Shown here in pieces: positions 1 to 64,000 of a DNA stretch of 64,000 nucleotides. The DNA lies in contig NZ_CP094288.1 of the NCBI RefSeq assembly GCF_022693705.1, forward strand, positions 263,185 through 327,184, read 5' to 3'. A model generated the notes under the pieces. The model ran no database searches. It was not told where the DNA came from and saw only the letters and a list, made by a program, of their open reading frames with translations. Each line of letters starts with the position of its first letter. The stretch's first letter is position 1. Both the position numbers and the translations under genes were made by a program. This stretch comes from Infirmifilum sp. NZ (GTDB lineage Archaea > Thermoproteota > Thermoprotei > Thermofilales > Thermofilaceae).

Positions 1-494
1 CGTCTTCGCAGAAAAGCGATGGCCTTCTCCAGGAGCTTCCTGTGGTACTCCTCCTCGGAGGCGAGCTCCTCGAAGAGAAGAGGTTCGACGCAGCGGGACA
101 GCGAGGCCACCCTGAAACCGAGCTTTGCGTAGTTCTCCTCACCGGCGAGGTTCTCCACCTTTACTTCATCCTCGAGCATAGTGGCCAGCTCCTCGGGGCT
201 TGGAACCCAGCCTGAGTCGAGCTTGGCGACGAGCTCCCTGTACCTGCTGATCGCTGAGACGCCGGCCTCCCCTATGCGCCGCGCGCAGTCCGCGACCTCA
301 GGCTTATTGCCGGTTGCCTCTAGCACGGAGAGCAGGAGCTCTTTGTGGGCTCGGCTTTCCCTAGCTATGTGGCGAAGCAGGATCCGCAGGTAGCCGCTTT
401 TAACCACCTCTGATAGCCTCTCGAGAAAGGTTGCGACCCATTCTTCGAGCTCGGCTAAGCAGGAAAAGTACTCTCCCGGTAACTCCAAGCTCAT
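1..494 (-). CDS. Ferritin-like (rubrerythrin-type) protein, 3' end beyond window
   Basis: This frame is open from an ATG at 494 to the window edge, giving the first 164 residues; the end of the gene lies outside. The protein is all-helical and carries two helices with Glu and His spaced as in diiron ferritin-like proteins: IARESRAHKELL near residues 43-54 and a Glu-rich EEEYHRKLLEKA near the visible end. Such proteins bind iron or reduce peroxides, or keep only the four-helix fold. I infer the family from the motif pattern alone, and metal binding is not certain. A TATA-like element sits about 35 bases upstream of the ATG with no Shine-Dalgarno sequence, so the transcript is probably leaderless. 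It is divergent from the serpin gene. Confidence 0.6.
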   Translation of the reverse strand, partial: MSLELPGEYFSCLAELEEWVATFLERLSEVVKSGYLRILLRHIARESRAHKELLLSVLEATGNKPEVADCARRIGEAGVSAISRYRELVAKLDSGWVPSPEELATMLEDEVKVENLAGEENYAKLGFRVASLSRCVEPLLFEELASEEEYHRKLLEKAIAFLRR

Positions 495-525
495 AGGTTT
501 ACCATTTGGTAGTGCGCTTACCTGA

Positions 526-534
526 ATTATATAC
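526..534 (-). promoter_or_regulatory. TATA box of the ferritin-like gene
   Basis: Read on the minus strand the element is TGTATATAATTC, centred about 35 bases before the ATG at 494. This spacing fits an archaeal promoter with a very short or absent leader. Confidence 0.5.
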
Positions 535-646
535 ATTACATTGCGTCTTTTGCATATCATGGTTATAGTTGCAGGTGTACTCTCAGTACGTCGCGACGTT
601 ACGCTATCCTTTTACTCAAGCTTAAGCTCTTATTATCTGAGAGGAG

Positions 647-1915
647 ATGAGTGCGAGTAGGGCCAGATTAGTTGTGTTTTCCGCCGCTACCTTGCTCATA
701 GCGACGCTTGCAGTGGCAACTTTATATCTCTACCCTTACCATCCACATAGACCTCCGTTGGCGAGCGAGTCCGACTACACCGAGAGCAACCTCCAGGCGG
801 TCGTCGCTTCAAGCAACCTCCTGGCCGCGAACCTCTACAGGGACGTTGCCCTCAAAGAGGGTGGCAACGTGTTCATCTCGCCGTTCAGCGTGTACTCCGC
901 GCTGGCGATCCTCTACGAGGGGGCCAGGGGCAACACAGCTGAGGAGTTCAGGAGCAGTCTGGGCTACCCCAGCGTCGAGGTTTTGAGGCCCAACTACGCC
1001 CACCTCTACAACTCCCTGAACAGCGTTAGTGGCGTGGAGCTCGCGACCGGGAACGCGCTCTGGGTCCAGAGGGGGTTCGACGTTCTACCCGAGTACAGCA
1101 GGGTGGTTGAGGAGTTCTACGGGGCTAGGGCGGCGAGCCTCGACTTCGCGGGGGACCCTGAGGGCTCCAGGGTTACGATAAACAGGTTCATTGAGGAGCA
1201 GACCCGGGGGAGGATCAAGGACCTGATACCACCGAACTTCATAGACAGCTGGGTCAGGCTTGTCATAACGAACGCGGTGTACTTCAAGGGCTCGTGGCTC
1301 TACGCCTTCGACAAGGGTAAGACCTCCCAGGCCAGCTTCAGGGTCTCCGCAGACAGGACCGTCACCGTGCCGATGATGTGCATGGAGCCCTCTGGGAAGG
1401 AGTTCATGTACGCCGACCTCGGGGACGCGCAGGTGCTCGAGCTACCCTACACGGGCGGGAGGCTGAGCATGGTCGTCATCCTGCCGAAGGGCGGCCTCCG
1501 CGAGCTCGAGAAGGGCCTGACGCGCGAGAGGCTTGAGGGCTACCTTTCCTCGCTCAGGCCGGAGAAGCTGGACAGGATTTGCCTGCCCCGCTTCGAGCTC
1601 GAAAGGAAGTACCTCCTCAACGAGAACCTGCAGAGCCTCGGCTTTAGGAGGGTCTTCCAGGGCGATGAAGCGGACCTCTCGGGCATCGACGGGAGGAGGG
1701 ACCTGTACGTCGCCTGGGTTATCCACCAGACGTACGTTAGGGTGGACGAGGAGGGAACCGAGGCCGCCGGCGCGACGGCGGTCGGCGTAAAACTCACGGC
1801 TTACATGCCGTCGAAGACCTTCGTAGCGGACCACCCGTTCATCTTCCTCATAAGGGACAGGGAGACGGGGCTCGTGCTCTTCATCGGCAGAGTAGTCGAC
1901 CCCACTTCAAAGTGA
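647..1915 (+). CDS. Serpin, probably membrane-anchored or secreted
   Basis: The product is a serine (or cysteine) protease inhibitor of the serpin fold, 422 residues, the expected length. Residues 9-30 form one hydrophobic segment (signal peptide or anchor), so the inhibitor domain should face outside. Typical serpin signatures are visible: NVFISPFSVYSALA, VITNAVYFKGSW and the C-terminal HPFIFLIRDRETGLVLFIGRV. The reactive-centre hinge around residues 368-378 reads EEGTEAAGATA. Small residues there allow loop insertion, so it is probably a true inhibitor; counting from the hinge Gly puts a Thr at about P1. GAGAGG lies directly before the ATG. Prokaryotic serpins are patchily distributed and usually taken as acquired. 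It may protect the cell against extracellular proteases; the target is unknown. Confidence 0.93.
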   Translation: MSASRARLVVFSAATLLIATLAVATLYLYPYHPHRPPLASESDYTESNLQAVVASSNLLAANLYRDVALKEGGNVFISPFSVYSALAILYEGARGNTAEEFRSSLGYPSVEVLRPNYAHLYNSLNSVSGVELATGNALWVQRGFDVLPEYSRVVEEFYGARAASLDFAGDPEGSRVTINRFIEEQTRGRIKDLIPPNFIDSWVRLVITNAVYFKGSWLYAFDKGKTSQASFRVSADRTVTVPMMCMEPSGKEFMYADLGDAQVLELPYTGGRLSMVVILPKGGLRELEKGLTRERLEGYLSSLRPEKLDRICLPRFELERKYLLNENLQSLGFRRVFQGDEADLSGIDGRRDLYVAWVIHQTYVRVDEEGTEAAGATAVGVKLTAYMPSKTFVADHPFIFLIRDRETGLVLFIGRVVDPTSK

Positions 1916-2012
1916 GCCTTCAATCCCGGGGTGCGGAGGGGCGCGCCGATTACTCCGGTTTATCACAGCACAGTGTTTTTATTCTCCCCTGTCCTTTAGG
2001 CTCGGTGGTCTG

Positions 2013-3515
2013 GTGACAGGGAAGGCGTTTTACGTGACGACGCCCATATACTACCCGAACGACGTGCCCCACATCGGGCACGCCTACACGACGGTCCTGG
2101 CGGACGTGCTGGCCAGGTGGTACAGGCTGAACGGCTACGACGTGTTCTTCCTGACGGGCACCGACGAGCACGGCTTGAAGCTCCAGAGGGCCGCCGAGAA
2201 GGTCGGAAAGACGCCGAAGGAGTTCGTGGACAGCATGGTCCCGGTGTTCAAGAAGTACTGGAGCCTCCTCGAGATAGAGTACAGCAGGTTCATCAGGACC
2301 ACTGACCCCGACCACGAGGAGCTCGTGAAGAAGGTCTTCCAGAGGCTGTACGAGAAGGGCTACGTGTACAAGGGCTCGTACAGCGGCTGGTACTGCGTCA
2401 GCTGCGAGAAGTTCTACAGCGAGGGCGAGTACGTGGAGCAGGGTGGGCAGAAGCTCTGCCCCATCCACGGCAAGCCCCTGGAGTGGGTGGAGGAGGAGAC
2501 GTACTTCCTCAGGCTCTCGGCCGTGCAGGACGAGGTGCTGAAGATCATCGAGAGCGGCGGAACGGTCTTCCCCGAGGCTTACGCTAGGGAGGTCGTTGGG
2601 AGGATCAGGAAGGAGGGGTTGAAGGACGTCTCCGTCGCCAGGCCGAAGACAAGGGTTTACTGGGGCGTCGAGCTCCCATTCGACAGGGACTTCGTGGCCT
2701 ACGTGTGGATCGACGCTCTGCTCAACTACCTCACCGGGATAGGCTTCATGAGGGACGACGACAGCTTCCAGAAGTACTGGCCCGAAGCCCACCACATCAT
2801 CGGGAAGGACATCCTCTGGTTCCACAGCGCCATATGGTTCTCCGTGCTCAGGATGCTCGGCCTCGACCCGCCGAAGAGGCTCATCGTACACGCCTACATC
2901 GTCAACAGGGGGCTGAAGATGGGCAAGAGCACTGGGAACGTGGTGATGATCGACGACCTCCTCGAGAGGTACAAGTCGGCCGACGCGGTCAGGTACCTCC
3001 TGATGAGGCTCCTCAACCTGGAGAAGGACGTGGAGTTCGACCAGAGCCTCCTCGACAGCATCTACAACGGGGAGCTGGCCGACACCTACGGCAACCTCGT
3101 CCGCAGGGCTGGCGTACTCGCCCTCCGGAAGCTCGGAGGCAGAGTCCCCCGCGCCGACCCTGACCCCGGCCTGGCGGAGCTGGCCAGCAGCACGATTAAG
3201 AGGGTCGCGGAGCTCATTGCAGAGGTCAAGGTGTCGGAGGCTCTCACAGCAACCTTCGACCTCCTCAGGGAGGCTAACAGCTACATGAACAGGACGGAGC
3301 CCTGGGCGCTCGACGACCCCACGCGGCCCCTATATAACACCCTGGAGGCGCTCAGGGTCGCGACGAATCTCCTCTACCCAGTCATGCCCGTGACGAGCGA
3401 GCTGGTGTCCAGGGCCTTCGGCTTCCAGCTATTCCCTCCCGCTGAGCTGGCGTTCGGCCAAGTAGAGGAGTACAGAGTCGCGGAAGCCCCCATACTCTTC
3501 CAGAAAGTCAAGTAG
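2013..3515 (+). CDS. metG: Methionyl-tRNA synthetase
   Basis: This class I aminoacyl-tRNA synthetase charges tRNA-Met in the cytoplasm. The HIGH motif is at residues 20-23 (HIGHAYT) and the KMSKS equivalent is KMGKS at 302-306. A zinc knuckle is inserted between them, with C128, C131, C149 and H152 as likely ligands. The start is GTG; a T-rich TATA-like stretch lies around 1972-1984, about 30 bases upstream. At 500 residues the protein ends after the anticodon-binding helices and lacks the C-terminal EMAP/tRNA-binding dimerisation domain found in longer forms, which in archaea may be a separate gene. Its last 8 bases overlap the end of the convergent gene on the other strand. Confidence 0.96.
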   Translation: MTGKAFYVTTPIYYPNDVPHIGHAYTTVLADVLARWYRLNGYDVFFLTGTDEHGLKLQRAAEKVGKTPKEFVDSMVPVFKKYWSLLEIEYSRFIRTTDPDHEELVKKVFQRLYEKGYVYKGSYSGWYCVSCEKFYSEGEYVEQGGQKLCPIHGKPLEWVEEETYFLRLSAVQDEVLKIIESGGTVFPEAYAREVVGRIRKEGLKDVSVARPKTRVYWGVELPFDRDFVAYVWIDALLNYLTGIGFMRDDDSFQKYWPEAHHIIGKDILWFHSAIWFSVLRMLGLDPPKRLIVHAYIVNRGLKMGKSTGNVVMIDDLLERYKSADAVRYLLMRLLNLEKDVEFDQSLLDSIYNGELADTYGNLVRRAGVLALRKLGGRVPRADPDPGLAELASSTIKRVAELIAEVKVSEALTATFDLLREANSYMNRTEPWALDDPTRPLYNTLEALRVATNLLYPVMPVTSELVSRAFGFQLFPPAELAFGQVEEYRVAEAPILFQKVK

Positions 3516-4890
3516 CTGAAGCTAAGCTCCTTCTCTTCGGTTGTAGCAAGACTGCAGACCCAAGCGCTACTGTCACGAGCGCGAGCAAAGCTAGGGTGGT
3601 CTCAGCTAACGCCTCCGGGCTCCCGGGAGAGCCCAGACGCTCGGGGGGCTTGAGGGCGTTTGTGTCGACGAGCTTCAGCGAGGTGAAGCCTTTGACGCCC
3701 CGCGTGAAGTAGATCGCGTCCTCGCCCTCCCAGCCGAGGTACTCGGAGAGGACGGCAAGGTTCTCGGTTCCCATGGGCGACTCCTCGAACATCCCGCCGT
3801 GAGAAACCTCGAGCAGAACACCGGTGCCCCTCTCCCAGACGAGGCGGGCGTAGGAGAAGGCGGCCACCATGAGAAGCCTGCCTCCGAGCTCCGCGACGGG
3901 AAGCGTGTCAACGCGCTTGCACTTGAACAGCGTGAGGTTGCTGGCCTCCGTGACGGTGGTGAAACGCCATGGCTTCCGCTCAAGCCCCGTCGAGCTGAAC
4001 AGCGAGAGCGGAGTGTAGTTGACCACGATCGTGTTCCCAGATCTGGCGACCTTGAACTCCGGGGGCATGGACGCGTAGTAGCCCTTCAGCATCCCGAGGA
4101 GGTTGCTCGTCGACGCCTCGTCAAGGCACTCGTAGCGGATCGACACAACCCCGTAGGGGAGCACGTAACCGTGGATGAGGCTTGTCGGCGGGACCATGAT
4201 GCCTCCCACTGTGAAGCCCTCTCCGGGCTCCACTTTCGAGAGGTTTACGCCGACAAGGGTTGCAATACCGCTGCCCTCGAGCCCCGGCGTGATCTGCGCT
4301 ATCATTGATGCCACGTGCGCGAGCACGACCGTGTAGCTCTGCGCTCGGGAGCGCTCCGGGAGCCAGAAGAGCCACTCCCCGAGCAGGCGGCCTGCCTCGT
4401 CGTAAACACCGTTGTCGACCCTGGAGACGTAGAGCATTCTTGTCACGTTCAGCGTCTCCAGGCGGGCCAGTAGCAGCCTGCCGTTGCGTTGCCACTCAAT
4501 GCCCTTCAGGATATTAAATCCCTCTGCGGGCGGGTAGCAGGCGAGCGTCACGTTCCTGAGGATTAGGGAATATCGCACGGTGTAAAAGCTGGAGTTTGCT
4601 CCCAGGATATCTACTCTGACCTCGCCTGAATCCGCGCTAACATCGCAAGCCTCGAGCTCTTCCCCTGTTGAGAAATTGTAAAGGCCGAGTACGAGCTCTA
4701 TTCCAGAGCTGTGCTTCCCGACCTCACCTAGCGCCTCGGTGCGTATCCTCCCCTGGTCGGCATCGCATGTAGTTATGTTATAGACAAGATAGCTGCCCGG
4801 GGGAATGGCTCGGGCCTGAAAACAGGAGAAAACAAGAGTAACCACAAGGATCAGCGCAAGACTCGCTGACAGGAATCCACGCACCCTCAT
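3508..4890 (-). CDS. Secreted or membrane-anchored hypothetical protein
   Basis: I do not recognise the family. The 460-residue product has a clear signal peptide (residues 1-28, ending near FQARA), a long extracellular part with several potential N-glycosylation sites, and one C-terminal membrane helix (about residues 428-450) followed by a short basic tail. This layout is common for surface proteins of Thermoproteota. The ATG at 4890 is preceded by a TATA box (GTATATTTAAC on the minus strand) about 15-25 bases away, so translation is probably leaderless. It shares a roughly 60-base divergent promoter region with the HAD-like gene. Confidence 0.75.
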   Translation of the reverse strand: MRVRGFLSASLALILVVTLVFSCFQARAIPPGSYLVYNITTCDADQGRIRTEALGEVGKHSSGIELVLGLYNFSTGEELEACDVSADSGEVRVDILGANSSFYTVRYSLILRNVTLACYPPAEGFNILKGIEWQRNGRLLLARLETLNVTRMLYVSRVDNGVYDEAGRLLGEWLFWLPERSRAQSYTVVLAHVASMIAQITPGLEGSGIATLVGVNLSKVEPGEGFTVGGIMVPPTSLIHGYVLPYGVVSIRYECLDEASTSNLLGMLKGYYASMPPEFKVARSGNTIVVNYTPLSLFSSTGLERKPWRFTTVTEASNLTLFKCKRVDTLPVAELGGRLLMVAAFSYARLVWERGTGVLLEVSHGGMFEESPMGTENLAVLSEYLGWEGEDAIYFTRGVKGFTSLKLVDTNALKPPERLGSPGSPEALAETTLALLALVTVALGSAVLLQPKRRSLASAT

Positions 4891-4953
4891 TGCTCTGTTA
4901 AATATACAATCAAAAACAAATACAAAAATATTTCTTCCTTGAGGTACAAAGCT
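4891..4953. promoter_or_regulatory. Divergent promoter region
   Basis: This AT-rich spacer holds a TATA box for the minus-strand secreted protein (near 4900-4910) and an AAAAATATTT element for the plus-strand HAD-like gene (near 4925-4935). Both lie at the usual distance from their starts. Confidence 0.55.
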
Positions 4954-5472
4954 ATGCTACTACCGCCAGGCGACGTGTACGTGTTCGACGTCGACGGGGT
5001 GCTCGTGGACGCAACTGAGAGGCTGCGCGAGGCCCTCCGGAGGCTCAGGGTCTCAAGTGCCTCGACGCCCGGGGAGCTGGACCCCCGGCTCAGGCAGAGG
5101 TTCTGGGAGGTGTTCCTCTCGGAGGAGCTCCTCGCGCTCGACAGGCCTCGCCGCGTGGGCATACAGCTGCTGCTCGACCGGCTGGGCAGGGGCGTGGTGA
5201 TTGTGCTGACGGGGAGGCCGTACAGGCTCTACAGGGCTACACTCAGGGAGCTCCAGGGTTTCGGCGTCCCGGTTGACCGGGTGGTGGTGAGCATGAGGCC
5301 GAGGGGCGACAGGAGGAGGGACGTCGAGTTCAAGGCGAGCGTGCTCGCGAGGATCCCCAGCGTGGCCGAGGTCCACGACGACGAGCTAGAGGTGCTCGAG
5401 GCCGCGAGGAGGCTGCACCCGGAGGCGAGGCTGTTCCTGCACCGCGGGGACTCGTACGAGCAGGTCACCTAG
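4954..5472 (+). CDS. HAD-like phosphatase
   Basis: A haloacid dehalogenase-superfamily hydrolase of about 172 residues. Motif I is VFDVDGVLVD close to the N terminus, with the nucleophile Asp and the acid/base Asp two residues later; motif II is VLTGRP; the acidic motif IV is VHDDELEV. Such enzymes remove phosphate from small metabolites, but the substrate cannot be told from sequence. A TTG 15 bases upstream gives a longer frame; I prefer the ATG at 4954 because GAGGT lies 8 bases before it and the TATA-like element is then well placed. There is no cap domain insertion large enough to suggest a subtype. Confidence 0.82.
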   Translation: MLLPPGDVYVFDVDGVLVDATERLREALRRLRVSSASTPGELDPRLRQRFWEVFLSEELLALDRPRRVGIQLLLDRLGRGVVIVLTGRPYRLYRATLRELQGFGVPVDRVVVSMRPRGDRRRDVEFKASVLARIPSVAEVHDDELEVLEAARRLHPEARLFLHRGDSYEQVT

Positions 5473-5948
5473 CGGCTCGGCAGCAAACCGGCCTCCTCAC
5501 CTCTCGGAGAGGTCCCCAGGGCCTCATCGCCTGGGATTAAAACAGGGAATAGCTTTTAACCGTTCCCCCAGGAGAGAAATATAGGACGGCGTGATGAGCC
5601 TGCGGCCCGCGACCTCTACGGGATGAGCTATAAGCTGTTGGCTGACCCCCTCACGCTACGCACTCCCTCCTGAGCTCCCTGAAGTCCACGTTCCTCAGCC
5701 CCTCGATGGGGCTTCCTGGACGCGGTGAACGAGGGCTTCCGGGTGGAAGCCGAAAAGCCGGTCAGCAAGCGCGATGAGCAGGAGGAGTGCATAGACCCAG
5801 AGCACTGTTCCCAACAGCCACGATCAAAGCCCTGGCAGCGATTTTCTTGATACTGTTGCTTTTCGTACGCTAGAGTCCTTGCCAAACCTCTTAATATTTT
5901 TGATTAGAAAAATGAAATTTTTCGAAGTATTTCCGAATTCTCATGCGA
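5473..5948. other. Intergenic, no intact gene
   Basis: Short frames are present but all are broken by stops. A plus-strand stretch around 5715-5830 keeps protein-like composition for about 35 codons without a start, which suggests the decayed end of a gene that I cannot identify. From about 5885 the sequence becomes AT-rich before the end of the ABC permease. Confidence 0.4.
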
Positions 5949-6902
5949 TCATTTCTCCTGTCTAGCGACGAACGCCATGTAGGATGCTGTGAGGAACACG
6001 GCTGGGTACAGCAGCAGAACGGCTATGCCCGTCCACTGCCGAGCTAGCTCCTCGAGCGGGTTGAACTCACCGAACTCGTAGCCTATGGTCACCCTGCCGC
6101 CCTCCTCGGTTCTAACTGTGAATCGCGTCCCGAAGATTGGGTTAACGATGTCACTGAAGCGCTGGTTGGGGGAGAAGAACTGCATTGAAAAGGAGATGCT
6201 GATCGCCTTAGCGGTCCAGTTAGCGTAGGCCTCACCGATTTGAGTCACGTTGAGCGCCGTGGCGTTAGCGGGTAGCGGCGGTGGGCCTATGACTGCGTAG
6301 GCCACGAGTGTGGCGACGATCGGCAACACTATCGTGAAGAAGGCCCAGACCCCGAGGCTCAGGAGCAGGGAGTGGCTGGACCTCCTAGAGAGGACGGATA
6401 TGAAGAGGGAGATCGAGTAGTAGGCCATCGTGTACAGTACTGCCAGCAGGGTGAACACCAGCAGGCGGAGGACGTCGCCGGCCTCCATGCCGACGCCGAG
6501 GAAAGCGGCGGTTGCGACGGCGAGCAGGGACGCCGCAGTCATCGAGAACGCGGTGACCGCCAGGGCGGCGAGCATCTTGCTGGTCACGACGGTGTCACGG
6601 TAGACGGGGCGGGCCAGTATCAGCCTCAGAGTGCCCCTCTCCCTCTCGCCGCTCACGGCCGCGAAGCCCAGCGCTACGCCCAGCAGAGGCGCGGCGAGCT
6701 GCACGGCTTCCGCGATGCCTTGACCTATGCTCAAAAACAGCCGTACCCCAGTGGAGGTCTGCAAGAGCCTGAAGTTCTGGTAGACGAAGTAAACTTGTGT
6801 CACGTAGAGCGCCAGGAATATCCCCACCACCACCCAGAACCTCCTGCTCCTCAGCGCGTCGCTGAACTCCTTCCTAAATAGAACACTCAGCCCGCTCACC
6901 AT
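5949..6902 (-). CDS. ABC-2 type transporter permease
   Basis: The 317-residue membrane protein has an N-terminal cytoplasmic stretch (LFRKEFSDALRSRRFW) typical of ABC-2 permeases, a first membrane helix, an extracellular loop, and about five further helices. ERERGTLRLILARPV, the usual coupling region of this family, is near residues 85-100. It forms the membrane channel of an exporter with the ATPase encoded just upstream; their coding regions overlap by 7 bases. A large outside loop follows the fifth helix. The substrate is unknown; the neighbouring exported NEW3 protein suggests a surface or exopolymer role. Confidence 0.9.
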   Translation of the reverse strand: MVSGLSVLFRKEFSDALRSRRFWVVVGIFLALYVTQVYFVYQNFRLLQTSTGVRLFLSIGQGIAEAVQLAAPLLGVALGFAAVSGERERGTLRLILARPVYRDTVVTSKMLAALAVTAFSMTAASLLAVATAAFLGVGMEAGDVLRLLVFTLLAVLYTMAYYSISLFISVLSRRSSHSLLLSLGVWAFFTIVLPIVATLVAYAVIGPPPLPANATALNVTQIGEAYANWTAKAISISFSMQFFSPNQRFSDIVNPIFGTRFTVRTEEGGRVTIGYEFGEFNPLEELARQWTGIAVLLLYPAVFLTASYMAFVARQEK

Positions 6903-7834
6903 CCCGTACCACCCTGGTGCAGGCGGTAGGCGTCTTCCCAGGTCGGGCTCACCCGCACCACAGCCTCAACCCTCGCGCCGCACCTGGCGGCAACGCTCTC
7001 CACATCCCCTTCGACCTCGCGGAGCGCCGCAACCCTCACAACGGTGCCTGTAAGCCAGGCGGCGACACCTGGCTGGGAGCTCAGCTCCCTTGCCAGCGCC
7101 TCTGCGCCGGCGCTCACCCTGACCTCGTAGGCGCGTACCTGGCTCGTAAGCTCCTCCAAGCTACCCTGCGCCAGAATCCTCCCCTTCCTGATGATCGCGG
7201 CGTGGGTGCACACGCTCCCGACTTCCTGGAGCATGTGGGTAGAGAGCATGAGCGTTTTCCCCTTCCTCGCTAGCTCCCTCACCAGCAACCTGAACTGCGC
7301 GACGCCGTCCGGGTCGAGGCTAACGGTTGGCTCGTCGAGGATCAGGAGCTCCGGGTCCTTGAGCAAGGCTTGCGCAATGCCGAGCCTCTGCACCATCCCC
7401 CTGGAGAAGGCGGAGACCCTGGTGTTAGCCCGCTCGCCCAGCCCAACGAGCTCGAGCACCTCACGCGCCCTGGCCCTAGCCTCAGCCTCTGGGAGGCCGT
7501 CGAGCATCCCGAAGAAAACGAGGTTCTCGAGCGCGGTCATGTACTCGTAGAAGCCGAACCCCTCGGGCAGGAGCCCCACCTTTCTCCTCACCTCGAGGGA
7601 CTGCCTCACGGCGTCGAGCCCCAGGACCTTCGCTGTGCCGCTGGTCGGGAGCAAAAGGCCCACGAGAATCGAGATGAGGGTGGTTTTACCGGAGCCGTTG
7701 GGGCCGAAGAGGCCGAAGACGCTGCCCCGGGGGACTCTGAGATCGACTCCGTCGAGCGCCCTTACCTCCGACCTGCCCTCCCGGTAGACCTTGACCAGCC
7801 CCTGTGTTTCCACGGCTAGGTCCACGTGCATCAC
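6896..7834 (-). CDS. ABC transporter ATP-binding protein
   Basis: The energy-coupling subunit of the ABC-2 exporter. Walker A is GPNGSGKT at residues 44-51, the signature is SRGMVQ at 144-149, and Walker B is LLILDE at 163-168, followed by a switch His in STHML. After about residue 225 comes a C-terminal extension as seen in CcmA/DrrA-type exporters. The ATG overlaps the stop of the NEW3 gene by 4 bases, so the three genes are translationally coupled. Confidence 0.95.
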   Translation of the reverse strand: MMHVDLAVETQGLVKVYREGRSEVRALDGVDLRVPRGSVFGLFGPNGSGKTTLISILVGLLLPTSGTAKVLGLDAVRQSLEVRRKVGLLPEGFGFYEYMTALENLVFFGMLDGLPEAEARARAREVLELVGLGERANTRVSAFSRGMVQRLGIAQALLKDPELLILDEPTVSLDPDGVAQFRLLVRELARKGKTLMLSTHMLQEVGSVCTHAAIIRKGRILAQGSLEELTSQVRAYEVRVSAGAEALARELSSQPGVAAWLTGTVVRVAALREVEGDVESVAARCGARVEAVVRVSPTWEDAYRLHQGGTGW

Positions 7835-9630
7835 CTCCTACCGTACCTCCTGTAGACTATAAACGTTAGCGCTACCAGTATCAGGAGCGCCGCAGCGCCG
7901 ATGTAGACCGCTGTCCCGCTGGGCTTCACGTAGACGTGCAGAGGCCTCGCCAGGGCGGTCGCCTGATCCGGCGTTAGCTGGTCGGCTGAAGGCCTGAGGA
8001 GAATGTAGTAGTCTCCTGCGCTGACGTCCGACTGGGTGGTGATAGTAACAGTAAACGAGGCCGTCTCCTGGGGCTTGAGAATGAGGACTACGTCGGGGGA
8101 CACCGCTACCCAGAAGCCCTTCGGCACGCTGAGAGCCTCGAGCTTGAGGTTCGTGAGGGAGCTGTACCCGGTGTTCTTGACGACGACCTGGAAGGTGGAC
8201 TCCTGGCCGGCCGTGTTCTCGACGTAGAAGTTCTGGGTCTCGTAGCCGAGGCTGTAGCTGCCTAGTACTCCCAGGCCGAGCCGCAGGCTGGAGGTTGACC
8301 CGCTGGCGTTGGCCTCGAGGGTGAAGGAGACCGCGGTCGGCTCAGCTAGCGGCGGGACGCTCACCACCACCCTAACCTGCTTCTCCTCGCCCGCGCGCAG
8401 GTAGAGCCTAGAGACAACGTTCCCCGCGGTGTCTCTGATCTGCCACGTGAAGCCCGTGGGGAGCCCCGCAACCTTCAGATCCACCTCGCTGTCGCCGTCG
8501 CCCAGGTTTTTAGCGGTGACGGGGAAGCTCGCGCTCTGACCAGCGTAGGCGTCCAGGTGCGGCGTGTCGGTTTGAAGCCTGATGAGAGGTTGCCCCTTCG
8601 CGACGATAAGAGTTGTTTGAAGCTGCGTCACGAAGTAGGGTTGCACGCCCGTCAGGAGAACCGCCACCGTGTAGTTCCCCGGGGGCGTGCTTGAGGGGGG
8701 GCTGACTGCCACCCTCAATCTCAGCGCGTCTCCGGGCTTGAGGGAGACGCCTGTGAGCGGGCTACCGCTCGCCGCATCGACCAGGCTGACGGCCCACCCG
8801 CTGGGGGCGCTGACGGAAAGCAGGGCTGTGACCTCCCTGCCGAGCGTGTTCGACAGGGAGACCTCGAAGCTCGCGGTCGAGCCCGGCACCACCCTGATGA
8901 AACGGCTAGTGGTAGCCAGCAGCTGAGGGTCGGCGTGCTCGACGTGGAAGGTGATAACCCTCCTCTGAACAGTGTACCCTGATGCCGTTAACGTGACGTT
9001 GTACGTGCCTGAGGCGTTAAAGGGTATTTCGACCCTCAGCCGCAGGGTCTGCGACTGCCCGGGGCTCAGTGTTAGCACCCTAACCGCGACGTCGTCTAGG
9101 AGTAGGGCTGCGCTCCAGCCCTCGGGGGCCTTCACCTCGAGCGAGACACGCTCCTCGCGCGAGCCCCTCTCGTGCAGCGTAACCGAAACGGTGACCACAG
9201 AGAGGCACTTCGCCTCAACGCTCTCCACCTGAGGCGTAAGGGCAAGGCTGTAGCCCAGAGTGATGTCGCCGAGCTGCTGGTAGGAGGCTTCGCTGGGGAC
9301 GGTGAACGTGAACTCCCTCCGCTCGTAGCCGACCCTGTCGAACACGGCGGTGTAGACGCCAGGGTCAAGCATCGCAGTGAAGCCGCCTGTAGAGGAGGCC
9401 ACTGTCCGGAGGACGAATGCCCCGATGCCGCCGGCCGCGCCCGCGGAGTAGATTGAGACCTCCACTCCACCGATAGGCCTGCCCTCAGGGTCGACGACCC
9501 TCCCGTAGACGCTCACCTTGCCCCACTGCGCGAGCACCTGCAACGGCGAGGCTACGACAAGCACTAGTAGCAGCAACGCTAAGGGGAGTAAGCTTAAAGC
9601 GGTTTGATCGCGTTTAAGTGTGGAAACCAT
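7831..9630 (-). CDS. Exported NEW3-type repeat protein of the ABC operon
   Basis: A surface protein with a signal peptide (first about 35 residues, ending VLAQ), a carboxypeptidase-regulatory-like beta domain (VYGRVVDPEGRPIGGVEVSI), three or four Ig-like domains of the NEW3/alpha-galactosidase-associated type (GWAVSLVD, GFTWQIRD and GFWVAVSP are their recurring strand signatures), and one C-terminal membrane helix with a basic tail. The frame is open up to 9699, but a TATA box (GATAAATATTTG, minus strand) falls inside the longer version. The ATG at 9630 has AGGTGG in front and is preferred, giving 599 residues. It is the first gene of an operon with the ABC ATPase and permease. Such trios are recurrent in archaea; the exported protein may be the partner or cargo-handling part of the exporter. 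Confidence 0.85.
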   Translation of the reverse strand: MVSTLKRDQTALSLLPLALLLLVLVVASPLQVLAQWGKVSVYGRVVDPEGRPIGGVEVSIYSAGAAGGIGAFVLRTVASSTGGFTAMLDPGVYTAVFDRVGYERREFTFTVPSEASYQQLGDITLGYSLALTPQVESVEAKCLSVVTVSVTLHERGSREERVSLEVKAPEGWSAALLLDDVAVRVLTLSPGQSQTLRLRVEIPFNASGTYNVTLTASGYTVQRRVITFHVEHADPQLLATTSRFIRVVPGSTASFEVSLSNTLGREVTALLSVSAPSGWAVSLVDAASGSPLTGVSLKPGDALRLRVAVSPPSSTPPGNYTVAVLLTGVQPYFVTQLQTTLIVAKGQPLIRLQTDTPHLDAYAGQSASFPVTAKNLGDGDSEVDLKVAGLPTGFTWQIRDTAGNVVSRLYLRAGEEKQVRVVVSVPPLAEPTAVSFTLEANASGSTSSLRLGLGVLGSYSLGYETQNFYVENTAGQESTFQVVVKNTGYSSLTNLKLEALSVPKGFWVAVSPDVVLILKPQETASFTVTITTQSDVSAGDYYILLRPSADQLTPDQATALARPLHVYVKPSGTAVYIGAAALLILVALTFIVYRRYGRR

Positions 9631-9648
9631 CGTTCCACCTGCATCGAA

Positions 9649-9660
9649 CAAATATTTATC
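9649..9660 (-). promoter_or_regulatory. TATA box of the NEW3/ABC operon
   Basis: GATAAATATTTG on the minus strand lies about 20-30 bases upstream of the ATG at 9630 and decides the start codon of the first gene. Confidence 0.6.
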
Positions 9661-9754
9661 CCTTTTTACCTTTGCATCCAGAGTGGCACTTAAATGCATG
9701 GAACCACGCGCCTGTGCTCGCGTAGCGGGTTCTCCCTAGCCTCGCGTCGTAAAG

Positions 9755-10450
9755 CTATGCGCCACCAGTCCCGGAAATCACCCTGACGCCTAGCTTCTGC
9801 GCGGCCTGCTGCGCCTTTGGGTCGGCGAAGGGCGTGACGATCACCAGTTTTGGCTTGACGCCCGTCTTCTTCTCGTAGAGCTGGGCGATGCGCCAGAGCT
9901 CGTACACGTCTCCCCGCGAGACGCTGGACTTCACCTTGACGAGGATGTGCTCCTCGTCTCTGACCACGACGTCTGTCTCGACGGGGGAGGGGTGCCCGTA
10001 CACGAAGCCCTCCTCGTCTTAGGAGACTCACTTCTCGACTCTCCCGCCGAAGCTCCGCGGGATGTCGGCCATTGCCCGGCGGAAGGCCTCCTCGCTCATC
10101 AGCCCCCACCTGGCCCCGAGCGCGGAGATCGTCCTCTGGAGCTCGCGTATGGCTACGGTGTGCTCCGCAATCACCTTGCTGTGCTCCGCCACTTGCTCCT
10201 GGAGCGCTTTAATCGCTTTCGAGTGCTCCGCTACCTGCTCCTGCAACGCCTTGATCGCTTTAGTGTTATCGGCAACCTGCTCCTGCAAGGCTTTAATCTC
10301 CCGTTGGAGGTCCCGGATAGCGCGCGTGTTCTCGTCTAGCCTCTCCAGCACCTCACGCATACCCAGCAGGCCGGCTACGCTGTAACGGAACTCCTTGTCC
10401 TCCTCAAGCAACTTGAGGATCTCCGCTTTCAGCGCCTCTCTGCTCAGCAT
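9755..10450 (-). pseudogene. DUF3782-like coiled-coil nuclease, broken by two in-frame stops
   Basis: The N-terminal half (ATG at 10450, stop at 10028-10030) has a helical start with EEDKEFRYSVAGLLG, then a coiled coil with the near-repeat ALQEQVAEHSKAIK. The C-terminal half (from about 10018 to 9755) is a PD-(D/E)XK-like nuclease domain: ETDVVVRDEEHILVKVKS. Both halves are in one frame, separated only by TGA, two sense codons and TAA. Restoring TGG and TAC would give KWVSYDEEGFVYG, the kind of linker expected in this family, so two point mutations explain the break. The frame extends upstream to 10507, but a TATA box (TTTATAAGC) near 10479-10487 lies inside it, so ATG 10450 is the original start. 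An intact relative lies at 26981-27643. Confidence 0.8.
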
Positions 10451-10507
10451 TCCCCCTGATGGAAAACGGAGCGTCTCGCTTATAAACATGCTCGCAACTA
10501 CGCGCAA

Positions 10508-10861
10508 GCCCGCCAGTCGCCTGCCACGCGCCCTCTCCTAGACACGGGGTACATCTATGAGCCGCGCTGAAGGCAGGGAGGCCTGTCGAGGGGAGACGAA
10601 TGCTTAAACCCCCCGGGGTTTGGGGTCGCCGGTGAGCCAGCTCAGCAGGGAGGTTCCCCGCTACAGGTGTGAATTCTCTAGGACGGGCTAGAAGCGCGAC
10701 TACCTAGGAGAGGAGTTGAGGCGGTGCCAAGTAGGTGTGGGTTCTCGTAAACAGCTTCAGGAAAAACCCCTGTGCCCCCTCTCTCGCTCTGTAATTAAAA
10801 AGCTAAGGTATTTACGGGCCTTATGTGAGTAGCATTAAGGCTGAGAGCGCGGGGGACGGGG
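10508..10861. other. Intergenic, no intact gene
   Basis: Only short open stretches occur. A plus-strand frame from about 10632 runs 19 codons to a stop and then continues open for about 45 codons, which suggests gene decay, but the family cannot be recognised. Confidence 0.35.
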
Positions 10862-11380
10862 ATGAGTTACCCGGAGAGCCGGAGAATAGCCCTGTTTCTG
10901 GAGAAGTACTTCGAGAGAGCCGAGGAGGCTCTTCTCGAGGCTTTGGCCTACATGTCGGGTTTGCTAGGAGGCATGAACGCAGAGAAGCTTGAGAGTAGTA
11001 TGTGCGGGTTCCTGGAGAGCTTGCCGCACGTGCTTATACACGAGGCCGCGCATGCCTATGCCGAGGAGCTTGCTGAAATCCCAGGAGCCAGTGTGGAGGG
11101 TAGGGCGCTCCTTGAGGAGGTTCTGGCTCACTTCATCGAGAGGAAGACCTCCGAGCTGCTTAAAAGGCACGGCTACAGCTGGGTGCTCGTGGAGAGCTTC
11201 GAGGAGCAGGTGAGAGAAATAGAGGAGGACCCTGACTTCGGGGGAGTCAAGATACCTGTCGAGCTCTACGCTATGCTCTACCGGGGGTTCGAGGAGTCCT
11301 TGGAGAAAGGTGAGCTAGCAAGCTTTGTGCGCGTTCTCGCTGAAAAGCTGGGCGCATCGAGCTCTCCTCGATATCCCTAA
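10862..11380 (+). CDS. Small zincin-like protein with HEAAH motif
   Basis: The 172-residue protein is helical and carries HEAAHAYAEEL at about residues 60-70, matching the HExxH zinc site of metallopeptidases. A helix with EEVLAHFIE about 25 residues later could supply the third ligand Glu, as in minigluzincin-type enzymes. There is no signal peptide or membrane helix, so it acts in the cytoplasm. The rest is unlike any family I can name. The ATG follows a purine-rich GGGGGACGGGG. It could be a small protease or a zincin-fold protein with another role; activity is not proven by the motif. Confidence 0.6.
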   Translation: MSYPESRRIALFLEKYFERAEEALLEALAYMSGLLGGMNAEKLESSMCGFLESLPHVLIHEAAHAYAEELAEIPGASVEGRALLEEVLAHFIERKTSELLKRHGYSWVLVESFEEQVREIEEDPDFGGVKIPVELYAMLYRGFEESLEKGELASFVRVLAEKLGASSSPRYP

Positions 11381-12057
11381 GCTGTGTTAGGGGGTAGGTG
11401 TAGTTGAGCCCGTGAAACGGCGGGCTCCTAAAGGAGGTTCCCGGAGCGCAAGTTAATAATGAGGTGGAGGAGTTAGACCCCGCTTATAGAATCAGAACTT
11501 GAGGGGGGCGTTGCTTTAGACGTGTAGACTCCGAAGACTGTTGACGTAAAGTTTGTGTAATCGCCACCCAGAGCCTCTCTAGTCAGGTAAACGTGCACCT
11601 CTCCTCCGGGGGGGCTATGAATGCCCCTTCACCGAGAGAGTACGCGAGGTACTTAAACTCCTGCAGACGTTTCGTGAGTTTAAGCCTGTAGCGCCTTTAT
11701 GGTTTTCGAATACTCCGCTACCTGTTCTTGGAAGACTTTATCGCTTTGTGTTATCAACTGCCCAGTCACTAGATACCTGCCTTGCGTTGCGCAGATTGTA
11801 AACCTTAAAGCATTACCGCCTAAGGCTATTGGCAGACGATCTGAGTGTTCTAATTGTTAATATAATGGTGAAGGTTTTTACTTAAGTGAGGAATCACATC
11901 AAGCGGAAGGACTTTTAGAGATTTTGACAAAGATATTATCCTTGAGTTTCATTAATTAATTACATTATCATCTAATAAAGGGTTAAATTTTTAATAAAAA
12001 ATATACATATTTATTATTAAACAATTCATAAAAGTAGGGTATCATACATTAAGGTGT
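11381..12057. other. Long intergenic region with gene remnants and an AT-rich end
   Basis: The first 450 bases hold degraded coding sequence, including the coiled-coil remnant listed separately. From about 11840 the sequence turns strongly AT-rich up to the alpha/beta hydrolase gene. CATAAAAGTAG near 12028 is a fitting TATA box for that gene. No origin-type repeats were recognised. Confidence 0.5.
11690..11761 (-). pseudogene. Remnant of a second DUF3782-like coiled coil
   Basis: On the plus strand this stretch reads GTAGCGCC...TACTCCGCTACCTGTTC...TATCGCTTTGTGTTATC and lines up base for base, with small gaps, to 10200-10276 inside the broken DUF3782-like gene (for example GTGCTCCGCTACCTGCTCC and GATCGCTTTAGTGTTATC). 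Only the coiled-coil part survives and the frame is shifted. Confidence 0.65.
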
Positions 12058-13836
12058 ATGACAAAAAATAAGAACCTGATTGCCGCCATTGCTTCTCTCG
12101 CTCTCGTCGTTATCTTCAGCTTTCTGGCATACCTCGTCATAACGGATTTCGGCTATGTAACAGTGCAGGATGTACGATTCTACGGACCCAACGGGGAAAT
12201 GATTAGCGCACACCTATACGTTCCTGCAGATGCTACAGCTCAGAACCCCGCACCTGGCGTGCTAGTGATTCATGGGTATAACAACCAGAAAGACTACATG
12301 ACGAATACAGCGTTAGAGCTTGCGCGGAGACGTTACGTTGTTCTCTCAATAGACATGACGGGTCATGGCTTCTCAGAGGGGGCTTCCGGATCATTCTCGT
12401 ATGGTGCCGTTGCAGGGTTAACCTACCTGCGTAGCCTCGCCTACGTTGATAAAAACAACATAGGTTTAGTTGGCATGTCGATGGGTGGGTGGGCTATACA
12501 GGCAGCAGCCCTTCAGATTCCCGACGGCTACAAGTCAATGTTTTACATGGACTCGTATGTTCTCCCCCCGACGCTGGCACCTAACTTGAAGAATGTAGCT
12601 ATCCAGATGGCATTCGCTGACGAGTTCACGCCTTACTGGCTACAAGTACCAACGGGGAATGATATCCCAAAATCGCCGGTTTTGAAGACTATCTTCGGGG
12701 TGAGCGAGGATATAATCCCTGGGAAAGTTTACGGTGACATCGAGAAAGGTACCGCTAGGATTCTCTACTCGCCACACATAGACCACGCCGCTTCAACAGA
12801 TGATCCCGAAAGCATCGGGAACGTCATAGAGTGGATGGGCATGACGCTTAAGGGCGGCAAAAGCATACCGAGGAATGATCTGATATTCCCGTTTAAGCAG
12901 CTCTTCACAAGTTTAGCTTTCATAGCCTCAATGGCATTCATCTTCTTCTTCGGATCATACCTGTTGGAGACAAACACCTTCCGCGACCTCGTCGGAGAGC
13001 TTCCAGAGTACAAGGGCTTTAAAGGAGCAGGGTACTGGATAGCCGCTCTAATAACCACAATCCTCGGCCCCTTAGTGTTCCTCCCATCATTCATCGAGTG
13101 GGGGATGAGCCCAATCCTGCTCAACATTTTCTTCCCGCAGGCTCCCACGAACAGGTACATGACCTGGATGGACACAGTTGCGTTAATCACGGTAATCCTG
13201 CTGTTAGTGTTCTATTACCTCTCGCTCAGGAAGAGCGGCTTCACACTAGAGCACACAGGCATCAAGAAGCCTGCAATGCATATCGCGAAAAGCTTAGCGT
13301 TTGCCGCGCTGACTCTTCTACCGCTTTACCTCACCGTGACGTACTGCTATGGTCTCTTCCGTACACCGATCACTCTAGCCGGCCTTCCCGAGCCCATCGT
13401 GCTTAGACCTATGAGCGCTGTAAGATTCAACTACATGTTCACTTACTACCTGCCTTTCCTGTTCTACTACCTCACGTTAGGCGTCCTCTTCACAGGGTTC
13501 CTGAGGTTCAGAGAGGGGCGGGCCAGCCTCTACATGGAAATGCTCATCAACTCGATCATCATTTCCCTGGGATCCATAGCGTTCCTGCTCTACTACTACG
13601 TACCTCTCTACACTGGAATGCCTCAGACTCTAACCTGGGCTTACGTGTTCGGAGGAGTGCCTCTTGCAATGATATACTACATTGTCGTACCTATACTGAG
13701 CATCATAGCTGTATGCGTCCTCACTTACTTCTACCGGAAAACCGGAAGCGTTTGGCCGGGTGTATTCCTCATCACCACTTTAATCGTCTGGTACAATGTG
13801 GCCTTCGCAGCCTTCCACATACCGATGCCACCCTGA
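12058..13836 (+). CDS. Alpha/beta hydrolase fused to a polytopic membrane domain
   Basis: The 592-residue protein begins with a membrane helix (residues 8-27), followed by an extracytoplasmic alpha/beta hydrolase domain: oxyanion-region VIHGYNN (71-76), DMTGHGFSEG (99-108), nucleophile elbow GMSMGG with Ser141, and a likely catalytic His at 240 or 243 (YSPHIDHAAS). From about residue 282 to the end come roughly eight membrane helices. The hydrolase part resembles dienelactone-hydrolase/peptidase types; the membrane part is not a family I can name. GC content is visibly lower than in the flanking genes and the upstream region is AT-rich, which suggests acquisition. AAGGTG precedes the ATG. The substrate, perhaps a lipid or peptide at the membrane, is unknown. 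Confidence 0.82.
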   Translation: MTKNKNLIAAIASLALVVIFSFLAYLVITDFGYVTVQDVRFYGPNGEMISAHLYVPADATAQNPAPGVLVIHGYNNQKDYMTNTALELARRRYVVLSIDMTGHGFSEGASGSFSYGAVAGLTYLRSLAYVDKNNIGLVGMSMGGWAIQAAALQIPDGYKSMFYMDSYVLPPTLAPNLKNVAIQMAFADEFTPYWLQVPTGNDIPKSPVLKTIFGVSEDIIPGKVYGDIEKGTARILYSPHIDHAASTDDPESIGNVIEWMGMTLKGGKSIPRNDLIFPFKQLFTSLAFIASMAFIFFFGSYLLETNTFRDLVGELPEYKGFKGAGYWIAALITTILGPLVFLPSFIEWGMSPILLNIFFPQAPTNRYMTWMDTVALITVILLLVFYYLSLRKSGFTLEHTGIKKPAMHIAKSLAFAALTLLPLYLTVTYCYGLFRTPITLAGLPEPIVLRPMSAVRFNYMFTYYLPFLFYYLTLGVLFTGFLRFREGRASLYMEMLINSIIISLGSIAFLLYYYVPLYTGMPQTLTWAYVFGGVPLAMIYYIVVPILSIIAVCVLTYFYRKTGSVWPGVFLITTLIVWYNVAFAAFHIPMPP

Positions 13837-13860
13837 GGATAAGTAACAATAATTTTTTTA

Positions 13861-14037
13861 CTATATTTTCCTCGCTTTTCTATCTTTTACGTATATTGCG
13901 CTGTAAGCCCTCTCCGACAGCCCTTTGAAGGAGCTGGGGTAGGCATGCCCGAGCTTAAGCGTGCGCCTGCAGTTAGGAGAACAGGGTGCGTGGTAGACGG
14001 CCCATAGTCCCCGTAGAGTTCGGGCATCCTGGGCCAT
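13861..14037 (-). CDS. Possible 58-residue protein, unrecognised
   Basis: An ATG at 14037 opens 58 codons to a TAG at 13861, with a TATA-like TAATTTAGG about 15-25 bases upstream. The product has a CSPNC motif and a basic C terminus (YVKDRKARKI). I do not recognise it; it could be a real small protein or the end of a decayed gene. Confidence 0.25.
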   Translation of the reverse strand: MAQDARTLRGLWAVYHAPCSPNCRRTLKLGHAYPSSFKGLSERAYSAIYVKDRKARKI

Positions 14038-14321
14038 GTAAGCTACAAATGCTCCTAAATTAGGCTAAATGTTCAAAAGGTGCACGCCGGATTGAGGGTC
14101 AGGACGCTATGCTAAGGATAAACGCCGATAATGCTTTCGACGGAGCCTTAAAGGCGTAGCTGATGTGTGCCCCCACGTGAAGACTGGAGAGCATTTCTCT
14201 TCTCCAGCAGGGTGATGGGGCATTGCGCAGTTAAGGGAGCCATACTTTAGAGCCGGGCTTGGAGCTGCCCATAAACCTCTCCAGTGTGCCGAAGGCTGAG
14301 CGAGAATGGCAGGTTAGTGAT
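14038..14321. other. Intergenic, nothing recognised
   Basis: No coding or RNA signal is evident between the possible small gene and the end of the MFS transporter. Confidence 0.4.
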
Positions 14322-15557
14322 CTATTCTCTGTGTGCAGAGGGCTCCTCGATGAGTAGAGTTATAACAGCCGTGTTGGCGACGCCGAGGATTGCTGCAAGC
14401 AAGAAGGGGTATGCTGGCCCCTCGCTGTAGAGAAGGCCTGCCAGGGCTGAGGCGGGGATGGAGGCGAGCAGCCTGAGAGCTCCGACCGCTCCCATTACTC
14501 TGCCGCGGGCTTCCCTGGGTGCCAGGTCTGCCAGCATTGCCTGGTAGGCTGGGTTGAAGAGCGAGGCCCCCAGCGAGAAGGCTGTGAAGACGAGCGCCAT
14601 CTCGAGCGTGCTGCGGCACTGGACGAAGTAGAGGGTGGCTGGAACCCAGAGCGCGTAGGCCAGCAGCATGGAATTACGCCTACCTATGGAGTCCACGAGG
14701 AGGCCGAGAGGTAGCCCGGCTACGAGCGGGACCGCGAAGAATATTGAGCTCAGCAGAGCCCACTCAGTCTCGCCGATGCCAGCGACGTCGACCACGTAGA
14801 GGGGCATGAACCGGAACATCGACTCCTCGAAGGAGTTCACGACGAGGGCAACCGCGAGGGGCAAGAGGGGTGCCTGCACGCCCTTCAGCGTCGCGATAGC
14901 CCCTTTCACCGAGGACACGAGGCGAGCAAAAAGGCTAGGGGGCTCGGGTGCGCGGACCAGCGTCTCCTCAAGCCAGAGCGCCCTCACGAGCCCGGCTGAG
15001 AGGGCTAGGAGCGCTCCCAGCGCGTAGACCAGCCTCACCCCTTGAACGAGCCCGCTTCTCTCAACCAGCAGGGCCGCCGAGATGGGTGCGAACACGGATA
15101 AAGCCGAGGGTAGCGTATCAACGAGGGCGTACGCCAGCCCCCTTCTCCCCGACGCGGCCGAGTCGGCTGTGAGCGCCTGGAGGGCTGGGAGCGAGAGCGA
15201 GGAGAACGCCCCCACCAGCGCGACGCCCACCGCGGCGATCCACCAGAACGGAGCAGCTGCGATGACGGAGTACGACAGTGCTACACCGAAGGTCGCTAGA
15301 ACGGCGACCTCCTTCCTTCCGCGGCTGTCTGCGGCGTACGCGCCAAGCAGCCTCGAAACCAGAACGAGAGATGACGCGAGCGAGCCGAAGAGCCCTATCG
15401 CAAGCGCCGGCGCCCCGAGGGCCTGCAGGTAGAGCAGCTCGTACGGGTACGCCATGGACTCGGCGAAGTAGGTTAACGAGGTAGTAGCGCCGAGTATGAT
15501 GACGTTGCCTTTCAGCCCGGAGAGAAGGTCGGCTCGATGACCTCTGCTGGTGGGCAT
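14322..15557 (-). CDS. MFS transporter
   Basis: A major facilitator superfamily carrier of about 411 residues with twelve predicted membrane helices. The loop 2-3 signature is AADSRGRKEVAVLA, and a matching LVDSIGRRNSML sits in the second half. The frame is open 38 codons further, but that extension is hydrophilic and unlike MFS N termini. The ATG at 15557 has GGTGAG about 3 bases upstream and a TATA-like GCATAAGTG about 45 bases upstream. The substrate is unknown; it resembles drug or metabolite exporters. A related carrier lies at 17286. Confidence 0.88.
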   Translation of the reverse strand: MPTSRGHRADLLSGLKGNVIILGATTSLTYFAESMAYPYELLYLQALGAPALAIGLFGSLASSLVLVSRLLGAYAADSRGRKEVAVLATFGVALSYSVIAAAPFWWIAAVGVALVGAFSSLSLPALQALTADSAASGRRGLAYALVDTLPSALSVFAPISAALLVERSGLVQGVRLVYALGALLALSAGLVRALWLEETLVRAPEPPSLFARLVSSVKGAIATLKGVQAPLLPLAVALVVNSFEESMFRFMPLYVVDVAGIGETEWALLSSIFFAVPLVAGLPLGLLVDSIGRRNSMLLAYALWVPATLYFVQCRSTLEMALVFTAFSLGASLFNPAYQAMLADLAPREARGRVMGAVGALRLLASIPASALAGLLYSEGPAYPFLLAAILGVANTAVITLLIEEPSAHRE

Positions 15558-15840
15558 AGCGCTCACCACATGGGATTCAGAGCACGGGCAACCATCACTT
15601 ATGCTTCGACGTGGGCTGTGGCTGTAGAAAAATGTTATTCGAGGCTGCTTATAATGGTTCCGTGCGGGCACGGGGGCTACCCACTACTTACGCTGTTAGG
15701 AAAATGCAACCCCAGTTGCGTCTGCTCGCTGGATTTTTCGGTATATTGGGAGTTTTCGGATTAAATTAACGGCTTTCTCGGGGTTACGTTGAATATGACA
15801 CATGGATAAGTTAATAAGCTTTAACAGGGTTTAAAAGGCG

Positions 15841-16218
15841 ATGGAGCAGATAACTGTTCTTTTCAGTGGAGCGGCTGGAGACGGCGTGAGGAGCCTCGGG
15901 GTAACCTACGCACGGGTATTGTCGAGGTGGGGCTGGCACTCCTTCGTCTACGACGACTACCAGAGCCTGATCAGGGGTGGGCACAACTTCTCAATAGTCA
16001 CAACCAGGAGAGGTGAGCGCATGTTCGCCCACTGGGACACCGTCGACGGCATCGTCGCCCTCAACCAAGACACCGTCGACAGACACCTCGGAAGGCTACG
16101 CGACAGCGGGTTCATGGTCTACGACTCCGACGCGGTCAAGAATCCGCCAGGCAAGGGGCTCGCGGGCGACCACCCGCAACCCCGCCTCAGGGAAATCATT
16201 GAGGAGAGGTGGCTGTAG
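15841..16218 (+). pseudogene. Truncated 2-oxoacid:acceptor oxidoreductase (gamma domain)
   Basis: The 125 codons match the N-terminal part of the gamma domain of 2-oxoacid:ferredoxin oxidoreductases: FSGAAGDGVRSLG near the start, then DDYQSLIRGGHNFSIV and DGIVALNQDTVDRH. In archaea this domain is about 180 residues and is often fused to the alpha subunit to give some 600 residues. Here it stops at LREIIEERWL, and the following sequence is full of stops. No alpha or beta subunit gene follows; superoxide reductase does. A truncated, non-functional remnant is the simplest reading. Confidence 0.72.
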
Positions 16219-16262
16219 CTCAAGCAGAACCCCCGGGCTCCGGGCTCGGCATAGACTGAGGT

Positions 16263-16272
16263 AAGTTTATAT
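16263..16272 (+). promoter_or_regulatory. TATA box of superoxide reductase gene
   Basis: AAGTTTATAT lies about 33 bases before the ATG at 16303; no Shine-Dalgarno sequence precedes the start, so the message is likely leaderless. Confidence 0.6.
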
Positions 16273-16302
16273 GACGGCTGGATAAACTCTATGTGATAAA
16301 CA

Positions 16303-16680
16303 ATGTCAAAGCCTTTTGGCGATTTAATATATACGCCCGAGAGGGCGACGGGAGAGGCTGTCAGCAAGGTTGAAACGCACACCCCCAAGATAACCGCGCC
16401 GGACAAGGTTAAGGCCGGTGAGGAGTTCCAGGTCACGATCACCGTTGGCCCCCACCCGAACACCGTCCAGCACTCCATCAGGAAGATAAAGGTCTACTTC
16501 GCGGAGGAGGGGAGGCCCTTCAACCCGATTCACATCGCGACGGTGGAGCTCGAGCCCGAGTACGCTGAACCCAAGGTGACCCTAACCGTCAAGCTGAAGA
16601 AGAGCGGAACCATATACGCTGTAGGGTACTGCAACCTGCACGGCCTGTGGGAGGCGAGGAAAGAGATAACAGTTGAGTAA
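16303..16680 (+). CDS. sor: Superoxide reductase (neelaredoxin type)
   Basis: This cytoplasmic enzyme reduces superoxide to hydrogen peroxide without making oxygen, which suits anaerobes. At 125 residues it is the one-iron class II form lacking the N-terminal desulforedoxin domain. Metal ligands are all visible: His26 in ETHTPKI (Glu24 is the outer-sphere acid), His51 and His57 in GPHPNTVQHSI, and Cys110 and His113 in CNLHGLW. The electron donor, usually a rubredoxin, is not encoded nearby. The gene stands alone with its own promoter and a candidate terminator. Confidence 0.95.
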   Translation: MSKPFGDLIYTPERATGEAVSKVETHTPKITAPDKVKAGEEFQVTITVGPHPNTVQHSIRKIKVYFAEEGRPFNPIHIATVELEPEYAEPKVTLTVKLKKSGTIYAVGYCNLHGLWEARKEITVE

Positions 16681-16682
16681 CA

Positions 16683-16730
16683 AGGAAGCACCCTAGTTAA
16701 ATTGCTTCTTTAGGCTTCCTCCTTTTATCC
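16683..16730 (+). terminator. Candidate terminator after superoxide reductase
   Basis: AGGAAGC and GCTTCCT form a 7-bp inverted repeat separated by 24 bases and followed by CCTTTTATCC directly after the stop codon. The pyrimidine-rich tail may itself end transcription in archaea. Confidence 0.4.
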
Positions 16731-17285
16731 AGGCCCCCTTAGTCATCCGCCCTTCACAGCCTCGCTCCGAGGCCCGCTCTAAGGGACTTCCGTAAGCTTT
16801 GCCTTCAGGGCACCTCATCTATGGTTGCTCTACGCGGCGAGGTTGCATCACACCACCTTATAGCTCCTCCGCGGTTCACAGTACAGGCTTTGACAGTACA
16901 ACCTCCCTTTAACCTTTCCTCAATCTGTGGGGAAAAGGAGGGTTGGCTTGGATGCGGGCATGCCAGGGAGCTGTTCAAAGCAACGTTGGTAGGGCAGGCT
17001 AAGTTCAGGCAATACAGGCTTACATTCAGCTCCTCTGTACGCCCATGATGTGGGATGAAGATGAATTCTGGGATCTCGGTGCAGGCGTCTATGGCCAGCA
17101 AGCTTAATTGCGCCGCTCTCGCGGGCACGAGAACCAGAGACTCTCCCGAAACGCTGCTTGACCTGCCTTTTACCTTAACCTCCAAAAATAATATTAACCC
17201 TCGGTCAGTCGAAAAGAGAGATACTCCTTCTCAGCATCTAGAATAGGCTTAGGGGAGGACTCTGTGGGACGTGGGGTGGTAGGCC
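16731..17285. other. Intergenic, no convincing gene
   Basis: A minus-strand frame of 126 codons (17185 to 16805, TTG start with a TATA-like TTAATATTATT upstream) overlaps plus-strand frames of similar quality. Its composition is not convincing and no family is recognised, so it is left as a doubtful frame. Confidence 0.35.
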
Positions 17286-18443
17286 TTGAGATTGAGGAAC
17301 ATCACACTCATCGCCGTTGCCCGCTCCTCCCAGATGTTCGTGCTAGGCTTCCTCACGTGGTACCTTCCCATCACGATAGAGGAGAGCCTCGGCCTTCCCA
17401 CGCTGGGTCTGACGTACTCTGCCTCCTGCGCTCTATCGGGGTTCGCAGGGCTGGTGGGGGGAGCGCTGAGCGACAGCCTGGGTAGAAGGCCTGTGATCGT
17501 AGCCGGCTCAGCGGCAATGCTCCTCGGTGCCCTGCTAGTGGCGTTAGCGCCGCTTTGCGGCGCGGGAGCGCTCGCGCTGTCCGCGTTGCTGCTCTTCGGC
17601 CTCCAGCACCTCGGTGACGCAGCCATGGACTCGGCGCTCTACGAGTCCGCGGAGGAGGATTCTCTGGGCAGAGCTCTCGCCGCGGTGTTCGTGGCAGGCG
17701 CCCTCTCTGGATCAGCGGGCTCCGCAGTGCTTGGCTTCACCGCTGAGCGCGACGTGGCGCTCGTAGGAGCGCTCGTGCTGGCGGTAGCGCTCACCTGTTT
17801 TGCGTCGAGCGCTCTCCTAGAGGAGACCGCACAGGGGAGAGGCGCTTTGAGCGTGCGGGGGAGCGGGGAGCGTGTTGCCGAGTGGTTCAAGTCGATGGGC
17901 AGCGTACCTCTCGCGGTTCTCTCCCTGACTGTCCTGATGGCGGTGGAGGTCGACTCCACCCTAAACCTTTACCCCGTGTTCATGAAGGACGTGCAGGGCT
18001 TCGCGGAGAGGGAGGTGGGCTTGGTTTACGGGGCGATCCCGGTGATGCAGGCCCTTATTTACCCCCTCGCCGGCTCCGCCGTGGACAAGCTGGGGGCTCC
18101 GAGAGCTGCGTGCGCGGTACTCCTGATTCAGTCAGCCGGGGTAGCTGGCTTCGCAGCGCTAGGGCGTCCCTACGCGGCTCTGGCGCTTCTAGCGGCTTCG
18201 GGTGCCGGGGCCGTGTTCAACATCGCGTACAGGGCTATGGTGGTTTCAAGTGCCTCCGCTAGTGCTAGGGGCACCACTGTGGCGCTCGTGTACGTAGTGT
18301 GGGACCTCGCGACGGTGCCCGCGCCTGCCCTAGGAGCCATGCTGTATACCCTTGACCCTAGGCTCCCGTTTTTCCTGGCCTCCCTTACCCTTGGATTAGT
18401 AGCCATCATCGCGCTGAGCGCTTATCACAGACCCGTCAATTGA
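17286..18443 (+). CDS. MFS transporter
   Basis: A second major facilitator carrier, 385 residues and twelve helices, with the loop signature LSDSLGRRPVIVAG and a second-half AVDKLGAPRAA. The TTG start is preceded by GGTGG; the first membrane helix begins within 10 residues, so a later start would cut it. It resembles the carrier at 14322-15557 in length, helix pattern and loop motif, so the two may be old duplicates on either side of the superoxide reductase. The substrate is unknown. Confidence 0.87.
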   Translation: MRLRNITLIAVARSSQMFVLGFLTWYLPITIEESLGLPTLGLTYSASCALSGFAGLVGGALSDSLGRRPVIVAGSAAMLLGALLVALAPLCGAGALALSALLLFGLQHLGDAAMDSALYESAEEDSLGRALAAVFVAGALSGSAGSAVLGFTAERDVALVGALVLAVALTCFASSALLEETAQGRGALSVRGSGERVAEWFKSMGSVPLAVLSLTVLMAVEVDSTLNLYPVFMKDVQGFAEREVGLVYGAIPVMQALIYPLAGSAVDKLGAPRAACAVLLIQSAGVAGFAALGRPYAALALLAASGAGAVFNIAYRAMVVSSASASARGTTVALVYVVWDLATVPAPALGAMLYTLDPRLPFFLASLTLGLVAIIALSAYHRPVN

Positions 18444-18681
18444 AGTTGCTTGCTGACGTACATGCTACCCATTGAGCGCGAACCTGTAAGCACACCCACT
18501 GAAGAATCGCAGAATTTCAAGCCTAAAACTGCGCGCCAGCCTTCACGAGTACTGTAAGAATGGTCACCTTCGTTGAGGCGCCCTTGGGCCTAAGATTCTG
18601 TTTTTGAGATGCTCGGTGGATTCCTTGAGGGCTTTAATGACGCGCATAAAGGTTTAATAATGCTAAAAAGGTTTAGTATTT

Positions 18682-19179
18682 GTGAAGTGCGACCAAGCTT
18701 TCGCTGAAGCGTTGTCAATCCTTTTCAGAAGAGGGTTCATCACCTACGAGTCCCTCAGGGAGTCTTACGGGCCCTGCGCCCTGCCCGTTTTCAACCGCCT
18801 GCTGAGGTCGGGGCTCGCGGTGAAGGCCTCGCGGGGGCTCCTCGTGTCGGCCGACACCAGGGGCTTCCAGGTCTCAGACCTCAAGGCGGCCATCGAGCTC
18901 TGCAACGGGAGGGGCGACTGCGTCTACGAGCTCCTGAGGACTTCCGCCCGCGAGGCGGACAGGGTGATCAGGACCCTGGTGAAGGTGGGCGCGCTGAGGG
19001 TTGAGGGCGTGAGCGGAGATTACCTGGCTTTATGGCTCGAGTACGGCTGGCCGTCGGAGGTCCTCGCTGAGAGGGTTAAGGGCGAGTGGCAGAGGCACTT
19101 CGCGTTCGCGGGGCCCAAGGCAGTGATGGTGCGCCCCCCTTGGGCCGTGGAGGGGGCGGTGGTCAGGGTTGAGCGCTGA
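18682..19179 (+). CDS. Small winged-helix-like partner of the NTPase
   Basis: The 165-residue protein is not a family I recognise. Its first 70 residues look like a winged helix (AFAEALSILFRRGFITYESL, then a recognition-like helix and a short hairpin AVKASRGLLVS), and a second helical repeat follows. The GTG start lies about 25 bases after GGTTTAATAAT. The end overlaps the next gene by 11 bases, so the two are almost certainly co-expressed. It could sense or bind DNA for the NTPase, or act as regulator or antitoxin. This is inference from layout. Confidence 0.6.
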   Translation: MKCDQAFAEALSILFRRGFITYESLRESYGPCALPVFNRLLRSGLAVKASRGLLVSADTRGFQVSDLKAAIELCNGRGDCVYELLRTSAREADRVIRTLVKVGALRVEGVSGDYLALWLEYGWPSEVLAERVKGEWQRHFAFAGPKAVMVRPPWAVEGAVVRVER

Positions 19180-20950
19180 GAAAGGCGGGGAGCGGCGCTG
19201 CGACGCTGAGAAACTTCTGGAGCTGCTGAGGCTCACGGCCTCGGAGCAGGACCTCCAGCTGGGCGCCCTCGCGGACTGCGGCTACGTGCTGACAACCAGC
19301 CACCTGAAGGTAAGGGAGTTGATAAGGGAGGCTGAGAGCGGTTTCGGCCCCAAACCTCTGATCTTGGTTTACGGCGAGGCTGGGACGGGTAAATCGTTCC
19401 TGGCTAGGAGTACTCAGCTGGAGCTTCTCACGGAGGCGAAGTCTAAGATCGAGAGGAGGAAGAGGGGTGAGTGCACCGGGCCCGTGATACTGCCAGTGTA
19501 CGTGAACCTCGCTAAGATTAGGGTTGAGAACGCGGGGGACCAGGCATACTTGATCAGCAAGGTCTCTGAGGCCATCGAGAGCGAGACGCTGAACGCGCTG
19601 GCAAGAGTGTTCACAGACTCCGTGGACTTCGACCAGCTGAGGAGGCTCACCAACCTCCTGCACGAGGTGAAGAGCCACATTACCCACAACCCGGCACTTC
19701 TCCCCGCGTTCTTCTCGCTGCTGAGGCTCGGCGAGCTCAGCTACTTCATAATCCTCGACGAGCTGACCAGCGTCGTCGGCGACATAGACAGCAAGGAGGG
19801 GTTTGAGAGGCTAAAGGCCGTGGTGTTCGACGGCGTGGTCAGGCAGTGGAGGGAGTCACTCGGGGATATCTTGGCAGGTTTCATGGTGATCCTACACCTC
19901 TACAGCAAGGGGTCTTTGGAAATCCTGAGGGACCACATCGAAGGAAAGATCACCGCCTACGCGGGAGGCCTCGAGAGGTTCAGACTTGAAGAAATAGGCA
20001 TGGATAATATTATGCCCGTCTCGGACGAAGCCGTGATCAATTGGCTCGGAGGTGCTGGCATTAGCAACCAGTGGGTAGCCTGGACATACAGGGAAATTGT
20101 TTCAAACCACAAGTTCAGGTTCGGGAGCATGTTCCTGGAGTGGTACTTGAAGCTGAGGAGGGGGCGTGGCACTGCGCAATCACTCGCGGGACTGCACCAG
20201 GAGGCGTCCCGGAGGCTCGAGGGCATGATCGCAGAGGCGCTCGCCGAGGAGCTCAGGAATAGGGGCTTCAGCAAGCCCGTTAAGAGCCAGCACGCTGTCG
20301 GCAACCTGAGGTGCGACATCTTCGTGGACGATGTGTGCATCGACGTGAAGGTCAAGGGAGACCCCTCGACGGTTGCGAAGGAGGCTTACGAGGACTGGGT
20401 GAGGCTGGGTCGTGATGCTCAGCGGTACCGGCTCGTCTACGCGGTGGTGTCCGACCAGGCGGTGCAGCTTTCCCTTAAGGAAATACCGGGGGCAGTCGTC
20501 GTCCCGGTGGAGGTTCCCGAGCTGGACACGATCTACGAGGCCCTCGTGCTCGCGGAGAAGAGCGTTAAGGGCGAAGAGGCCTCCCGCTCAACGCCGCGAC
20601 TGATCCCGCTCCTCGCCCCAAGGCCCGAGGTGGACTTCCAGAAGCTGTTCCTGAGACGGGTCGCCAATGTGGCCGCTGCGCGTATCGCTGAATTGATAAC
20701 GCAAAAGCCCAGCGCCGTTTCGTACGACGTCACCGTCTACAACCTCGTTAAAGAGGACTGCAGGAAGCTCAACGGCAGATCTCGCACCGATTGGAAGAAC
20801 GCGCCCTCCCTTAAGAAAGTTTTCGGGAAGCAACTGAGGTACGCTCAGGACGTCGACAAAGCGGTTGAGGAAGTGAACAAGAGGATCGCCGGCAGCGGCT
20901 TAAAGCTCGTGGTTACCGGGACGAGCGTACGCTGCATGGAAGAAAAGTGA
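19169..20950 (+). CDS. P-loop NTPase with nuclease-like C-terminal domain
   Basis: The 593-residue protein has Walker A GEAGTGKS at residues 69-76 and Walker B FIILDE at 193-198, as in AAA/STAND-type ATPases. After a helical region, residues about 350-400 look like a PD-(D/E)XK nuclease core: a helix with EALAEEL, then CDIFVDDV and IDVKVKG, giving Asp383, Asp392 and Lys394 in the expected order. The last 130 residues are of unknown fold. The start is TTG inside the end of the upstream gene. NTPase-nuclease fusions are common in defence and in mobile-element ATPases; the function here is inferred. It is not the usual archaeal ATPase plus DUF234 pair. Confidence 0.65.
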   Translation: MSAEKGGERRCDAEKLLELLRLTASEQDLQLGALADCGYVLTTSHLKVRELIREAESGFGPKPLILVYGEAGTGKSFLARSTQLELLTEAKSKIERRKRGECTGPVILPVYVNLAKIRVENAGDQAYLISKVSEAIESETLNALARVFTDSVDFDQLRRLTNLLHEVKSHITHNPALLPAFFSLLRLGELSYFIILDELTSVVGDIDSKEGFERLKAVVFDGVVRQWRESLGDILAGFMVILHLYSKGSLEILRDHIEGKITAYAGGLERFRLEEIGMDNIMPVSDEAVINWLGGAGISNQWVAWTYREIVSNHKFRFGSMFLEWYLKLRRGRGTAQSLAGLHQEASRRLEGMIAEALAEELRNRGFSKPVKSQHAVGNLRCDIFVDDVCIDVKVKGDPSTVAKEAYEDWVRLGRDAQRYRLVYAVVSDQAVQLSLKEIPGAVVVPVEVPELDTIYEALVLAEKSVKGEEASRSTPRLIPLLAPRPEVDFQKLFLRRVANVAAARIAELITQKPSAVSYDVTVYNLVKEDCRKLNGRSRTDWKNAPSLKKVFGKQLRYAQDVDKAVEEVNKRIAGSGLKLVVTGTSVRCMEEK

Positions 20951-21085
20951 GGCCGCACGGCCTCTAGGGATTTATCTGCGGGGAAAGCGAGCGCTAATAG
21001 GCATTGAAGCCTCTAAGAGCGCAGGTGAGATTGAGGGCTCGAATTGATTAAACTTAGAAAGGCCTAAAGGATGCGTGGTTCCTGC

Positions 21086-21643
21086 CTAGGGGCAACGGCA
21101 CCCTAGGCAGTCTAAGAATTCTTTGAAGGAAGGGTTCTTGCCGTAGAGAGACCCGCAATTCACGGCTACAAGCTCCGCGTACCTCGGAAGCTCCCATTTG
21201 CCGTAATTCCTACTCTCTTCACGCTGCAGGTACTGGGAGAGCACCTCTGAGGGCTTCTGACCCCTTCCTACCCCGAGCCCAAGAGAGTGGCAAATCCACT
21301 CCTCAATTTCGCTCTCAACCACCACGATTCGCACCTTACTCCGCACCTCTCTTCTCCTGTCCTCGTCTCGGATGTCGTCGATGTGCTCTTCAATTCTCCT
21401 TCGGACGTCACTGGGGTTCCAGTCTCCGTCGACGAGAACGACAACCCTATCATGGTCATGCGTAGAGCTCAAAAGCTGCCTCGTACTCTTCGTGTTACAG
21501 GGCCCAGCGAACCTCTTGATCACACCTACCTGATGGGACGGCTGGAGCTTCGCTAGAAGCCTTTCGATGAACTCCTTCCCGTACGCGTCCTCGACGAATA
21601 CAGCTATCCTGCCCGACGTAGCCTTGGAGCCCCCCATAGCCAC
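21086..21643 (-). CDS. TOPRIM-type nuclease partner of the ATPase
   Basis: The 185-residue protein has TOPRIM hallmarks: a Glu in VFVEDAYGKEF (Glu18) and a DxD in VVVLVDGDWNP (Asp72 and Asp74), with a further acidic patch ESEIEEW near residues 110-116. Together these can hold the two metals of a nuclease. It is encoded directly after the ATPase with a 40-base overlap (34 if the second ATG at 21637 is used). In OLD-type systems both domains form one protein; in PARIS-like and related two-gene defence systems they are separate, as here. I infer a defence role from this pairing. Confidence 0.68.
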   Translation of the reverse strand: MAMGGSKATSGRIAVFVEDAYGKEFIERLLAKLQPSHQVGVIKRFAGPCNTKSTRQLLSSTHDHDRVVVLVDGDWNPSDVRRRIEEHIDDIRDEDRRREVRSKVRIVVVESEIEEWICHSLGLGVGRGQKPSEVLSQYLQREESRNYGKWELPRYAELVAVNCGSLYGKNPSFKEFLDCLGCRCP

Positions 21644-22914
21644 CTCTCGCTGAGAGTTATACCCAGCTCACGGAGCTCTCTCTTCACCTGCTCCGGGTCC
21701 TCGAAGACCTTGAAAACCGTCCCCTCTCTCCCCATCTCGGCGATGATCAGCTCCTGAGGATCGACGATGTCAACCGCGGCTGGGCTGTGTGTGGTCGCGA
21801 TCACTGTTGTGCCGCTCGACTTGAGGAGGTCTATCACGAGCTCGATCCATTCAGGGTGTAGCGAGTCTTCCAGCTCGTCGATCGCTAGGATGGAGGGCTT
21901 AAGCTGGAGAGCGGTGAGCATCGCCAGTAGCTTGTGCACCCCGTCGGGCATGCAGGGCGGGGGCAGCCTGAGATCCCCGTTAACGAGCTGGGCGAAAACC
22001 CTGCCATCCTGGGTGAGGTCGAACCTTAGCTCGTAGCCCCCAAGGGCCATAGAGAGCACGTCTGCCACCATTTCAGGGAGCCTGTTCTCCCTCAGGAATA
22101 GGTTGTAGAGAACCACGTAAAGGTTCCTGCCATCGCTCTCCAACTTCTGTGTCTTCATGTATTCCTGGGGTTTTCTGATTTCCTGAACGTTTAGGTGTCT
22201 TAATATAGTAATCTTCTCAATCATGTTCGAGAGTCTACGAGCAGTTTCAAGGACTAAAATACGGGTTCGACCCGTATCAGGATCAACGACATCTGGTGAA
22301 TAGAGTCCGGTAGAATTCAAAATATTACCTTCTTTTGTTCGAATCTCAGACTTTACAGGTAAGGGAATCTTCCATATTTCCTTTGATACTTTTTGAATAG
22401 AATACTTAATGGGATACACTGATATACATGAGAGGAATCGCAGGAAGAAGCGTTGGGAGTCAAGCCTGATACTAAACTCTTCAGCTACGTCCACTTTGGA
22501 CCCGAGGCGGCTTAGGAAGCCTTCCTCGTAGCTCACCCTGAGCACATTCCCAGCTCTCTCCAGCGTGCCCCACCCGCTAATTCTCAGCACTTCGCGCTCA
22601 ACCCTAAACGCGCCTCCCGCCACGTTGCACGTTAGCTCGTAGCTTCCGGTAGAGACGGGTGACTGGAAGCTGAAGCCGAAAGTCAGGGGCAAGGTCTCAT
22701 CGCGCATCCACACCACGTTCTCCGGGCTCCACCACTTCCTCCAGGGTCTTGAGAAGCCCTCGGCCGTAAAGGCGTCTCTGAAGAACTCCAGCGCTTCGAT
22801 GAGGTTGGTTTTCCCAGAGCCGTTAGGACCTACAACGAGGTTGAAGCTACGGAGGCTTAGTTTAACGTCACGAAGGCTTTTAAAGTTCCTTACCCAAAGC
22901 TCCGTAATTCGCAT
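21604..22914 (-). CDS. OLD/AAA15-type ATPase of a two-gene defence-like module
   Basis: An SMC/ABC-like ATPase of 436 residues. It begins with ITELWVRNFKSLRDV, the usual N terminus of AAA15/OLD proteins. Walker A is GPNGSGKT (29-36), and toward the end come a Walker B strand AIDELEDSLHPEW (about 341-353) and the switch TTHSPAAVD. No TOPRIM domain follows in this protein; it is encoded by the next gene. The part between about 22170 and 22470 is much richer in A and T than either end, so the middle may be replaced or relaxed. The ATG at 22914 follows a short AT-rich spacer. It likely senses a trigger and controls the TOPRIM partner. Confidence 0.8.
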   Translation of the reverse strand: MRITELWVRNFKSLRDVKLSLRSFNLVVGPNGSGKTNLIEALEFFRDAFTAEGFSRPWRKWWSPENVVWMRDETLPLTFGFSFQSPVSTGSYELTCNVAGGAFRVEREVLRISGWGTLERAGNVLRVSYEEGFLSRLGSKVDVAEEFSIRLDSQRFFLRFLSCISVYPIKYSIQKVSKEIWKIPLPVKSEIRTKEGNILNSTGLYSPDVVDPDTGRTRILVLETARRLSNMIEKITILRHLNVQEIRKPQEYMKTQKLESDGRNLYVVLYNLFLRENRLPEMVADVLSMALGGYELRFDLTQDGRVFAQLVNGDLRLPPPCMPDGVHKLLAMLTALQLKPSILAIDELEDSLHPEWIELVIDLLKSSGTTVIATTHSPAAVDIVDPQELIIAEMGREGTVFKVFEDPEQVKRELRELGITLSERWLWGAPRLRRAG

Positions 22915-23022
22915 GAGGTCTGACTACAATACCTTGAATTACCCACTTAAGCCTTTTCCCTCTTTGGAAACTTAAGGTAGCTATACCGCTGGCAGGTCAT
23001 CTCATAATAAGGATTCTACCAG

Positions 23023-23925
23023 TTAGCCTGTGAGAGCTCTTAGAATAGCGGTCAGGGCTTTATCGCTCAGCGTGACGGTGACCGAGTACACACCCGGGGG
23101 TAGCTTCAGGAGGTATGCTCCCTCGAAGTACGGTCCCTTGGCCCTCAGCTCCAGCGGGAACTCCTCGACCACTTCGTCGCCCTCAACTCTGAGCTTCGCC
23201 TGCATGGCGCCCTCTGCCCCTCCCGGGACGTAGACCCAGACTAGGAGCTTGAAGCTCGCCAGTCCGTCCTCGCCCGCCTTTGAGGAGAGCCCGTCGACCT
23301 GCACGGCGTAGCTCCTGGTTGAGCCGTTGAAGGGGATCCACTCGGGCGCCTCGGGTGGCTCGGGGAGCTCCTCCAGCTCTGCGTTCTCCCCGAGAGAGTA
23401 CCTCAGCGTGATCCTGACCTTGAGGTCCCCGCTTGACTGCCAGGAGACCCTCAGCCTAGCGCTGTACACTCCCTTCTCGATAAGCATTGGGGCGTCGAAC
23501 CCAGGGATGAGCATCATGACCCTGAAGCACTCCATCCCACTCGCGGCGATGCAGGGCATTTCTACCTTGTAGCTCCGGGCGGAGCCCTCGAGCTCGAGGG
23601 TTGCGCTCAGTATGAAGCGGGCGTTCCCGGACAGCAGCTGGACCTCTGGTTTGAATATAACGTTCGAGCTCTCCGAGAAGTTGATGCTGCCGAGGCTCAG
23701 CACCTCCTCCCCTCTCCCAGCCGTCAGCGTGAGCTCCGAAGACGGGCAGGCGTTTCCCGGGGAGTGAATCCCATGAGTGGGGTTCGAAGCCCCCGGGGAA
23801 GCTGGGCTCCTCTGAGAGGCGTGACCCCCAGGGAGGGGTTCTGGGAAGAAGGCAAGGAGGATGAACAGCGAGGCGAGGGCTGCCAAAACGGGCGCCAGCA
23901 CCAGTACTAGGGTTCTTGCCCTCAT
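23023..23925 (-). CDS. Secreted hypothetical protein
   Basis: I do not recognise the family. The product of about 300 residues begins with a signal or anchor segment (RTLVLVLAPVLAALASLFIL), then a Pro/Ser/Gly-rich linker, then beta-rich sequence with no C-terminal membrane helix. The open frame reaches 23994, but the ATG at 23925 is preferred: it puts the hydrophobic segment at the very start, and a TATA-like TAAGTTTAATGG lies about 25-30 bases before it. It is probably exposed outside the membrane; its role is unknown. Confidence 0.65.
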   Translation of the reverse strand: MRARTLVLVLAPVLAALASLFILLAFFPEPLPGGHASQRSPASPGASNPTHGIHSPGNACPSSELTLTAGRGEEVLSLGSINFSESSNVIFKPEVQLLSGNARFILSATLELEGSARSYKVEMPCIAASGMECFRVMMLIPGFDAPMLIEKGVYSARLRVSWQSSGDLKVRITLRYSLGENAELEELPEPPEAPEWIPFNGSTRSYAVQVDGLSSKAGEDGLASFKLLVWVYVPGGAEGAMQAKLRVEGDEVVEEFPLELRAKGPYFEGAYLLKLPPGVYSVTVTLSDKALTAILRALTG

Positions 23926-24108
23926 CGAGCTGGCAAGCAGGGTTGGTCCCATTAAACTTAGCGTAGCTTTGATACGTATCCTCGCGACAGCCACGGCTCA
24001 CAGGTGCAACCTAGAGGGAGATACGCGTAAACCTCTGAGAAAGCCACCGGACAGGGGGTCGAGTTCCGGCGCTTTGGTAGAGGCATTGGGTGGCTGTTCA
24101 CGCCTTGG

Positions 24109-25587
24109 TTAGAGCTCAGCATGCCATGCGATTCTCAGTTCCTCTCTCGGCGCTACGTCTGTCGCTATGTCGAATGTTGTTTTGGTGATGTTCTCGACCC
24201 ACAGCCTTCCTGGTGGAGGTGATAGTGGTGTTACCAGGATTCTGCTGGGCGCTGATGCTAGGCGGTGCTCCACTCTCGTCCTGGTCTCCCAGGCCGGTAT
24301 GACCGCAGTCCCACCGTTTTCGGTGAAAAGCACGAGCCCTCCCCCGAGTTCTGAAAAAGTTTTGAGCGGTGAAGGCCTGTCGACGACCAGCAGCCCTGCG
24401 TAGGCGTGGTGTCTACCAGCGCAGTTGAATGCTAGCGCTCTAGACTTGTGGATCCTACCGTCTTGGCTTACTGAGCACACCGTGCAGTGAGTCGTGTCGC
24501 CCGTGATGTTCTCCGCTCTCCCCACATCCGTATCCCTTGTGTACCCGAACACAACGCCGTAGTCTGCGACCACGTGCCCATCCCTGACAACTGTTGAAGG
24601 AGCTGTGTCTACGAGTTTAACCCCCACGGTACGGTCGGAGCCTGTCTTGGGCATCCTGATCGTGAAACCGCTCAGATGGAACTCTGCACCCTCCAGGCGT
24701 AGCCCTACGAGCTCCCCCCGAGGGCTCGGAGGAAACTTTGAGACGTATACGTGTATATCGCTCAGGTTGAAGTAGATGCCGTGGCTGAGGCTTATCACTG
24801 GGAATGCCTGCGGCTCCACTACAACCACGTTCCTGATGTCCCCGTTACCGTTATAGTTCGTCACTACGGTCCCCTCGGGCGACGAGGCCAGTACTCCATC
24901 CACCAGGACACCCCTGATAGCCCTGTCCTCTGGCGCCGATATGTGTACGCCGCGGCGGGTTCTGTAGAGAAACACGTTGCGCACAACAGCCTGCTCAACA
25001 GCGTCGACGACTACAGCACCGGCTGAACCGTCTCCGCCGACGTTGTAAGCCCTCACATTTTCTATGTAGGCGTACTCGCTGTAAGGCGTCGAAACCTCTC
25101 TTCCAGCGGCGTACCGGATAAACCTATTGTTGCCGATGTATATACCGTCAAGCCTCTGGTTCCTTAGAACCACGTCTCTAACTACGATCCCGCACCTACC
25201 GCTCGTAAGCATGAAGCCGCTCCCATCTCTGTACGGAACGGTTTGAAGCGAACAGTCGAACACGCCGCCAAGCCAGTAGAACCCCGCTTCACCGACGAGA
25301 ATCCCTATACTCACGTCAACAGGCTTGAACACCGCACGAGGATTGGCGACAACCCTGACGTCGCTACGGACGACGACGGAGTAGCTGTACTCGTCCCCGC
25401 TCTCAGGGTCCACAAATGAACCCCTTCGGTTCAGCACGTACTCCCCTGCATCGACGTAGACTTCACCGCATCTATCGAACGCGTGCTGAATAGCCTCGGC
25501 AGCGTTTACTGAACTAAATACGATGGTATCAGATCCTCTATCCATGACGTAGGTCTTCCCATCAATCTTCGAGACAACACATACCAT
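24109..25587 (-). CDS. Right-handed beta-helix (pectate-lyase-fold) protein
   Basis: The 492-residue protein has the N-terminal pattern of pectate-lyase-like and tail-spike proteins: NAAEAIQHAFDRCGEVYVDAG, then many short repeating strands with stacked V/I and N (VVVRDVVLRNQRLDGIYIGNN). Proteins of this fold bind or cut polysaccharides. No catalytic triad can be assigned and no signal peptide is visible, which is odd for a polysaccharide enzyme. The longest frame starts at 25680, but TTTTTATGCTTTT inside it looks like a TATA box, so the ATG at 25587 is preferred. The last residues (LRIAWHAEL) resemble a remnant at 26696-26815. It may derive from a virus or be a sugar epimerase-like enzyme. 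Confidence 0.65.
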   Translation of the reverse strand: MVCVVSKIDGKTYVMDRGSDTIVFSSVNAAEAIQHAFDRCGEVYVDAGEYVLNRRGSFVDPESGDEYSYSVVVRSDVRVVANPRAVFKPVDVSIGILVGEAGFYWLGGVFDCSLQTVPYRDGSGFMLTSGRCGIVVRDVVLRNQRLDGIYIGNNRFIRYAAGREVSTPYSEYAYIENVRAYNVGGDGSAGAVVVDAVEQAVVRNVFLYRTRRGVHISAPEDRAIRGVLVDGVLASSPEGTVVTNYNGNGDIRNVVVVEPQAFPVISLSHGIYFNLSDIHVYVSKFPPSPRGELVGLRLEGAEFHLSGFTIRMPKTGSDRTVGVKLVDTAPSTVVRDGHVVADYGVVFGYTRDTDVGRAENITGDTTHCTVCSVSQDGRIHKSRALAFNCAGRHHAYAGLLVVDRPSPLKTFSELGGGLVLFTENGGTAVIPAWETRTRVEHRLASAPSRILVTPLSPPPGRLWVENITKTTFDIATDVAPREELRIAWHAEL

Positions 25588-25815
25588 GGGGTCCTGTACC
25601 GAAAGGCCTGCACCCAAACAAAAGCATAAAAATTGCTGCTGTGGAGACTCATCGAGATCTCCGACGCAGGTCTCCACCAAGTGGTTTTCAGGCTAAAGCT
25701 TTTACAGTGTCTTGCAGTATTAGAAGTATAGGCTTAAGGCGTTTTTGTTGCTTCGCGCCAAGGAATCGCCTCATGCTCGGGGCGATAGGCTTACCATGGC
25801 CTACGTGCGTACTTA

Positions 25816-26649
25816 CTAGTGTACCTTGGATTTTTTAAACTGCCTGTAGGTTATGGTCAGGAAAATAACCCAGCCAACGCCCATAGCCATGATTATAGCA
25901 TTTTCTGGACATTTAAGTATGCTCATCACATTCATTGTAAAATCCTGTGACCCGTGGAATAATGTAGGACAGTAAATATCGCCGCACTTTCTACGCAATA
26001 ACCCGAAGTATATACCTACAAAGCAGCTTATTAGCACCCACACCACAGCACCAGCATCAAGGCTATACTTTCCAGTGAGAGGATTGGCATATCTAACCAA
26101 ATGAACAGCCCCGAAGATTATGCCACTCACTATAGGAGATGCATCATGGCCTATGGCCCTGTTTAGAGACCCTAGCACATACCCCATGAAGAAAAGCTCT
26201 TCGCAGAGAGCATTAGACACAAAATTAATGACTAGAGCATCAGCAAGTATGTATACGTTGAGTCTACTGGTCTCGAGCGAGACCAGCCCCGACGCATTGA
26301 GAATGCTGACAAAGGCGAGAGCGGGGACGCACACACTCATCGAAAGATAGAGGCCCCAGTAGAGGCTATACCGTGGATTGGGTGAAATGATGCCGGCTTC
26401 AGCTAAACTAAGCTTGGAGGCGATTATACCCAGGAAGGCGAGCACTACCAGGATTGTGTGGGTGAGCCTACTTCCAAGGTGAGGGTCTCTTACGTAGATT
26501 GGCTCGGAAATCCACACTACCACAGCTTGGACGATAGTAAGCAGAACTGGCAGAACAACATAGAGGGTTTTTCTCCCAGCGGTTTTACCTTGAAGCGCGG
26601 GCTCTTTTTGGGTACTAGCCTCCCCCTTCCCAACCCCCATGGATGCCAC
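25816..26649 (-). CDS. CPBP-family intramembrane metalloprotease
   Basis: A 277-residue membrane protein of about eight helices. The three CPBP (CAAX/ABI) motifs are present: the Glu pair in CEELFFMGYVLG (150-151), His183 in FGAVHL, and His232 in PTLFHGSQDF. These side chains form the active site of Rce1-like proteases, which cut within or near the membrane. The Arg normally found after the Glu pair (EExxxR) is not present, so motif 1 is degenerate. GC content is clearly lower than in flanking genes, a sign of transfer. In bacteria relatives give immunity to bacteriocins; no peptide gene was found here. Confidence 0.85.
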   Translation of the reverse strand: MASMGVGKGEASTQKEPALQGKTAGRKTLYVVLPVLLTIVQAVVVWISEPIYVRDPHLGSRLTHTILVVLAFLGIIASKLSLAEAGIISPNPRYSLYWGLYLSMSVCVPALAFVSILNASGLVSLETSRLNVYILADALVINFVSNALCEELFFMGYVLGSLNRAIGHDASPIVSGIIFGAVHLVRYANPLTGKYSLDAGAVVWVLISCFVGIYFGLLRRKCGDIYCPTLFHGSQDFTMNVMSILKCPENAIIMAMGVGWVIFLTITYRQFKKSKVH

Positions 26650-26980
26650 CCTGCGGGGGAGACATCACTACCTCTACTCCGCCACCATATATTGATTGCT
26701 TTTCGAAGACGGGAGGAAGATCTCGTTCGAGGCCGTGTACTCCTTCAACGTCTCGGACCCTGTTCACCTAGTAGCTAGTTGGAGAGCCGAGCTCAACTCC
26801 CCGGCACTCTTATAATTTTGTTGCAAGAGAGAGCCAGTCCCACCCCCCACGTAAATACTGAGAAAGTTCCAGTAAAAGCTCAAAGATTATTTTCTCGCCG
26901 AGCTCCTCGAACTAGTAGAGCACCCCTTACGAGCAGCCCGAAGTTCGGTGAGCGGGGTTGAAGGTCGGAATGATTGCCCG
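26650..26980. other. Intergenic with a coding remnant
   Basis: Apart from the remnant at 26696-26815 no coding signal is seen. The rest, up to the end of the next gene, appears to be non-coding. Confidence 0.4.
26696..26815 (+). pseudogene. C-terminal remnant resembling the beta-helix protein
   Basis: After a TGA the frame stays open for 39 codons and ends in a stop. It encodes EDGRKISFEAVYSFNVSDP and then VHLVASWRAELNSPALL. The W-x-AEL ending and preceding strand pattern match the end of the beta-helix protein on the other strand (REELRIAWHAEL). No start codon is available, so it is read as the tail of a deleted relative. Confidence 0.4.
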
Positions 26981-27643
26981 CTACTCTATTACGTGACCGC
27001 AGACGACTTCTATCCCCAGCTCCCCTGCTCTCTCGTAGGCCTCCCTATCCACGTTGACGGCGACGAGAATCGTCCTGGCCACCTGCTTGCCCAGGACCTT
27101 GCCGACTACCTGAGACTTCAGGGGTAGCGCTTCGACGTGCTCCAGCTCAGCCCTAGACTTGACCTCGATCACGTAGACCTTCTCGTCTTCAACCAATACG
27201 TCTACGTCGACAACCCTGCCCTTGACGCCGGTTAGGCTGCCGTCCTCGTCCCTCAGCCTCAGCTTCCGCACCTTGCCCGGCTCGATGCCCCTCTTCTCCA
27301 GAGCTTCCCGGAAGATCTCCAGGACCATCCGCTCGAGGTCCTCCCCCCACCTCCTGCCCATGCTCCCGATCGTGACCTCGACCCTTGCGTTCAAGCGGTT
27401 GAACTCCCTCCACAGCCGCTCCTGCCCCTTGAGGAGCTCAGCCAGAACCTTATCCACCCGGTTGAACTCCTCCCTTAGCTGCCTAATCTCAGCCAGGATC
27501 TCGTTGAATTTCCGGTCGTGCTCCTCAAGCCTCTTCAATACGTCGAGGTAGCCGAGGATGCCGGCTACAGTGTACCTGAACTCCTCGTCCTCCATCAGAA
27601 GCCTGAGTAGCTGCTCTCTGAGCTCCGCGCGCGAGACAGGCAA
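26981..27643 (-). CDS. DUF3782-like coiled-coil protein with nuclease-like domain
   Basis: The 220-residue protein begins with LMEDEEFRYTVAGILGYLDVL, nearly the same as the start of the broken gene at 9755-10450. A coiled coil of about 70 residues (Leu/Glu/Arg heptads) follows. The C-terminal domain is of the PD-(D/E)XK type: DVDVLVEDEKVYVIEVKS with the Asp and Glu-x-Lys in order. The start is TTG after AAGGGG; TTTAAAACGGG just upstream may be part of the promoter. Proteins of this kind are multi-copy in Thermoproteota and their role is not known; a nuclease in DNA maintenance or defence is a guess. Confidence 0.75.
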   Translation of the reverse strand: MPVSRAELREQLLRLLMEDEEFRYTVAGILGYLDVLKRLEEHDRKFNEILAEIRQLREEFNRVDKVLAELLKGQERLWREFNRLNARVEVTIGSMGRRWGEDLERMVLEIFREALEKRGIEPGKVRKLRLRDEDGSLTGVKGRVVDVDVLVEDEKVYVIEVKSRAELEHVEALPLKSQVVGKVLGKQVARTILVAVNVDREAYERAGELGIEVVCGHVIE

Positions 27644-27710
27644 CCCCTTGTTCCCGTTTTAAAGACTCCTCTGGAGTATATAAAAAGGTTTACTCTGGCC
27701 CAAGCAGTAC

Positions 27711-29822
27711 TTACGAGATGGTTAGCAGGCTGGGCTCGGGACCTTTTGTGGGCTCTGAGCGTGCCCTCCAACCGGCTATGTCGTGCGCGCAGATCGCGCC
27801 CGAGATGACTACGGCCTCGATCCCTCCGCCGGGGAAGGTTGACGCGCTGGCAAGGTACAGTCCCTTGATCGGGGTCTTGAAGTAGGGCCTCTTCGTCCCT
27901 ACGGACTGGTCGAAAGCGTAGATCGCGCCCTCCGGCATCGAGGTGTACCTCTCGAACGTCCTCGGGGTTGCGGCGTCCACGACGACAACGTGCTCGCCCA
28001 GGCCCGGTATCACTCTCTCGGCTTTCCTGACTAGCTCCCAGGCAAGCCTGAGCTTCTTCTCCAGGTACTCGCGTGTGCCCCTATCGGGGAAGTCGCGGCT
28101 GTTGGCCAGCGTTAGTATCGTGACGCTGGACTTACCTGCGGGGGCCATCCCGGGGTCTGCGTTGGAGTTTATGACGAGGCTGTAGCCCTCGTCTAGGTTC
28201 TCGATTATCGACGGGTAGCCCGAGAGGTCCATGTCTACCCCCAGGAACACCATGAACGCGGAGGGCGACATCCTCAGGCTCTTCAAGTGCTCCGCGTAAT
28301 CCTTGGGTAGGTGCTCCTCGCCGACGAGCTCGAGCAGCGCTGTCTTCGCGTTGGCGTTGGCCACCACGACGCGGCTCCTGTAGACCTTCCCCTTGGCTAC
28401 GACGCCCTTGACCTCGCCGTTCTCGACGAGTATCTTATCCACCCTGTGCATCAGGAGGACTTTCCCGCCTCTGCTCTCAATGTAGTCTTTGAGCGCGTCG
28501 GCAAACCTCTGAGCCCCGCCTTTCGGGAAGTAGCCGCCGTGGAGGTAGTACGACACCACGGCTGTCAGAGCGCCGCTGGCCGGAGTCTCCTCGGGCCTGG
28601 TCCCGAGGTACCCGAGAAGCGCGCAGAGGAGCGTCTTGAGGTCCTCGCTCCTGAAGAACTCGTCGAGCTTCTGCCTGTACGTCTTGTTCATCCAGTCGTA
28701 GAAGTGGGGGTGCTCCCGGGGGTAGTCGAGGAGCTTTCTAGGCCCTTGAACCTTGGCTATCAGCTCAGCAGGCAGCGGGACGCCGTACGTTAGGTCGCTG
28801 TAGCACTCCTCGTACGCCCTCCTCGCCTCCTCGAAGAAGGCGCGGATCGAGCCCTCCTCATCCGGGAACATGCTCACCAGCGCGGCCGTGAGCTCCTCCA
28901 GGTTGCTGGCTTCGATTTCCCTGCCCTTGTAGATGAAGCGGACCCTGTTCCTGACGAAGAGGTCGTCCCTGCTAAAGCCCAGCTCGCTGAGCAGGTAGCT
29001 GACCGGCCCTCCAGCCCACAGACCGCTCACGTTCTCGACTCCCGTGTTGAAGGTGAAGCCTCCCCTGCGGAAGGAGGAGCAGTAGCCCCCGACCTGGTAG
29101 TGCTGCTCGAGGATCAGGATCCTGTAGCCCCACTTCGCCAGCAGGGCCCCGCAGGTCAAGCCGCCCACGCCTGAGCCAACGATAATGACGTCGTACTCGT
29201 CCTCGCGATTCGGAGCCCCGGGCTCGACCCTCACGACCCAGTCGTACCTCCTGAACTCCCTTGTTGCCAGGTAGGCGGGGAGCCACGCTGGCAGCAAGAC
29301 AGACAGAGCTACGCCAGCCGCGATCAAGGCGTTTGAGAGCAACAGGCTCAGCGGGAACCCGAGAAACGCGTAGGCAAGGGCGCTCGCCAGGAAGACCGCG
29401 GCCCACACCGCTGTGAGCAGGCGGTTGACTAGAAGGAACGACGGGTCGCTCCAGTAGACGGGAGGGTAGTCCCTCTTCGAAGCCTGAAGCGTGTAGGGCT
29501 TCCCCAAAGCCAGCGAGGTGAGAGCCATGAGGAAGAGCGCTAGGTAGCCGAGAAGGCCGCTCTCCTCGATGAAGAGCCTGGAGCCAAGGGCGTAGGTGGC
29601 GAGAGCCGCAAGGGTGAAGTAGAGAAGCAAGGCGGCGTCCATCGGGCTTAGCTCCCTTCTGAGGAGCTGCGGGAGAGCCAGGACTGCCGAGAGGATCAGA
29701 GCTAGAGCAACTCCGATCTCAAACCCAAGCCCGCTGAGAACCCAGTACAGGATCCACGGGGTGAACGAGGCAAGGATGTAAAGCATCCCCGGCACTCTAC
29801 CCGGCACTCTCCCACGCTCCAC
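27711..29822 (-). CDS. CrtI/CrtISO-like FAD oxidoreductase fused to a membrane domain
   Basis: The 703-residue protein is a fusion. Residues 1-200 hold about six membrane helices (for example LYILASFTPWILYWVLSGLG). From about residue 208 it is a phytoene-dehydrogenase/carotenoid-isomerase/retinol-saturase-type enzyme with the dinucleotide site DVIIVGSGVGGLTCG, then EQHYQVGGYCSSF, and the C-terminal FAD signature LYLASASTFPGGGIEAVV. Such enzymes act on long isoprenoids at the membrane. The N-terminal domain may anchor it or pass lipid substrate. Candidate roles are saturation of isoprenoid chains of lipids or quinones, or carotenoid chemistry; no carotenoid genes are nearby. Confidence 0.83.
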   Translation of the reverse strand: MERGRVPGRVPGMLYILASFTPWILYWVLSGLGFEIGVALALILSAVLALPQLLRRELSPMDAALLLYFTLAALATYALGSRLFIEESGLLGYLALFLMALTSLALGKPYTLQASKRDYPPVYWSDPSFLLVNRLLTAVWAAVFLASALAYAFLGFPLSLLLSNALIAAGVALSVLLPAWLPAYLATREFRRYDWVVRVEPGAPNREDEYDVIIVGSGVGGLTCGALLAKWGYRILILEQHYQVGGYCSSFRRGGFTFNTGVENVSGLWAGGPVSYLLSELGFSRDDLFVRNRVRFIYKGREIEASNLEELTAALVSMFPDEEGSIRAFFEEARRAYEECYSDLTYGVPLPAELIAKVQGPRKLLDYPREHPHFYDWMNKTYRQKLDEFFRSEDLKTLLCALLGYLGTRPEETPASGALTAVVSYYLHGGYFPKGGAQRFADALKDYIESRGGKVLLMHRVDKILVENGEVKGVVAKGKVYRSRVVVANANAKTALLELVGEEHLPKDYAEHLKSLRMSPSAFMVFLGVDMDLSGYPSIIENLDEGYSLVINSNADPGMAPAGKSSVTILTLANSRDFPDRGTREYLEKKLRLAWELVRKAERVIPGLGEHVVVVDAATPRTFERYTSMPEGAIYAFDQSVGTKRPYFKTPIKGLYLASASTFPGGGIEAVVISGAICAHDIAGWRARSEPTKGPEPSLLTIS

Positions 29823-29965
29823 AGTCTAGGCAACACTCTACTACTTTAGCGCTACATATTCTTTTTCTTGGTAAATGAGCGAGCCAGGCTTAAGCGGTGC
29901 GCCGAAGTGGTGGCCTAAGCTGAGTGCTCGCGCGGGAATCTCACGTACCCCTCTCACACATCAGG

Positions 29966-30676
29966 TTACTCTTTCAAGCTGTTGTACTTGAGTCCATCCG
30001 CGAGGAGCTTGTGCTCGTCTACCTCCACGTCGAACCAGGGGTTGATTATCTTGGCGAACAACCCCTTAGCGTAGTTCTTCACAACAGCACCCTCCATGCT
30101 CATAGCTTCCGTCGAGAAAGCGGACTTGCCCTCTATGATACTTGCTAGCTCCCTGATAATCTCGTCCACTTCACGCTCGCTACGGCAGTTTAGCTCGAGA
30201 ACCTTAAGGAGCGGGGGAGGCTCGAGACCGAGATCCATTACCACACGGATCTTCTCCTCGTACCCGAGAAACGCCTGCCTTTCGAGATCGTACACATCAA
30301 AGACCACAGCCCAGTCTGGCAGCCGATCGTAGGGGACAGTATGCCTGACCCTAAGGTACTCGCCATAGAGGACGTAGCGCTCAGGCAGCTCTTGGAGCTT
30401 CTCGTAGTGGGGATAAACCCAGAGACGCCAAATTCCCCTGTAAACACCGGGCTCGTAGCCATCGACGATGTTCGTGCCACGCTGGTAGACGACAATCTCC
30501 CCGCCTTCCCTCATCACCGAGAACTGGGCACCGTCCAGCTTCTCCTCTACGTGCACAGAGCCGTTGAATAGCTGTAGAAGCTCAGGGTAGGTGAGGTAGC
30601 GCTTGCCACCGTGCCTGAAGCCACTGGGGTGCGGTATCCTGTATATGCGAGGATACCTAGGCCTCTGAATGGACAA
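29966..30676 (-). CDS. ATP-dependent RNA ligase family nucleotidyltransferase
   Basis: The 236-residue enzyme has all motifs of the covalent nucleotidyltransferase superfamily: motif I EEKLDGAQ with Lys46, motif III LYGEYL (103-108), motif IIIa VVFDVYD (124-130), motif IV MEGAVVK (194-200) and motif V FAKIIN with Lys209. It should form a Lys-AMP intermediate and seal or cap RNA ends. It lacks the extra C-terminal domain of T4 Rnl1 and is close to the minimal core, so it may be an Rnl2-like or DRB0094-like ligase. The start is TTG, about 35 bases after GATTATATC. Next to it lies a DNA glycosylase, so repair of nucleic acids is plausible. Confidence 0.85.
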   Translation of the reverse strand: MSIQRPRYPRIYRIPHPSGFRHGGKRYLTYPELLQLFNGSVHVEEKLDGAQFSVMREGGEIVVYQRGTNIVDGYEPGVYRGIWRLWVYPHYEKLQELPERYVLYGEYLRVRHTVPYDRLPDWAVVFDVYDLERQAFLGYEEKIRVVMDLGLEPPPLLKVLELNCRSEREVDEIIRELASIIEGKSAFSTEAMSMEGAVVKNYAKGLFAKIINPWFDVEVDEHKLLADGLKYNSLKE

Positions 30677-30976
30677 ACGCCGTCCGTAAGTGCTTCAGCT
30701 GTGTAAAGATATAATCTTTGCACACGAGTCCCAAGAAAAATCCCGAGAACGAGCTCAGTCGGGTAGTTCCTGCTTACCATCACGTGAATTCACATAGCTC
30801 TGACGCGGACGAATCCAGAGTAAGACGATGAGCAATGCCCTTCACCTGTGGCTGAAAACGTGACGACGCCGAGGAAAACTACAGTGCGTTGATGTGAACG
30901 ACGATGTAGGGGAGATTGCGTATGTTAAGTGCCTGCCTTGCACCGAGGTAGTGACCTAAACCGGAAGCCTCGTGAA
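30677..30976. other. Intergenic, nothing recognised
   Basis: It contains the promoter of the RNA ligase (TATA near 30704-30716) and otherwise no coding signal. Confidence 0.4.
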
Positions 30977-31429
30977 TCACAGCAGACTAGTTCTCGTAGG
31001 CCTCACTCTCTCCCAGGGCTCGACCCCACCGGGTACAACCCTAAAAACGGGGTTTACCTCCACTCCGTGCAAGTTTACCAGCTCCTGGTACCTCTTGAGA
31101 TCTCTTGCCCTGAGCTTACCCAGGAGGTGCTGGAACTCGTAGCTCACCTGCCCCTCTGTTACAGGGATAACGCTGACCTTCACCACCTTCCACACCTTGC
31201 TCACGTCGAAGGAGTACCCCCTTTCTACCGACTCGAGCCACACGTAGTAAATGTACGCGTCTATGCACTCCATCGGGTTCTCGCAGGCCTTAAACCTCTC
31301 AAGTTGCGGGTGGTTCCTGTACCCCTTCGTCCCGCCCTCGAGAACCTTTCTCGCCAGGAGCGCTTCCCGCCACAGAGCCACTAGTCCTTTTGCGTCAAGG
31401 TACTTGGGGTGAATCGACCACAAGCGCAT
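30977..31429 (-). CDS. Pyrimidine-dimer DNA glycosylase (T4 endonuclease V type)
   Basis: A 150-residue protein of the family that removes UV-induced cyclobutane dimers. The conserved start MRLWSIHPKYLDAKGLVALW and then TKGYRNHPQLERF are characteristic. In T4 endonuclease V the N-terminal amine is the nucleophile, so the exact start matters: the ATG at 31429 gives the conserved N terminus, while the frame extends five codons further upstream (MVRWL). It is adjacent to the RNA ligase gene on the same strand, 300 bases apart. Confidence 0.85.
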   Translation of the reverse strand: MRLWSIHPKYLDAKGLVALWREALLARKVLEGGTKGYRNHPQLERFKACENPMECIDAYIYYVWLESVERGYSFDVSKVWKVVKVSVIPVTEGQVSYEFQHLLGKLRARDLKRYQELVNLHGVEVNPVFRVVPGGVEPWERVRPTRTSLL

Positions 31430-31570
31430 GAGCCAGCGCACCAACCATCGTCCTCGACGTTTTACAGACTAAAAATTTGATCTCAATCCACCGCCGCATT
31501 TGCTAGTCCCGCAACGAGCCTGGAAAAAGGATTGATTTATCTCGAGGGAGGGGCTCAGCTTTAGTAAGGA

Positions 31571-31990
31571 CTACCCCACTACCCTCTTTATCCCACTAAG
31601 CTTGTCGAAGTCCCTGTCGAATGAGTATATTTCCCTAATACCGCTCCTCAGCATTGCAACATATGCAACCGCGTCGCTAAATCCGATGTGATTGGTCTCC
31701 GCGACCCTCAACGCTTCCCGGCACATACCCAAATCCACCCCGTAGATGGTCACGTGAGGAGCATAAAGTAGATACTTCCCGACGTCGAGAGCAGCACGCG
31801 GTGGCATGTACTTCTCGAGTATGTTGGCAATCTCGGCTAGCTGAACAACCGTCAGCGCAACCCTCTCACCTCTCTGAATCCTCCTAACCATTTCCTTGGC
31901 TGCGTCCTTAATATCCCGCTCATGTTGACTCAGCATCCTCCTCGGTTTCAGGTAAGCGTGGACGAAAACGCTAGCATCAACGAATCTCAA
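31571..31990 (-). CDS. vapC: PIN-domain toxin (VapC)
   Basis: A 139-residue PIN nuclease that cleaves RNA when freed from its antitoxin. The acidic residues are present: Asp5 in FVDASVFVHAYL, Glu in LAEIANIL, Asp in FSDAVAYVAM and Asp in SFDRDFDKL. Its start overlaps the end of the AbrB-type antitoxin gene by 14 bases, the usual order of a VapBC operon. Confidence 0.9.
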   Translation of the reverse strand: MRFVDASVFVHAYLKPRRMLSQHERDIKDAAKEMVRRIQRGERVALTVVQLAEIANILEKYMPPRAALDVGKYLLYAPHVTIYGVDLGMCREALRVAETNHIGFSDAVAYVAMLRSGIREIYSFDRDFDKLSGIKRVVG

Positions 31991-32216
31991 GGAGCTCTCC
32001 CTTGACAGATTTCCAGTCTGATAAATCAGACTCCAAGTCGACCTCCACGGAGTCGAAGAACTTCGTTAAGTCGGGGAGCTTTAGCGGCTCCAAGACTATT
32101 CTCTCGCCCTCAATCCTCACCACAATAAGGCCGCCTTCTGCGTACTTTTCCCTCCACTCCTTGGGTAACACCAATCTTCCCTGTTTATCCATATGCCTAA
32201 TTATCTCCACAACCAT
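31977..32216 (-). CDS. vapB: AbrB/SpoVT-type antitoxin (VapB)
   Basis: The antitoxin has an N-terminal swapped-hairpin DNA-binding domain (HMDKQGRLVLPKEWREKY) and an acidic C-terminal tail that should block the toxin. The open frame runs to 32354, but CTATAAAAATGG at 32226-32236 is a clear TATA box inside it, and GGTGG precedes the ATG at 32216, so the protein is 79 residues. AbrB-type antitoxins usually repress their own operon. Confidence 0.87.
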   Translation of the reverse strand: MVVEIIRHMDKQGRLVLPKEWREKYAEGGLIVVRIEGERIVLEPLKLPDLTKFFDSVEVDLESDLSDWKSVKGELLEIR

Positions 32217-32225
32217 TGAAACCAC

Positions 32226-32237
32226 CATTTTTATAGA
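32226..32237 (-). promoter_or_regulatory. TATA box of the VapBC operon
   Basis: TCTATAAAAATG on the minus strand, about 15-20 bases before the ATG at 32216; it shows that the longer antitoxin frame is not used. Confidence 0.55.
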
Positions 32238-32782
32238 AAATGGAATGTGAATTAAGTTTATCGTCAAAAGCAGCTCACCATGGAAAACTAAAATTTTGCT
32301 GTCACCTTTACCTAGACAAAACTCCAGCCTCTGGGCCACTAGCAAGATCCGCACTCGTTAAACGATCACTGCACAAATGCGGTTACTTTGTTTTCTTCAC
32401 GGCTAGAAAGTCCGAGGTAAGAGAGCTAGTTAACCGCTCTAACCTAAGCGGGCTGTTAAAAAGCGGAAAGGTTACTCGCTACTCTATTGAACCCACGAGA
32501 GACTCGAACCGAATAGCACCTCCACCCACACTTCTAAAAATAGGTGCCGGTGAGAGGTGATTTGAACTGAGCTATCCAATGTGAAGTGAACTGAGACTTT
32601 ATACTTGTTAACGGGCTCACCGTTCAGACAAGCCTGTTTTTCGAGACTAAATGGGTCAATACGCAGCATCATTCTGCGTCCGATCTGCACCATTAGTATT
32701 TAAAGCTAGCAAGTGTTTTCCATTCCGTTTTTGAGAATTTTCAGGTTAAAGGTTTTTAGCTGGTTGATGCGTTCTACATTCT
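32238..32782. other. Long intergenic region with a 7-bp inverted repeat
   Basis: No intact gene is seen. On the minus strand CGGTGAG and CTCACCG enclose 61 bases, and a GTTCAAATC sequence next to the right arm looks like a tRNA T-loop, but no D-arm or T-stem can be made. CTCAGTTCA occurs twice 27 bases apart. AAAGGTTTTTAGC near 32746 is a possible promoter for the next small gene. Confidence 0.4.
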
Positions 32783-32998
32783 GTGAGCGAGGAGTACGTG
32801 GCAGTGTCCATCACCGTGATCGCAAGGATACCGGGCAGGGAGTTCAGGGAAGAGAGGGTGTTCTACATACCTAAGAGAGTCCTGGAGGAGTGCGCAGGTA
32901 AGTCGCTTCAGGACGCTTATTCGGTTGTCAACTGCGTAGAGTGGTACATGAGGAGGACATTTCTGAAAGAGAAAGAAGCAGAACACGATGAAGGCTAG
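32783..32998 (+). CDS. Small hypothetical protein
   Basis: The 71-residue protein is not recognised. It has a beta-rich first half (YVAVSITVIARI), a helix (IPKRVLEECAGKSL) and a charged tail. The GTG start lies about 35 bases after AAAGGTTTTTAGC. Codon use is like that of true genes here (AGG, GAG and GTG rich), which supports coding. It has no neighbours on the same strand within 250 bases. Confidence 0.5.
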   Translation: MSEEYVAVSITVIARIPGREFREERVFYIPKRVLEECAGKSLQDAYSVVNCVEWYMRRTFLKEKEAEHDEG

Positions 32999-33295
32999 AC
33001 CGAGCAGATAGAGGGTACCGTGGCTCTCGCAACGGCATTAACGTTTAAAGACCCGCCTAAACGGGCTCGGGATCGCCGCTGACCCCCGGATGCGATACCG
33101 TCGGTAATTCCCAAGAATATGTGCACGCCGAATCCCACGCGCTCTTCTGGGGAATCGCAGGCGCTTGCCTGTACGCGTATCCCATGCTGGGGTTTCCCTT
33201 GATCCTCACTCCCAGCTAAGTTTTTAATGCGGGGAGTTACCTAGAATGCAGAGCCCTGAAATAGAAGCACGAAAAAGCGCTTCGCGTGGTAGGTT

Positions 33296-34078
33296 ATGCG
33301 CGTCAGACTCACACGGAGATCCTTCCTTGCTCTCGCAGCAGGGCTAGCTGGCGCAACTGCAGTGACAGCCCTGCGTGACACGTGGGCGCCGGAGGTTACG
33401 GAGGTGGAGCTGGGCTTGGGCCTCGGGCTGACGGTGATGGTGGTGACGGACCTCCACCTCCACGGCTGGGGCTGGCGGGAAGAGGCCGTGCTCGACGCGC
33501 TCATCGAGGCCTCTCGGAGGGCCGACGTGGCAGTGGTGCTCGGGGACACGTACGACCAGGCGACGCCGAGCCTCGAGCTCGTAGAAAGGATGCTGAAGCC
33601 GCTGGACCTCCCGAAGCTTGGGGTCCTCGGGAACCACGAGCACTGGGCCACCGGCAGGTTCCCCCTGCAGGAGGGAATCGCCGCTCTCGAGGCCGCTGGC
33701 GTCCGCCTGCTGCTCAACGAGGCGGTCGAGCTCAAAAGGGTCAGGTTCGGGGGGATCGACTGGTACGAGGACGAGGCGGGCCTCGCGAGGTCTTACCTCT
33801 CGCGCGTCGGCGAGGCGGACGTCCTCCTCTCCCACACGCCCGACATCGCGGGCCTCTCGCCCCGAGCCCGCGTAGTCCTCGCAGGGCACACGCACGGCGG
33901 CCAGGTCTGCCTCCCTCTCCTGGGGCCCCTGTGGGTGCCCAGCCGCTACGGCACGAGGTTCGCTAGCGGGCTCTTCCGGCTGGGCGAATCCTACCTGTAC
34001 GTAAGCCGCGGCCTGGGAGAATCGGTCCTTCCGGTGAGGATCAACTGCAGGAGGGAGCTCCCGCTGATCCACCTGTAA
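33296..34078 (+). CDS. Tat-exported calcineurin-like phosphoesterase
   Basis: A metallophosphoesterase of 260 residues with a twin-arginine signal (LTRRSFLALAAGLAGA, residues 5-20), so it is exported folded. Metal-binding motifs follow in order: DLHLHGWGW, VLGDTYDQ, LGNHEHW, SHTPD and AGHTHGGQV. It resembles YkuE/YaeI-type enzymes that act on phospholipid head groups or nucleotides; the first motif reads DLHLH, as is common in that group. The ATG at 33296 has GGTAGG 5 bases upstream. Tat export is shown by the signal only. Confidence 0.9.
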   Translation: MRVRLTRRSFLALAAGLAGATAVTALRDTWAPEVTEVELGLGLGLTVMVVTDLHLHGWGWREEAVLDALIEASRRADVAVVLGDTYDQATPSLELVERMLKPLDLPKLGVLGNHEHWATGRFPLQEGIAALEAAGVRLLLNEAVELKRVRFGGIDWYEDEAGLARSYLSRVGEADVLLSHTPDIAGLSPRARVVLAGHTHGGQVCLPLLGPLWVPSRYGTRFASGLFRLGESYLYVSRGLGESVLPVRINCRRELPLIHL

Positions 34079-34168
34079 GCGCGCCGCGGCCCGGCGCCGC
34101 CCAGGGGGCTTTCCCAGCCTTTGGGAAATGCTTAAAAGGTTAGCTCGCTCCAGGGGGTGGGAGGATTC

Positions 34169-35458
34169 ATGCTGGGCCTCAGAGAGGCCGTGGCCGCTTC
34201 GCTGCTGGCCTTCCTTGCGCTCTCCCTCGTGCTAAGGTCGAGGCGCCCAAAGGTGCCTATCTGGGCTCTGATGGCCCTTGCCTCCTCCTTCTCTGTCGCG
34301 TTCGGGCTAATAGGGTTGGACGAGCTGGGGCAGGCTGTGAACATCGAGGTCGTCCTCTTCCTCATCGGGATGTTCTCCATAGTCGCTCTCGCGGAGTCGT
34401 CGGGGCTCCTGGAGGCCGCCTCCCTGTGGTTCGTGTCGAGGTTCAGGAGCAGGAAGGCGGCCGTCTTCGGCTCGGCCTACCTCTTCGGGCTCATGGCGGC
34501 TCTCGCGGTGAACGACACGGTTGCACTGATCGGCCCGCCGATAGCCGTGCTTGTGGCTAGGGCGCTGGGCGTCGACTACAGGATGATGTTCCTCCTGCTC
34601 GCCTATTCCCTCACGATCGGCTCGGTGATGACCCCTATTGGAAACCCCCAGAACATGCTCATAGCCGTGGAGTCGGGGATCGGGGCGCCTCTCGTGGAGT
34701 TCCTGAAGTGGCTCGCGATACCCTCGCTCATCAACATCTACCTGACCGCCGCGTACCTTCTGAGGGCGTTCAGAGTCGAGGACAGGCCGGTGAGCCTCCT
34801 CGCGCTCCCCCAGGAGAAGATCACCAACAGGCGCGACGCCTACCTGGGAGGTCTCGGGCTCGCCGCGGTGGTGGCCGCGCTTCTAGTGAACGACCTGCTG
34901 CAGCTGGCGGGCCTACCGCACGTGAAGAGCATCGGCTTCATACCCTTCGTCGTTGCCGCAACCCTCTACGTGGCGTCGAGCGACCCCAGGAGGATACTCG
35001 GCGGCGTCGACTGGGGCACTGTCGTCTTCTTCATCTCCATGTTCATAACCATGGAGGCTGTTTGGCGTGCCGGGGTCCTCCAGGAGGCGATCGGGGCGCT
35101 CACTCTAAACCCCCTCGCCCAAACCTGGGTGAACGTGCTCCTGATAACCCTAGCCTCGCTGGCGCTCAGCCAGCTCCTCAGCAACGTCCCCTTCACCAAG
35201 TTCTTCATCGACTACATGAAGGCCCTTGGCTTCGGGCCGGGCAACACTGCGGAGTGGGTAGCGCTGGCCATGGCCGCCACGATCGCCGGCAACCTCACGA
35301 TACTCGGCGCCGCCTCGAACGTGATCGTGATCGAGACCCTCGAGACGAGGTACCAGCAGACCATCAGCTTCACGGAGTTCCTCAAGCACGGAGCAGTCGT
35401 GACGGCCATAAACACCGCCGTGTACCTCGCGTACTTCTACCTCCTGCTCCACCTCTGA
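34169..35458 (+). CDS. ArsB/NhaD/SLC13-type ion transporter
   Basis: A membrane protein of about 429 residues and eleven or twelve helices from the ion transporter superfamily that includes ArsB, NhaD and citrate carriers. Two symmetric re-entrant signatures are seen: NDTVALIGPPIAVLVAR in the first half and, in the second, NVPFTKFFIDYMKALG with GNLTILGAASNVIVIE. It probably exports arsenite or exchanges ions for protons or sodium. The open frame begins at 34157, but GGGTGGGAGG lies just before ATG 34169 and CTTAAAAGG sits about 35 bases upstream of it, so the later start is taken. No arsR or arsA gene is nearby. Confidence 0.87.
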   Translation: MLGLREAVAASLLAFLALSLVLRSRRPKVPIWALMALASSFSVAFGLIGLDELGQAVNIEVVLFLIGMFSIVALAESSGLLEAASLWFVSRFRSRKAAVFGSAYLFGLMAALAVNDTVALIGPPIAVLVARALGVDYRMMFLLLAYSLTIGSVMTPIGNPQNMLIAVESGIGAPLVEFLKWLAIPSLINIYLTAAYLLRAFRVEDRPVSLLALPQEKITNRRDAYLGGLGLAAVVAALLVNDLLQLAGLPHVKSIGFIPFVVAATLYVASSDPRRILGGVDWGTVVFFISMFITMEAVWRAGVLQEAIGALTLNPLAQTWVNVLLITLASLALSQLLSNVPFTKFFIDYMKALGFGPGNTAEWVALAMAATIAGNLTILGAASNVIVIETLETRYQQTISFTEFLKHGAVVTAINTAVYLAYFYLLLHL

Positions 35459-35507
35459 GAGAACGTTCCTCACCGCGCCCGTTGAGCGAGGGCAGCGGGG
35501 TGGTCCC

Positions 35508-36095
35508 TTGACGGAGGAGCTCGCCAGGAGGGTGATGAAGTGGTACTCCGTGAACAAGCGCCAGTTCCCCTGGAGGGTCGGCATGAGGGACGAGTGGGTC
35601 GTCGCCCTCACTGCAATACTCCTGAGGAAGACGCGCGCCGAGAGCGTGGCGAAGCACTACAGCAGGATCGTCGCCGCGATAAGCTCGCCGCAGCGCGCGC
35701 TGGAGCTGGGTGTCGAGGGCATCGAGGAGCTCCTCAGGCCGCTAGGCCTGCACCACACCAGGGCCAGGCAGATCTACGCCCTTGCGGAGAACTGGGATAA
35801 GGGCGAGAAGCCCGGCCTCGGGCCCTACGCCCTCTCCCTCATAGACTGCCTCCTGAAGGGCATGCTCGTCCCAGTGGTGGACGTGAACACGAGGCGGGTG
35901 GTCTCGAGGTTCTTCGGGGTCGAGGAGGCGAGAGTGGGCGAGCTCCTAGCCGATGCGGTTAGGGCCGCGGGGACCTGCGAGCTCAACCTCGCGCTGATGG
36001 ACCTCGCAGCCACAGTCTGCAAGCCCCGCAGGCCGGCGTGCGACCGGTGCCCGCTAGCCGACCTCTGCAAGTACGCGCGCTCCGCTAAGCATTGA
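35508..36095 (+). CDS. MutY/MIG-like HhH-GPD DNA glycosylase
   Basis: A DNA glycosylase of 195 residues. NKRQFPWR near residues 16-23 is typical of MutY and of thymine-mismatch glycosylases. The helix-hairpin-helix region is PGLGPYALSLI and the catalytic Asp is probably Asp125 in VVDVNTRRVV. A [4Fe-4S] cluster is bound by Cys171, 178, 181 and 187 (C-x6-C-x2-C-x5-C). It lacks the C-terminal 8-oxoG-recognition domain of MutY, so T/G (deaminated 5-methylcytosine) repair is more likely than A/8-oxoG. The TTG start follows a GGGGTGG stretch. It follows the permease by only 49 bases and may be co-transcribed. Confidence 0.88.
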   Translation: MTEELARRVMKWYSVNKRQFPWRVGMRDEWVVALTAILLRKTRAESVAKHYSRIVAAISSPQRALELGVEGIEELLRPLGLHHTRARQIYALAENWDKGEKPGLGPYALSLIDCLLKGMLVPVVDVNTRRVVSRFFGVEEARVGELLADAVRAAGTCELNLALMDLAATVCKPRRPACDRCPLADLCKYARSAKH

Positions 36096-36289
36096 GGGCC
36101 CGGCGAGAGTCCAGGTGCTTTAGGCCATCCACGACAGAGTACACGCGGTCATAGATCGCGATCGTCTCATCGCTAGCAGAGGCTGACGCAACGTGGAGGA
36201 CGTAGAAGTACGTCACGCCCTACTTTTCCCTTGAGCATCTCGCTCAAGCGAAGTAATCCAAACATCACCGCCTCAACGACCGTAAAGCG
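36085..36289 (-). pseudogene. Possible remnant of a toxin-like gene after an antitoxin
   Basis: Directly after the antitoxin stop the minus strand encodes FTVVEAVMFGLLRLSEMLKG in one frame and then YFYVLHVASASASDETIAIY and DRVYSVVDGLKHLDSR in the next. A frameshift near 36210 would join them. The position is where a VapC toxin would be expected, but no complete PIN motif is left and no start is present. Confidence 0.35.
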
Positions 36290-36541
36290 CTAGCGACTCG
36301 CTGAAGCGTTGAGTAGCTTCGCTTCAAGCTCCCTCTCGAACTCATCCTCTACGACCTCCTCGCTGGTTGGAGCCTCTACGACGAGCTCCGCGAGCTTATC
36401 GAGCGGGTCTTCCGGAGCCTCGAGCACGAGCCTCCTGCCCTCAACTCTGAGCTTGAGTACCCTTTTGATGCCCAGCCTGCGCCTGACCTCCGATGGGATG
36501 AACAAGCGCCCCCTTTTGTCGACTTTAACGTAGATCTCCAT
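36290..36541 (-). CDS. AbrB-type antitoxin without an intact toxin
   Basis: The protein of 83 residues has the AbrB swapped hairpin (VKVDKRGRLFIPSEVRRRLG) followed by an acidic tail (EEVVEDEFEREL). The frame is open to 36616, but the ATG at 36541 begins right at the domain and CTTATACTC lies about 30 bases before it. No PIN gene follows in frame; only a degraded stretch does. It may be an orphan antitoxin or a stand-alone regulator. Confidence 0.75.
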   Translation of the reverse strand: MEIYVKVDKRGRLFIPSEVRRRLGIKRVLKLRVEGRRLVLEAPEDPLDKLAELVVEAPTSEEVVEDEFERELEAKLLNASASR

Positions 36542-36687
36542 AGCTAACTTAGCTGTCGAGAGCCGAGTATAAGTACTTACCCCACGCGGAGTGCGGGGGT
36601 TAACGGTTTCCTCCATGTGAGAACTTGGCGCGCTACACAGTCTCTATCAGCTGAGCTGTTCTTCCCGAAACAAGCTCGCCGCAAGCC

Positions 36688-36846
36688 CTAAGAGCAGGCG
36701 CAGCCGGACTCGCCGCCGCTCGGGACTAGGAGGTTCTTCTCGAAGAGCGCTTCCCAGCACTTCCTGCAGACCCATATCCCTCCGAGCTCCTTGTGGACCG
36801 CCCAGAGCAGGCTGTCAGACTCCGAGCCGCAAATCGCACACTTCAT
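36688..36846 (-). CDS. 52-residue zinc-ribbon protein
   Basis: A small gene: ATG at 36846, TAG at 36688. The product starts MKCAICGSESDSLLWAV and continues GGIWVCRKCWEALFEKN, so two CxxC pairs about 26 residues apart form a rubredoxin-like or treble-clef zinc site. It ends with a GCACS tail. GTTTATTTA about 30 bases upstream makes a good promoter, with a likely leaderless start. Archaeal genomes hold many such mini zinc proteins; several bind nucleic acid or protein partners. Function here is unknown. Confidence 0.75.
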   Translation of the reverse strand: MKCAICGSESDSLLWAVHKELGGIWVCRKCWEALFEKNLLVPSGGESGCACS

Positions 36847-36873
36847 AGCCACGTTGACTCAAAAAAGCTACGT

Positions 36874-36884
36874 GTAAATAAACT
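36874..36884 (-). promoter_or_regulatory. TATA box of the zinc-ribbon gene
   Basis: AGTTTATTTAC on the minus strand, centred about 33 bases before the ATG at 36846. Confidence 0.5.
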
Positions 36885-37031
36885 TAGTGTTACTATGCTC
36901 TCTGGAAATGGCTAGGTAGGACGATACTAGCGCCCTGAAAAAGCAAGTGCTTGTACGCGTAGGGTTGTCAGGGTTCACATGACCGTAGAGAACGTTCCTC
37001 AAAACTGGTGAAAGAGTGTTGCGAGAAAGAC

Positions 37032-37835
37032 CTACCTTAAGGTTATACCCCATGCTGCGATGAGTCTTTTTCTGAGCAGGAACGTGAAGAGAACTGCCGG
37101 TAGCATCATGATCAATGCCCCAGCAAACTTGTAGGGGTCTGGTGCGGTGAGAATAGAGGCGAGTATCTCGGGGGGAAGCGTCCTGTTTCTAAGGGTAAGT
37201 ATCCCTGCGATGAAGGTCTCGTTCCATGATATTATGAATACTTGGATGGCTATCGCCGCTAAGCCGGGGGCAGAGACGGGCAACGTCACTCTGAGAAAAG
37301 CGCTGAACTCGTCCAAGCCATCAATATAGGCCGCTTCCTCTATCTGGGTCGGGATGCCGGCGAAAGTACTGTAAGCCATGAAGATCACAATTGGAATAGC
37401 AAGTATGGAGTGAGCTAATGCAACTCCCAGGATGCTGTCAGCTATTCCCACTTGCATAAAGATCACTGTTAGCGGAACCGCTACAACTATGAGTGGGAAG
37501 GCCCGTAGACCCATAATTGTCAGCTTTAAAGTGTCCCTCCCTCTAAAGCTGTAACGCGCCAGCACGTAGCCTGCAGGGACTCCAAGACCCATGCTGATAA
37601 GTATCGCTAGGACAGCCACAGCTAGGCTTGTGATCACGTTTCTCCAGGTGCCAAGCACGAAGAGCAACTCATAGATGTTTGCGAGTGTAAACGAGGAAGG
37701 GAGAAGTTTCATTACATTATAGTAGTCTCTCGGGTCAGCAAAAGCCGAGAGCGTTACTAAGATTATGGGTGTTAGCACCCAGAAGGCTAATGCTAGAGCG
37801 GCGAGATACGTTAGGATAATTTGGACTTTAGCCAT
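37032..37835 (-). CDS. Sugar ABC transporter permease (MalG type)
   Basis: A 267-residue inner permease with six helices. The EAA loop that docks the ATPase is EEAAYIDGLDEFSAFLRVTL at about residues 162-181, in the standard place. It should pair with the MalF-type permease encoded just upstream (7-base gap) to import a sugar or oligosaccharide. It is the last gene of the operon; no ATPase gene follows. Confidence 0.93.
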   Translation of the reverse strand: MAKVQIILTYLAALALAFWVLTPIILVTLSAFADPRDYYNVMKLLPSSFTLANIYELLFVLGTWRNVITSLAVAVLAILISMGLGVPAGYVLARYSFRGRDTLKLTIMGLRAFPLIVVAVPLTVIFMQVGIADSILGVALAHSILAIPIVIFMAYSTFAGIPTQIEEAAYIDGLDEFSAFLRVTLPVSAPGLAAIAIQVFIISWNETFIAGILTLRNRTLPPEILASILTAPDPYKFAGALIMMLPAVLFTFLLRKRLIAAWGITLR

Positions 37836-37842
37836 AGGTTTC

Positions 37843-38703
37843 TCACCTCGTTACGCGCAGGTAAATTGCTGTGAAAACTACGGAGATAGCGGCGATTATG
37901 AGTGAGTAGATAGTTGAAACCTGGGGATCAAGCAGGATTGTGTACCAGTAGTAAGCCTCACCGGCTAGTACAGGAACGTCACGGCCTGTAAGCACCCACA
38001 TCGGCGCGAATATTTGCAACGCGTACAAAGTCCTAAGAATAAGAGCAACTTGAATACTGGGCTTTAAGAGAGGCAGTGTGACGTAAACGAGCTTCTGTAA
38101 GCGCGACGCGCCGAAGACGTCGGCAGCCTCGAAGTACTCCTTAGGTATGAACTGCAAGCCGGCGAAAATGATTATGAAGATGAGAGAAGTCGCCCGCCAT
38201 ACCTCCGTTACGACTATAGCCAGCATCTCGGTCGCCTGGTACTGGAAACCCAGGAGCTGTAGCGGCTTGCTTACGAGTCCTACCTTCAGGAGGAACCTGT
38301 TAAGGTACCCGTTATAGCTGAAGATGTTGTACCATATCAACGATGCAGAGATGTCGCTGAGTAGCAGGGGGAGTATGAAGATGAATGTGAAGATGCTAGA
38401 CCCTGGGAAACGCTTGCTCAGAAGCAGAGCCGCCGATAGAGCGAGTAGGAACTGAAGGGGTATGATAATCGCGACGAGAAGTAGTGTGTTCCTAAGGGCT
38501 GGAAGGAAGTAGGGATCGGATAATGCTCGCTGCAGGCTAGTTGGGTCTGACAAAGCTATGTACACGCTGAGTACCAGAGGAAAACCCAGCAAGGCCACCA
38601 TGTAGATAATCGAAGGCGAGAGAAAGAAAGCAATTAGAAGGCTTCTTACCCGAGCCCGTGTGTAAAAAAATTTCATTTTGCTCAACCGCTTTTCCAGTAC
38701 CAA
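37843..38703 (-). CDS. Sugar ABC transporter permease (MalF type)
   Basis: A 286-residue permease with six helices (first at about residues 20-40). The coupling loop is EYFEAADVFGASRLQKLVYV. A short basic N terminus (LEKRLSKMKFFYTRARVRS) faces the cytoplasm. Two bases separate it from the stop of the binding-protein gene, so the three genes are one operon. Confidence 0.93.
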   Translation of the reverse strand: MVLEKRLSKMKFFYTRARVRSLLIAFFLSPSIIYMVALLGFPLVLSVYIALSDPTSLQRALSDPYFLPALRNTLLLVAIIIPLQFLLALSAALLLSKRFPGSSIFTFIFILPLLLSDISASLIWYNIFSYNGYLNRFLLKVGLVSKPLQLLGFQYQATEMLAIVVTEVWRATSLIFIIIFAGLQFIPKEYFEAADVFGASRLQKLVYVTLPLLKPSIQVALILRTLYALQIFAPMWVLTGRDVPVLAGEAYYWYTILLDPQVSTIYSLIIAAISVVFTAIYLRVTR

Positions 38704-38705
38704 TT

Positions 38706-40016
38706 CTAGATGTCGGGGGAGACGCCTGCCTGCTGGAATAGGCTCAGCAGCTGCGGCTTGAGCTCCGATAAGACGGCGCCCGGATCCTCGCCTTTGAGGA
38801 CTATGCGCTCAAAGGCAGTCCTGTATATTTGGCTGAACTGTGAGCCCTGAGCCCCGAGGGGAGGAATGTAGGATGTCTTTATATCTGGTAGCGAAAGCTC
38901 CCGGTTAACCCCTTCTACTAGACTCTTTATGGGTCCCTGCGGGACTTTCCCCGCAGCTTCAACGGTTGTAGGCAGAAAGCCGGTTGCCTGGAGGGTTTGC
39001 ACCTGCACATCTGGTCGCGTGAGGAACTCGATGAGCTTCCAGGCTTCGTCTGGGGCAGGCGCACCCTTCATAACCGTGAGGCCTACTACGACAGTTAGGA
39101 GTCCTCTTCCCTTGGGTCCTGCGGGGACGGGAACTACGTAGAATTTGTCGGGGCTCTGCGTTACGGCATTCTTAATCCTGGCAATGTGATCAAAGGCTAT
39201 CCAGACTTCCTCCTTCAGCAACGGGTCGGCCATCTGGCTGTAGGTTGAGCTAGCGGGATTCACGTAGTTCCAAAGCTCCTTCAAGTACGCCCACATCGCA
39301 ACAGCTTCAGGTGAGTCAAACCCCTTGACTTGATACCCCGTGTACGACGGGTAGATGCATCCGTGGAGGAATCTGTGGAAAAGGCCGCTGGGACTCACCG
39401 GGAAGCCCAAGGCTTTCTTCCCGGTTTTCTCGTAGATATTCTTAGCCCAAGCGAGTAGAGCGTCATAAGTCCACTTACTCGTCCCGCTAATCACGTCGTC
39501 TTTGGTAAGGCCAGGAGGCAGGTAGTTGAACGCTTCAGCGTTAACTACAAACACATACGTAGCTGTCATCCAAGGTATGAAGACTTTCTGACCTTTGTAG
39601 ATACTAGTAGCCTCCAATGAACTTATGAATGTGCGTCCTGGAAGAGTTCCGAACTTCGACATGTCTGTTACCCATCCGCGGTCAGCGTACAGGTAGATGT
39701 TCCCCTCGAGGTCACCAAGAAGGCTTATCGTCACCTTGCCTGATTGCTGTTCTGCCTCTAAGCGTGAGAGAACATCACTGTACTGAGAAGTTATGAGAGA
39801 GTCAACGGGTACACCAGTTTCCTTGGTAAAGTTGCCCAGCAGGTTCAGTAGGAAAGCCTTCTCAGCGGTAGCTCCAAGCTGCGTACTGGCGAAGCCAAGA
39901 GTCTTAACTTCCTGGGGCCTCTGAGAGAAGAAGTACAAGAGGCCAACGACTATAACTATAGCGACGAGGGCAACGGCTATAAGAACCCGCCTGTTCATCC
40001 TTTTCGCCCTCTCCAA
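38706..40016 (-). CDS. Sugar ABC transporter substrate-binding protein
   Basis: A 436-residue extracellular binding protein of the family 1 (MalE-like) solute-binding fold. Residues 8-30 form a signal or anchor helix; no lipobox Cys is seen, so it is probably anchored by the uncleaved helix, as is common in archaea. Aromatic residues along the cleft (for example WMTATYVFVVN and KWTYDALLAWA) suit sugar binding. A second ATG six codons in (39998) is an alternative start. TTTATTAATAC lies 15-30 bases upstream on this strand. The cargo is probably the substrate of the divergent glycoside hydrolase. Confidence 0.92.
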   Translation of the reverse strand: MERAKRMNRRVLIAVALVAIVIVVGLLYFFSQRPQEVKTLGFASTQLGATAEKAFLLNLLGNFTKETGVPVDSLITSQYSDVLSRLEAEQQSGKVTISLLGDLEGNIYLYADRGWVTDMSKFGTLPGRTFISSLEATSIYKGQKVFIPWMTATYVFVVNAEAFNYLPPGLTKDDVISGTSKWTYDALLAWAKNIYEKTGKKALGFPVSPSGLFHRFLHGCIYPSYTGYQVKGFDSPEAVAMWAYLKELWNYVNPASSTYSQMADPLLKEEVWIAFDHIARIKNAVTQSPDKFYVVPVPAGPKGRGLLTVVVGLTVMKGAPAPDEAWKLIEFLTRPDVQVQTLQATGFLPTTVEAAGKVPQGPIKSLVEGVNRELSLPDIKTSYIPPLGAQGSQFSQIYRTAFERIVLKGEDPGAVLSELKPQLLSLFQQAGVSPDI

Positions 40017-40301
40017 TTGCTTGGTGGAAAAACGTATTAATAAACTTTATGCTATTTTTCTAAAGGAACCGCTTTCGGCAAGAATTCTCCCAAGAATGCT
40101 CTGAGATCTAACCCAGTGATGGGGAAGGCACTATCTAGAATTCGATACATTATCGCAGGTCTCGCAGAAAAACCAGCGATCAGTTTTTACCTTAGCAAGG
40201 AATACAGCGTACAAGGAGCTTCTGTCATAACAGAGTATTTTGTTAAATAGCGGTGAAGAAAAATATATTAATAAAACATATGATGATTTTCTAAGTTGAG
40301 C
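40017..40301. promoter_or_regulatory. Divergent control region of the sugar cluster
   Basis: The region separates the transporter operon (minus) from the regulator and hydrolase (plus). TATTAATAAA occurs at 40035-40044 and again at 40266-40275, each at the core promoter of one side, so the same element may be bound by the TrmB-type regulator or simply be both TATA boxes. The middle shows no coding signal. Confidence 0.5.
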
Positions 40302-41315
40302 ATGAAATCCCTCCAGGATCTGCTGAAGAGTATAGGTCTAACAAGTTTTGACGCAAGAGTCTACATCACACTTCTATCCTTGGGAGGTGCTACTCTGGCA
40401 ACACTGGAGGAGGAGCTTGAAACCCACAGGGCTCAACTTCACGGGTCTCTGAAAAGGCTGTTCAGTAAAGGGCTTATCGAGCTCTACGGGGGGAAACCTG
40501 CAATGTATAGGGCAGTGCCGCCCGATGTGCTCCTCGAAGTTTTACGAAGAGAGCTAGACGAAGACTTGAAGGAAGCTGAGAGCTTCCTGAGAAACCTTCC
40601 GAGAAAGGCGCCTGAAAGCGTGCACGGTGTTTGGATATACAGGAGCTCTAAGGGTTTGCTAAAGAGGTACATGGAGGCAATCGAGAAGGCGGAGAGAAAT
40701 ATCATCGTGTGCGGGGACGTTGACTTCGTCCAGAGGTTGAGGGAAAAAATACTGGAGGTTTCCGGAAAAGGGGTAATTTCCTATGTCCTGATCTATGAGA
40801 TACCTGGGCTTCCCTTCAGCGAGGGCGTGGCAGAGGGTCTGAAAAAGGTTAAGAAGTCCGTTTCCGGCGATCTCCTCGTACTAGTCGACTCGAAGACAGG
40901 CGTGCTCGCTCAAAGAAGGTTTAGGGCAGATAAGATGACCCCCTACGGAGTTGTCGTCGAGGAACCTGTGCTGATAGACTACCTTGAGGAGAACTTCATT
41001 AACAGGTGGATTCACAGCAGGACCGTAAGAGATGAGGAGCTCGCGCCTCCATTCTGCCTTACGACTTTCAAGCTGGCTGTGCTTGAAGTAGAGAGGCTAC
41101 TGAAGAGAGGTCTCTCGTTGAGAGTTGAATGCAAGGGGAGGTGGAAAGGAGGTGGCAGAGACCACCTGAATGGACGAGTGGAGAGAGCGGTTTACGATCT
41201 TACAAGTGGGATAGTGCAGCTCCAAGTGAAGACTGACGGAGGGACCTTCACCGTTGGGGCCCCTGATGCCATTGTTGAGGACTTCGCATGTGAAGAAATA
41301 TGCGTCGAGGTGTGA
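40302..41315 (+). CDS. TrmB-family sugar-sensing regulator
   Basis: A transcriptional regulator of 337 residues. The N-terminal winged helix (SLQDLLKSIGLTSFDARVYI and onward to LIELYGGKPAMYRAV) is typical of TrmB. A coiled helix, a phospholipase-D-like middle domain, and a C-terminal beta domain that binds the sugar in TrmB follow. It should repress the divergent transporter operon and its own gene until the sugar is present. A TTG two codons earlier is possible; the ATG is preferred. AATATATTAATAAA is about 30-40 bases upstream. The hydrolase gene begins 3 bases after its stop. Confidence 0.9.
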   Translation: MKSLQDLLKSIGLTSFDARVYITLLSLGGATLATLEEELETHRAQLHGSLKRLFSKGLIELYGGKPAMYRAVPPDVLLEVLRRELDEDLKEAESFLRNLPRKAPESVHGVWIYRSSKGLLKRYMEAIEKAERNIIVCGDVDFVQRLREKILEVSGKGVISYVLIYEIPGLPFSEGVAEGLKKVKKSVSGDLLVLVDSKTGVLAQRRFRADKMTPYGVVVEEPVLIDYLEENFINRWIHSRTVRDEELAPPFCLTTFKLAVLEVERLLKRGLSLRVECKGRWKGGGRDHLNGRVERAVYDLTSGIVQLQVKTDGGTFTVGAPDAIVEDFACEEICVEV

Positions 41316-41318
41316 GGT

Positions 41319-43481
41319 GTGGGGCTCAGGTTCACGCGGGTTTTGCAGTTTAACTTCGAGGATGCGGAAGCTTACGGAGTCGACAGGATAACAGGAGCGA
41401 TGATCGTGGAGCTGGCGGTGAGGCTTGGGGCGAACACGGTAACTCTGTTCGCTCGAGACGCGTTTGGCCGAGCCTTTTATGATAGCAAAATAGCACCTAA
41501 GATTGCTAAGCTCGGCAAAAGGGATCTACTCAGAGAAGTCGTTGAGGAGGCGAGGAAAAAAGGAATAGACGTCGTGGCGATGGTGGGACACACAACAAAC
41601 CCTGTGCTGTACAGCAAGCACCCGGATTGGGCGCAGGTTGACAGGGAGGGAAAAGTCATCACAATGGACACAGATCCTCCGCTCAGGAGACGGGATAAAC
41701 CCTCGTGGCCGCTTATGTGCCTGAACTCGCCGTTCATAGACCACGTGAAAAGCGAGATCGAGGAAGTGCTCGCGTACGGTGTATCGGGAGTGTTCCTAGA
41801 CAGCTTTAGGTACATGCCCGACGCGGATAGGGCGTGTTTCTGCAACGCGTGCAGACGCCTGTTTAAAGAAGAGAAGGGATACGAGCCCCCCGAGGAGGCG
41901 AACCTCGACAGCGAAGCTTACAGGGAAGCCTTCAAGTGGAGGCTTGAGGTCAACGTGAGAAGGCTGCGAGAACTCAAAGCTCACATCCACACGCTTGGAA
42001 AAGGCGCAATCCTAGCCTATAACAGCCACCCTTACGCGTGGAGGGGGAGGGCAAACACTATAGCCGAGCAGGCTAAAGACTCCGTAGACGTGTTCTTTGC
42101 CGAGTGCAGCGAAGCCGACTACCAGCCCCCAGGGTTTATCGCGGAAATGGTGAAGCTGACAAGGGCGCTTACGGGAAAGAGCGTCTGGGCGAGCCGAAAC
42201 AGCTTCCACACCACGCTTACGCCCCAGCAGACGTCCCCGCTAGCCATACGCATGGGTCTTCGAGAAGCCTTTGCTGGAGGGGGCTGGCCCCTCTTCCTGG
42301 TTTTCGCATCCGCCTTCTTCAATGGTGTTCAGGAGGAAGCCGTGCGCGTTGCCTTCCGCGAGGTCGAGAAGCTTGAGGACTACATGGCTCGCGCTAAGCC
42401 CTTACGGTATGTGGGCATCGTGTGGTCGAACAGGAGTAGAGACTGGAGTGGGAGCCTGGGGCAACACATAGCTGACAGCTTTAGAGGCTACTACTACGCC
42501 TTACTAAAAGAGGGCTTACCCGTAAACTACGTGTCCGACACGTCGTTAGACAGCGGAGATTTCAGCGGTTACAAGGCTATCATAATGGAGAACGTGCGTA
42601 GCCTCTCGGGAACCGCGACCTCTAACCTCAAACGCTACGCCGATAAGGGGGGTGGTATCGTCGCGGCCTACAAGACGGGGGTCCTGGACGAGAATGGCGG
42701 AAACCTCGAGGAAACACGCCTGTCTGAGGTGCTCGGGATCAGGTTTAACGGCGTGCTGAGGGCTGATTGGAGCTATTTCGAGATCCTAGACCCCACCCAC
42801 GCTCTCTTTAAAGGGGTCAACGCAAGGGAGATATTGATCGGGGACTTCGACAAAGAATTCATGAGCTCGCGTGTACCACCCGAGCTCGGCTGGCAAACCT
42901 TAGTGGAATCGGAAGCCCAAAAGCTGGCCCGAATAGTTCTGCCCTCCCGCGAGTACGGGAACGAGTACGAGAACGGGAGGAGCCCACCTCCGCCTACCGT
43001 GAAGACAGAACATCCTGCGATCTTGGCAGTTGAAAACTGGGTGTACTTCAGCGGACAGGTAGGTCGGGCGTACTGGAGGACGGGCCTGCCTAGCCTAGGA
43101 TCGTTAATCTTGAACACCGTCATCTACACGGCTGGCCCTCCCCCGGTTCAGGCACTCAGCCCGGGATTCGTCGAGCTTGAAGCATACGAGTCCAGCAGTA
43201 GCGAAATCCTCGTGCACCTACTCAACCACACCTACGCCGACAGAATCATAACCAGGTCCAACACGTGCCCGAACACCTCTTGGACATCTACCGCGGACGC
43301 GGTGCACCCACCCACAAAGGTAGTCCCCCTGAGCGTCAAGCTCGTTTTTAGGGGGGTGACACCCAGGAAGGTCTACAGCCCGCTCACAAACAAAGAGTAC
43401 AGGGTTGAAAAAGAGAATGATTACTACCTCACTGAGGTCGGCCTTAACGAGTACGAATTCCTCGTAGTAGAACACGAGTGA
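41319..43481 (+). CDS. Glycoside hydrolase of the GHL6 type with trimerisation-like domain
   Basis: A cytoplasmic enzyme of 720 residues. The N-terminal 340 residues are a TIM barrel of the hypothetical glycosyl hydrolase 6 type (KHPDWAQVDREGK, GVSGVFLDSFRYMPDADRACFCNACRRLF in two parts). A beta-galactosidase trimerisation/glutamine-amidotransferase-like domain is in the middle (YVGIVWSNRSRDWSGSLG, then FSGYKAIIMENV), and beta sequence ends the protein. The Asp in FLDSFRY and a Glu in FFAECSEADY are candidates for catalysis. No signal peptide is present, so it acts on sugar brought in by the neighbouring transporter. The GTG start is 3 bases after the regulator. The true substrate is unknown; related enzymes are beta-galactosidase- or fucosidase-like. 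Confidence 0.8.
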   Translation: MGLRFTRVLQFNFEDAEAYGVDRITGAMIVELAVRLGANTVTLFARDAFGRAFYDSKIAPKIAKLGKRDLLREVVEEARKKGIDVVAMVGHTTNPVLYSKHPDWAQVDREGKVITMDTDPPLRRRDKPSWPLMCLNSPFIDHVKSEIEEVLAYGVSGVFLDSFRYMPDADRACFCNACRRLFKEEKGYEPPEEANLDSEAYREAFKWRLEVNVRRLRELKAHIHTLGKGAILAYNSHPYAWRGRANTIAEQAKDSVDVFFAECSEADYQPPGFIAEMVKLTRALTGKSVWASRNSFHTTLTPQQTSPLAIRMGLREAFAGGGWPLFLVFASAFFNGVQEEAVRVAFREVEKLEDYMARAKPLRYVGIVWSNRSRDWSGSLGQHIADSFRGYYYALLKEGLPVNYVSDTSLDSGDFSGYKAIIMENVRSLSGTATSNLKRYADKGGGIVAAYKTGVLDENGGNLEETRLSEVLGIRFNGVLRADWSYFEILDPTHALFKGVNAREILIGDFDKEFMSSRVPPELGWQTLVESEAQKLARIVLPSREYGNEYENGRSPPPPTVKTEHPAILAVENWVYFSGQVGRAYWRTGLPSLGSLILNTVIYTAGPPPVQALSPGFVELEAYESSSSEILVHLLNHTYADRIITRSNTCPNTSWTSTADAVHPPTKVVPLSVKLVFRGVTPRKVYSPLTNKEYRVEKENDYYLTEVGLNEYEFLVVEHE

Positions 43482-43596
43482 TTTCTCACCTAATTTAAAC
43501 ACATTTTAATCGCAATATCTCTTTCCTTACTACATGATAGCGCAGAGGCCAGCTAACGCGTTACGTCCAAATACCAGTGAGGTGAAATGCCACTCA

Positions 43597-44247
43597 ATGA
43601 CAAAGAAAATTATAGACCTTACCATGGAGATCAGGTCGGGGACGCCTGTCTTCCCGGGGTACCCCACGCCCATCGTCCACACCTGGACGACGATACGCGA
43701 GCACGGCTACTACTCGAACCTCCTCCAGTTCGACGAGCACACGTCCACGCACGTCGACGCGCCAGCCCACTTCGTCGAAGGAGCCGAAACCGTGGACAAG
43801 GTTCCCCTTGAGAGGTTCACGGGGGAGGGTGTGGTCGTGGACCTGCGGGACCTGCCCCCCAGAGCCGTGGTCACCGCCGGCACCTTACGGGAAAGGATGG
43901 GCGCAACACTGGACAAGCTTGAGCCGGGTTGGGTTGTGCTCTTCCTGACGGGCTACGACTCCAAGGCTGGCACGCCCGAGTGGTTCGACCACCCCGGCTT
44001 AGGCGGGGACGCGGCCCGCCTCCTCGCTGAGAAGCGCGTGAATGCGGTGGGCACGGACGCCCCGAGCATCGACCAGCCCCCCTTCCCCGCCCACAAAACC
44101 CTGCTTCCCAGCGGCGTCGTGATATACGAGAACCTCACGAACCTCTTGCAGCTGCTGGGGAGGAGGTTCCAGTTTACAGGCTTCCCCCTGAAGATCCTCG
44201 GCGGCTCCGCGAGCCCCGTCAGGGCGGTGGCGGTGCTCGAGGAGTAG
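43597..44247 (+). CDS. Metal-dependent cyclase family (kynurenine-formamidase-like) hydrolase
   Basis: A 216-residue enzyme of the cyclase/formamidase family. The signature HTSTHVDAPAHF matches HxGTHxDxPxH, which binds divalent metal. Further conserved parts are TGYDSK and VGTDAPSID. Such enzymes hydrolyse amides such as N-formylkynurenine or related cyclic amides. The frame is open 21 codons further, but GAGGTGA 11 bases before the ATG at 43597 marks the likely start. It stands 115 bases after the glycoside hydrolase; whether it shares its transcript is unclear. Confidence 0.87.
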   Translation: MTKKIIDLTMEIRSGTPVFPGYPTPIVHTWTTIREHGYYSNLLQFDEHTSTHVDAPAHFVEGAETVDKVPLERFTGEGVVVDLRDLPPRAVVTAGTLRERMGATLDKLEPGWVVLFLTGYDSKAGTPEWFDHPGLGGDAARLLAEKRVNAVGTDAPSIDQPPFPAHKTLLPSGVVIYENLTNLLQLLGRRFQFTGFPLKILGGSASPVRAVAVLEE

Positions 44248-44344
44248 GCACCACGGGCAGAGACCTCTGAGGCGTCCAGACCGACCCCTCGAGCGCCCGT
44301 CTCCTGACTTCTAGTGAAATGGCATCGCCTGATGGAAAGATTAG

Positions 44345-44388
44345 TATCACAACCGCAATATCACCATGGTGATATTACTTCTGTGATT
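44345..44388. promoter_or_regulatory. Nested palindrome, four TATCAC half-sites
   Basis: The core is a perfect 20-bp palindrome, AATATCACCATGGTGATATT (44357-44376). On each side, after exactly 5 bases, lies another arm: TATCACA (44345-44351) and TGTGATT (44382-44388). This gives TATCAC at 44345 and 44359 and GTGAT(A/T) at 44369 and 44383, that is two pairs spaced by 14 bases. The layout is that of an operator for a dimer or tetramer. Confidence 0.6.
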
Positions 44389-44608
44389 ATTGAAATCGCC
44401 AGGAGAGGGTGTGGCTGGCTTAAGTCGAGGGGGACTCGCCCTCACCTCACGCTCCAGTGCTTGACGACGCCGTCGACGTACACCAAGCCCATGGGGCAAC
44501 CTCAGCTAGGGCAGTTGAAAAACAATGTAAGCTTGAGCTAGGGGAAGCTTCCCTAAGCCGGGCCTCCAGCAGCCCTGGAACTTTAAGCGGGCGTGTACCT
44601 ATGCGTTA

Positions 44609-44651
44609 GCCTCAGGCACCAGGTGCGCAGGTGCACGGGGTGACCTGAGGC
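44609..44651. promoter_or_regulatory. Inverted repeat overlapping the HEPN/MNT promoter
   Basis: GCCTCAGGCACC pairs with GGTG-A-CCTGAGGC, a 12-bp stem with one bulged A and an 18-base loop that itself contains AGGTGC twice. The right arm touches the TATA box GCTTATATA of the HEPN gene, so it could be the operator for self-repression. Confidence 0.5.
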
Positions 44652-44660
44652 GCTTATATA
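44652..44660 (+). promoter_or_regulatory. TATA box of the HEPN/MNT pair
   Basis: GCTTATATA lies about 28 bases before the GTG at 44685, in line with a leaderless message. Confidence 0.55.
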
Positions 44661-44684
44661 CGTGAAAGACATGTATTTGCTTAG

Positions 44685-45080
44685 GTGTTGGCGTTGCCCC
44701 TTGAAGAGGCGGAGCTGCTGAGGAGGCGGGCCCACTCCTTTCTGCGCAACGCAGAGAGGCTCCTCGATGAAGGGGAGTACGACCTAGCCGTCTTCAACCT
44801 GGAGCAGTACTGCCAGCTCATCCTCAAGTACAGGCTACTCGTGGCTAAGGGCACGTACCCGAGGACGCGCATGCTTAGGAGGCTAATAAGGGAGCTTGGC
44901 AGCGTGGACGAAGGCGTGCTGGCCCTCGTCGAAGACGTGGGGAAGCTGCACTACATCGCCAGGCTTGAGGAGGCCTACATCGCCTCGCGCTACCTCCCGA
45001 TCACCTACGAGGAGGCTGAGGCAAGGGATTTGATGAGGTTCGTTAAAGAGGTGTTCATGCGGGTTGTCGAGGGAGCTTAA
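44685..45080 (+). CDS. HEPN-domain protein (toxin side of HEPN/MNT pair)
   Basis: A helical protein of 131 residues with the HEPN pattern: RRRAHSFLRNAERLLDEGEY, LAVFNLEQYCQLILKYRLL, and a later helix with LHYIARLEEAYIASRYLP. In HEPN/MNT pairs the HEPN protein is often an RNase and the partner neutralises it by nucleotidyl transfer. The canonical Rx4-6H motif is not clear here, so catalysis is uncertain. GTG start. It overlaps the MNT gene by 17 bases. Confidence 0.85.
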   Translation: MLALPLEEAELLRRRAHSFLRNAERLLDEGEYDLAVFNLEQYCQLILKYRLLVAKGTYPRTRMLRRLIRELGSVDEGVLALVEDVGKLHYIARLEEAYIASRYLPITYEEAEARDLMRFVKEVFMRVVEGA

Positions 45081-45369
45081 GGCGCTCGAGAAGTACATGG
45101 AGGTGGCCGCGGAGGTGAAGAAGGTTGTGCTCGAGGTAGACCCGGAGGCGGAGGTCTACGTGTTCGGCTCAGTCGTCCGGGGCGACTACACCGCGGCGAG
45201 CGACATAGACATACTGGTGGTGACCGAGAAAGTGGACAGGAAGTACGAGATCATGACCAGGGTGTACCAGAGGGTCGACGCGCCAGTCGAGCTACACGTG
45301 GTAACGAGGAGACTCTACACGGAGTGGTACAGGAGGTTCATACCGGAAAGCGAGCTGGTGAAGGTGTAG
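45064..45369 (+). CDS. MNT-type nucleotidyltransferase (antitoxin side)
   Basis: A 101-residue minimal nucleotidyltransferase with the GSVVRGDYTAASDIDILVV core: the Gly-Ser and Asp-x-Asp bind metal and nucleotide. In related systems it adds AMP to the HEPN toxin. A third acidic residue is in APVELHVV. The frame starts with TTG at 45064; an ATG at 45097 (MEVAAEV) is an alternative that would remove the overlap. Confidence 0.88.
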   Translation: MSRELKALEKYMEVAAEVKKVVLEVDPEAEVYVFGSVVRGDYTAASDIDILVVTEKVDRKYEIMTRVYQRVDAPVELHVVTRRLYTEWYRRFIPESELVKV

Positions 45370-45445
45370 AGGCAACACTCAAGCCACTTCTGCTCAGCGA
45401 CGCGCGCTTATCCACCTGTCGGGGAATCTCAATTGGCTTTAGCTT

Positions 45446-45460
45446 GCACCGACTCGGTGC
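45446..45460. promoter_or_regulatory. 15-bp inverted repeat upstream of the aldolase gene
   Basis: GCACCGA-C-TCGGTGC is a perfect 7-bp dyad around one base, about 75 bases before the TATA box GCATATTTAA (45534-45543) of the aldolase gene. It could be an operator, or the end of the preceding transcript. Confidence 0.4.
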
Positions 45461-45573
45461 GCGATGGTGCCGGGCGCTAGTCGGGTCCTCGAGTAGAAGG
45501 CTCCGAGGAGAAATTAATGAGGCTTTTTGAGAAGCATATTTAACCACCCAGCTCGTTGCCACACTCGGTTGAA

Positions 45574-46365
45574 ATGGAAAGCAAGCTACTTCGTTTGAGG
45601 AGGATCGTCCCCCCTGAGGGGAAGACTGTTATCGTCCCAATAGACCACGGCATTGAGGGCTACTTCCCGCAGCTGGAGGACTTCCGGAACCTCGTGTCGG
45701 CCCTCATAGCGGGTGGCGCTGACGCCCTGCTGGTCAGGAGGGGGCTCCTGAAGCGTGTCGCGGACCTCGTCGCTGGCAGAGCCGGCGTCGTTTACCGGGT
45801 TAGCGGGGCCACCGTGACGTCGCCGGACGTCCAGGACCAGAGGCTGGTTGGAACGGTGTTCGAGGCCGTGAGGGCTGGTGCGGACGCGGTGGTGTTCACC
45901 GTGACCATCGGGCACCCGAAGGAGGCCGACATGCTGACGGCTTTCGGCGAGGTCGTCGACGAGGCCTCGTACTACGGCCTCCCGGTCATAGGGGAGGCTG
46001 AGCCGTGGAGCAAGGCCAAGGAGGAGGAGAGGGCTGAGCTGCTGAGGCAGGGCGCCAGGATCCTAAGCGAGGAGGGGGCCGACATAGTGAAGACGTTCTT
46101 CCCGAAGGATGAGAGCTACTACCCTAAGATAGTGAGGTACTCGCTGGCCCCCGTCGTGGCGGCCGGCGGCCCCCGCCTAAACTCCCAGCTAGACGTCCTC
46201 AGGTTCGTGAAGGCCGTGATGGACGCCGGGGCGATCGGCACGTGCATGGGGAGGAACGTGTGGGGCTGGGACAACCCCGAGCTCATGGTGAAGGCTGTGG
46301 CGGCAATCGTGAAGAAGGGGGCCTCCATTGAGGAGGCGAGCAGGATTCTGGGTGGCTCGAGGTGA
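45574..46365 (+). CDS. DhnA/LsrF-type class I aldolase
   Basis: A TIM-barrel aldolase of 263 residues of the DhnA (archaeal fructose-bisphosphate aldolase, LsrF) family. The Schiff-base Lys is probably Lys173 in GADIVKTFFPK. The N-terminal VPIDHGIEGYFP and the phosphate-binding end VAAGGPRLNSQ with GTCMGRNVWGW are conserved. It should cleave a phosphorylated ketose or a related compound. The ATG at 45574 is preferred to TTG 45556 because the TATA box then lies about 35 bases upstream. The stop overlaps the start of the dehydrogenase (GTGA), so the two are coupled. The exact substrate is open: sugar or 2-oxo compound. Confidence 0.87.
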   Translation: MESKLLRLRRIVPPEGKTVIVPIDHGIEGYFPQLEDFRNLVSALIAGGADALLVRRGLLKRVADLVAGRAGVVYRVSGATVTSPDVQDQRLVGTVFEAVRAGADAVVFTVTIGHPKEADMLTAFGEVVDEASYYGLPVIGEAEPWSKAKEEERAELLRQGARILSEEGADIVKTFFPKDESYYPKIVRYSLAPVVAAGGPRLNSQLDVLRFVKAVMDAGAIGTCMGRNVWGWDNPELMVKAVAAIVKKGASIEEASRILGGSR

Positions 46366-47387
46366 AAGCCGCGGTCCTCCACAGGCCCGGTGACCTGCGC
46401 GTCGAGGATATACCCTACCCCGAGCCGGGCCCCGGGGAGATAACGGTCAAGGTTGAGGCCAGCGGCCTCTGCCCGACGGACATAAAGACCTACATGTACG
46501 GGAGCTCCGCGGCTAAGCTCCCGGTCGTCCTGGGCCACGAGTTCGCGGGGGTGGTGGAGGAGGTTGGAGAGGGGGTTGAGGGCGTAGCCCCCGGGGACAG
46601 GGTCAACGTGCCGGCTGACGCCTACTGCGGGAAGTGCAGGTTCTGCAGGGCCGGGAGGGAGAACCTCTGCGAGAGCCCGATAACCTTCGGGTTCCAGGTC
46701 GACGGCAGCCACGCGGAGTACGTGCGCGTGCCTAGGCGCTTCGTCGAGAGGGGGCTGGTGTTCCTGGTGCCGGACGGTGTTCCGCTGGAGGCCGCCGCCA
46801 TGACAGAGCCCCTCGCGTGCGTCCTTCACGACGTGGAGCTCGCGGGGGTCAGGCCCGGCAAGCGGGTGGCGGTGATAGGGGACGGGCCGATGGGCTTGAA
46901 GCACGTAGCCCTCTCCAGGATCTACGGCGCGGACGAGGTGATGCTAATAGGGCTCACTGACTGGAAGCTCAGGCTCGGAGAGGAGATAGGCGCCACCCGT
47001 GTCGTCAACGTTCAGGAGGAGGACCCCGCTAGGGCGCTCGCGGGGGCCATGGACGCGGTGTTCGTGACCGTGGTCAACCAGCAGACCCTCAGCACGGCCA
47101 TGAGCATCGCCTCGAAGACCGGGGTGGTGTCGATATTCGCCGGCCTACCCAAGGGGGCCTCGAACTTCACGATCGACACAAACCTCATCCACTACGGCGA
47201 GCTGGTGCTCACTGGCAGCTCGAACTACACGTACCGTGAGTACGAGAAGGCCTTCAGCCTCATAGCCAGTGGTAGGGTCAACCTGCTCCGCCTCATCTCC
47301 CACAGGTTCCCGCTGGCGGAGTTCCACGAGGCGATCAAAGCGTGGCAGGACAAGAGCTCCTCAATGAAGATCATGATCAAGCCCTAG
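46362..47387 (+). CDS. Zinc-dependent medium-chain alcohol dehydrogenase
   Basis: A 341-residue NAD(P)-dependent polyol or threonine dehydrogenase-like enzyme. Catalytic zinc ligands are Cys37, His59 and Glu60 (GHEFAGVVEEVG). Structural zinc is bound by Cys89, 92, 95 and 103, and the Rossmann motif is GDGPMG (173-178). It begins with GTG inside the stop of the aldolase gene. Together with the convergent FGGY kinase it could oxidise a polyol to a ketose. Its last 27 bases overlap the end of the kinase gene. Confidence 0.92.
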   Translation: MKAAVLHRPGDLRVEDIPYPEPGPGEITVKVEASGLCPTDIKTYMYGSSAAKLPVVLGHEFAGVVEEVGEGVEGVAPGDRVNVPADAYCGKCRFCRAGRENLCESPITFGFQVDGSHAEYVRVPRRFVERGLVFLVPDGVPLEAAAMTEPLACVLHDVELAGVRPGKRVAVIGDGPMGLKHVALSRIYGADEVMLIGLTDWKLRLGEEIGATRVVNVQEEDPARALAGAMDAVFVTVVNQQTLSTAMSIASKTGVVSIFAGLPKGASNFTIDTNLIHYGELVLTGSSNYTYREYEKAFSLIASGRVNLLRLISHRFPLAEFHEAIKAWQDKSSSMKIMIKP

Positions 47388-48842
47388 CTCCGCGCTCCCC
47401 AGCATCTCCCAGAGAGCCCTGAACGCCGAGTAAACGCGCTCATATTTGGCCCGCACCCCCTCGTCCGGCTCCACCACGCTCTCCACCCTCACCACTCCGA
47501 CAGCCTCCTCCACTCCGCGGTAGACCCCGTAGCCCACCCCCGCCAGCAGCGCGGCCCCGAGGGCTGAGGCCTCCCTCTCCGCAGGTATGGCGAACCTCCT
47601 CCCAGTCACATTCGCCTTGATCCTCGCCCAGTTCAGCGTCGCTCCCCCGCCGACCGCCCTCACCTCCCCTACGCGGAAGCCCAGCTCCTCCACAGACTCG
47701 AGCACAGCCCTCTCCCACAGAGCCACGCCCTCCATGAACGCCTTGACCAGGTCGTTCCTGCGCGTCGCCAGCGATAACCCGTACACCGCGCCCCTCAGCC
47801 AGGGCCTCCAGTCGGGGCTCCTGGACCCCGAGAGGAACGGCAGGACGAGCAGGCCAGAGGGCTCCAGGCTGTCGAGGTGAGCGTCGGGGCTACCACCCGG
47901 GTCGCCGACGAGCTCCAGCGCCTTCCTCAAGGCCTCTCCCCCAGTCGGAGTGCACGCCTCGAGCAGGTAGCGGCCGGGAGCCACGTGCCTGTAGCTCTCG
48001 AACCTCATCAGCCGGTCCACCACGGGCCTCTCGGTGGCCAGGTCCAGGCAGGCGGAGGTGCCAGTCGTGTCGACGACGACGCTGCTCGCCACCCCTCCAG
48101 AGCCGAGCGCCGCGCAGGCGCTATCCACGCCTCCGAGCGCCACGTATACCTCGCGTCCGGTGGCGCCAAGCCTCTCAGCCACATCCCCCCTGAGGGGGTA
48201 TACGCGGGTCGACTCCTCCGGCGCGAAGAAGGAGTCCTCGCTCACCCCCAGGAGGTCCAGCATCTCCGCGAACCAGGTGCCGTCGAGCGTGTAGAGGAGC
48301 GTCTCGCTCAGGCTGCTGTAGTCCGTGAGCCTCTCCCCCGTCAGCCTGTGGAAGACGTAGTCCTTGGGCTGGACGAAGAAACTCGCCTCGGGCCTCGGGG
48401 AGTTCCGAAGGAACCAGAGGATCTTCGCCGCCGTGAATATCGGGTCCACCCTCAGCCCAGTCCTCCTGTACACGTGCTCCAGGCCCAGCCTCCGCTCGAT
48501 CTCTCGTGCCTCCTCGACAGCCCTCCTGTCCATCCAGAGGATCGACTTACCCACAGGCTCGCCGCGCGAGTCCAATACGGCCAAGCCGGGCGAGGTTGAG
48601 CTGAGGCCCATTAGAACGACGCGCGCGGGGACGCTCCTGAACAGCTCCCGCAGGAGCCCCTCCACCTTCCAGTAGACAGCCCTCAGATCCTGCTCGAACC
48701 ACCCATCTCTCGGCGACTCCACCTCTAGGGGCTCGCGCCCACTCCATAGCCTGGTCCCCGTCTTATCGAAGGCCTCGACCTTGATGCTGCTGGTCCCAAT
48801 ATCGACCCCCACTACAATTGAATCACTCAAAAGGGTCACCAT
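47361..48842 (-). CDS. FGGY-family carbohydrate kinase
   Basis: A kinase of 493 residues like xylulokinase and LsrK. The N-terminal phosphate site is VGVDIGTSSIKVEAFD, the hinge is in LWMDRRAVEEAR, TTGTSACLD follows, and near the end comes AVGGGATLNWARIKANVTGR (20-residue C-terminal signature). It should phosphorylate a ketose or polyol. The open frame reaches 49028, but the ATG at 48842 starts the domain and TTTTTAAGA lies about 25 bases upstream. The substrate cannot be told; candidates include ketopentose, erythrulose and deoxysugars. Confidence 0.9.
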   Translation of the reverse strand: MVTLLSDSIVVGVDIGTSSIKVEAFDKTGTRLWSGREPLEVESPRDGWFEQDLRAVYWKVEGLLRELFRSVPARVVLMGLSSTSPGLAVLDSRGEPVGKSILWMDRRAVEEAREIERRLGLEHVYRRTGLRVDPIFTAAKILWFLRNSPRPEASFFVQPKDYVFHRLTGERLTDYSSLSETLLYTLDGTWFAEMLDLLGVSEDSFFAPEESTRVYPLRGDVAERLGATGREVYVALGGVDSACAALGSGGVASSVVVDTTGTSACLDLATERPVVDRLMRFESYRHVAPGRYLLEACTPTGGEALRKALELVGDPGGSPDAHLDSLEPSGLLVLPFLSGSRSPDWRPWLRGAVYGLSLATRRNDLVKAFMEGVALWERAVLESVEELGFRVGEVRAVGGGATLNWARIKANVTGRRFAIPAEREASALGAALLAGVGYGVYRGVEEAVGVVRVESVVEPDEGVRAKYERVYSAFRALWEMLGSAELGLDHDLH

Positions 48843-49149
48843 TTCAACAAACCGGAAAAATCTTAAAAACGACTCGGAGTAAAACTGGTTAATCATCGTG
48901 CTGGACTTTGAAATATGGGTATCAATAACTGCGCGATCCACGGGATGAACCTTTACGTCTCCTAAATCAAAGGGGCTCTTTATCCTCTCCGTTAACTGTT
49001 CAAACATCCAGTGAGAGCGGGTAAACAATTACCATACTTCAAATTTTTACATATGATGTTTTATCATTCTACATTGATATCATTAAAGAATAGATGCTTC
49101 TAAATATCACACAAAAAGCTTAAATATGGTAGAGTTAACCGACATACCG
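48843..49149. promoter_or_regulatory. Divergent control region of kinase and permease
   Basis: An AT-rich spacer with a TATA box for the kinase (48861-48870, minus) and GCTTAAATAT (49118-49127) for the permease. Between them are short dyads such as ATGAT-GTTTT-ATCAT (near 49052) and TGATATCA (near 49075), which may be bound by a regulator. No gene is seen. Confidence 0.45.
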
Positions 49150-50721
49150 ATGAGCGGAAAAATTGAAGTGAAGTACCGGAGAGCCTCTGGTCTTGTAAGG
49201 AGCCTCGGAGCCTTCGACACCCTCAACCTCAACGTCGCCATGTGCAGCCCACCGCAGGGAGTCCTTTGGGCCTGGACCTGGGGCGCGGCGATGTTCGCGG
49301 GAGCCCTTCTGTCGCTCTCGTACTTCCTCGGGATCTTCGCCGTTCTACCCATCGCAGTAGTGTACACACTCTGGGTCATAGCGATGCCTAGATCCGGCGG
49401 CGACTACGTCTGGCTCAGCAGAGCCTACCACCCCATAATTGGCTTCATGGTGAACTTCTTCCTAACATTCGTCATGCTGAACTGGTACGCGATGAACCTC
49501 CAGACGACTGGGCCCTTCTTCCTGGGGACGTTCTTCCAAGCTCTAGGGATGCAAAGCCTAGCTGAGTGGGCTTCAAGCTTCGAAGGCTCGATGATAATAG
49601 GTATACTGGCCTTAGTGCTCTATGCTGTCCTGATAGTGTACGGGATGAGGGTCTTCTCCTGGTTCCTGAAGGTGTTCTTCGGCTTAAGCCTCCTCGGCAG
49701 CCTAGTCTTCATAGCACTCAGCTTTGCCACCCCCTCCTCCACGATCGCGAGCAAGTTCGCTCAGCTGGCAAACGGCACGACCCCCGAGAGGATACTGAGC
49801 CTAGCCACTTCGCTGGGCTTCACGGGCCTCACCATCTCAATACCCGCAACCCTCATGGCCCTAGTATTCCCGTTCCAGAACTACAGCTGGGCCGCTTTCC
49901 CAGCCTACGTGGCGGGTGAGATCAAGGAGGTGAAGAGGAACGCTTGGATAGGAATCGTGGGAGGCCTCTTCGTCATGGGAGCGTGGTACGTCATCCTAGG
50001 CCAGTCCGTGTACAACGTGCTCGGCTACGAAGCGCACTCCGCGCTCACGTGGCTCTACCAGTGGCATCCAGACAAGTACCCCTTACCGTTCCCTCCCTAC
50101 CCGCAGAACTACGCCTTCCTGATGACCGAGGACAAGCTACTCATACTCCTCATCGCAATAGGATGGCTAGCCAGCGGCATCTACCTCACGCCCCCCAACC
50201 TGCTTATCGTCTCGAGGAACGTCTTCGCCTGGGCTGTGGACGGGCTAGCCCCTCAGTGGCTACGGGAGGTAAAGAGGGGTGCCCCCATCTACAACATCAT
50301 CGCGCTCAGCATAGTTGCCATACCGCTGATGTTCCTTGTCGGCCTCGCCTCCTACCAGGTGATGATCGTCAACACCTTCTTCTTCATGCAACTAGCACTC
50401 ATCATCGTCGCACTGGGCAGCGCCCTGCTACCCTTCAGGAACAAGCAGATATTCGAGACGCTCCCCGCGCTCGCCAAGAGGAGGATCGCAGGCGTACCTT
50501 TCATCACGGTTATCGGCTTAACCGCAACGGTCCTCCACGCCTGGGTAGCCTACTCGGCCATCACCGCCCCGGCCCTTGGAGGGCTCCAGTGGCTCTCCTT
50601 CCTCTTCAACCTCGCGGTGTTCCTCCTCCCGATACCCTGGTACTACATCGTCCGCTGGTACAGGCTAAGGAAGGAGGGCATCGACATCTCCACGCTCTAC
50701 AAGGAGATACCGGTCGAGTAG
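49150..50721 (+). CDS. APC-family permease
   Basis: An amino acid-polyamine-organocation carrier of about 523 residues with twelve helices. The first unwound helix is near FDTLNLNVAMCSPPQGV, and the usual PRSGGDYVWLSRAYHP is in loop 2-3. The frame is open from an ATG at 49126, but GCTTAAATAT covers that codon, so ATG 49150 (MSGKIEVKYRR) at the right distance is preferred. Its place between kinase, dehydrogenase and phosphoesterase suggests that it imports the substrate of this route, though APC carriers normally move amino acids. Confidence 0.87.
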   Translation: MSGKIEVKYRRASGLVRSLGAFDTLNLNVAMCSPPQGVLWAWTWGAAMFAGALLSLSYFLGIFAVLPIAVVYTLWVIAMPRSGGDYVWLSRAYHPIIGFMVNFFLTFVMLNWYAMNLQTTGPFFLGTFFQALGMQSLAEWASSFEGSMIIGILALVLYAVLIVYGMRVFSWFLKVFFGLSLLGSLVFIALSFATPSSTIASKFAQLANGTTPERILSLATSLGFTGLTISIPATLMALVFPFQNYSWAAFPAYVAGEIKEVKRNAWIGIVGGLFVMGAWYVILGQSVYNVLGYEAHSALTWLYQWHPDKYPLPFPPYPQNYAFLMTEDKLLILLIAIGWLASGIYLTPPNLLIVSRNVFAWAVDGLAPQWLREVKRGAPIYNIIALSIVAIPLMFLVGLASYQVMIVNTFFFMQLALIIVALGSALLPFRNKQIFETLPALAKRRIAGVPFITVIGLTATVLHAWVAYSAITAPALGGLQWLSFLFNLAVFLLPIPWYYIVRWYRLRKEGIDISTLYKEIPVE

Positions 50722-50729
50722 TGGTTTAG

Positions 50730-51665
50730 ATGATCAAGCTACTATACGCCAGCGACCTCCACGGCTCCACACTCATGTTCAAGAAGCTGATCAATGCATC
50801 CCTCATCTACAAGGCTGATGCCGTCGTCATCGGAGGAGACATAACCGGCAAGGGAATAGCACCGATCGTCAAGCGAGACGGCAAGTACGAGACTGAAATC
50901 TACGGCACAAGATACGAGGCCAAGAGCGGGGAAGAGCTGAAAAACCTCATAAACCAGGTGACATCCTACGGGTTCTACGAGTACATAGTCGAAGACCCCT
51001 CAGAGCTCGAAAAGCTCGACGAAGTGCTCGACAAAGTCCTTGAGGAGCTGATGGCCAAGAGAATCCTCGAATGGGCGGACTTTGCCCGAGCCAAGCTCGG
51101 GGAAAGCGGCGTGAAAGTCTACATGATGCCCGGCAACGACGACCCCTACACAGTCGACGCCGCTATCGAGAAAAGCGGCGTCTTCATCAACCACGCTCGG
51201 AGGGTAGTTGAGCTCGGCGACTACCTGCTATTCGGGTACGACAAGACCAACATCACTCCTTGGAAGTGCCCTAGAGACGTCGAGGAGGATGTAATGAGGC
51301 AGGAGCTGTCAGAGCTTCTCAGCGGCGTGCGCGACTACTCCAGACTTATTTTCAACGCACACTGCCCGCCCTACGGCACGACTCTAGACCTAGCGCCTAA
51401 GCTCGACGAGGACCTTAAGCCAGTCATAAGCGGAGGAGGCATAGTCATGGAGCACGTGGGATGCGCTAGCATAAGGGAGTTCATCGAAAGGCACCAGCCA
51501 CTCCTGGGCCTGCACGGGCACATACACGAGTCGAGGAGCATCGAAAAGATCGGTAGAACAACTATCGTGAACGCCGGGAGCGCTTACAACGAGGGAATAC
51601 TCTACGCGGCCCTCATAACGCTGGACAAAGACAGAGTTAAAGGAGTAAACCTGATCAAGGGCTAA
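50730..51665 (+). CDS. Cytoplasmic metallophosphoesterase
   Basis: A calcineurin-like phosphoesterase of 311 residues. Motifs appear in order: LYASDLHGS, VIGGDITGKG, MMPGNDDPY, NAHCPPYGT and GLHGHIHESR. No signal peptide is present. It follows the permease by 8 bases, so the two are one operon. It may remove phosphate from an intermediate of the neighbouring kinase/aldolase route or act on nucleotides. The last 4 bases overlap the convergent gene. Confidence 0.9.
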   Translation: MIKLLYASDLHGSTLMFKKLINASLIYKADAVVIGGDITGKGIAPIVKRDGKYETEIYGTRYEAKSGEELKNLINQVTSYGFYEYIVEDPSELEKLDEVLDKVLEELMAKRILEWADFARAKLGESGVKVYMMPGNDDPYTVDAAIEKSGVFINHARRVVELGDYLLFGYDKTNITPWKCPRDVEEDVMRQELSELLSGVRDYSRLIFNAHCPPYGTTLDLAPKLDEDLKPVISGGGIVMEHVGCASIREFIERHQPLLGLHGHIHESRSIEKIGRTTIVNAGSAYNEGILYAALITLDKDRVKGVNLIKG

Positions 51666-52489
51666 ACCTCCTCGACCACATTATACCATCTTTTTTTCGT
51701 CCCTATCTTTGCCCTCTTGAGCCAGTCCTTGGTCTTAGGCGTTTCATCGACAGTTTTCGCGATGAAGTCCAGGTTCTTCAGCGCCCTCTCGAGAAGCTGT
51801 CGGTGGTCGGCGAAGTCCGCCCTCGAGACGTACTCGCCTATAAACTGCCTCAAAGCGTTCATGTTGTTCGTCGCGTCGTACCAAAAACCCCAGTCGTCCG
51901 CTAAGACCTCCCCTATTCTCCTAGCGTTCAGCCTGCCTGGCTCATCGGAGAGAGAGGTCTCGTGGCAGGCGAGCAAGACGGCCATATCGGCTAAGTCCTT
52001 CCTGTTAATGTCGTGGATCTGAAGCTTAAGCAACAAGAGATCCGCCGGAGACAGAGTGATGTCCTCCAGGAGGAGGCGCGTGCTCTCGGGGTCTTTGCCG
52101 AGGTCTACCACGTGGCTGAACTCAAGCGGAGAGAAGAAGACGTCGAGCGAGAAAAGGTTCTCGGGATGGGAGAAGATGAGCCTTCGGTCGCTGAAAAACG
52201 CGTTCACGTAGTAGTCCGGCTTAAAGCCCCTCTCCGCGAAAAACCTCTCAATGAGGCTCTTCTGCTTCTTCAGGCCAACCAGGTCGAGATCAGTAAAAGC
52301 GAACTCCTTGTCCGAGAACCTACCAATAGCACGGTAGAGGTCTAGGCAGGGCTGATCCCCCATAACTCGGATGTAAATCGCGACCGCGCCCATAGCCCGC
52401 AAGATCACCCCGGCACTCTGGGCCTCGCGGATAAGACCCTTCACGTACTCGGCGAACTCCTGCGGGGCCAGGGATACTCGCTTCGACAA
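51662..52489 (-). CDS. AbiEii-like nucleotidyltransferase
   Basis: A protein of about 275 residues in the nucleotidyltransferase superfamily, near AbiEii/MNT types. The GAVAIYIR stretch and the paired acids in FTDLDLVGL form the active site; LSPADLLLLKLQIHDINRKDLADMAVLL in two parts is the helical C-terminal part typical of this group. The longest frame starts at 52582, but GGAGGGGGTGA lies 5 bases before TTG 52489, which I take as the start. In AbiE systems it is the toxin with a wHTH antitoxin next to it; none is found here, so a lone enzyme is likely. Confidence 0.68.
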   Translation of the reverse strand: MSKRVSLAPQEFAEYVKGLIREAQSAGVILRAMGAVAIYIRVMGDQPCLDLYRAIGRFSDKEFAFTDLDLVGLKKQKSLIERFFAERGFKPDYYVNAFFSDRRLIFSHPENLFSLDVFFSPLEFSHVVDLGKDPESTRLLLEDITLSPADLLLLKLQIHDINRKDLADMAVLLACHETSLSDEPGRLNARRIGEVLADDWGFWYDATNNMNALRQFIGEYVSRADFADHRQLLERALKNLDFIAKTVDETPKTKDWLKRAKIGTKKRWYNVVEEV

Positions 52490-52566
52490 AATCTCACCCC
52501 CTCCTGTCAGGACAAAAATGCGCTTGCTCAGCTTATTACTTTTTCTAACCTCTCTCCTTGAACCCG

Positions 52567-53556
52567 CTACACGACTAGCCACAGTTCACAACCAGCCGCA
52601 CTAGTACCACTCCCCGGGCGTATCAGGTTCAGCGGCTCCACGCCGAGTAGGAACCTCTTCACGTTCTCGGCTGAGAACCTGAGGCACCTCTCGAGTGAGA
52701 GCCTGGTCCACCCACCCTTGTGCGCGGTGGCTACCACGTTTTCGAGCCTGTGGACACCCCTCGGGGACGGGGCTGAGGGGTCGGGAGGGTACCTCCACCA
52801 CACGTCGAGACCGGCTCCAGCTATCCGCCCCGTGGCTAGAGCCTCGTAGAGAGCCTCCTCGTCGACCACCTCGCCCCTGCCCACGTTCACCAGGAATGCG
52901 GTGCTCTTCATGCTGAACAGCACCTCCCTCCCCACCAGGCGCCTCGTCCTAGGCGTCAGGGGCAGCGTGACCACGAGGTAGTCGGCGTCCCTGACGACCT
53001 CGACAAGCTTGTCGACGCCCAGCACCCTCCACTTCCCCTCCTGCCTCTCCCTCGAGGCGACCGGGACCACCCTGATGCCGAACGCCTCAGCGATCCTGGC
53101 AACCTCCCGGCCGATTCCCCCGAAGCCGAGGATGACCATGGTTTTGCCCTCCAGGTCCCCGACCAGCGTCTCCCGAGCGTACGGAACCCACTCGCCGGAC
53201 TTCAGCTTCCTGTCCTGCAGGGTGACCCTCTTCTCGAGCGCGAGCAGGAGGGCGAAAGCCATCTCCGCCACCGCGCGAGCGTTGCAGCCCTTGCTCGACG
53301 CGACGGGCACCCCCCTAGCCCAGGCGAGCTCCAGGACACCCGGCTCCACACCCGCGCTCCTCACCTGTATGAAGCGCAGGAGCTCCATCGAGCCGAGGAA
53401 GCTAGGCGCCCCGACGATCAGCGCCACCTCGGCGTCGCGGTAGCCTTCAGGCTCGAGCGACGGCCAGGAAACCACGGTGTGGTCCCCGAGGACCTTCCGC
53501 AGGATACCCTGCTCCCATTCCAGTGGGTTCCACGACAGGTAAACCTTCGGCTTCAC
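52567..53556 (-). CDS. D-isomer-specific 2-hydroxyacid dehydrogenase
   Basis: An NAD-dependent dehydrogenase of about 329 residues that interconverts 2-hydroxy and 2-oxo acids. The dinucleotide motif is GFGGIG (about residues 144-149); the catalytic Arg is in NVGRGEVVDE, and the His in ATAHKGG. The frame begins at 53580, but CCTTTAAATT over that position is the TATA box, so GTG 53556 (VKPKVYLSW) is preferred. The end of the protein after LNLIRP has a short unusual tail (GSGTSAAGCELWLVV). Glyoxylate or hydroxypyruvate reduction is a possibility. Confidence 0.88.
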   Translation of the reverse strand: MKPKVYLSWNPLEWEQGILRKVLGDHTVVSWPSLEPEGYRDAEVALIVGAPSFLGSMELLRFIQVRSAGVEPGVLELAWARGVPVASSKGCNARAVAEMAFALLLALEKRVTLQDRKLKSGEWVPYARETLVGDLEGKTMVILGFGGIGREVARIAEAFGIRVVPVASRERQEGKWRVLGVDKLVEVVRDADYLVVTLPLTPRTRRLVGREVLFSMKSTAFLVNVGRGEVVDEEALYEALATGRIAGAGLDVWWRYPPDPSAPSPRGVHRLENVVATAHKGGWTRLSLERCLRFSAENVKRFLLGVEPLNLIRPGSGTSAAGCELWLVV

Positions 53557-53676
53557 GCAGATACCAAGCCGCCCCAGCAATTTAAAGGTTCAAGCAAGCA
53601 CCCCCCAGGTGGCGCTGTAAAGCCTAAAGCTTAGTACGCTCGGTTGCCCCGCTATGGGAGCTCGCCCTGAAGCGAG

Positions 53677-53685
53677 CTTATATAC
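53677..53685 (+). promoter_or_regulatory. TATA box of the SPFH gene
   Basis: CTTATATAC lies inside the longest open frame of the SPFH gene, about 30 bases before GTG 53708 and 38 before GTG 53717, and so rules out the upstream starts. Confidence 0.55.
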
Positions 53686-53716
53686 AGCGCGCTCTGACGG
53701 AATAGCGGTGGGAGGC

Positions 53717-54712
53717 GTGGAAACCCCCGTCCGGATCAAGGTAAGGCAGCCAAGGAGCACCCTCCTGCTGGTAGTCATCTTCGCCGCGGTCGTCGCGCTC
53801 GCCCTCCTCGCGGCCTCCGTCTCGACCCTCGGCGTCAGCGAGGTGGCGGTGGTCGTCGACCCCCTCCTCGGCACGGTCTCCAAGCCGATCCAGGGCCCCG
53901 CCGTGTTCCTAAAGGCGCCGTGGGCCTACACGGTCAGGGACACAACGGCCGTCGAGACGATCGAGTTCGCCCAGGCCGAGGCGGCCGTAAAGGAGTGGGT
54001 GCATGCTCCGCCGACCGTCCTCACCCGGGACGGCGTCAGCGTCACGGTGGAGGTGGTCGTGAGGTACCAGCTCGAGCCCAGCACGTTCGACCAGCTCGTC
54101 AGGGACTTCCCCAACGTGGACTACGACGACAGGATCATGGTCCCGCTGATGAGGCAGGTGATCAGGGACGAGATCAGCAAGGTCAGCCTCGACGAGCTCA
54201 TCACGAACCGCGACGTGATCTCCAGGCGGATCCAGGAGGCATACCTCGACGCCGTCGGCAGGGAGAGCAAGCTCGCCGGGCGGGTCAGGGTCCTTGAGGT
54301 CAACATCCTCAACTTCATCCTGCCGCAGGAGATAACCACGGCGATCAACCAGAAGATCGCGGCGCAGCAGCAGGCCATAAAGGCTATGTACGAGAGACAG
54401 AGGATCGAGGAGCTGGCGAGGGCGAACTACACCAGGAGGGTGCTCGAGGCCGAGGCCCAGGCGAACGCAACCCTAACCGTGGCCCAGGCTGAGGCCAAGA
54501 GCCTCCTCCTGAGGGCGAACGCAACCCGCGCGGCAATGCTCCTGGTCGTGTCCCAGTTCAACGACACCGAGCTGGCGAGGATATACCTCTACCTCCTCGG
54601 CCTCCAGGAGGTCGCGAAGACCGGAGCGAGCGTCATCGTTGTAACCCCCGCGGGCCAGTCCGTCCCAGTCATCCTCCAGCCCGGCCAGGGCGGCTCAACC
54701 ACCCGAGGGTAG
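53717..54712 (+). CDS. SPFH/Band-7 membrane protein (HflK/prohibitin-like)
   Basis: A membrane scaffold protein of about 331 residues. One helix near the start (TLLLVVIFAAVVALALLAAS) anchors it; the Band-7 domain follows (VAVVVDPLLGTVSKPIQGP, then VTVEVVVRYQLEP and VLEVNILNFILPQEI), then a long Ala/Glu/Gln-rich coiled coil (EAEAQANATLTVAQAEAKSLL). Such proteins form rings in the membrane and control proteases. GTG 53717 has GGTGGGAGG just upstream; GTG 53708 is the alternative. No NfeD or protease gene is next to it. Confidence 0.85.
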   Translation: METPVRIKVRQPRSTLLLVVIFAAVVALALLAASVSTLGVSEVAVVVDPLLGTVSKPIQGPAVFLKAPWAYTVRDTTAVETIEFAQAEAAVKEWVHAPPTVLTRDGVSVTVEVVVRYQLEPSTFDQLVRDFPNVDYDDRIMVPLMRQVIRDEISKVSLDELITNRDVISRRIQEAYLDAVGRESKLAGRVRVLEVNILNFILPQEITTAINQKIAAQQQAIKAMYERQRIEELARANYTRRVLEAEAQANATLTVAQAEAKSLLLRANATRAAMLLVVSQFNDTELARIYLYLLGLQEVAKTGASVIVVTPAGQSVPVILQPGQGGSTTRG

Positions 54713-54762
54713 CCCCAGAAGCACGAGGCAACTTTTTTAACCCGCCGGCGAGCTAAGCTAGC

Positions 54763-55239
54763 ATGCTCAAAGCCGGCGACAAGGCGCCCGAGTTCTGCCT
54801 GAAGGACGACGCGGGGCGCGAGGTATGCCTCTCGGACTTCCGGGGCAGGTGGCTCGTGCTCTACTTCTACCCGAAGGACAACACGCCGGGCTGCACCCGC
54901 GAGGCCCTCGAGTTCACGGAGCTCATCGGGGAGTTCGAGAAGCTTAACGCCGCGGTGGTCGGCGTGAGCAAGGACAGCCCCCAAAGCCACAGGAGATTCC
55001 GCGAGAAGCACGGCCTCAAGGTCATCCTCCTTAGCGACCCCCAGCACAAGGTCATCGAGCAGTACGGCGCCTGGGGCAGGAAAAAGGTGGCCGGCCGCGA
55101 GGCAGAGGGGACGATAAGGAGCACATTCCTGATAGACCCCGAGGGCATCATACGGAAAACCTGGACAAACGTCAAGGTCGACGACCACGCCAGGGAAGTC
55201 CTCGAGGAGCTAAGAAGGCTCGCCTCAAAGCCCGGGTGA
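54763..55239 (+). CDS. bcp: Thioredoxin-dependent peroxiredoxin (BCP/PrxQ type)
   Basis: A 158-residue peroxiredoxin that reduces hydrogen and organic peroxides. The peroxidatic Cys44 is in DNTPGCTREALEF. The usual PrxQ resolving Cys five residues later is Glu here, so the enzyme is 1-Cys or uses a Cys elsewhere (Cys12 or Cys22). An AACTTTTTTAACC element about 30 bases before the ATG is the promoter. With superoxide reductase (16.3 kb) it would complete superoxide removal. Confidence 0.94.
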   Translation: MLKAGDKAPEFCLKDDAGREVCLSDFRGRWLVLYFYPKDNTPGCTREALEFTELIGEFEKLNAAVVGVSKDSPQSHRRFREKHGLKVILLSDPQHKVIEQYGAWGRKKVAGREAEGTIRSTFLIDPEGIIRKTWTNVKVDDHAREVLEELRRLASKPG

Positions 55240-55251
55240 GCGCGCAGCGAA

Positions 55252-55261
55252 CGTTTATATG
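55252..55261 (+). promoter_or_regulatory. TATA box of the 40-residue membrane protein gene
   Basis: CGTTTATATG lies just after the peroxiredoxin stop and about 38 bases before the GTG at 55295. Confidence 0.45.
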
Positions 55262-55294
55262 GAACCTCACCGCCGGGAAACACGGGAGCAAGAA

Positions 55295-55417
55295 GTGGAC
55301 GGCAGCGATCTCCTGCTCCTCTTCATCGTCGCCGTCTGGATCGCGTGGGAGCTCCACGAGATGAGGAAAACCCTCGACCGGCTGGAGAAAGCCCTCTCCG
55401 GGAAGCAGCCCGCCTGA
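55295..55417 (+). CDS. 40-residue single-pass membrane protein
   Basis: A small gene: GTG at 55295 to TGA at 55415-55417. The product begins with DGSD, has one membrane helix (LLLLFIVAVWIAWELHEM) and ends with a charged amphipathic helix (RKTLDRLEKALSG). It has its own TATA box. Small proteins of this plan often modulate larger membrane complexes. The family is not recognised. The GTG lies after GGGAGCAAGAA. Confidence 0.55.
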   Translation: MDGSDLLLLFIVAVWIAWELHEMRKTLDRLEKALSGKQPA

Positions 55418-55479
55418 AGGAAAGGCCACCATGATGCAAGCGCGACGCCGAGTAACTCAAAAGCGAACCTTTCTTTTGA

Positions 55480-55749
55480 GATACACTGACACAGCTCCGC
55501 GATCCGAAGCCCCTCAGCAGGGCCTTCGGCACCCGAAACACCAGGCAAATCGCCGCTGCGCTGGAGAGGCTCCGCACGGCTGGCCTCGTCAGGGAGGCGG
55601 TGGTCGGCGATGCGCGCTACGTCTACCTGACGGAGAGGGCCTGCGGACTGCTTGTGCTGCTCGGCTACAGCCTCGAGGAGCTGGCCTGCGGCGATGCCGC
55701 TTTGAGGCTCACTCGGCGCGGAGCCTCAGCTGCCTCCGGTGCAGCATGA
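55480..55749 (+). pseudogene. Winged-helix regulator remnant without a start codon
   Basis: After a TGA the frame stays open for 89 codons to a TGA at 55747. It encodes a typical winged helix: TRNTRQIAAALERLRTAGLV, then the wing VVGDARYVYLT and a helix RACGLLVLLGYSLEEL. No ATG, GTG or TTG lies at its beginning, and the upstream part is out of frame, so the gene is probably broken. It could still be expressed from a CTG or after an unseen frameshift. Confidence 0.5.
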
Positions 55750-56193
55750 CGGTGGCGATGTGCGAGCATATTTTCGCCTTGCGCACGTAGCCGTAGGCGC
55801 GGAAGAGGCAGTCGCACCCATATTTCCCTTTGCTTGTCCACACGTTGTACCAGTGGTAGGTGTCCCACCTCCGGCAACGCCTTCACCAGCCGGTGCCCGC
55901 TTTTAAGCCCTCTGCACCTTCCTGGGAGGTGCTCGAGTGGGTCACTTTCAGCGTTCACAGCGAAAGGGAGATAAACCCCTGAAGCACCGCCTGTAACGGG
56001 TAGGGCTGTTGGCCGCCGCTGCCGCTGAGGCGTGGCGGCCGCCGGCTGCTCCTCCCCGGAGGCCCCGAGAGGGGGCAGGCCCGCAGCGGGCGATGCGCCG
56101 CCCCCGTGGGGCGACCCCGAGGCCGAAGAAGGATGACGAAAAATTTAAGGGGGGCCAGTGGGGGCAGAAAAGGAGGAGCCATACCACGTGTCA

Positions 56194-56203
56194 GGCTTAT
56201 ATG
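56194..56203 (+). promoter_or_regulatory. TATA box of the PaREP1-like gene
   Basis: GGCTTATATG lies about 27 bases before the ATG at 56226 and marks the true start within a longer open frame. Confidence 0.55.
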
Positions 56204-56225
56204 TTTCAACGCATATAATGTCGTA

Positions 56226-56780
56226 ATGACTACTGCTACAAGATTTACGTCGGAGTCGAGGCGTGATAAAGCCATGAGCATCCTGTTAGAGGAAGCCGAG
56301 CTTTTCTACGAGGCTTCGCTCGACGAGTTAGCAAAGGCGCGCAGCGAGGCAGACGCGCAAAAGCGAAGCGTACTCGTAAGGGACGCCGCGGAGAAGGCCT
56401 GGAACGCCAGCGTGAAGGCAGTCGAGGCACTCCTCACAGCCTACGGCTACGACCCCGAGGACATCAAAACCTACAAGATGAAGAGGGACAAGCTGGAGGA
56501 GCTCGAGTCCAAGAACCCCCAGGTCAGAGACATGAACCTCAGCGACAGGTTCGCGGCCAGGGAGCAGAAGCTGCACATCCGGTGCCTCTACGACGGCGAT
56601 TGCACGGCCGAGTGGCTCGAGGAGGAGCTGAAGAAGGTCAAGAGGCTCATCGACGACGTGTACAGCCTGCTCGCCTCCCAAGCCGCGCCTGACTCAACCA
56701 ACGCCACGCTACCCGAGCCCCAGCACCCCTCGCCACTTAGCACGGGAAAGGTGCCAGAGCCCCGAGGGCTCGGGGCTTAG
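56226..56780 (+). CDS. PaREP1/HEPN-like helical protein
   Basis: A helical protein of 184 residues similar to the archaeal PaREP1 family, which has a HEPN-like fold. Helix 1 is RDKAMSILLEEAELFYEASL, followed by VRDAAEKAWNASVKAVEALL and a last helix WLEEELKKVKRLIDDVYSLL. The final 30 residues (PDSTNATLPEPQHPS...) are low in structure. The longest frame starts at 56106, but the TATA box at 56194 shows the start is ATG 56226. PaREP1 genes are multi-copy and often lie beside toxin-antitoxin genes, as here. The function is unknown. Confidence 0.72.
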   Translation: MTTATRFTSESRRDKAMSILLEEAELFYEASLDELAKARSEADAQKRSVLVRDAAEKAWNASVKAVEALLTAYGYDPEDIKTYKMKRDKLEELESKNPQVRDMNLSDRFAAREQKLHIRCLYDGDCTAEWLEEELKKVKRLIDDVYSLLASQAAPDSTNATLPEPQHPSPLSTGKVPEPRGLGA

Positions 56781-56794
56781 CCTTTTGCGCGGCT

Positions 56795-57199
56795 TTAGAG
56801 CCAGACTCTCCGGACCAGAGGAACCCTGTCGAAGTCCCTATCCTCGCTGACAACAAGGCCGATGCCGTTGTTCAACGCAACCGCCAGGTGGAGCGCGTCA
56901 GAGGGCTCTACGTTGTACTCGGGGAGGAGCCTCGCGGCCTGCCTGTACTCCTCCTCGCCTAGGCTGAGCACGCGCACGTAAGGCAGGACAATAGACTCCA
57001 CGAAGTCGAGCGTGACGCTATACGGGACGCCGTACTTTGTCCTGGACACATAGATCAGCTCATCGAGGACCAAGACATCAGTGTAAGGACTGTACCTGGA
57101 CAGAAGGTCTAGGTAGAAGCTCTCGTACTGGGCCCTCGCTCCAGGCTCCGCTACCGTGTTGAGATATATGAGGAGCGGGGAGTCCACAAACACCTTCAT
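56795..57199 (-). CDS. vapC: PIN-domain toxin (VapC)
   Basis: A 134-residue PIN RNase. Acidic residues: Asp6 in VFVDSPLLIYL, Glu in LVLDELIYVS, Asp in EPSDALHLAVAL and the Asp pair in VVSEDRDFDRV. It overlaps the antitoxin stop by 4 bases (ATGA). The order and overlap are typical of VapBC. Confidence 0.92.
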   Translation of the reverse strand: MKVFVDSPLLIYLNTVAEPGARAQYESFYLDLLSRYSPYTDVLVLDELIYVSRTKYGVPYSVTLDFVESIVLPYVRVLSLGEEEYRQAARLLPEYNVEPSDALHLAVALNNGIGLVVSEDRDFDRVPLVRRVWL

Positions 57200-57516
57200 T
57201 GTTCGAACTCCTCCTCGAGGTAGCTACCAGCCAGCTCGCCCGGCGCCGGCTCCCTCCTGCCAGGAACCCCCTTCAACACTTCCCAGTGCCTCCTCAGGAC
57301 TCTCCTCAGCTCCTCGACGTCCACCTTCTTGCGGACCGGCTTCAGCACGATCCCCTCGCCGACCTCCACGATGACCTCGTCCCCCTCCTCTATTCCCACC
57401 GCCTCGCGGACGGCTTTAGGCAGTATCACGTAGCCTTTCCTCCCGACCTTCAGTCTGAGAGTCAAACCCAGCTCACCTGCAGTAAAACTCGCTTTGACAA
57501 TTATATCTTTTTCCAT
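57196..57516 (-). CDS. vapB: AbrB-type antitoxin (VapB)
   Basis: The protein of 106 residues has an AbrB DNA-binding hairpin (LKVGRKGYVILPKAVREAVG) and a charged C-terminal part with GELAGSYLEEEFEQ, which should bind the toxin. The frame starts six codons earlier, but ATG 57516 is the more likely start. No clear TATA box was found in the 200 bases upstream. Confidence 0.85.
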   Translation of the reverse strand: MEKDIIVKASFTAGELGLTLRLKVGRKGYVILPKAVREAVGIEEGDEVIVEVGEGIVLKPVRKKVDVEELRRVLRRHWEVLKGVPGRREPAPGELAGSYLEEEFEQ

Positions 57517-57738
57517 CAACCAGCCCGCGTACACTGGAAGGTGCGGGAACAGCTAGCACACGTTAAGCCACTCATCGTTCTGCGTTTCAACCCCAACCCA
57601 GTAATGCTGGCAGGCGCCTGCAACCCTAAGTCAAGAGAGGCTCACCACCGCCTTTAGCATGTTTTATACCTTATTTGGTCGGTTCCCAGGGTGGGAGCAG
57701 ACCATCTTGAATCTCCACTTGAGCGCAGCCTTAGAGGC

Positions 57739-58137
57739 CTAGGGCACTACCTCCAATCCCAGTGAGGATGCCACAGCTCTCTGCCTCTCATCTAGCGATA
57801 AGAGGGGCTTACCGTGGTGCAGCGCCTGAGCCAGGTACAGCGAGTCGTAGACCGTTACGCCGTGCTCAACCGCGATCTCGAACGCTCGCCCCACGTACCT
57901 CTCCTCGGGCTCCAGAACCATGTTCTTCTCGCGGTAGGAGTTGAAGAGCCCTATGATCTCCCTGGCTTCCTCGAGGCTGATAACCCCCCTGAGCCTCACG
58001 CTCCTCCACACCGCGTTGTAGAACTCCTTCACCGCATGATCCACCGAGACCGTCCGAACCATGTACCTCGCCAGCCCCCTCCAGCCCTCCTCCCTGAGGA
58101 AGAACGCCACCAGGGCGGACGCGTCAACCACTATCAC
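57739..58137 (-). CDS. vapC: PIN-domain toxin (VapC)
   Basis: A 132-residue PIN RNase with Asp5 in IVVDASALVAFFL, Glu in AVKEFYNAVW, Asp in TVYDSLYLAQAL and Asp in LLSLDERQRAVA. Its ATG overlaps the antitoxin end by 14 bases. It is a different toxin from that at 56795, in another family branch, with a helical (not AbrB) antitoxin. Confidence 0.92.
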   Translation of the reverse strand: MIVVDASALVAFFLREEGWRGLARYMVRTVSVDHAVKEFYNAVWRSVRLRGVISLEEAREIIGLFNSYREKNMVLEPEERYVGRAFEIAVEHGVTVYDSLYLAQALHHGKPLLSLDERQRAVASSLGLEVVP

Positions 58138-58366
58138 GATCCTCCCTCACCAGGGCGGCTGAGTAACCCCCAGGCACCTGCCAGCGCGCCCCCTCCAGCC
58201 TCCTCAGGACGTCCTCGAAGTTCTCCTCAGCCTCCAGCCTCCTGATGGTCTCCTCGATGAACCTCCTAACCTCCTCAGCCCAGTTCACCCTATCCCTGTA
58301 CCTCTCCATCTTCTCCTTGACCTCCCTCTTAATCTTCACGCTAAACACCGCGCTCAAGCCCTTCAC
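58124..58366 (-). CDS. vapB: Ribbon-helix-helix-like antitoxin (VapB)
   Basis: An 80-residue antitoxin with a short N-terminal strand (AVFSVKIKREVKEKMERY) and two helices (VNWAEEVRRFIEETIRRLE), the ribbon-helix-helix pattern common to crenarchaeal VapB. The C-terminal part (WQVPGGYSAALVREDRDSG) should contact the toxin. The GTG start has AAGGG just upstream, and GGTTTATTAATG about 35 bases before it is the likely promoter. Confidence 0.85.
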   Translation of the reverse strand: MKGLSAVFSVKIKREVKEKMERYRDRVNWAEEVRRFIEETIRRLEAEENFEDVLRRLEGARWQVPGGYSAALVREDRDSG

Positions 58367-58942
58367 CCCTTAGGCACAACGATGGTAGACTCATTAATAA
58401 ACCATATGGTCAACCAGCTCGTAACACCAGCTCGTTCAGAGAGCTCGTCATCAGCCAAGCGTCGGTGGTGTGCAACGAAGCAGGGCAGCCGAAGGTGTTC
58501 CTAGCTATCCTCCTCCCGCTAGCCCTCAACCTGTCCAGGAGTTGAAGAGGAACTCGTGGCACCCGGGCGGGCCCTGGGCTCGGCCGACCAGTAATTCATC
58601 TTTTTTATTATTTTTTGTTGTAATTAGTATTGGTCGGAGCCCTCTGGGCGCAGAACATGATCTAAGCTGACCAGGCTGGGCGCCTAGAAGTGGCGCGAGC
58701 GGCCCCGCTGGTATCCTAGCCCCCCTGCGTGTGCCCATATCTTCTCGAAGTACTCCGCTGCGGCCCTCGCGACTTCCACCCGTGACCTACGATGCGCTCA
58801 CTACCCGTGGAGGCTGAAGTTCAGGAGAAGCCCGCGAGGTACGTGAGAACCATCCTCACGACTCCAAGGCACTCGAGCTCCAGTAGCCCCTTCACCCGAG
58901 TCTCAGGATGCTTATTTATATTGCTGAAAACCTCCGGTACTC
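58367..58942. other. Intergenic with no clear gene
   Basis: The region shows short broken frames. A T-rich stretch TTTTTTATTATTTTTTG at about 58601-58617 could end transcription on the plus strand. GCTTATTTATA at 58910-58920 is the promoter of the next gene. Confidence 0.45.
58910..58920 (+). promoter_or_regulatory. TATA box of the large secreted protein gene
   Basis: GCTTATTTATA is centred about 28 bases before the ATG at 58943. Confidence 0.6.
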
Positions 58943-61231
58943 ATGGAGGCTACAAGCATGATGAAAACTCCCCTTTTCATTCTAGTTCTCGCTCTCCTCA
59001 CCGCCTGGCTCCTCATGCCATGCCCCCTCTCGAGCCCCCCTGTGCTCGCTGAGCCCGGCAGAGTTAGCGGGGCTGAAGGTGTGCCCACAAAAGTTGCCAC
59101 TAGGGCGCTGGCAGTTTACTTCGACGAACGCTACCCGAGCAACTGGGTCAATCCAAGGGAGATCGCGGCCAACATCAGGAAGACCCTTGACAGGCTCGGT
59201 ATCCCGTACCGAATCCTCAACGCCGAGGAGCTTAGGGACTACATGCTTCGAGAGACCGGCGTGGTCGTGTTCACGAGCGACGTAGCCCCGGACACCGTGT
59301 GGAACGGCAGTTCAAACTCGCTCGCGCTACAGTGGATTAGAGGCGGGGGAGTCGTCGTGTGGACGGGTGACTGGGAGTTCTACTACATCGGCTATGCCAA
59401 CGGCTCGAAAGTCCACAGGCCCGGCATTGAGAACAGCTTCCTCGGCCGGCAAGTCACCGTCGCCGTAGACGGGGGAGCCGTCACGAGGCCCACGGAGCTG
59501 GGGGCAAGGTATATCCCAAGCTTCAAATCGCTGAGAAGCTTCAGGCCCTTCGACGAGAGCAGGCTTAAGGGTGTTGAGTACGAGGCTTATGGTGCCGCTG
59601 AGCTCGGAGGCAGTAGGCTGCTCGACCCGTGCGCCGTGAAGGTCTGTGAAGGGTACTTCGTGAAGGTCTCCGCTAACGGGTTCGGAGACAACTTCGGCTT
59701 CGCGTACGCGCTGGAGCTTGTGCTTAACAGGTTTTACGGCGCTAAGGTGAGGCTCACCCCTGACTCGCCAAGCCCCTACTTCACGGGCGCGGGGATCGTC
59801 TACATCCTCCCCAGCGGCGCGTCCTCCCCCTACTGGAGGGAGAAGTACGGGGACAGGATATACTTCTACACTAAGTCGAACCTGAGCGACTACAGGAGAT
59901 TCATCGAAAACGACTTCAGAGTGATATCCTCAGCGGGGTACGACTTCGCCATACTCGTCGTCCCGCTGAGCGACACCGAGGTGTTCCGGTTTAACGCACG
60001 GCTCATCGACGAGCTTGCGCAACTCGCGCGCCTGAGAGTGCTCTACCTCGTGCTGCCGAAGTGGGAGTACGGAGACGAGTGGGAGTACCTGATCCCGGGA
60101 AGCAGAGTGAGCACGGCCCTCCTCTCCGTTTCGAAGCACCTGCTAAACCTCTCCTCCACGCTAGCGGTGGCTGTCTGGTACGGCTGGGAGGGGAGGGCGA
60201 TGAACCCAGGCGAGCTCGAGGGCTTCTACCTTTCTCTAGGCGACGCTGAGAGGGAGAAGGTATGGCTCTGGATAGACCAGCCCTTCATAGAGAAAGCCAA
60301 CTCATCCGGTATATTCGGGGTGCTCGACAGGCTCAACGCGACCCTCGTGACTGAGCTCTACGACCCGGTCAAGCTCTCCCTCTACCAGAACGCAACCCGA
60401 AAGCAGGTCATCGTGACAGGCTACTGGAACGCGAGCACCGTGGAAGAGTGGGTCAGCGGGGTGGAAGGCAAGCTTAGCCTCGTTGACACTCCCGGTAGGC
60501 TACTCGGCATCTGGATATTCTGGGACGTCAACGACGGCTGGGGAGAAGCCTACAGAGCCTACATAAGAGGAGAGCTAGCTAACCCCCTGCACAGGAAGGA
60601 GCAGGGGCCTCGCTACTACATCTTGGCTGAAAGCGAGTACGGGCAACCGATCGGCACAGGCTGGTACAACGCCGGGGAAAACGCCACCATCGAGGTACAG
60701 CCAACACTGATCGAGCTACCCAACGGGACGCGTAGAGCGTTCTCAGGCTGGTACGAGGGCCCCGAGCTAGCCAGCACGCAGTCGCGCTACAGCTTCCTCG
60801 CCGGCTCGAACCGCACCCTCACGGCGCGGTGGAGAACCCTCTACCTAGTCGAGGTCACCACGGAGAAAGGCGCAACCACGGGGGCAGGCTGGTACGAGGC
60901 TGGCTCCACGGCAAGAATATCGATCGCACCAACCGAGGTGCCGGAGAACACAACGCACAAGTGGGTGTTTTACGCCTGGGAAGTCAACGGAGAAACAGCC
61001 TCACGGCAACCCACGCTCAACATCACAGTGAACAGCCCCCTACGGGTCAGGGCCATCTGGAAGCTCGAGAAAACAGCGGGTCAAACCCCCAGCTGGGCTG
61101 AGCCAGTGTCCGCGCTGGCAGGCCTGATCCTAGTCACCCTAGCGGGCTTACTAGCCATCAGGCTCGCCCACACCTCGGCGCAACGAAAAGCGCGCGAACA
61201 CGCCCCAGAGCCTTCCCAACGGAGAAAGTAG
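58943..61231 (+). CDS. Large secreted protein with beta repeats and C-terminal anchor
   Basis: A surface protein of 762 residues with a signal peptide (MKTPLFILVLALLTAWLLM, residues 7-25), an N-terminal part with a class-I-glutamine-amidotransferase-like or Rossmann-like feel (VVVFTSDVAPDTVWNG and WIRGGGVVVWTGDW), a middle domain, and two repeats near the end, each with GxGWYxAG (IGTGWYNAGENATIEV and TGAGWYEAGSTARISI), which belong to the bacterial/archaeal 'repeat domain' group. A membrane helix (LAGLILVTLAGLLAIRL) and a basic tail follow. Many Asn-x-Ser/Thr sites suggest glycosylation. The start is ATG 58943, leaderless. The function is unknown; an envelope or S-layer-associated role is likely. 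Confidence 0.75.
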   Translation: MEATSMMKTPLFILVLALLTAWLLMPCPLSSPPVLAEPGRVSGAEGVPTKVATRALAVYFDERYPSNWVNPREIAANIRKTLDRLGIPYRILNAEELRDYMLRETGVVVFTSDVAPDTVWNGSSNSLALQWIRGGGVVVWTGDWEFYYIGYANGSKVHRPGIENSFLGRQVTVAVDGGAVTRPTELGARYIPSFKSLRSFRPFDESRLKGVEYEAYGAAELGGSRLLDPCAVKVCEGYFVKVSANGFGDNFGFAYALELVLNRFYGAKVRLTPDSPSPYFTGAGIVYILPSGASSPYWREKYGDRIYFYTKSNLSDYRRFIENDFRVISSAGYDFAILVVPLSDTEVFRFNARLIDELAQLARLRVLYLVLPKWEYGDEWEYLIPGSRVSTALLSVSKHLLNLSSTLAVAVWYGWEGRAMNPGELEGFYLSLGDAEREKVWLWIDQPFIEKANSSGIFGVLDRLNATLVTELYDPVKLSLYQNATRKQVIVTGYWNASTVEEWVSGVEGKLSLVDTPGRLLGIWIFWDVNDGWGEAYRAYIRGELANPLHRKEQGPRYYILAESEYGQPIGTGWYNAGENATIEVQPTLIELPNGTRRAFSGWYEGPELASTQSRYSFLAGSNRTLTARWRTLYLVEVTTEKGATTGAGWYEAGSTARISIAPTEVPENTTHKWVFYAWEVNGETASRQPTLNITVNSPLRVRAIWKLEKTAGQTPSWAEPVSALAGLILVTLAGLLAIRLAHTSAQRKAREHAPEPSQRRK

Positions 61232-61742
61232 AGCGCCGGCCGCAGGCTCAGCTGAGCGGCACGCCCCCTCACAGCATGCGTCGAAGCACCCGCAGGTCCC
61301 ACGTGGAGCTTTAAGAGCCACGCCAAGACCTGGGAGAGGTCTGTTCGGCCCTCCTCCTCAGCGCCGCCACCAGGTCCTCGCCCTCCCAGATGTGGCCGGA
61401 CTGCAGCCCGAGCCCCACAATCGAGTCCACTGTGCCTCCACCCAGCTCCCTCTCGGCGACTTCCGCCGCGCCCCTCGTGGGAGCGCCTCTACTCAGCCAA
61501 CGCCGCCGAGCCACACGCCTCCAGAGCCTCTCCGCAAGCCGCTCGAGCACCTAAACCATTGAGGTGAACAGCGAGCTAGCCTATGAACCTTACCTACCCG
61601 CGCACGAGGGTCACAGCCCCGCCCACCGCGCAGAAGAAAGCCCACCAAAATAAACCCAGCACTTTACGCCTGGTAAAAGTCTCAACTCATTCCCGCCGCA
61701 GACGCGCGCCAAGCTTAAAGGAAAGCAAGGCCTTCTAGAAGC
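61232..61742. other. Intergenic with possible remnant
   Basis: On the minus strand a 79-codon frame (61311-61550) encodes GEDLVAALRRRAEQTSPRS near its end, which resembles the tail of an archaeal antitoxin, but its first half is not protein-like. No intact gene is claimed. Confidence 0.35.
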
Positions 61743-62015
61743 GTGATCAGGGCCCGCATCGACGAGGAGCTGGAGAAGAGGTTCAGGGAGCTGGCGATGA
61801 AGAGGTTCGGGCACCGCAGAGGCTCGATCAGCAAGGCCCTCGAAGAGGCCATACGCATGTGGGTCTCGCACGTCGAGGGGGCTGAGGCCCTCGAGGGAGA
61901 CCCCGTTGAGGCCATCAGCGGCGCCCTCGCCGACATCGACCTAGACTCCGCGGAGCTCCAGCACAGGATCAAGCACCTCTGGACAACAAGGTTGCTGGGC
62001 GGTGCACCTGATTGA
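61743..62015 (+). CDS. Antitoxin of a broken VapBC pair
   Basis: A 90-residue protein with a ribbon-helix-helix-like start (IRARIDEELEKRFRELAMKR, then GSISKALEEAIRMWV). The C-terminal part is acidic (EGDPVEAISGALADIDLDS). The GTG start has no clear Shine-Dalgarno sequence. A PIN gene follows with a 14-base overlap but is frameshifted, so this antitoxin has lost its toxin partner. Confidence 0.75.
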   Translation: MIRARIDEELEKRFRELAMKRFGHRRGSISKALEEAIRMWVSHVEGAEALEGDPVEAISGALADIDLDSAELQHRIKHLWTTRLLGGAPD

Positions 62016-62200
62016 CACAAATATCTTCCTCGAAGTGATGCCCTCGCGCAGTAGAAGCGAGGAGTGCAAGAGGCTTCTCGGAGCCCTGAGAAGCGGCAAG
62101 CCGAGGGGGCGTGACGGACTCCACAATCCACTCGATTATGGCCACTCGTAGACCCGGGAAGCCTCACCCTCAAGCAGCAGCTCCCTCGCCCGGGGCGCAG
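62002..62200 (+). pseudogene. Frameshifted PIN toxin (VapC) remnant
   Basis: The GTG at 62002 opens VHLIDTNIFLEVMPSRSRSE, the N terminus of a PIN nuclease with its first Asp. After GALRSGKPRG the frame goes wrong; the expected next part (VTDSTIHSIM) continues in the next frame from about 62110, and a third frame holds LVDPGSLTLKQQL. Two or more indels are needed to explain it, and the rest of the gene is missing. Confidence 0.75.
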
Positions 62201-62270
62201 GCGATAGTCTCCTCCAACAACCTCGGGATCCCGAGGTTGGAGCCCAAGGGGGCTCCTAGACTGACACCGC

Positions 62271-62840
62271 TCAGTGGGGCGCGCCGGGCGCCAAACCCCT
62301 CAGGCCGCGGCTCCTCCTGCCCGAGCAGAAGCCCTCGCCCGCTGGCGTGGAGCCCTCCTCGAGGGCGCGAAGAACCTCGACGAGGCCTCTCACGTACCTG
62401 CCCCTGCTCCTCGCAGGGAACGGGAGGCACACAACAGGCACCCCCGGGCCCGCGAGCCGGACAGCCTCCTCGACGAGGTCGCACACCCTGCACAGCACGG
62501 CCACCACCAGCCTGGGCCTAAGCTCCCCGACAAGCCCCGCGAGCCGTTGCACAGCCGCCGCCAGCTCCCCCTCCGGCGCCTCGCCGACACGCCTACCCCT
62601 CCCGCCCAGCAGGTCCACCAGGAAGAACCCCCGAGACCTGAAGAACTCCAGGAACTCCGAGTAGCTGCCAAACCTCACCCCATACGCCTCCTCGAACGCC
62701 TCCCTCGTCGCCCGCCCCAGCTTAGAGCCCCCATGCGCGTAGAAGAAACTCCCGCCCGCCGGCGGAGACTCACCCACCATCAGCACCACCACCCTAGACG
62801 GCCTATACCGCTCCCTCAGCGCCTCAACCCTGCCGCCCAT
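62271..62840 (-). CDS. Possible uracil-DNA-glycosylase-fold protein
   Basis: A protein of about 189 residues. VVVLMVGESPPAGGSFFY near the start, FFLVDLLGG in the middle and VVAVLCRVCDLVEEAV, VPVVCLPFPARSRGRY further on suggest the UDG superfamily fold (active-site GESPP loop and a Pro/Ser-containing late loop), as in conserved archaeal relatives. Catalytic residues are not certain, so DNA repair is inference. The GTG at 62852 is an alternative start; ATG 62840 is preferred. The last 25 residues are basic and poorly ordered. Confidence 0.55.
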   Translation of the reverse strand: MGGRVEALRERYRPSRVVVLMVGESPPAGGSFFYAHGGSKLGRATREAFEEAYGVRFGSYSEFLEFFRSRGFFLVDLLGGRGRRVGEAPEGELAAAVQRLAGLVGELRPRLVVAVLCRVCDLVEEAVRLAGPGVPVVCLPFPARSRGRYVRGLVEVLRALEEGSTPAGEGFCSGRRSRGLRGLAPGAPH

Positions 62841-62852
62841 ACCACAGCTCAC

Positions 62853-63208
62853 ACCGCATCACTCGGTCATGAAGCTTATGCCATAGACGCTTCAAACCCC
62901 TTAACCTCAAGCTTCAGCATAGGGCTTCCCCTTGGTATTGACTAACGCTTGGGGTCGCCAACAAAGGGAGGCTTCTTGCTAATCCTTCCAGCTTCATTCC
63001 CACATTAAGCACCGAATGCACCACTTAACCTTTACCGCGACCAGTTGCCACAACCCCTCACGCGAGAAGTTTTTCTTTAGACCATCAACGTGCATCGCAC
63101 AGGTACATCTCCAGTTATGCTGGGAGAGAGCATAGGAGCAGCCATACCCTAAGTATGGAAGCAAATCTGAGAAAAAACACACCCGAAAAATAGTTAGCTC
63201 CAATTCAC
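62853..63208. other. Intergenic, nothing recognised
   Basis: The sequence falls in GC content from left to right. A minus-strand frame of 69 codons (62994-63203) has many Cys and Trp and no start context; I do not call it a gene. Confidence 0.4.
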
Positions 63209-63985
63209 CTACTCACCAAGGTTTATCACTGTATATATGATCCCGGTTCCACCTTCTCCACCCCTTTCTTCTATCTCTATACCCTCAGGGTCAGGGACAT
63301 CGTATGGATAATCATACCGCGTAAAAAGCTGAACAAAATCCTCGAAACATTTCTTTCCTTTGAAGTATGATATCAACTTCTGCAGAAAACTGGCTATACT
63401 ACAGTTATAGTATCCCATAGCAGAGAAAGCTGGCTCTCCTACGAAGCCCCTGAGGAAGTTGGACGCAAATCCGAAGGCGTCTAATGAACAGAGAGAAACG
63501 CCTAGAACTTCTCCGCTTAAAAGGGGTGGGGGTATAAAAGTAGGTAGATCTAATAGCCAAGGTACATACCAATTGCGATGGTAACGTAAATACAATGAGT
63601 AATAATCACACCAAAATAAATCTTCTCTATTCACTCTTTCTACTCTCGAATCGTTGGCACTAACAATGTCATCAAGGAGACGCGCGCTGATGTAAACGAG
63701 GTCATTTTCTCTAAGGTCAAATAGAGTGTATGAACCTAAGGTATAGGTATAGTTAGGCAGACGGTACTCTCTGCCCCGCCCACTTATTTTGAAGGGCGGA
63801 AAGCGTGAAAGCAGGTAAAGCTGAGCCTCATTCGACAGATCCCACACACCGTTTCTCGTTACCTTTGCTTGAGATATCGTGAGCTTCTCAAAAAATATTA
63901 GGTTCCTATAGACGACAGAAAGGATGAATATCAAATCACCAAGCTCCCTTCTAACATTGTCTCCTTTGAAATCAAAACTAGCCAT
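63209..63985 (-). CDS. AT-rich orphan protein
   Basis: I do not recognise this 258-residue protein. It is rich in Tyr, Phe and Leu and has no signal peptide or clear membrane helix. It contains stretches such as DLFWCDYYSLYLRYHRNWYV and SAMGYYNCSIASFLQKLISY. The codon use and GC content (low, many ATA and TTA) differ sharply from the surrounding genes, a sign of recent arrival, for example from a virus or plasmid. The start ATG at 63985 lies 15 bases from the window edge, so its promoter cannot be judged. Confidence 0.6.
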   Translation of the reverse strand: MASFDFKGDNVRRELGDLIFILSVVYRNLIFFEKLTISQAKVTRNGVWDLSNEAQLYLLSRFPPFKISGRGREYRLPNYTYTLGSYTLFDLRENDLVYISARLLDDIVSANDSRVERVNREDLFWCDYYSLYLRYHRNWYVPWLLDLPTFIPPPLLSGEVLGVSLCSLDAFGFASNFLRGFVGEPAFSAMGYYNCSIASFLQKLISYFKGKKCFEDFVQLFTRYDYPYDVPDPEGIEIEERGGEGGTGIIYTVINLGE

Positions 63986-64000
63986 GATCTTCCCATGAAT

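Follow-up and report, generated by a model that had tools for sequence, protein, structure and literature searches.

Two predicted nuclease gene pairs, probably independent, at a strain-variable site of an archaeal genome

Two convergent pairs of overlapping genes

The window (the whole 64,000-nucleotide stretch of DNA that we analysed) comes from a genome assembled as a single 1.83-Mb contig. The features of the locus are:

18640-18681, + strand: A/T-rich promoter-like stretch (AAAGGTTTAATAATGCTAAAAAGGTTTAGTATTT), conserved, upstream of the GTG start of the winged-helix gene
18682-19179, + strand: winged-helix protein, 165 aa; module A, putative partner or regulator of the NTPase
19169-20950, + strand: P-loop (STAND/AAA_16-like) NTPase with a central PD-(D/E)XK domain, 593 aa; module A
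21086-21643, - strand: predicted stand-alone TOPRIM nuclease, 185 aa, with E18 and D72xD74; module B
21604-22914, - strand: ABC/OLD-type ATPase, 436 aa; module B
19171-23047, no strand: segment that differs from strain NZ13 (NTPase, TOPRIM and ATPase genes); nucleotide homology ends at 19171 and resumes at 23048

The four genes, their overlaps and their catalytic residues lie where the original prediction placed them. The map of open reading frames also bears out its two coupled pairs: the genes overlap within each pair, by 11 nt (winged-helix protein and NTPase) and by 40 nt (ATPase and TOPRIM), and the pairs are convergent. We compared the locus with Thermofilum sp. NZ13 (NDWX01000001.1; G177), which is of the same species, and with G159, a more distant species that carries relics. 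The winged-helix gene is conserved in NZ13, the NTPase has a full-length homologue, and the ATPase and TOPRIM proteins have homologues across Thermoproteota, so these are not chance open reading frames. The TTTAATAAT...GTTTAGTATTT motif of the promoter-like stretch is preserved in NZ13, and this stretch is probably the TATA box of a leaderless transcript. At the locus we found neither a tRNA nor a match to Rfam, and flanking repeats were not obvious.

A winged-helix protein and an NTPase with a nuclease core

The winged-helix protein had no match in Pfam, PADLOC, NCBIfam or PHROGs. In its AF2 model, the first winged helix has block pLDDT values of 66-89, and the sequence suggests a second one. 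A Foldseek search with this model returned mostly winged-helix proteins, none of them significant.

In the NTPase, the Walker A motif (GEAGTGKS in the window, GEAGxGKS across the alleles) and the Walker B motif (IILD) are conserved. The Walker B motif of the NZ13 protein has DG instead of DE, without an acidic residue after D197. In Pfam the protein matched AAA_16 at 6e-6, which is under the curated cut-off, and otherwise gave weak, generic P-loop matches; nSTAND models matched it only at 0.02-0.2. Among the systems tested, then, the first pair matches no named one, as the original prediction had said.

The same prediction had described a PD-(D/E)XK-like domain with Asp383, Asp392 and Lys394. 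These residues and G378 are conserved in the window and NZ13 alleles, and the AF2 model fits: residues 339-427 form a core with H-E-E-E-H-E order, in which D383 lies in the second strand and D392-x-K394 in the third. The model was built with two sequences, and its mean pLDDT is 43.6, with low confidence outside the nuclease core; blocks over residues 340-455 reach about 60-78. We assign this domain to PD-(D/E)XK at the level of motif and topology only. Foldseek found no significant match for the model in the PDB, and the weak, non-significant matches include RecE, XPF and arenavirus nucleases, which are PD-(D/E)XK proteins. Residues of about 519-593 look winged-helix-like in the predicted secondary structure (helices, then two strands).

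Similar combinations of parts are known. In Avs and other STAND systems, a single chain combines a P-loop NTPase with a PD-(D/E)XK nuclease, as does the module A protein, and the two might work alike. However, the order in module A is NTPase, nuclease and then winged-helix-like domain, without a long repeat sensor, and no PADLOC Avs model matched it. The archaeal ATPase_2 (PF01637) - winged helix - DUF234 proteins also combine NTPase, winged-helix and PD-(D/E)XK-like parts, but in another order, and the module A protein lacks the combination of PF01637 and DUF234. A profile comparison with this family aligned only the Walker A region, and there was no PF01637 match. The window also encodes a DUF3782/PDDEXK_10 nuclease-family protein (26981-27643, - strand), which is 97% conserved in NZ13. 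A comparison with the nuclease domain of the NTPase showed no relation.

In our searches module A is confined to Thermofilum: two pairs are intact, and a third genome carries a nuclease-dead relic. A profile search of 398 Thermoproteota genomes found no relatives of the NTPase beyond the window, NZ13 and G159, and less sensitive searches of GTDB contigs, IMG/VR, phages and plasmids found none beyond NZ13; across these searches, two short matches to the Walker A region (L031 and L032) were disregarded. Distant relatives could be missed because the pattern scans use short conserved peptides. The winged-helix gene has the same distribution: it was detected only in the window and NZ13, plus a relic in G159. 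Both genes are absent from the other genomes searched, they overlap in both intact loci, and in G159 their relics are no more than about 4 kb apart. That the two genes are coupled is suggested by two intact copies from one genus.

Replacement of the NTPase allele between strains

The region is collinear in NZ13. In 100-bp bins, the winged-helix gene and the flanks are mostly 88-97% identical, apart from the intergenic DNA that precedes the winged-helix gene (80-84%). The winged-helix proteins are 90% identical, with a dN/dS of 0.20. Homology breaks off two bases past the start of the NTPase gene (19171) and sets in again within the following gene (23048). Between these breakpoints, NZ13 carries one NTPase alone, without the ATPase and TOPRIM genes. 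The two NTPases align over their full length with 41% identity, and their composition differs: the NZ13 allele has 41% G+C (GC3 of 0.42) versus 59% (GC3 of 0.79) for the window allele.

What G159 retains of the NTPase is a C-terminal relic of 216 aa that lacks the Walker motifs and the nuclease residues; a short relic of the winged-helix gene is located about 3.5 kb away. Across shared columns, the window NTPase is closer to the G159 relic (54%) than to the protein from NZ13 (36%), although NZ13 is of the same species. The simplest reading of these sequences is that NZ13 received a foreign NTPase allele while the winged-helix gene stayed. An exchange exactly behind a conserved gene for a regulator or partner would fit a conflict (defence) system.

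In G159, the NTPase relic adjoins a degraded copy of the 26981-27643 gene (L029 9013-9417), in the same relative orientation as in the window. An ATPase_2-like NTPase gene (L029 10364-11767, - strand) directly adjoins the truncated relic; the arrangement looks like the displacement of one NTPase gene by another. In the window, the variable segment is bordered on the right by the 3' end of another gene (23023-23994, - strand); this gene has no family matches, and diverged copies are present in most of the genus.

An archaeal ATPase/TOPRIM pair

The second pair had been described as an OLD/PARIS-like ATPase and TOPRIM module with Glu18, Asp72 and Asp74 in the TOPRIM protein, and this description holds up. 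The ATPase matches AAA_21 (3e-29) and AAA_15 (9e-20) in Pfam, and its family profile matches PtuA, OLD and AriA structures in the PDB. The TOPRIM protein from the window has no Pfam match of its own, and a profile built from the TOPRIM alignment had no credible match in the PDB. Members of its family match RloB, DUF4276, MAD4 and HEC-01B. In an alignment of 10 members, the TOPRIM triad is conserved: E18 in 9/10 (D in the other), D72 in all 10, and D or E at position 74 in all 10. Of 300 Thermoproteota genomes, 10 have the TOPRIM protein, each with the gene for a matching ATPase next to it; the ATPase gene in one (G226) appears to be frameshifted. With an adjacent ABC/AAA_15/AAA_21 ATPase and TOPRIM protein and an E...DxD/E triad, module B is a new archaeal instance of the already known split OLD-type pair.

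Several named systems resemble module B. Like PARIS (AriA/AriB; class 4 OLD), it has an ABC-type ATPase adjacent to a TOPRIM protein, and the ATPase has a match of 3e-28 to the AriA model. However, none of the 10 TOPRIM members has DUF4435 or matches an AriB model, so module B is not PARIS proper, and HEC-01A outscores AriA. Of the PADLOC models, the one that the ATPase matches best is HEC-01A (4e-33), from the candidate system HEC-01A/HEC-01B; HEC-01B is matched by several TOPRIM members, at up to 1.6e-6, and only weakly by the one from the window (7e-4). For MADS, the ATPase matches MAD3 from NCBIfam (5e-24) and the TOPRIM protein matches MAD4 from PADLOC (1.5e-8), but the NCBIfam scores are far below the cut-offs (85 versus 420 bits for MAD3, 25 versus 160 bits for MAD4) and the annotated neighbours include none of the other MADS genes, so we do not consider module B to be MADS. 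Judging from these profile matches, module B appears to be closest to HEC-01A/B, MAD3/4 and RloB.

Two copies of module B (L050 and L051) lie a few genes from a terminase large subunit gene, with a tail gene near L050, and one further copy adjoins an IS607-type resolvase. These neighbours suggest that module B is mobile, and the pairs at L050 and L051 are possibly carried by proviruses. By analogy with PARIS, MAD3/4 or HEC-01, the ABC-type ATPase probably holds or activates the predicted stand-alone TOPRIM nuclease. Module B need not be defensive: Cran1, the one archaeal OLD protein that has been characterised, has a cell-cycle function and apparently no part in defence (PMC12796447).

Two modules at one variable site

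The original prediction had also joined all four genes into one defence island. Adjacency and the convergent layout in the window speak for a single four-gene system. However, the site in NZ13 has the winged-helix and NTPase genes without the ATPase and TOPRIM genes, and the other nine ATPase/TOPRIM loci have no winged-helix or NTPase genes. By the refuting condition that the prediction itself had set, this contradicts a single island, which we now consider very improbable, and leaves the individual pairs standing. We propose instead, with a probability of about 0.6, that two nuclease modules, independent of each other, occupy one strain-variable site.

Other segments of the window are absent from NZ13 or different there (5724-9732, 10843-14287 and 24060-26705). 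The genes annotated in the variable segments are an ABC transporter set, an esterase-like hydrolase, glycosidase-type genes and a CAAX protease, which are not defence genes, so there is no defence island around the locus; the segments also hold a 523-aa protein with no Pfam match. The surroundings of the locus are metabolic genes rather than other defence genes, and the whole stretch is a strain-variable zone that is not specific to defence. We also noticed a 125-aa fragment of a pyruvate:ferredoxin oxidoreductase gamma-type (POR) domain (15841-16218, + strand), which is short in NZ13 as well; other matches in the genus are in open frames of about 567-663 aa.

A possible role for module A

Could module A be a defence system? 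In the reading that we favour, the winged-helix protein most likely binds DNA (its own conserved promoter, its target, or both), and the NTPase would be a nucleotide-dependent switch that licenses the PD-(D/E)XK domain to cut DNA upon a signal of invasion. The logic would be STAND/Avs-like or restriction-like. Under pressure from viruses or plasmids, a distant NTPase allele would be swapped in while the winged-helix partner and its promoter are kept. Going further, we suggest, tentatively and at well under even odds, that module A represents a novel archaeal defence system of two genes, in which exchangeable NTPase-PD-(D/E)XK effectors work with a winged-helix protein that is conserved. For both modules, DNA binding, nuclease activity, the trigger and a role in defence are inferred; the case for defence draws on the types of parts, the patchy occurrence of the genes, their decay in one species and the replacement of an allele.

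Module A could instead be a toxin-antitoxin-like pair, with the winged-helix protein acting directly as the antitoxin to a toxic NTPase-nuclease. The small upstream gene for a putative DNA-binding protein, which overlaps a predicted nuclease gene, speaks for this, and an AbiEi antitoxin is among the non-significant structural matches of the winged-helix protein. However, a neutralising interface would be expected to change along with the toxin, and the winged-helix protein stayed constant while its partner changed, so we consider a direct antitoxin role unlikely. We also think it unlikely, to a similar degree, that module A is no pair at all, with the winged-helix gene being a conserved flank and the NTPase unrelated cargo. 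The winged-helix gene does lie within a conserved block, and homology ends at the start codon of the NTPase, but the genes overlap in both intact loci and share a narrow distribution, down to the relics in G159.

Somewhat less likely again is that module A is a replication, maintenance or transposition remnant of an integrated element. Plasmid and transposon proteins also contain P-loop NTPase, nuclease and winged-helix parts, and the genes are patchy, with one foreign-looking allele and one locus reduced to a relic. However, integrase, primase and capsid genes are absent from the annotated neighbours, and module A had no match in phages, plasmids or IMG/VR.

In the dataset of PMC12796447, OLD classes 3 and 4 (class 4 being the split form) were restricted to bacteria, in contrast to the ten split archaeal ATPase/TOPRIM pairs described here. 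The parts of module A are known; their arrangement is unnamed and restricted to Thermofilum, with only two intact examples. A 2026 survey found that Thermoproteota generally have a lower prevalence of known defence systems, except for RM, CRISPR-Cas and argonautes (PMC12988326), so an unnamed nuclease pair with strain-level replacement of the effector is a useful candidate. Module A deserves testing because the partner is fixed and the nuclease changes. If our tentative defence reading is true, the winged-helix gene, together with its promoter, would serve as a fixed platform for docking, and the effector alleles behind it would be exchanged from strain to strain.
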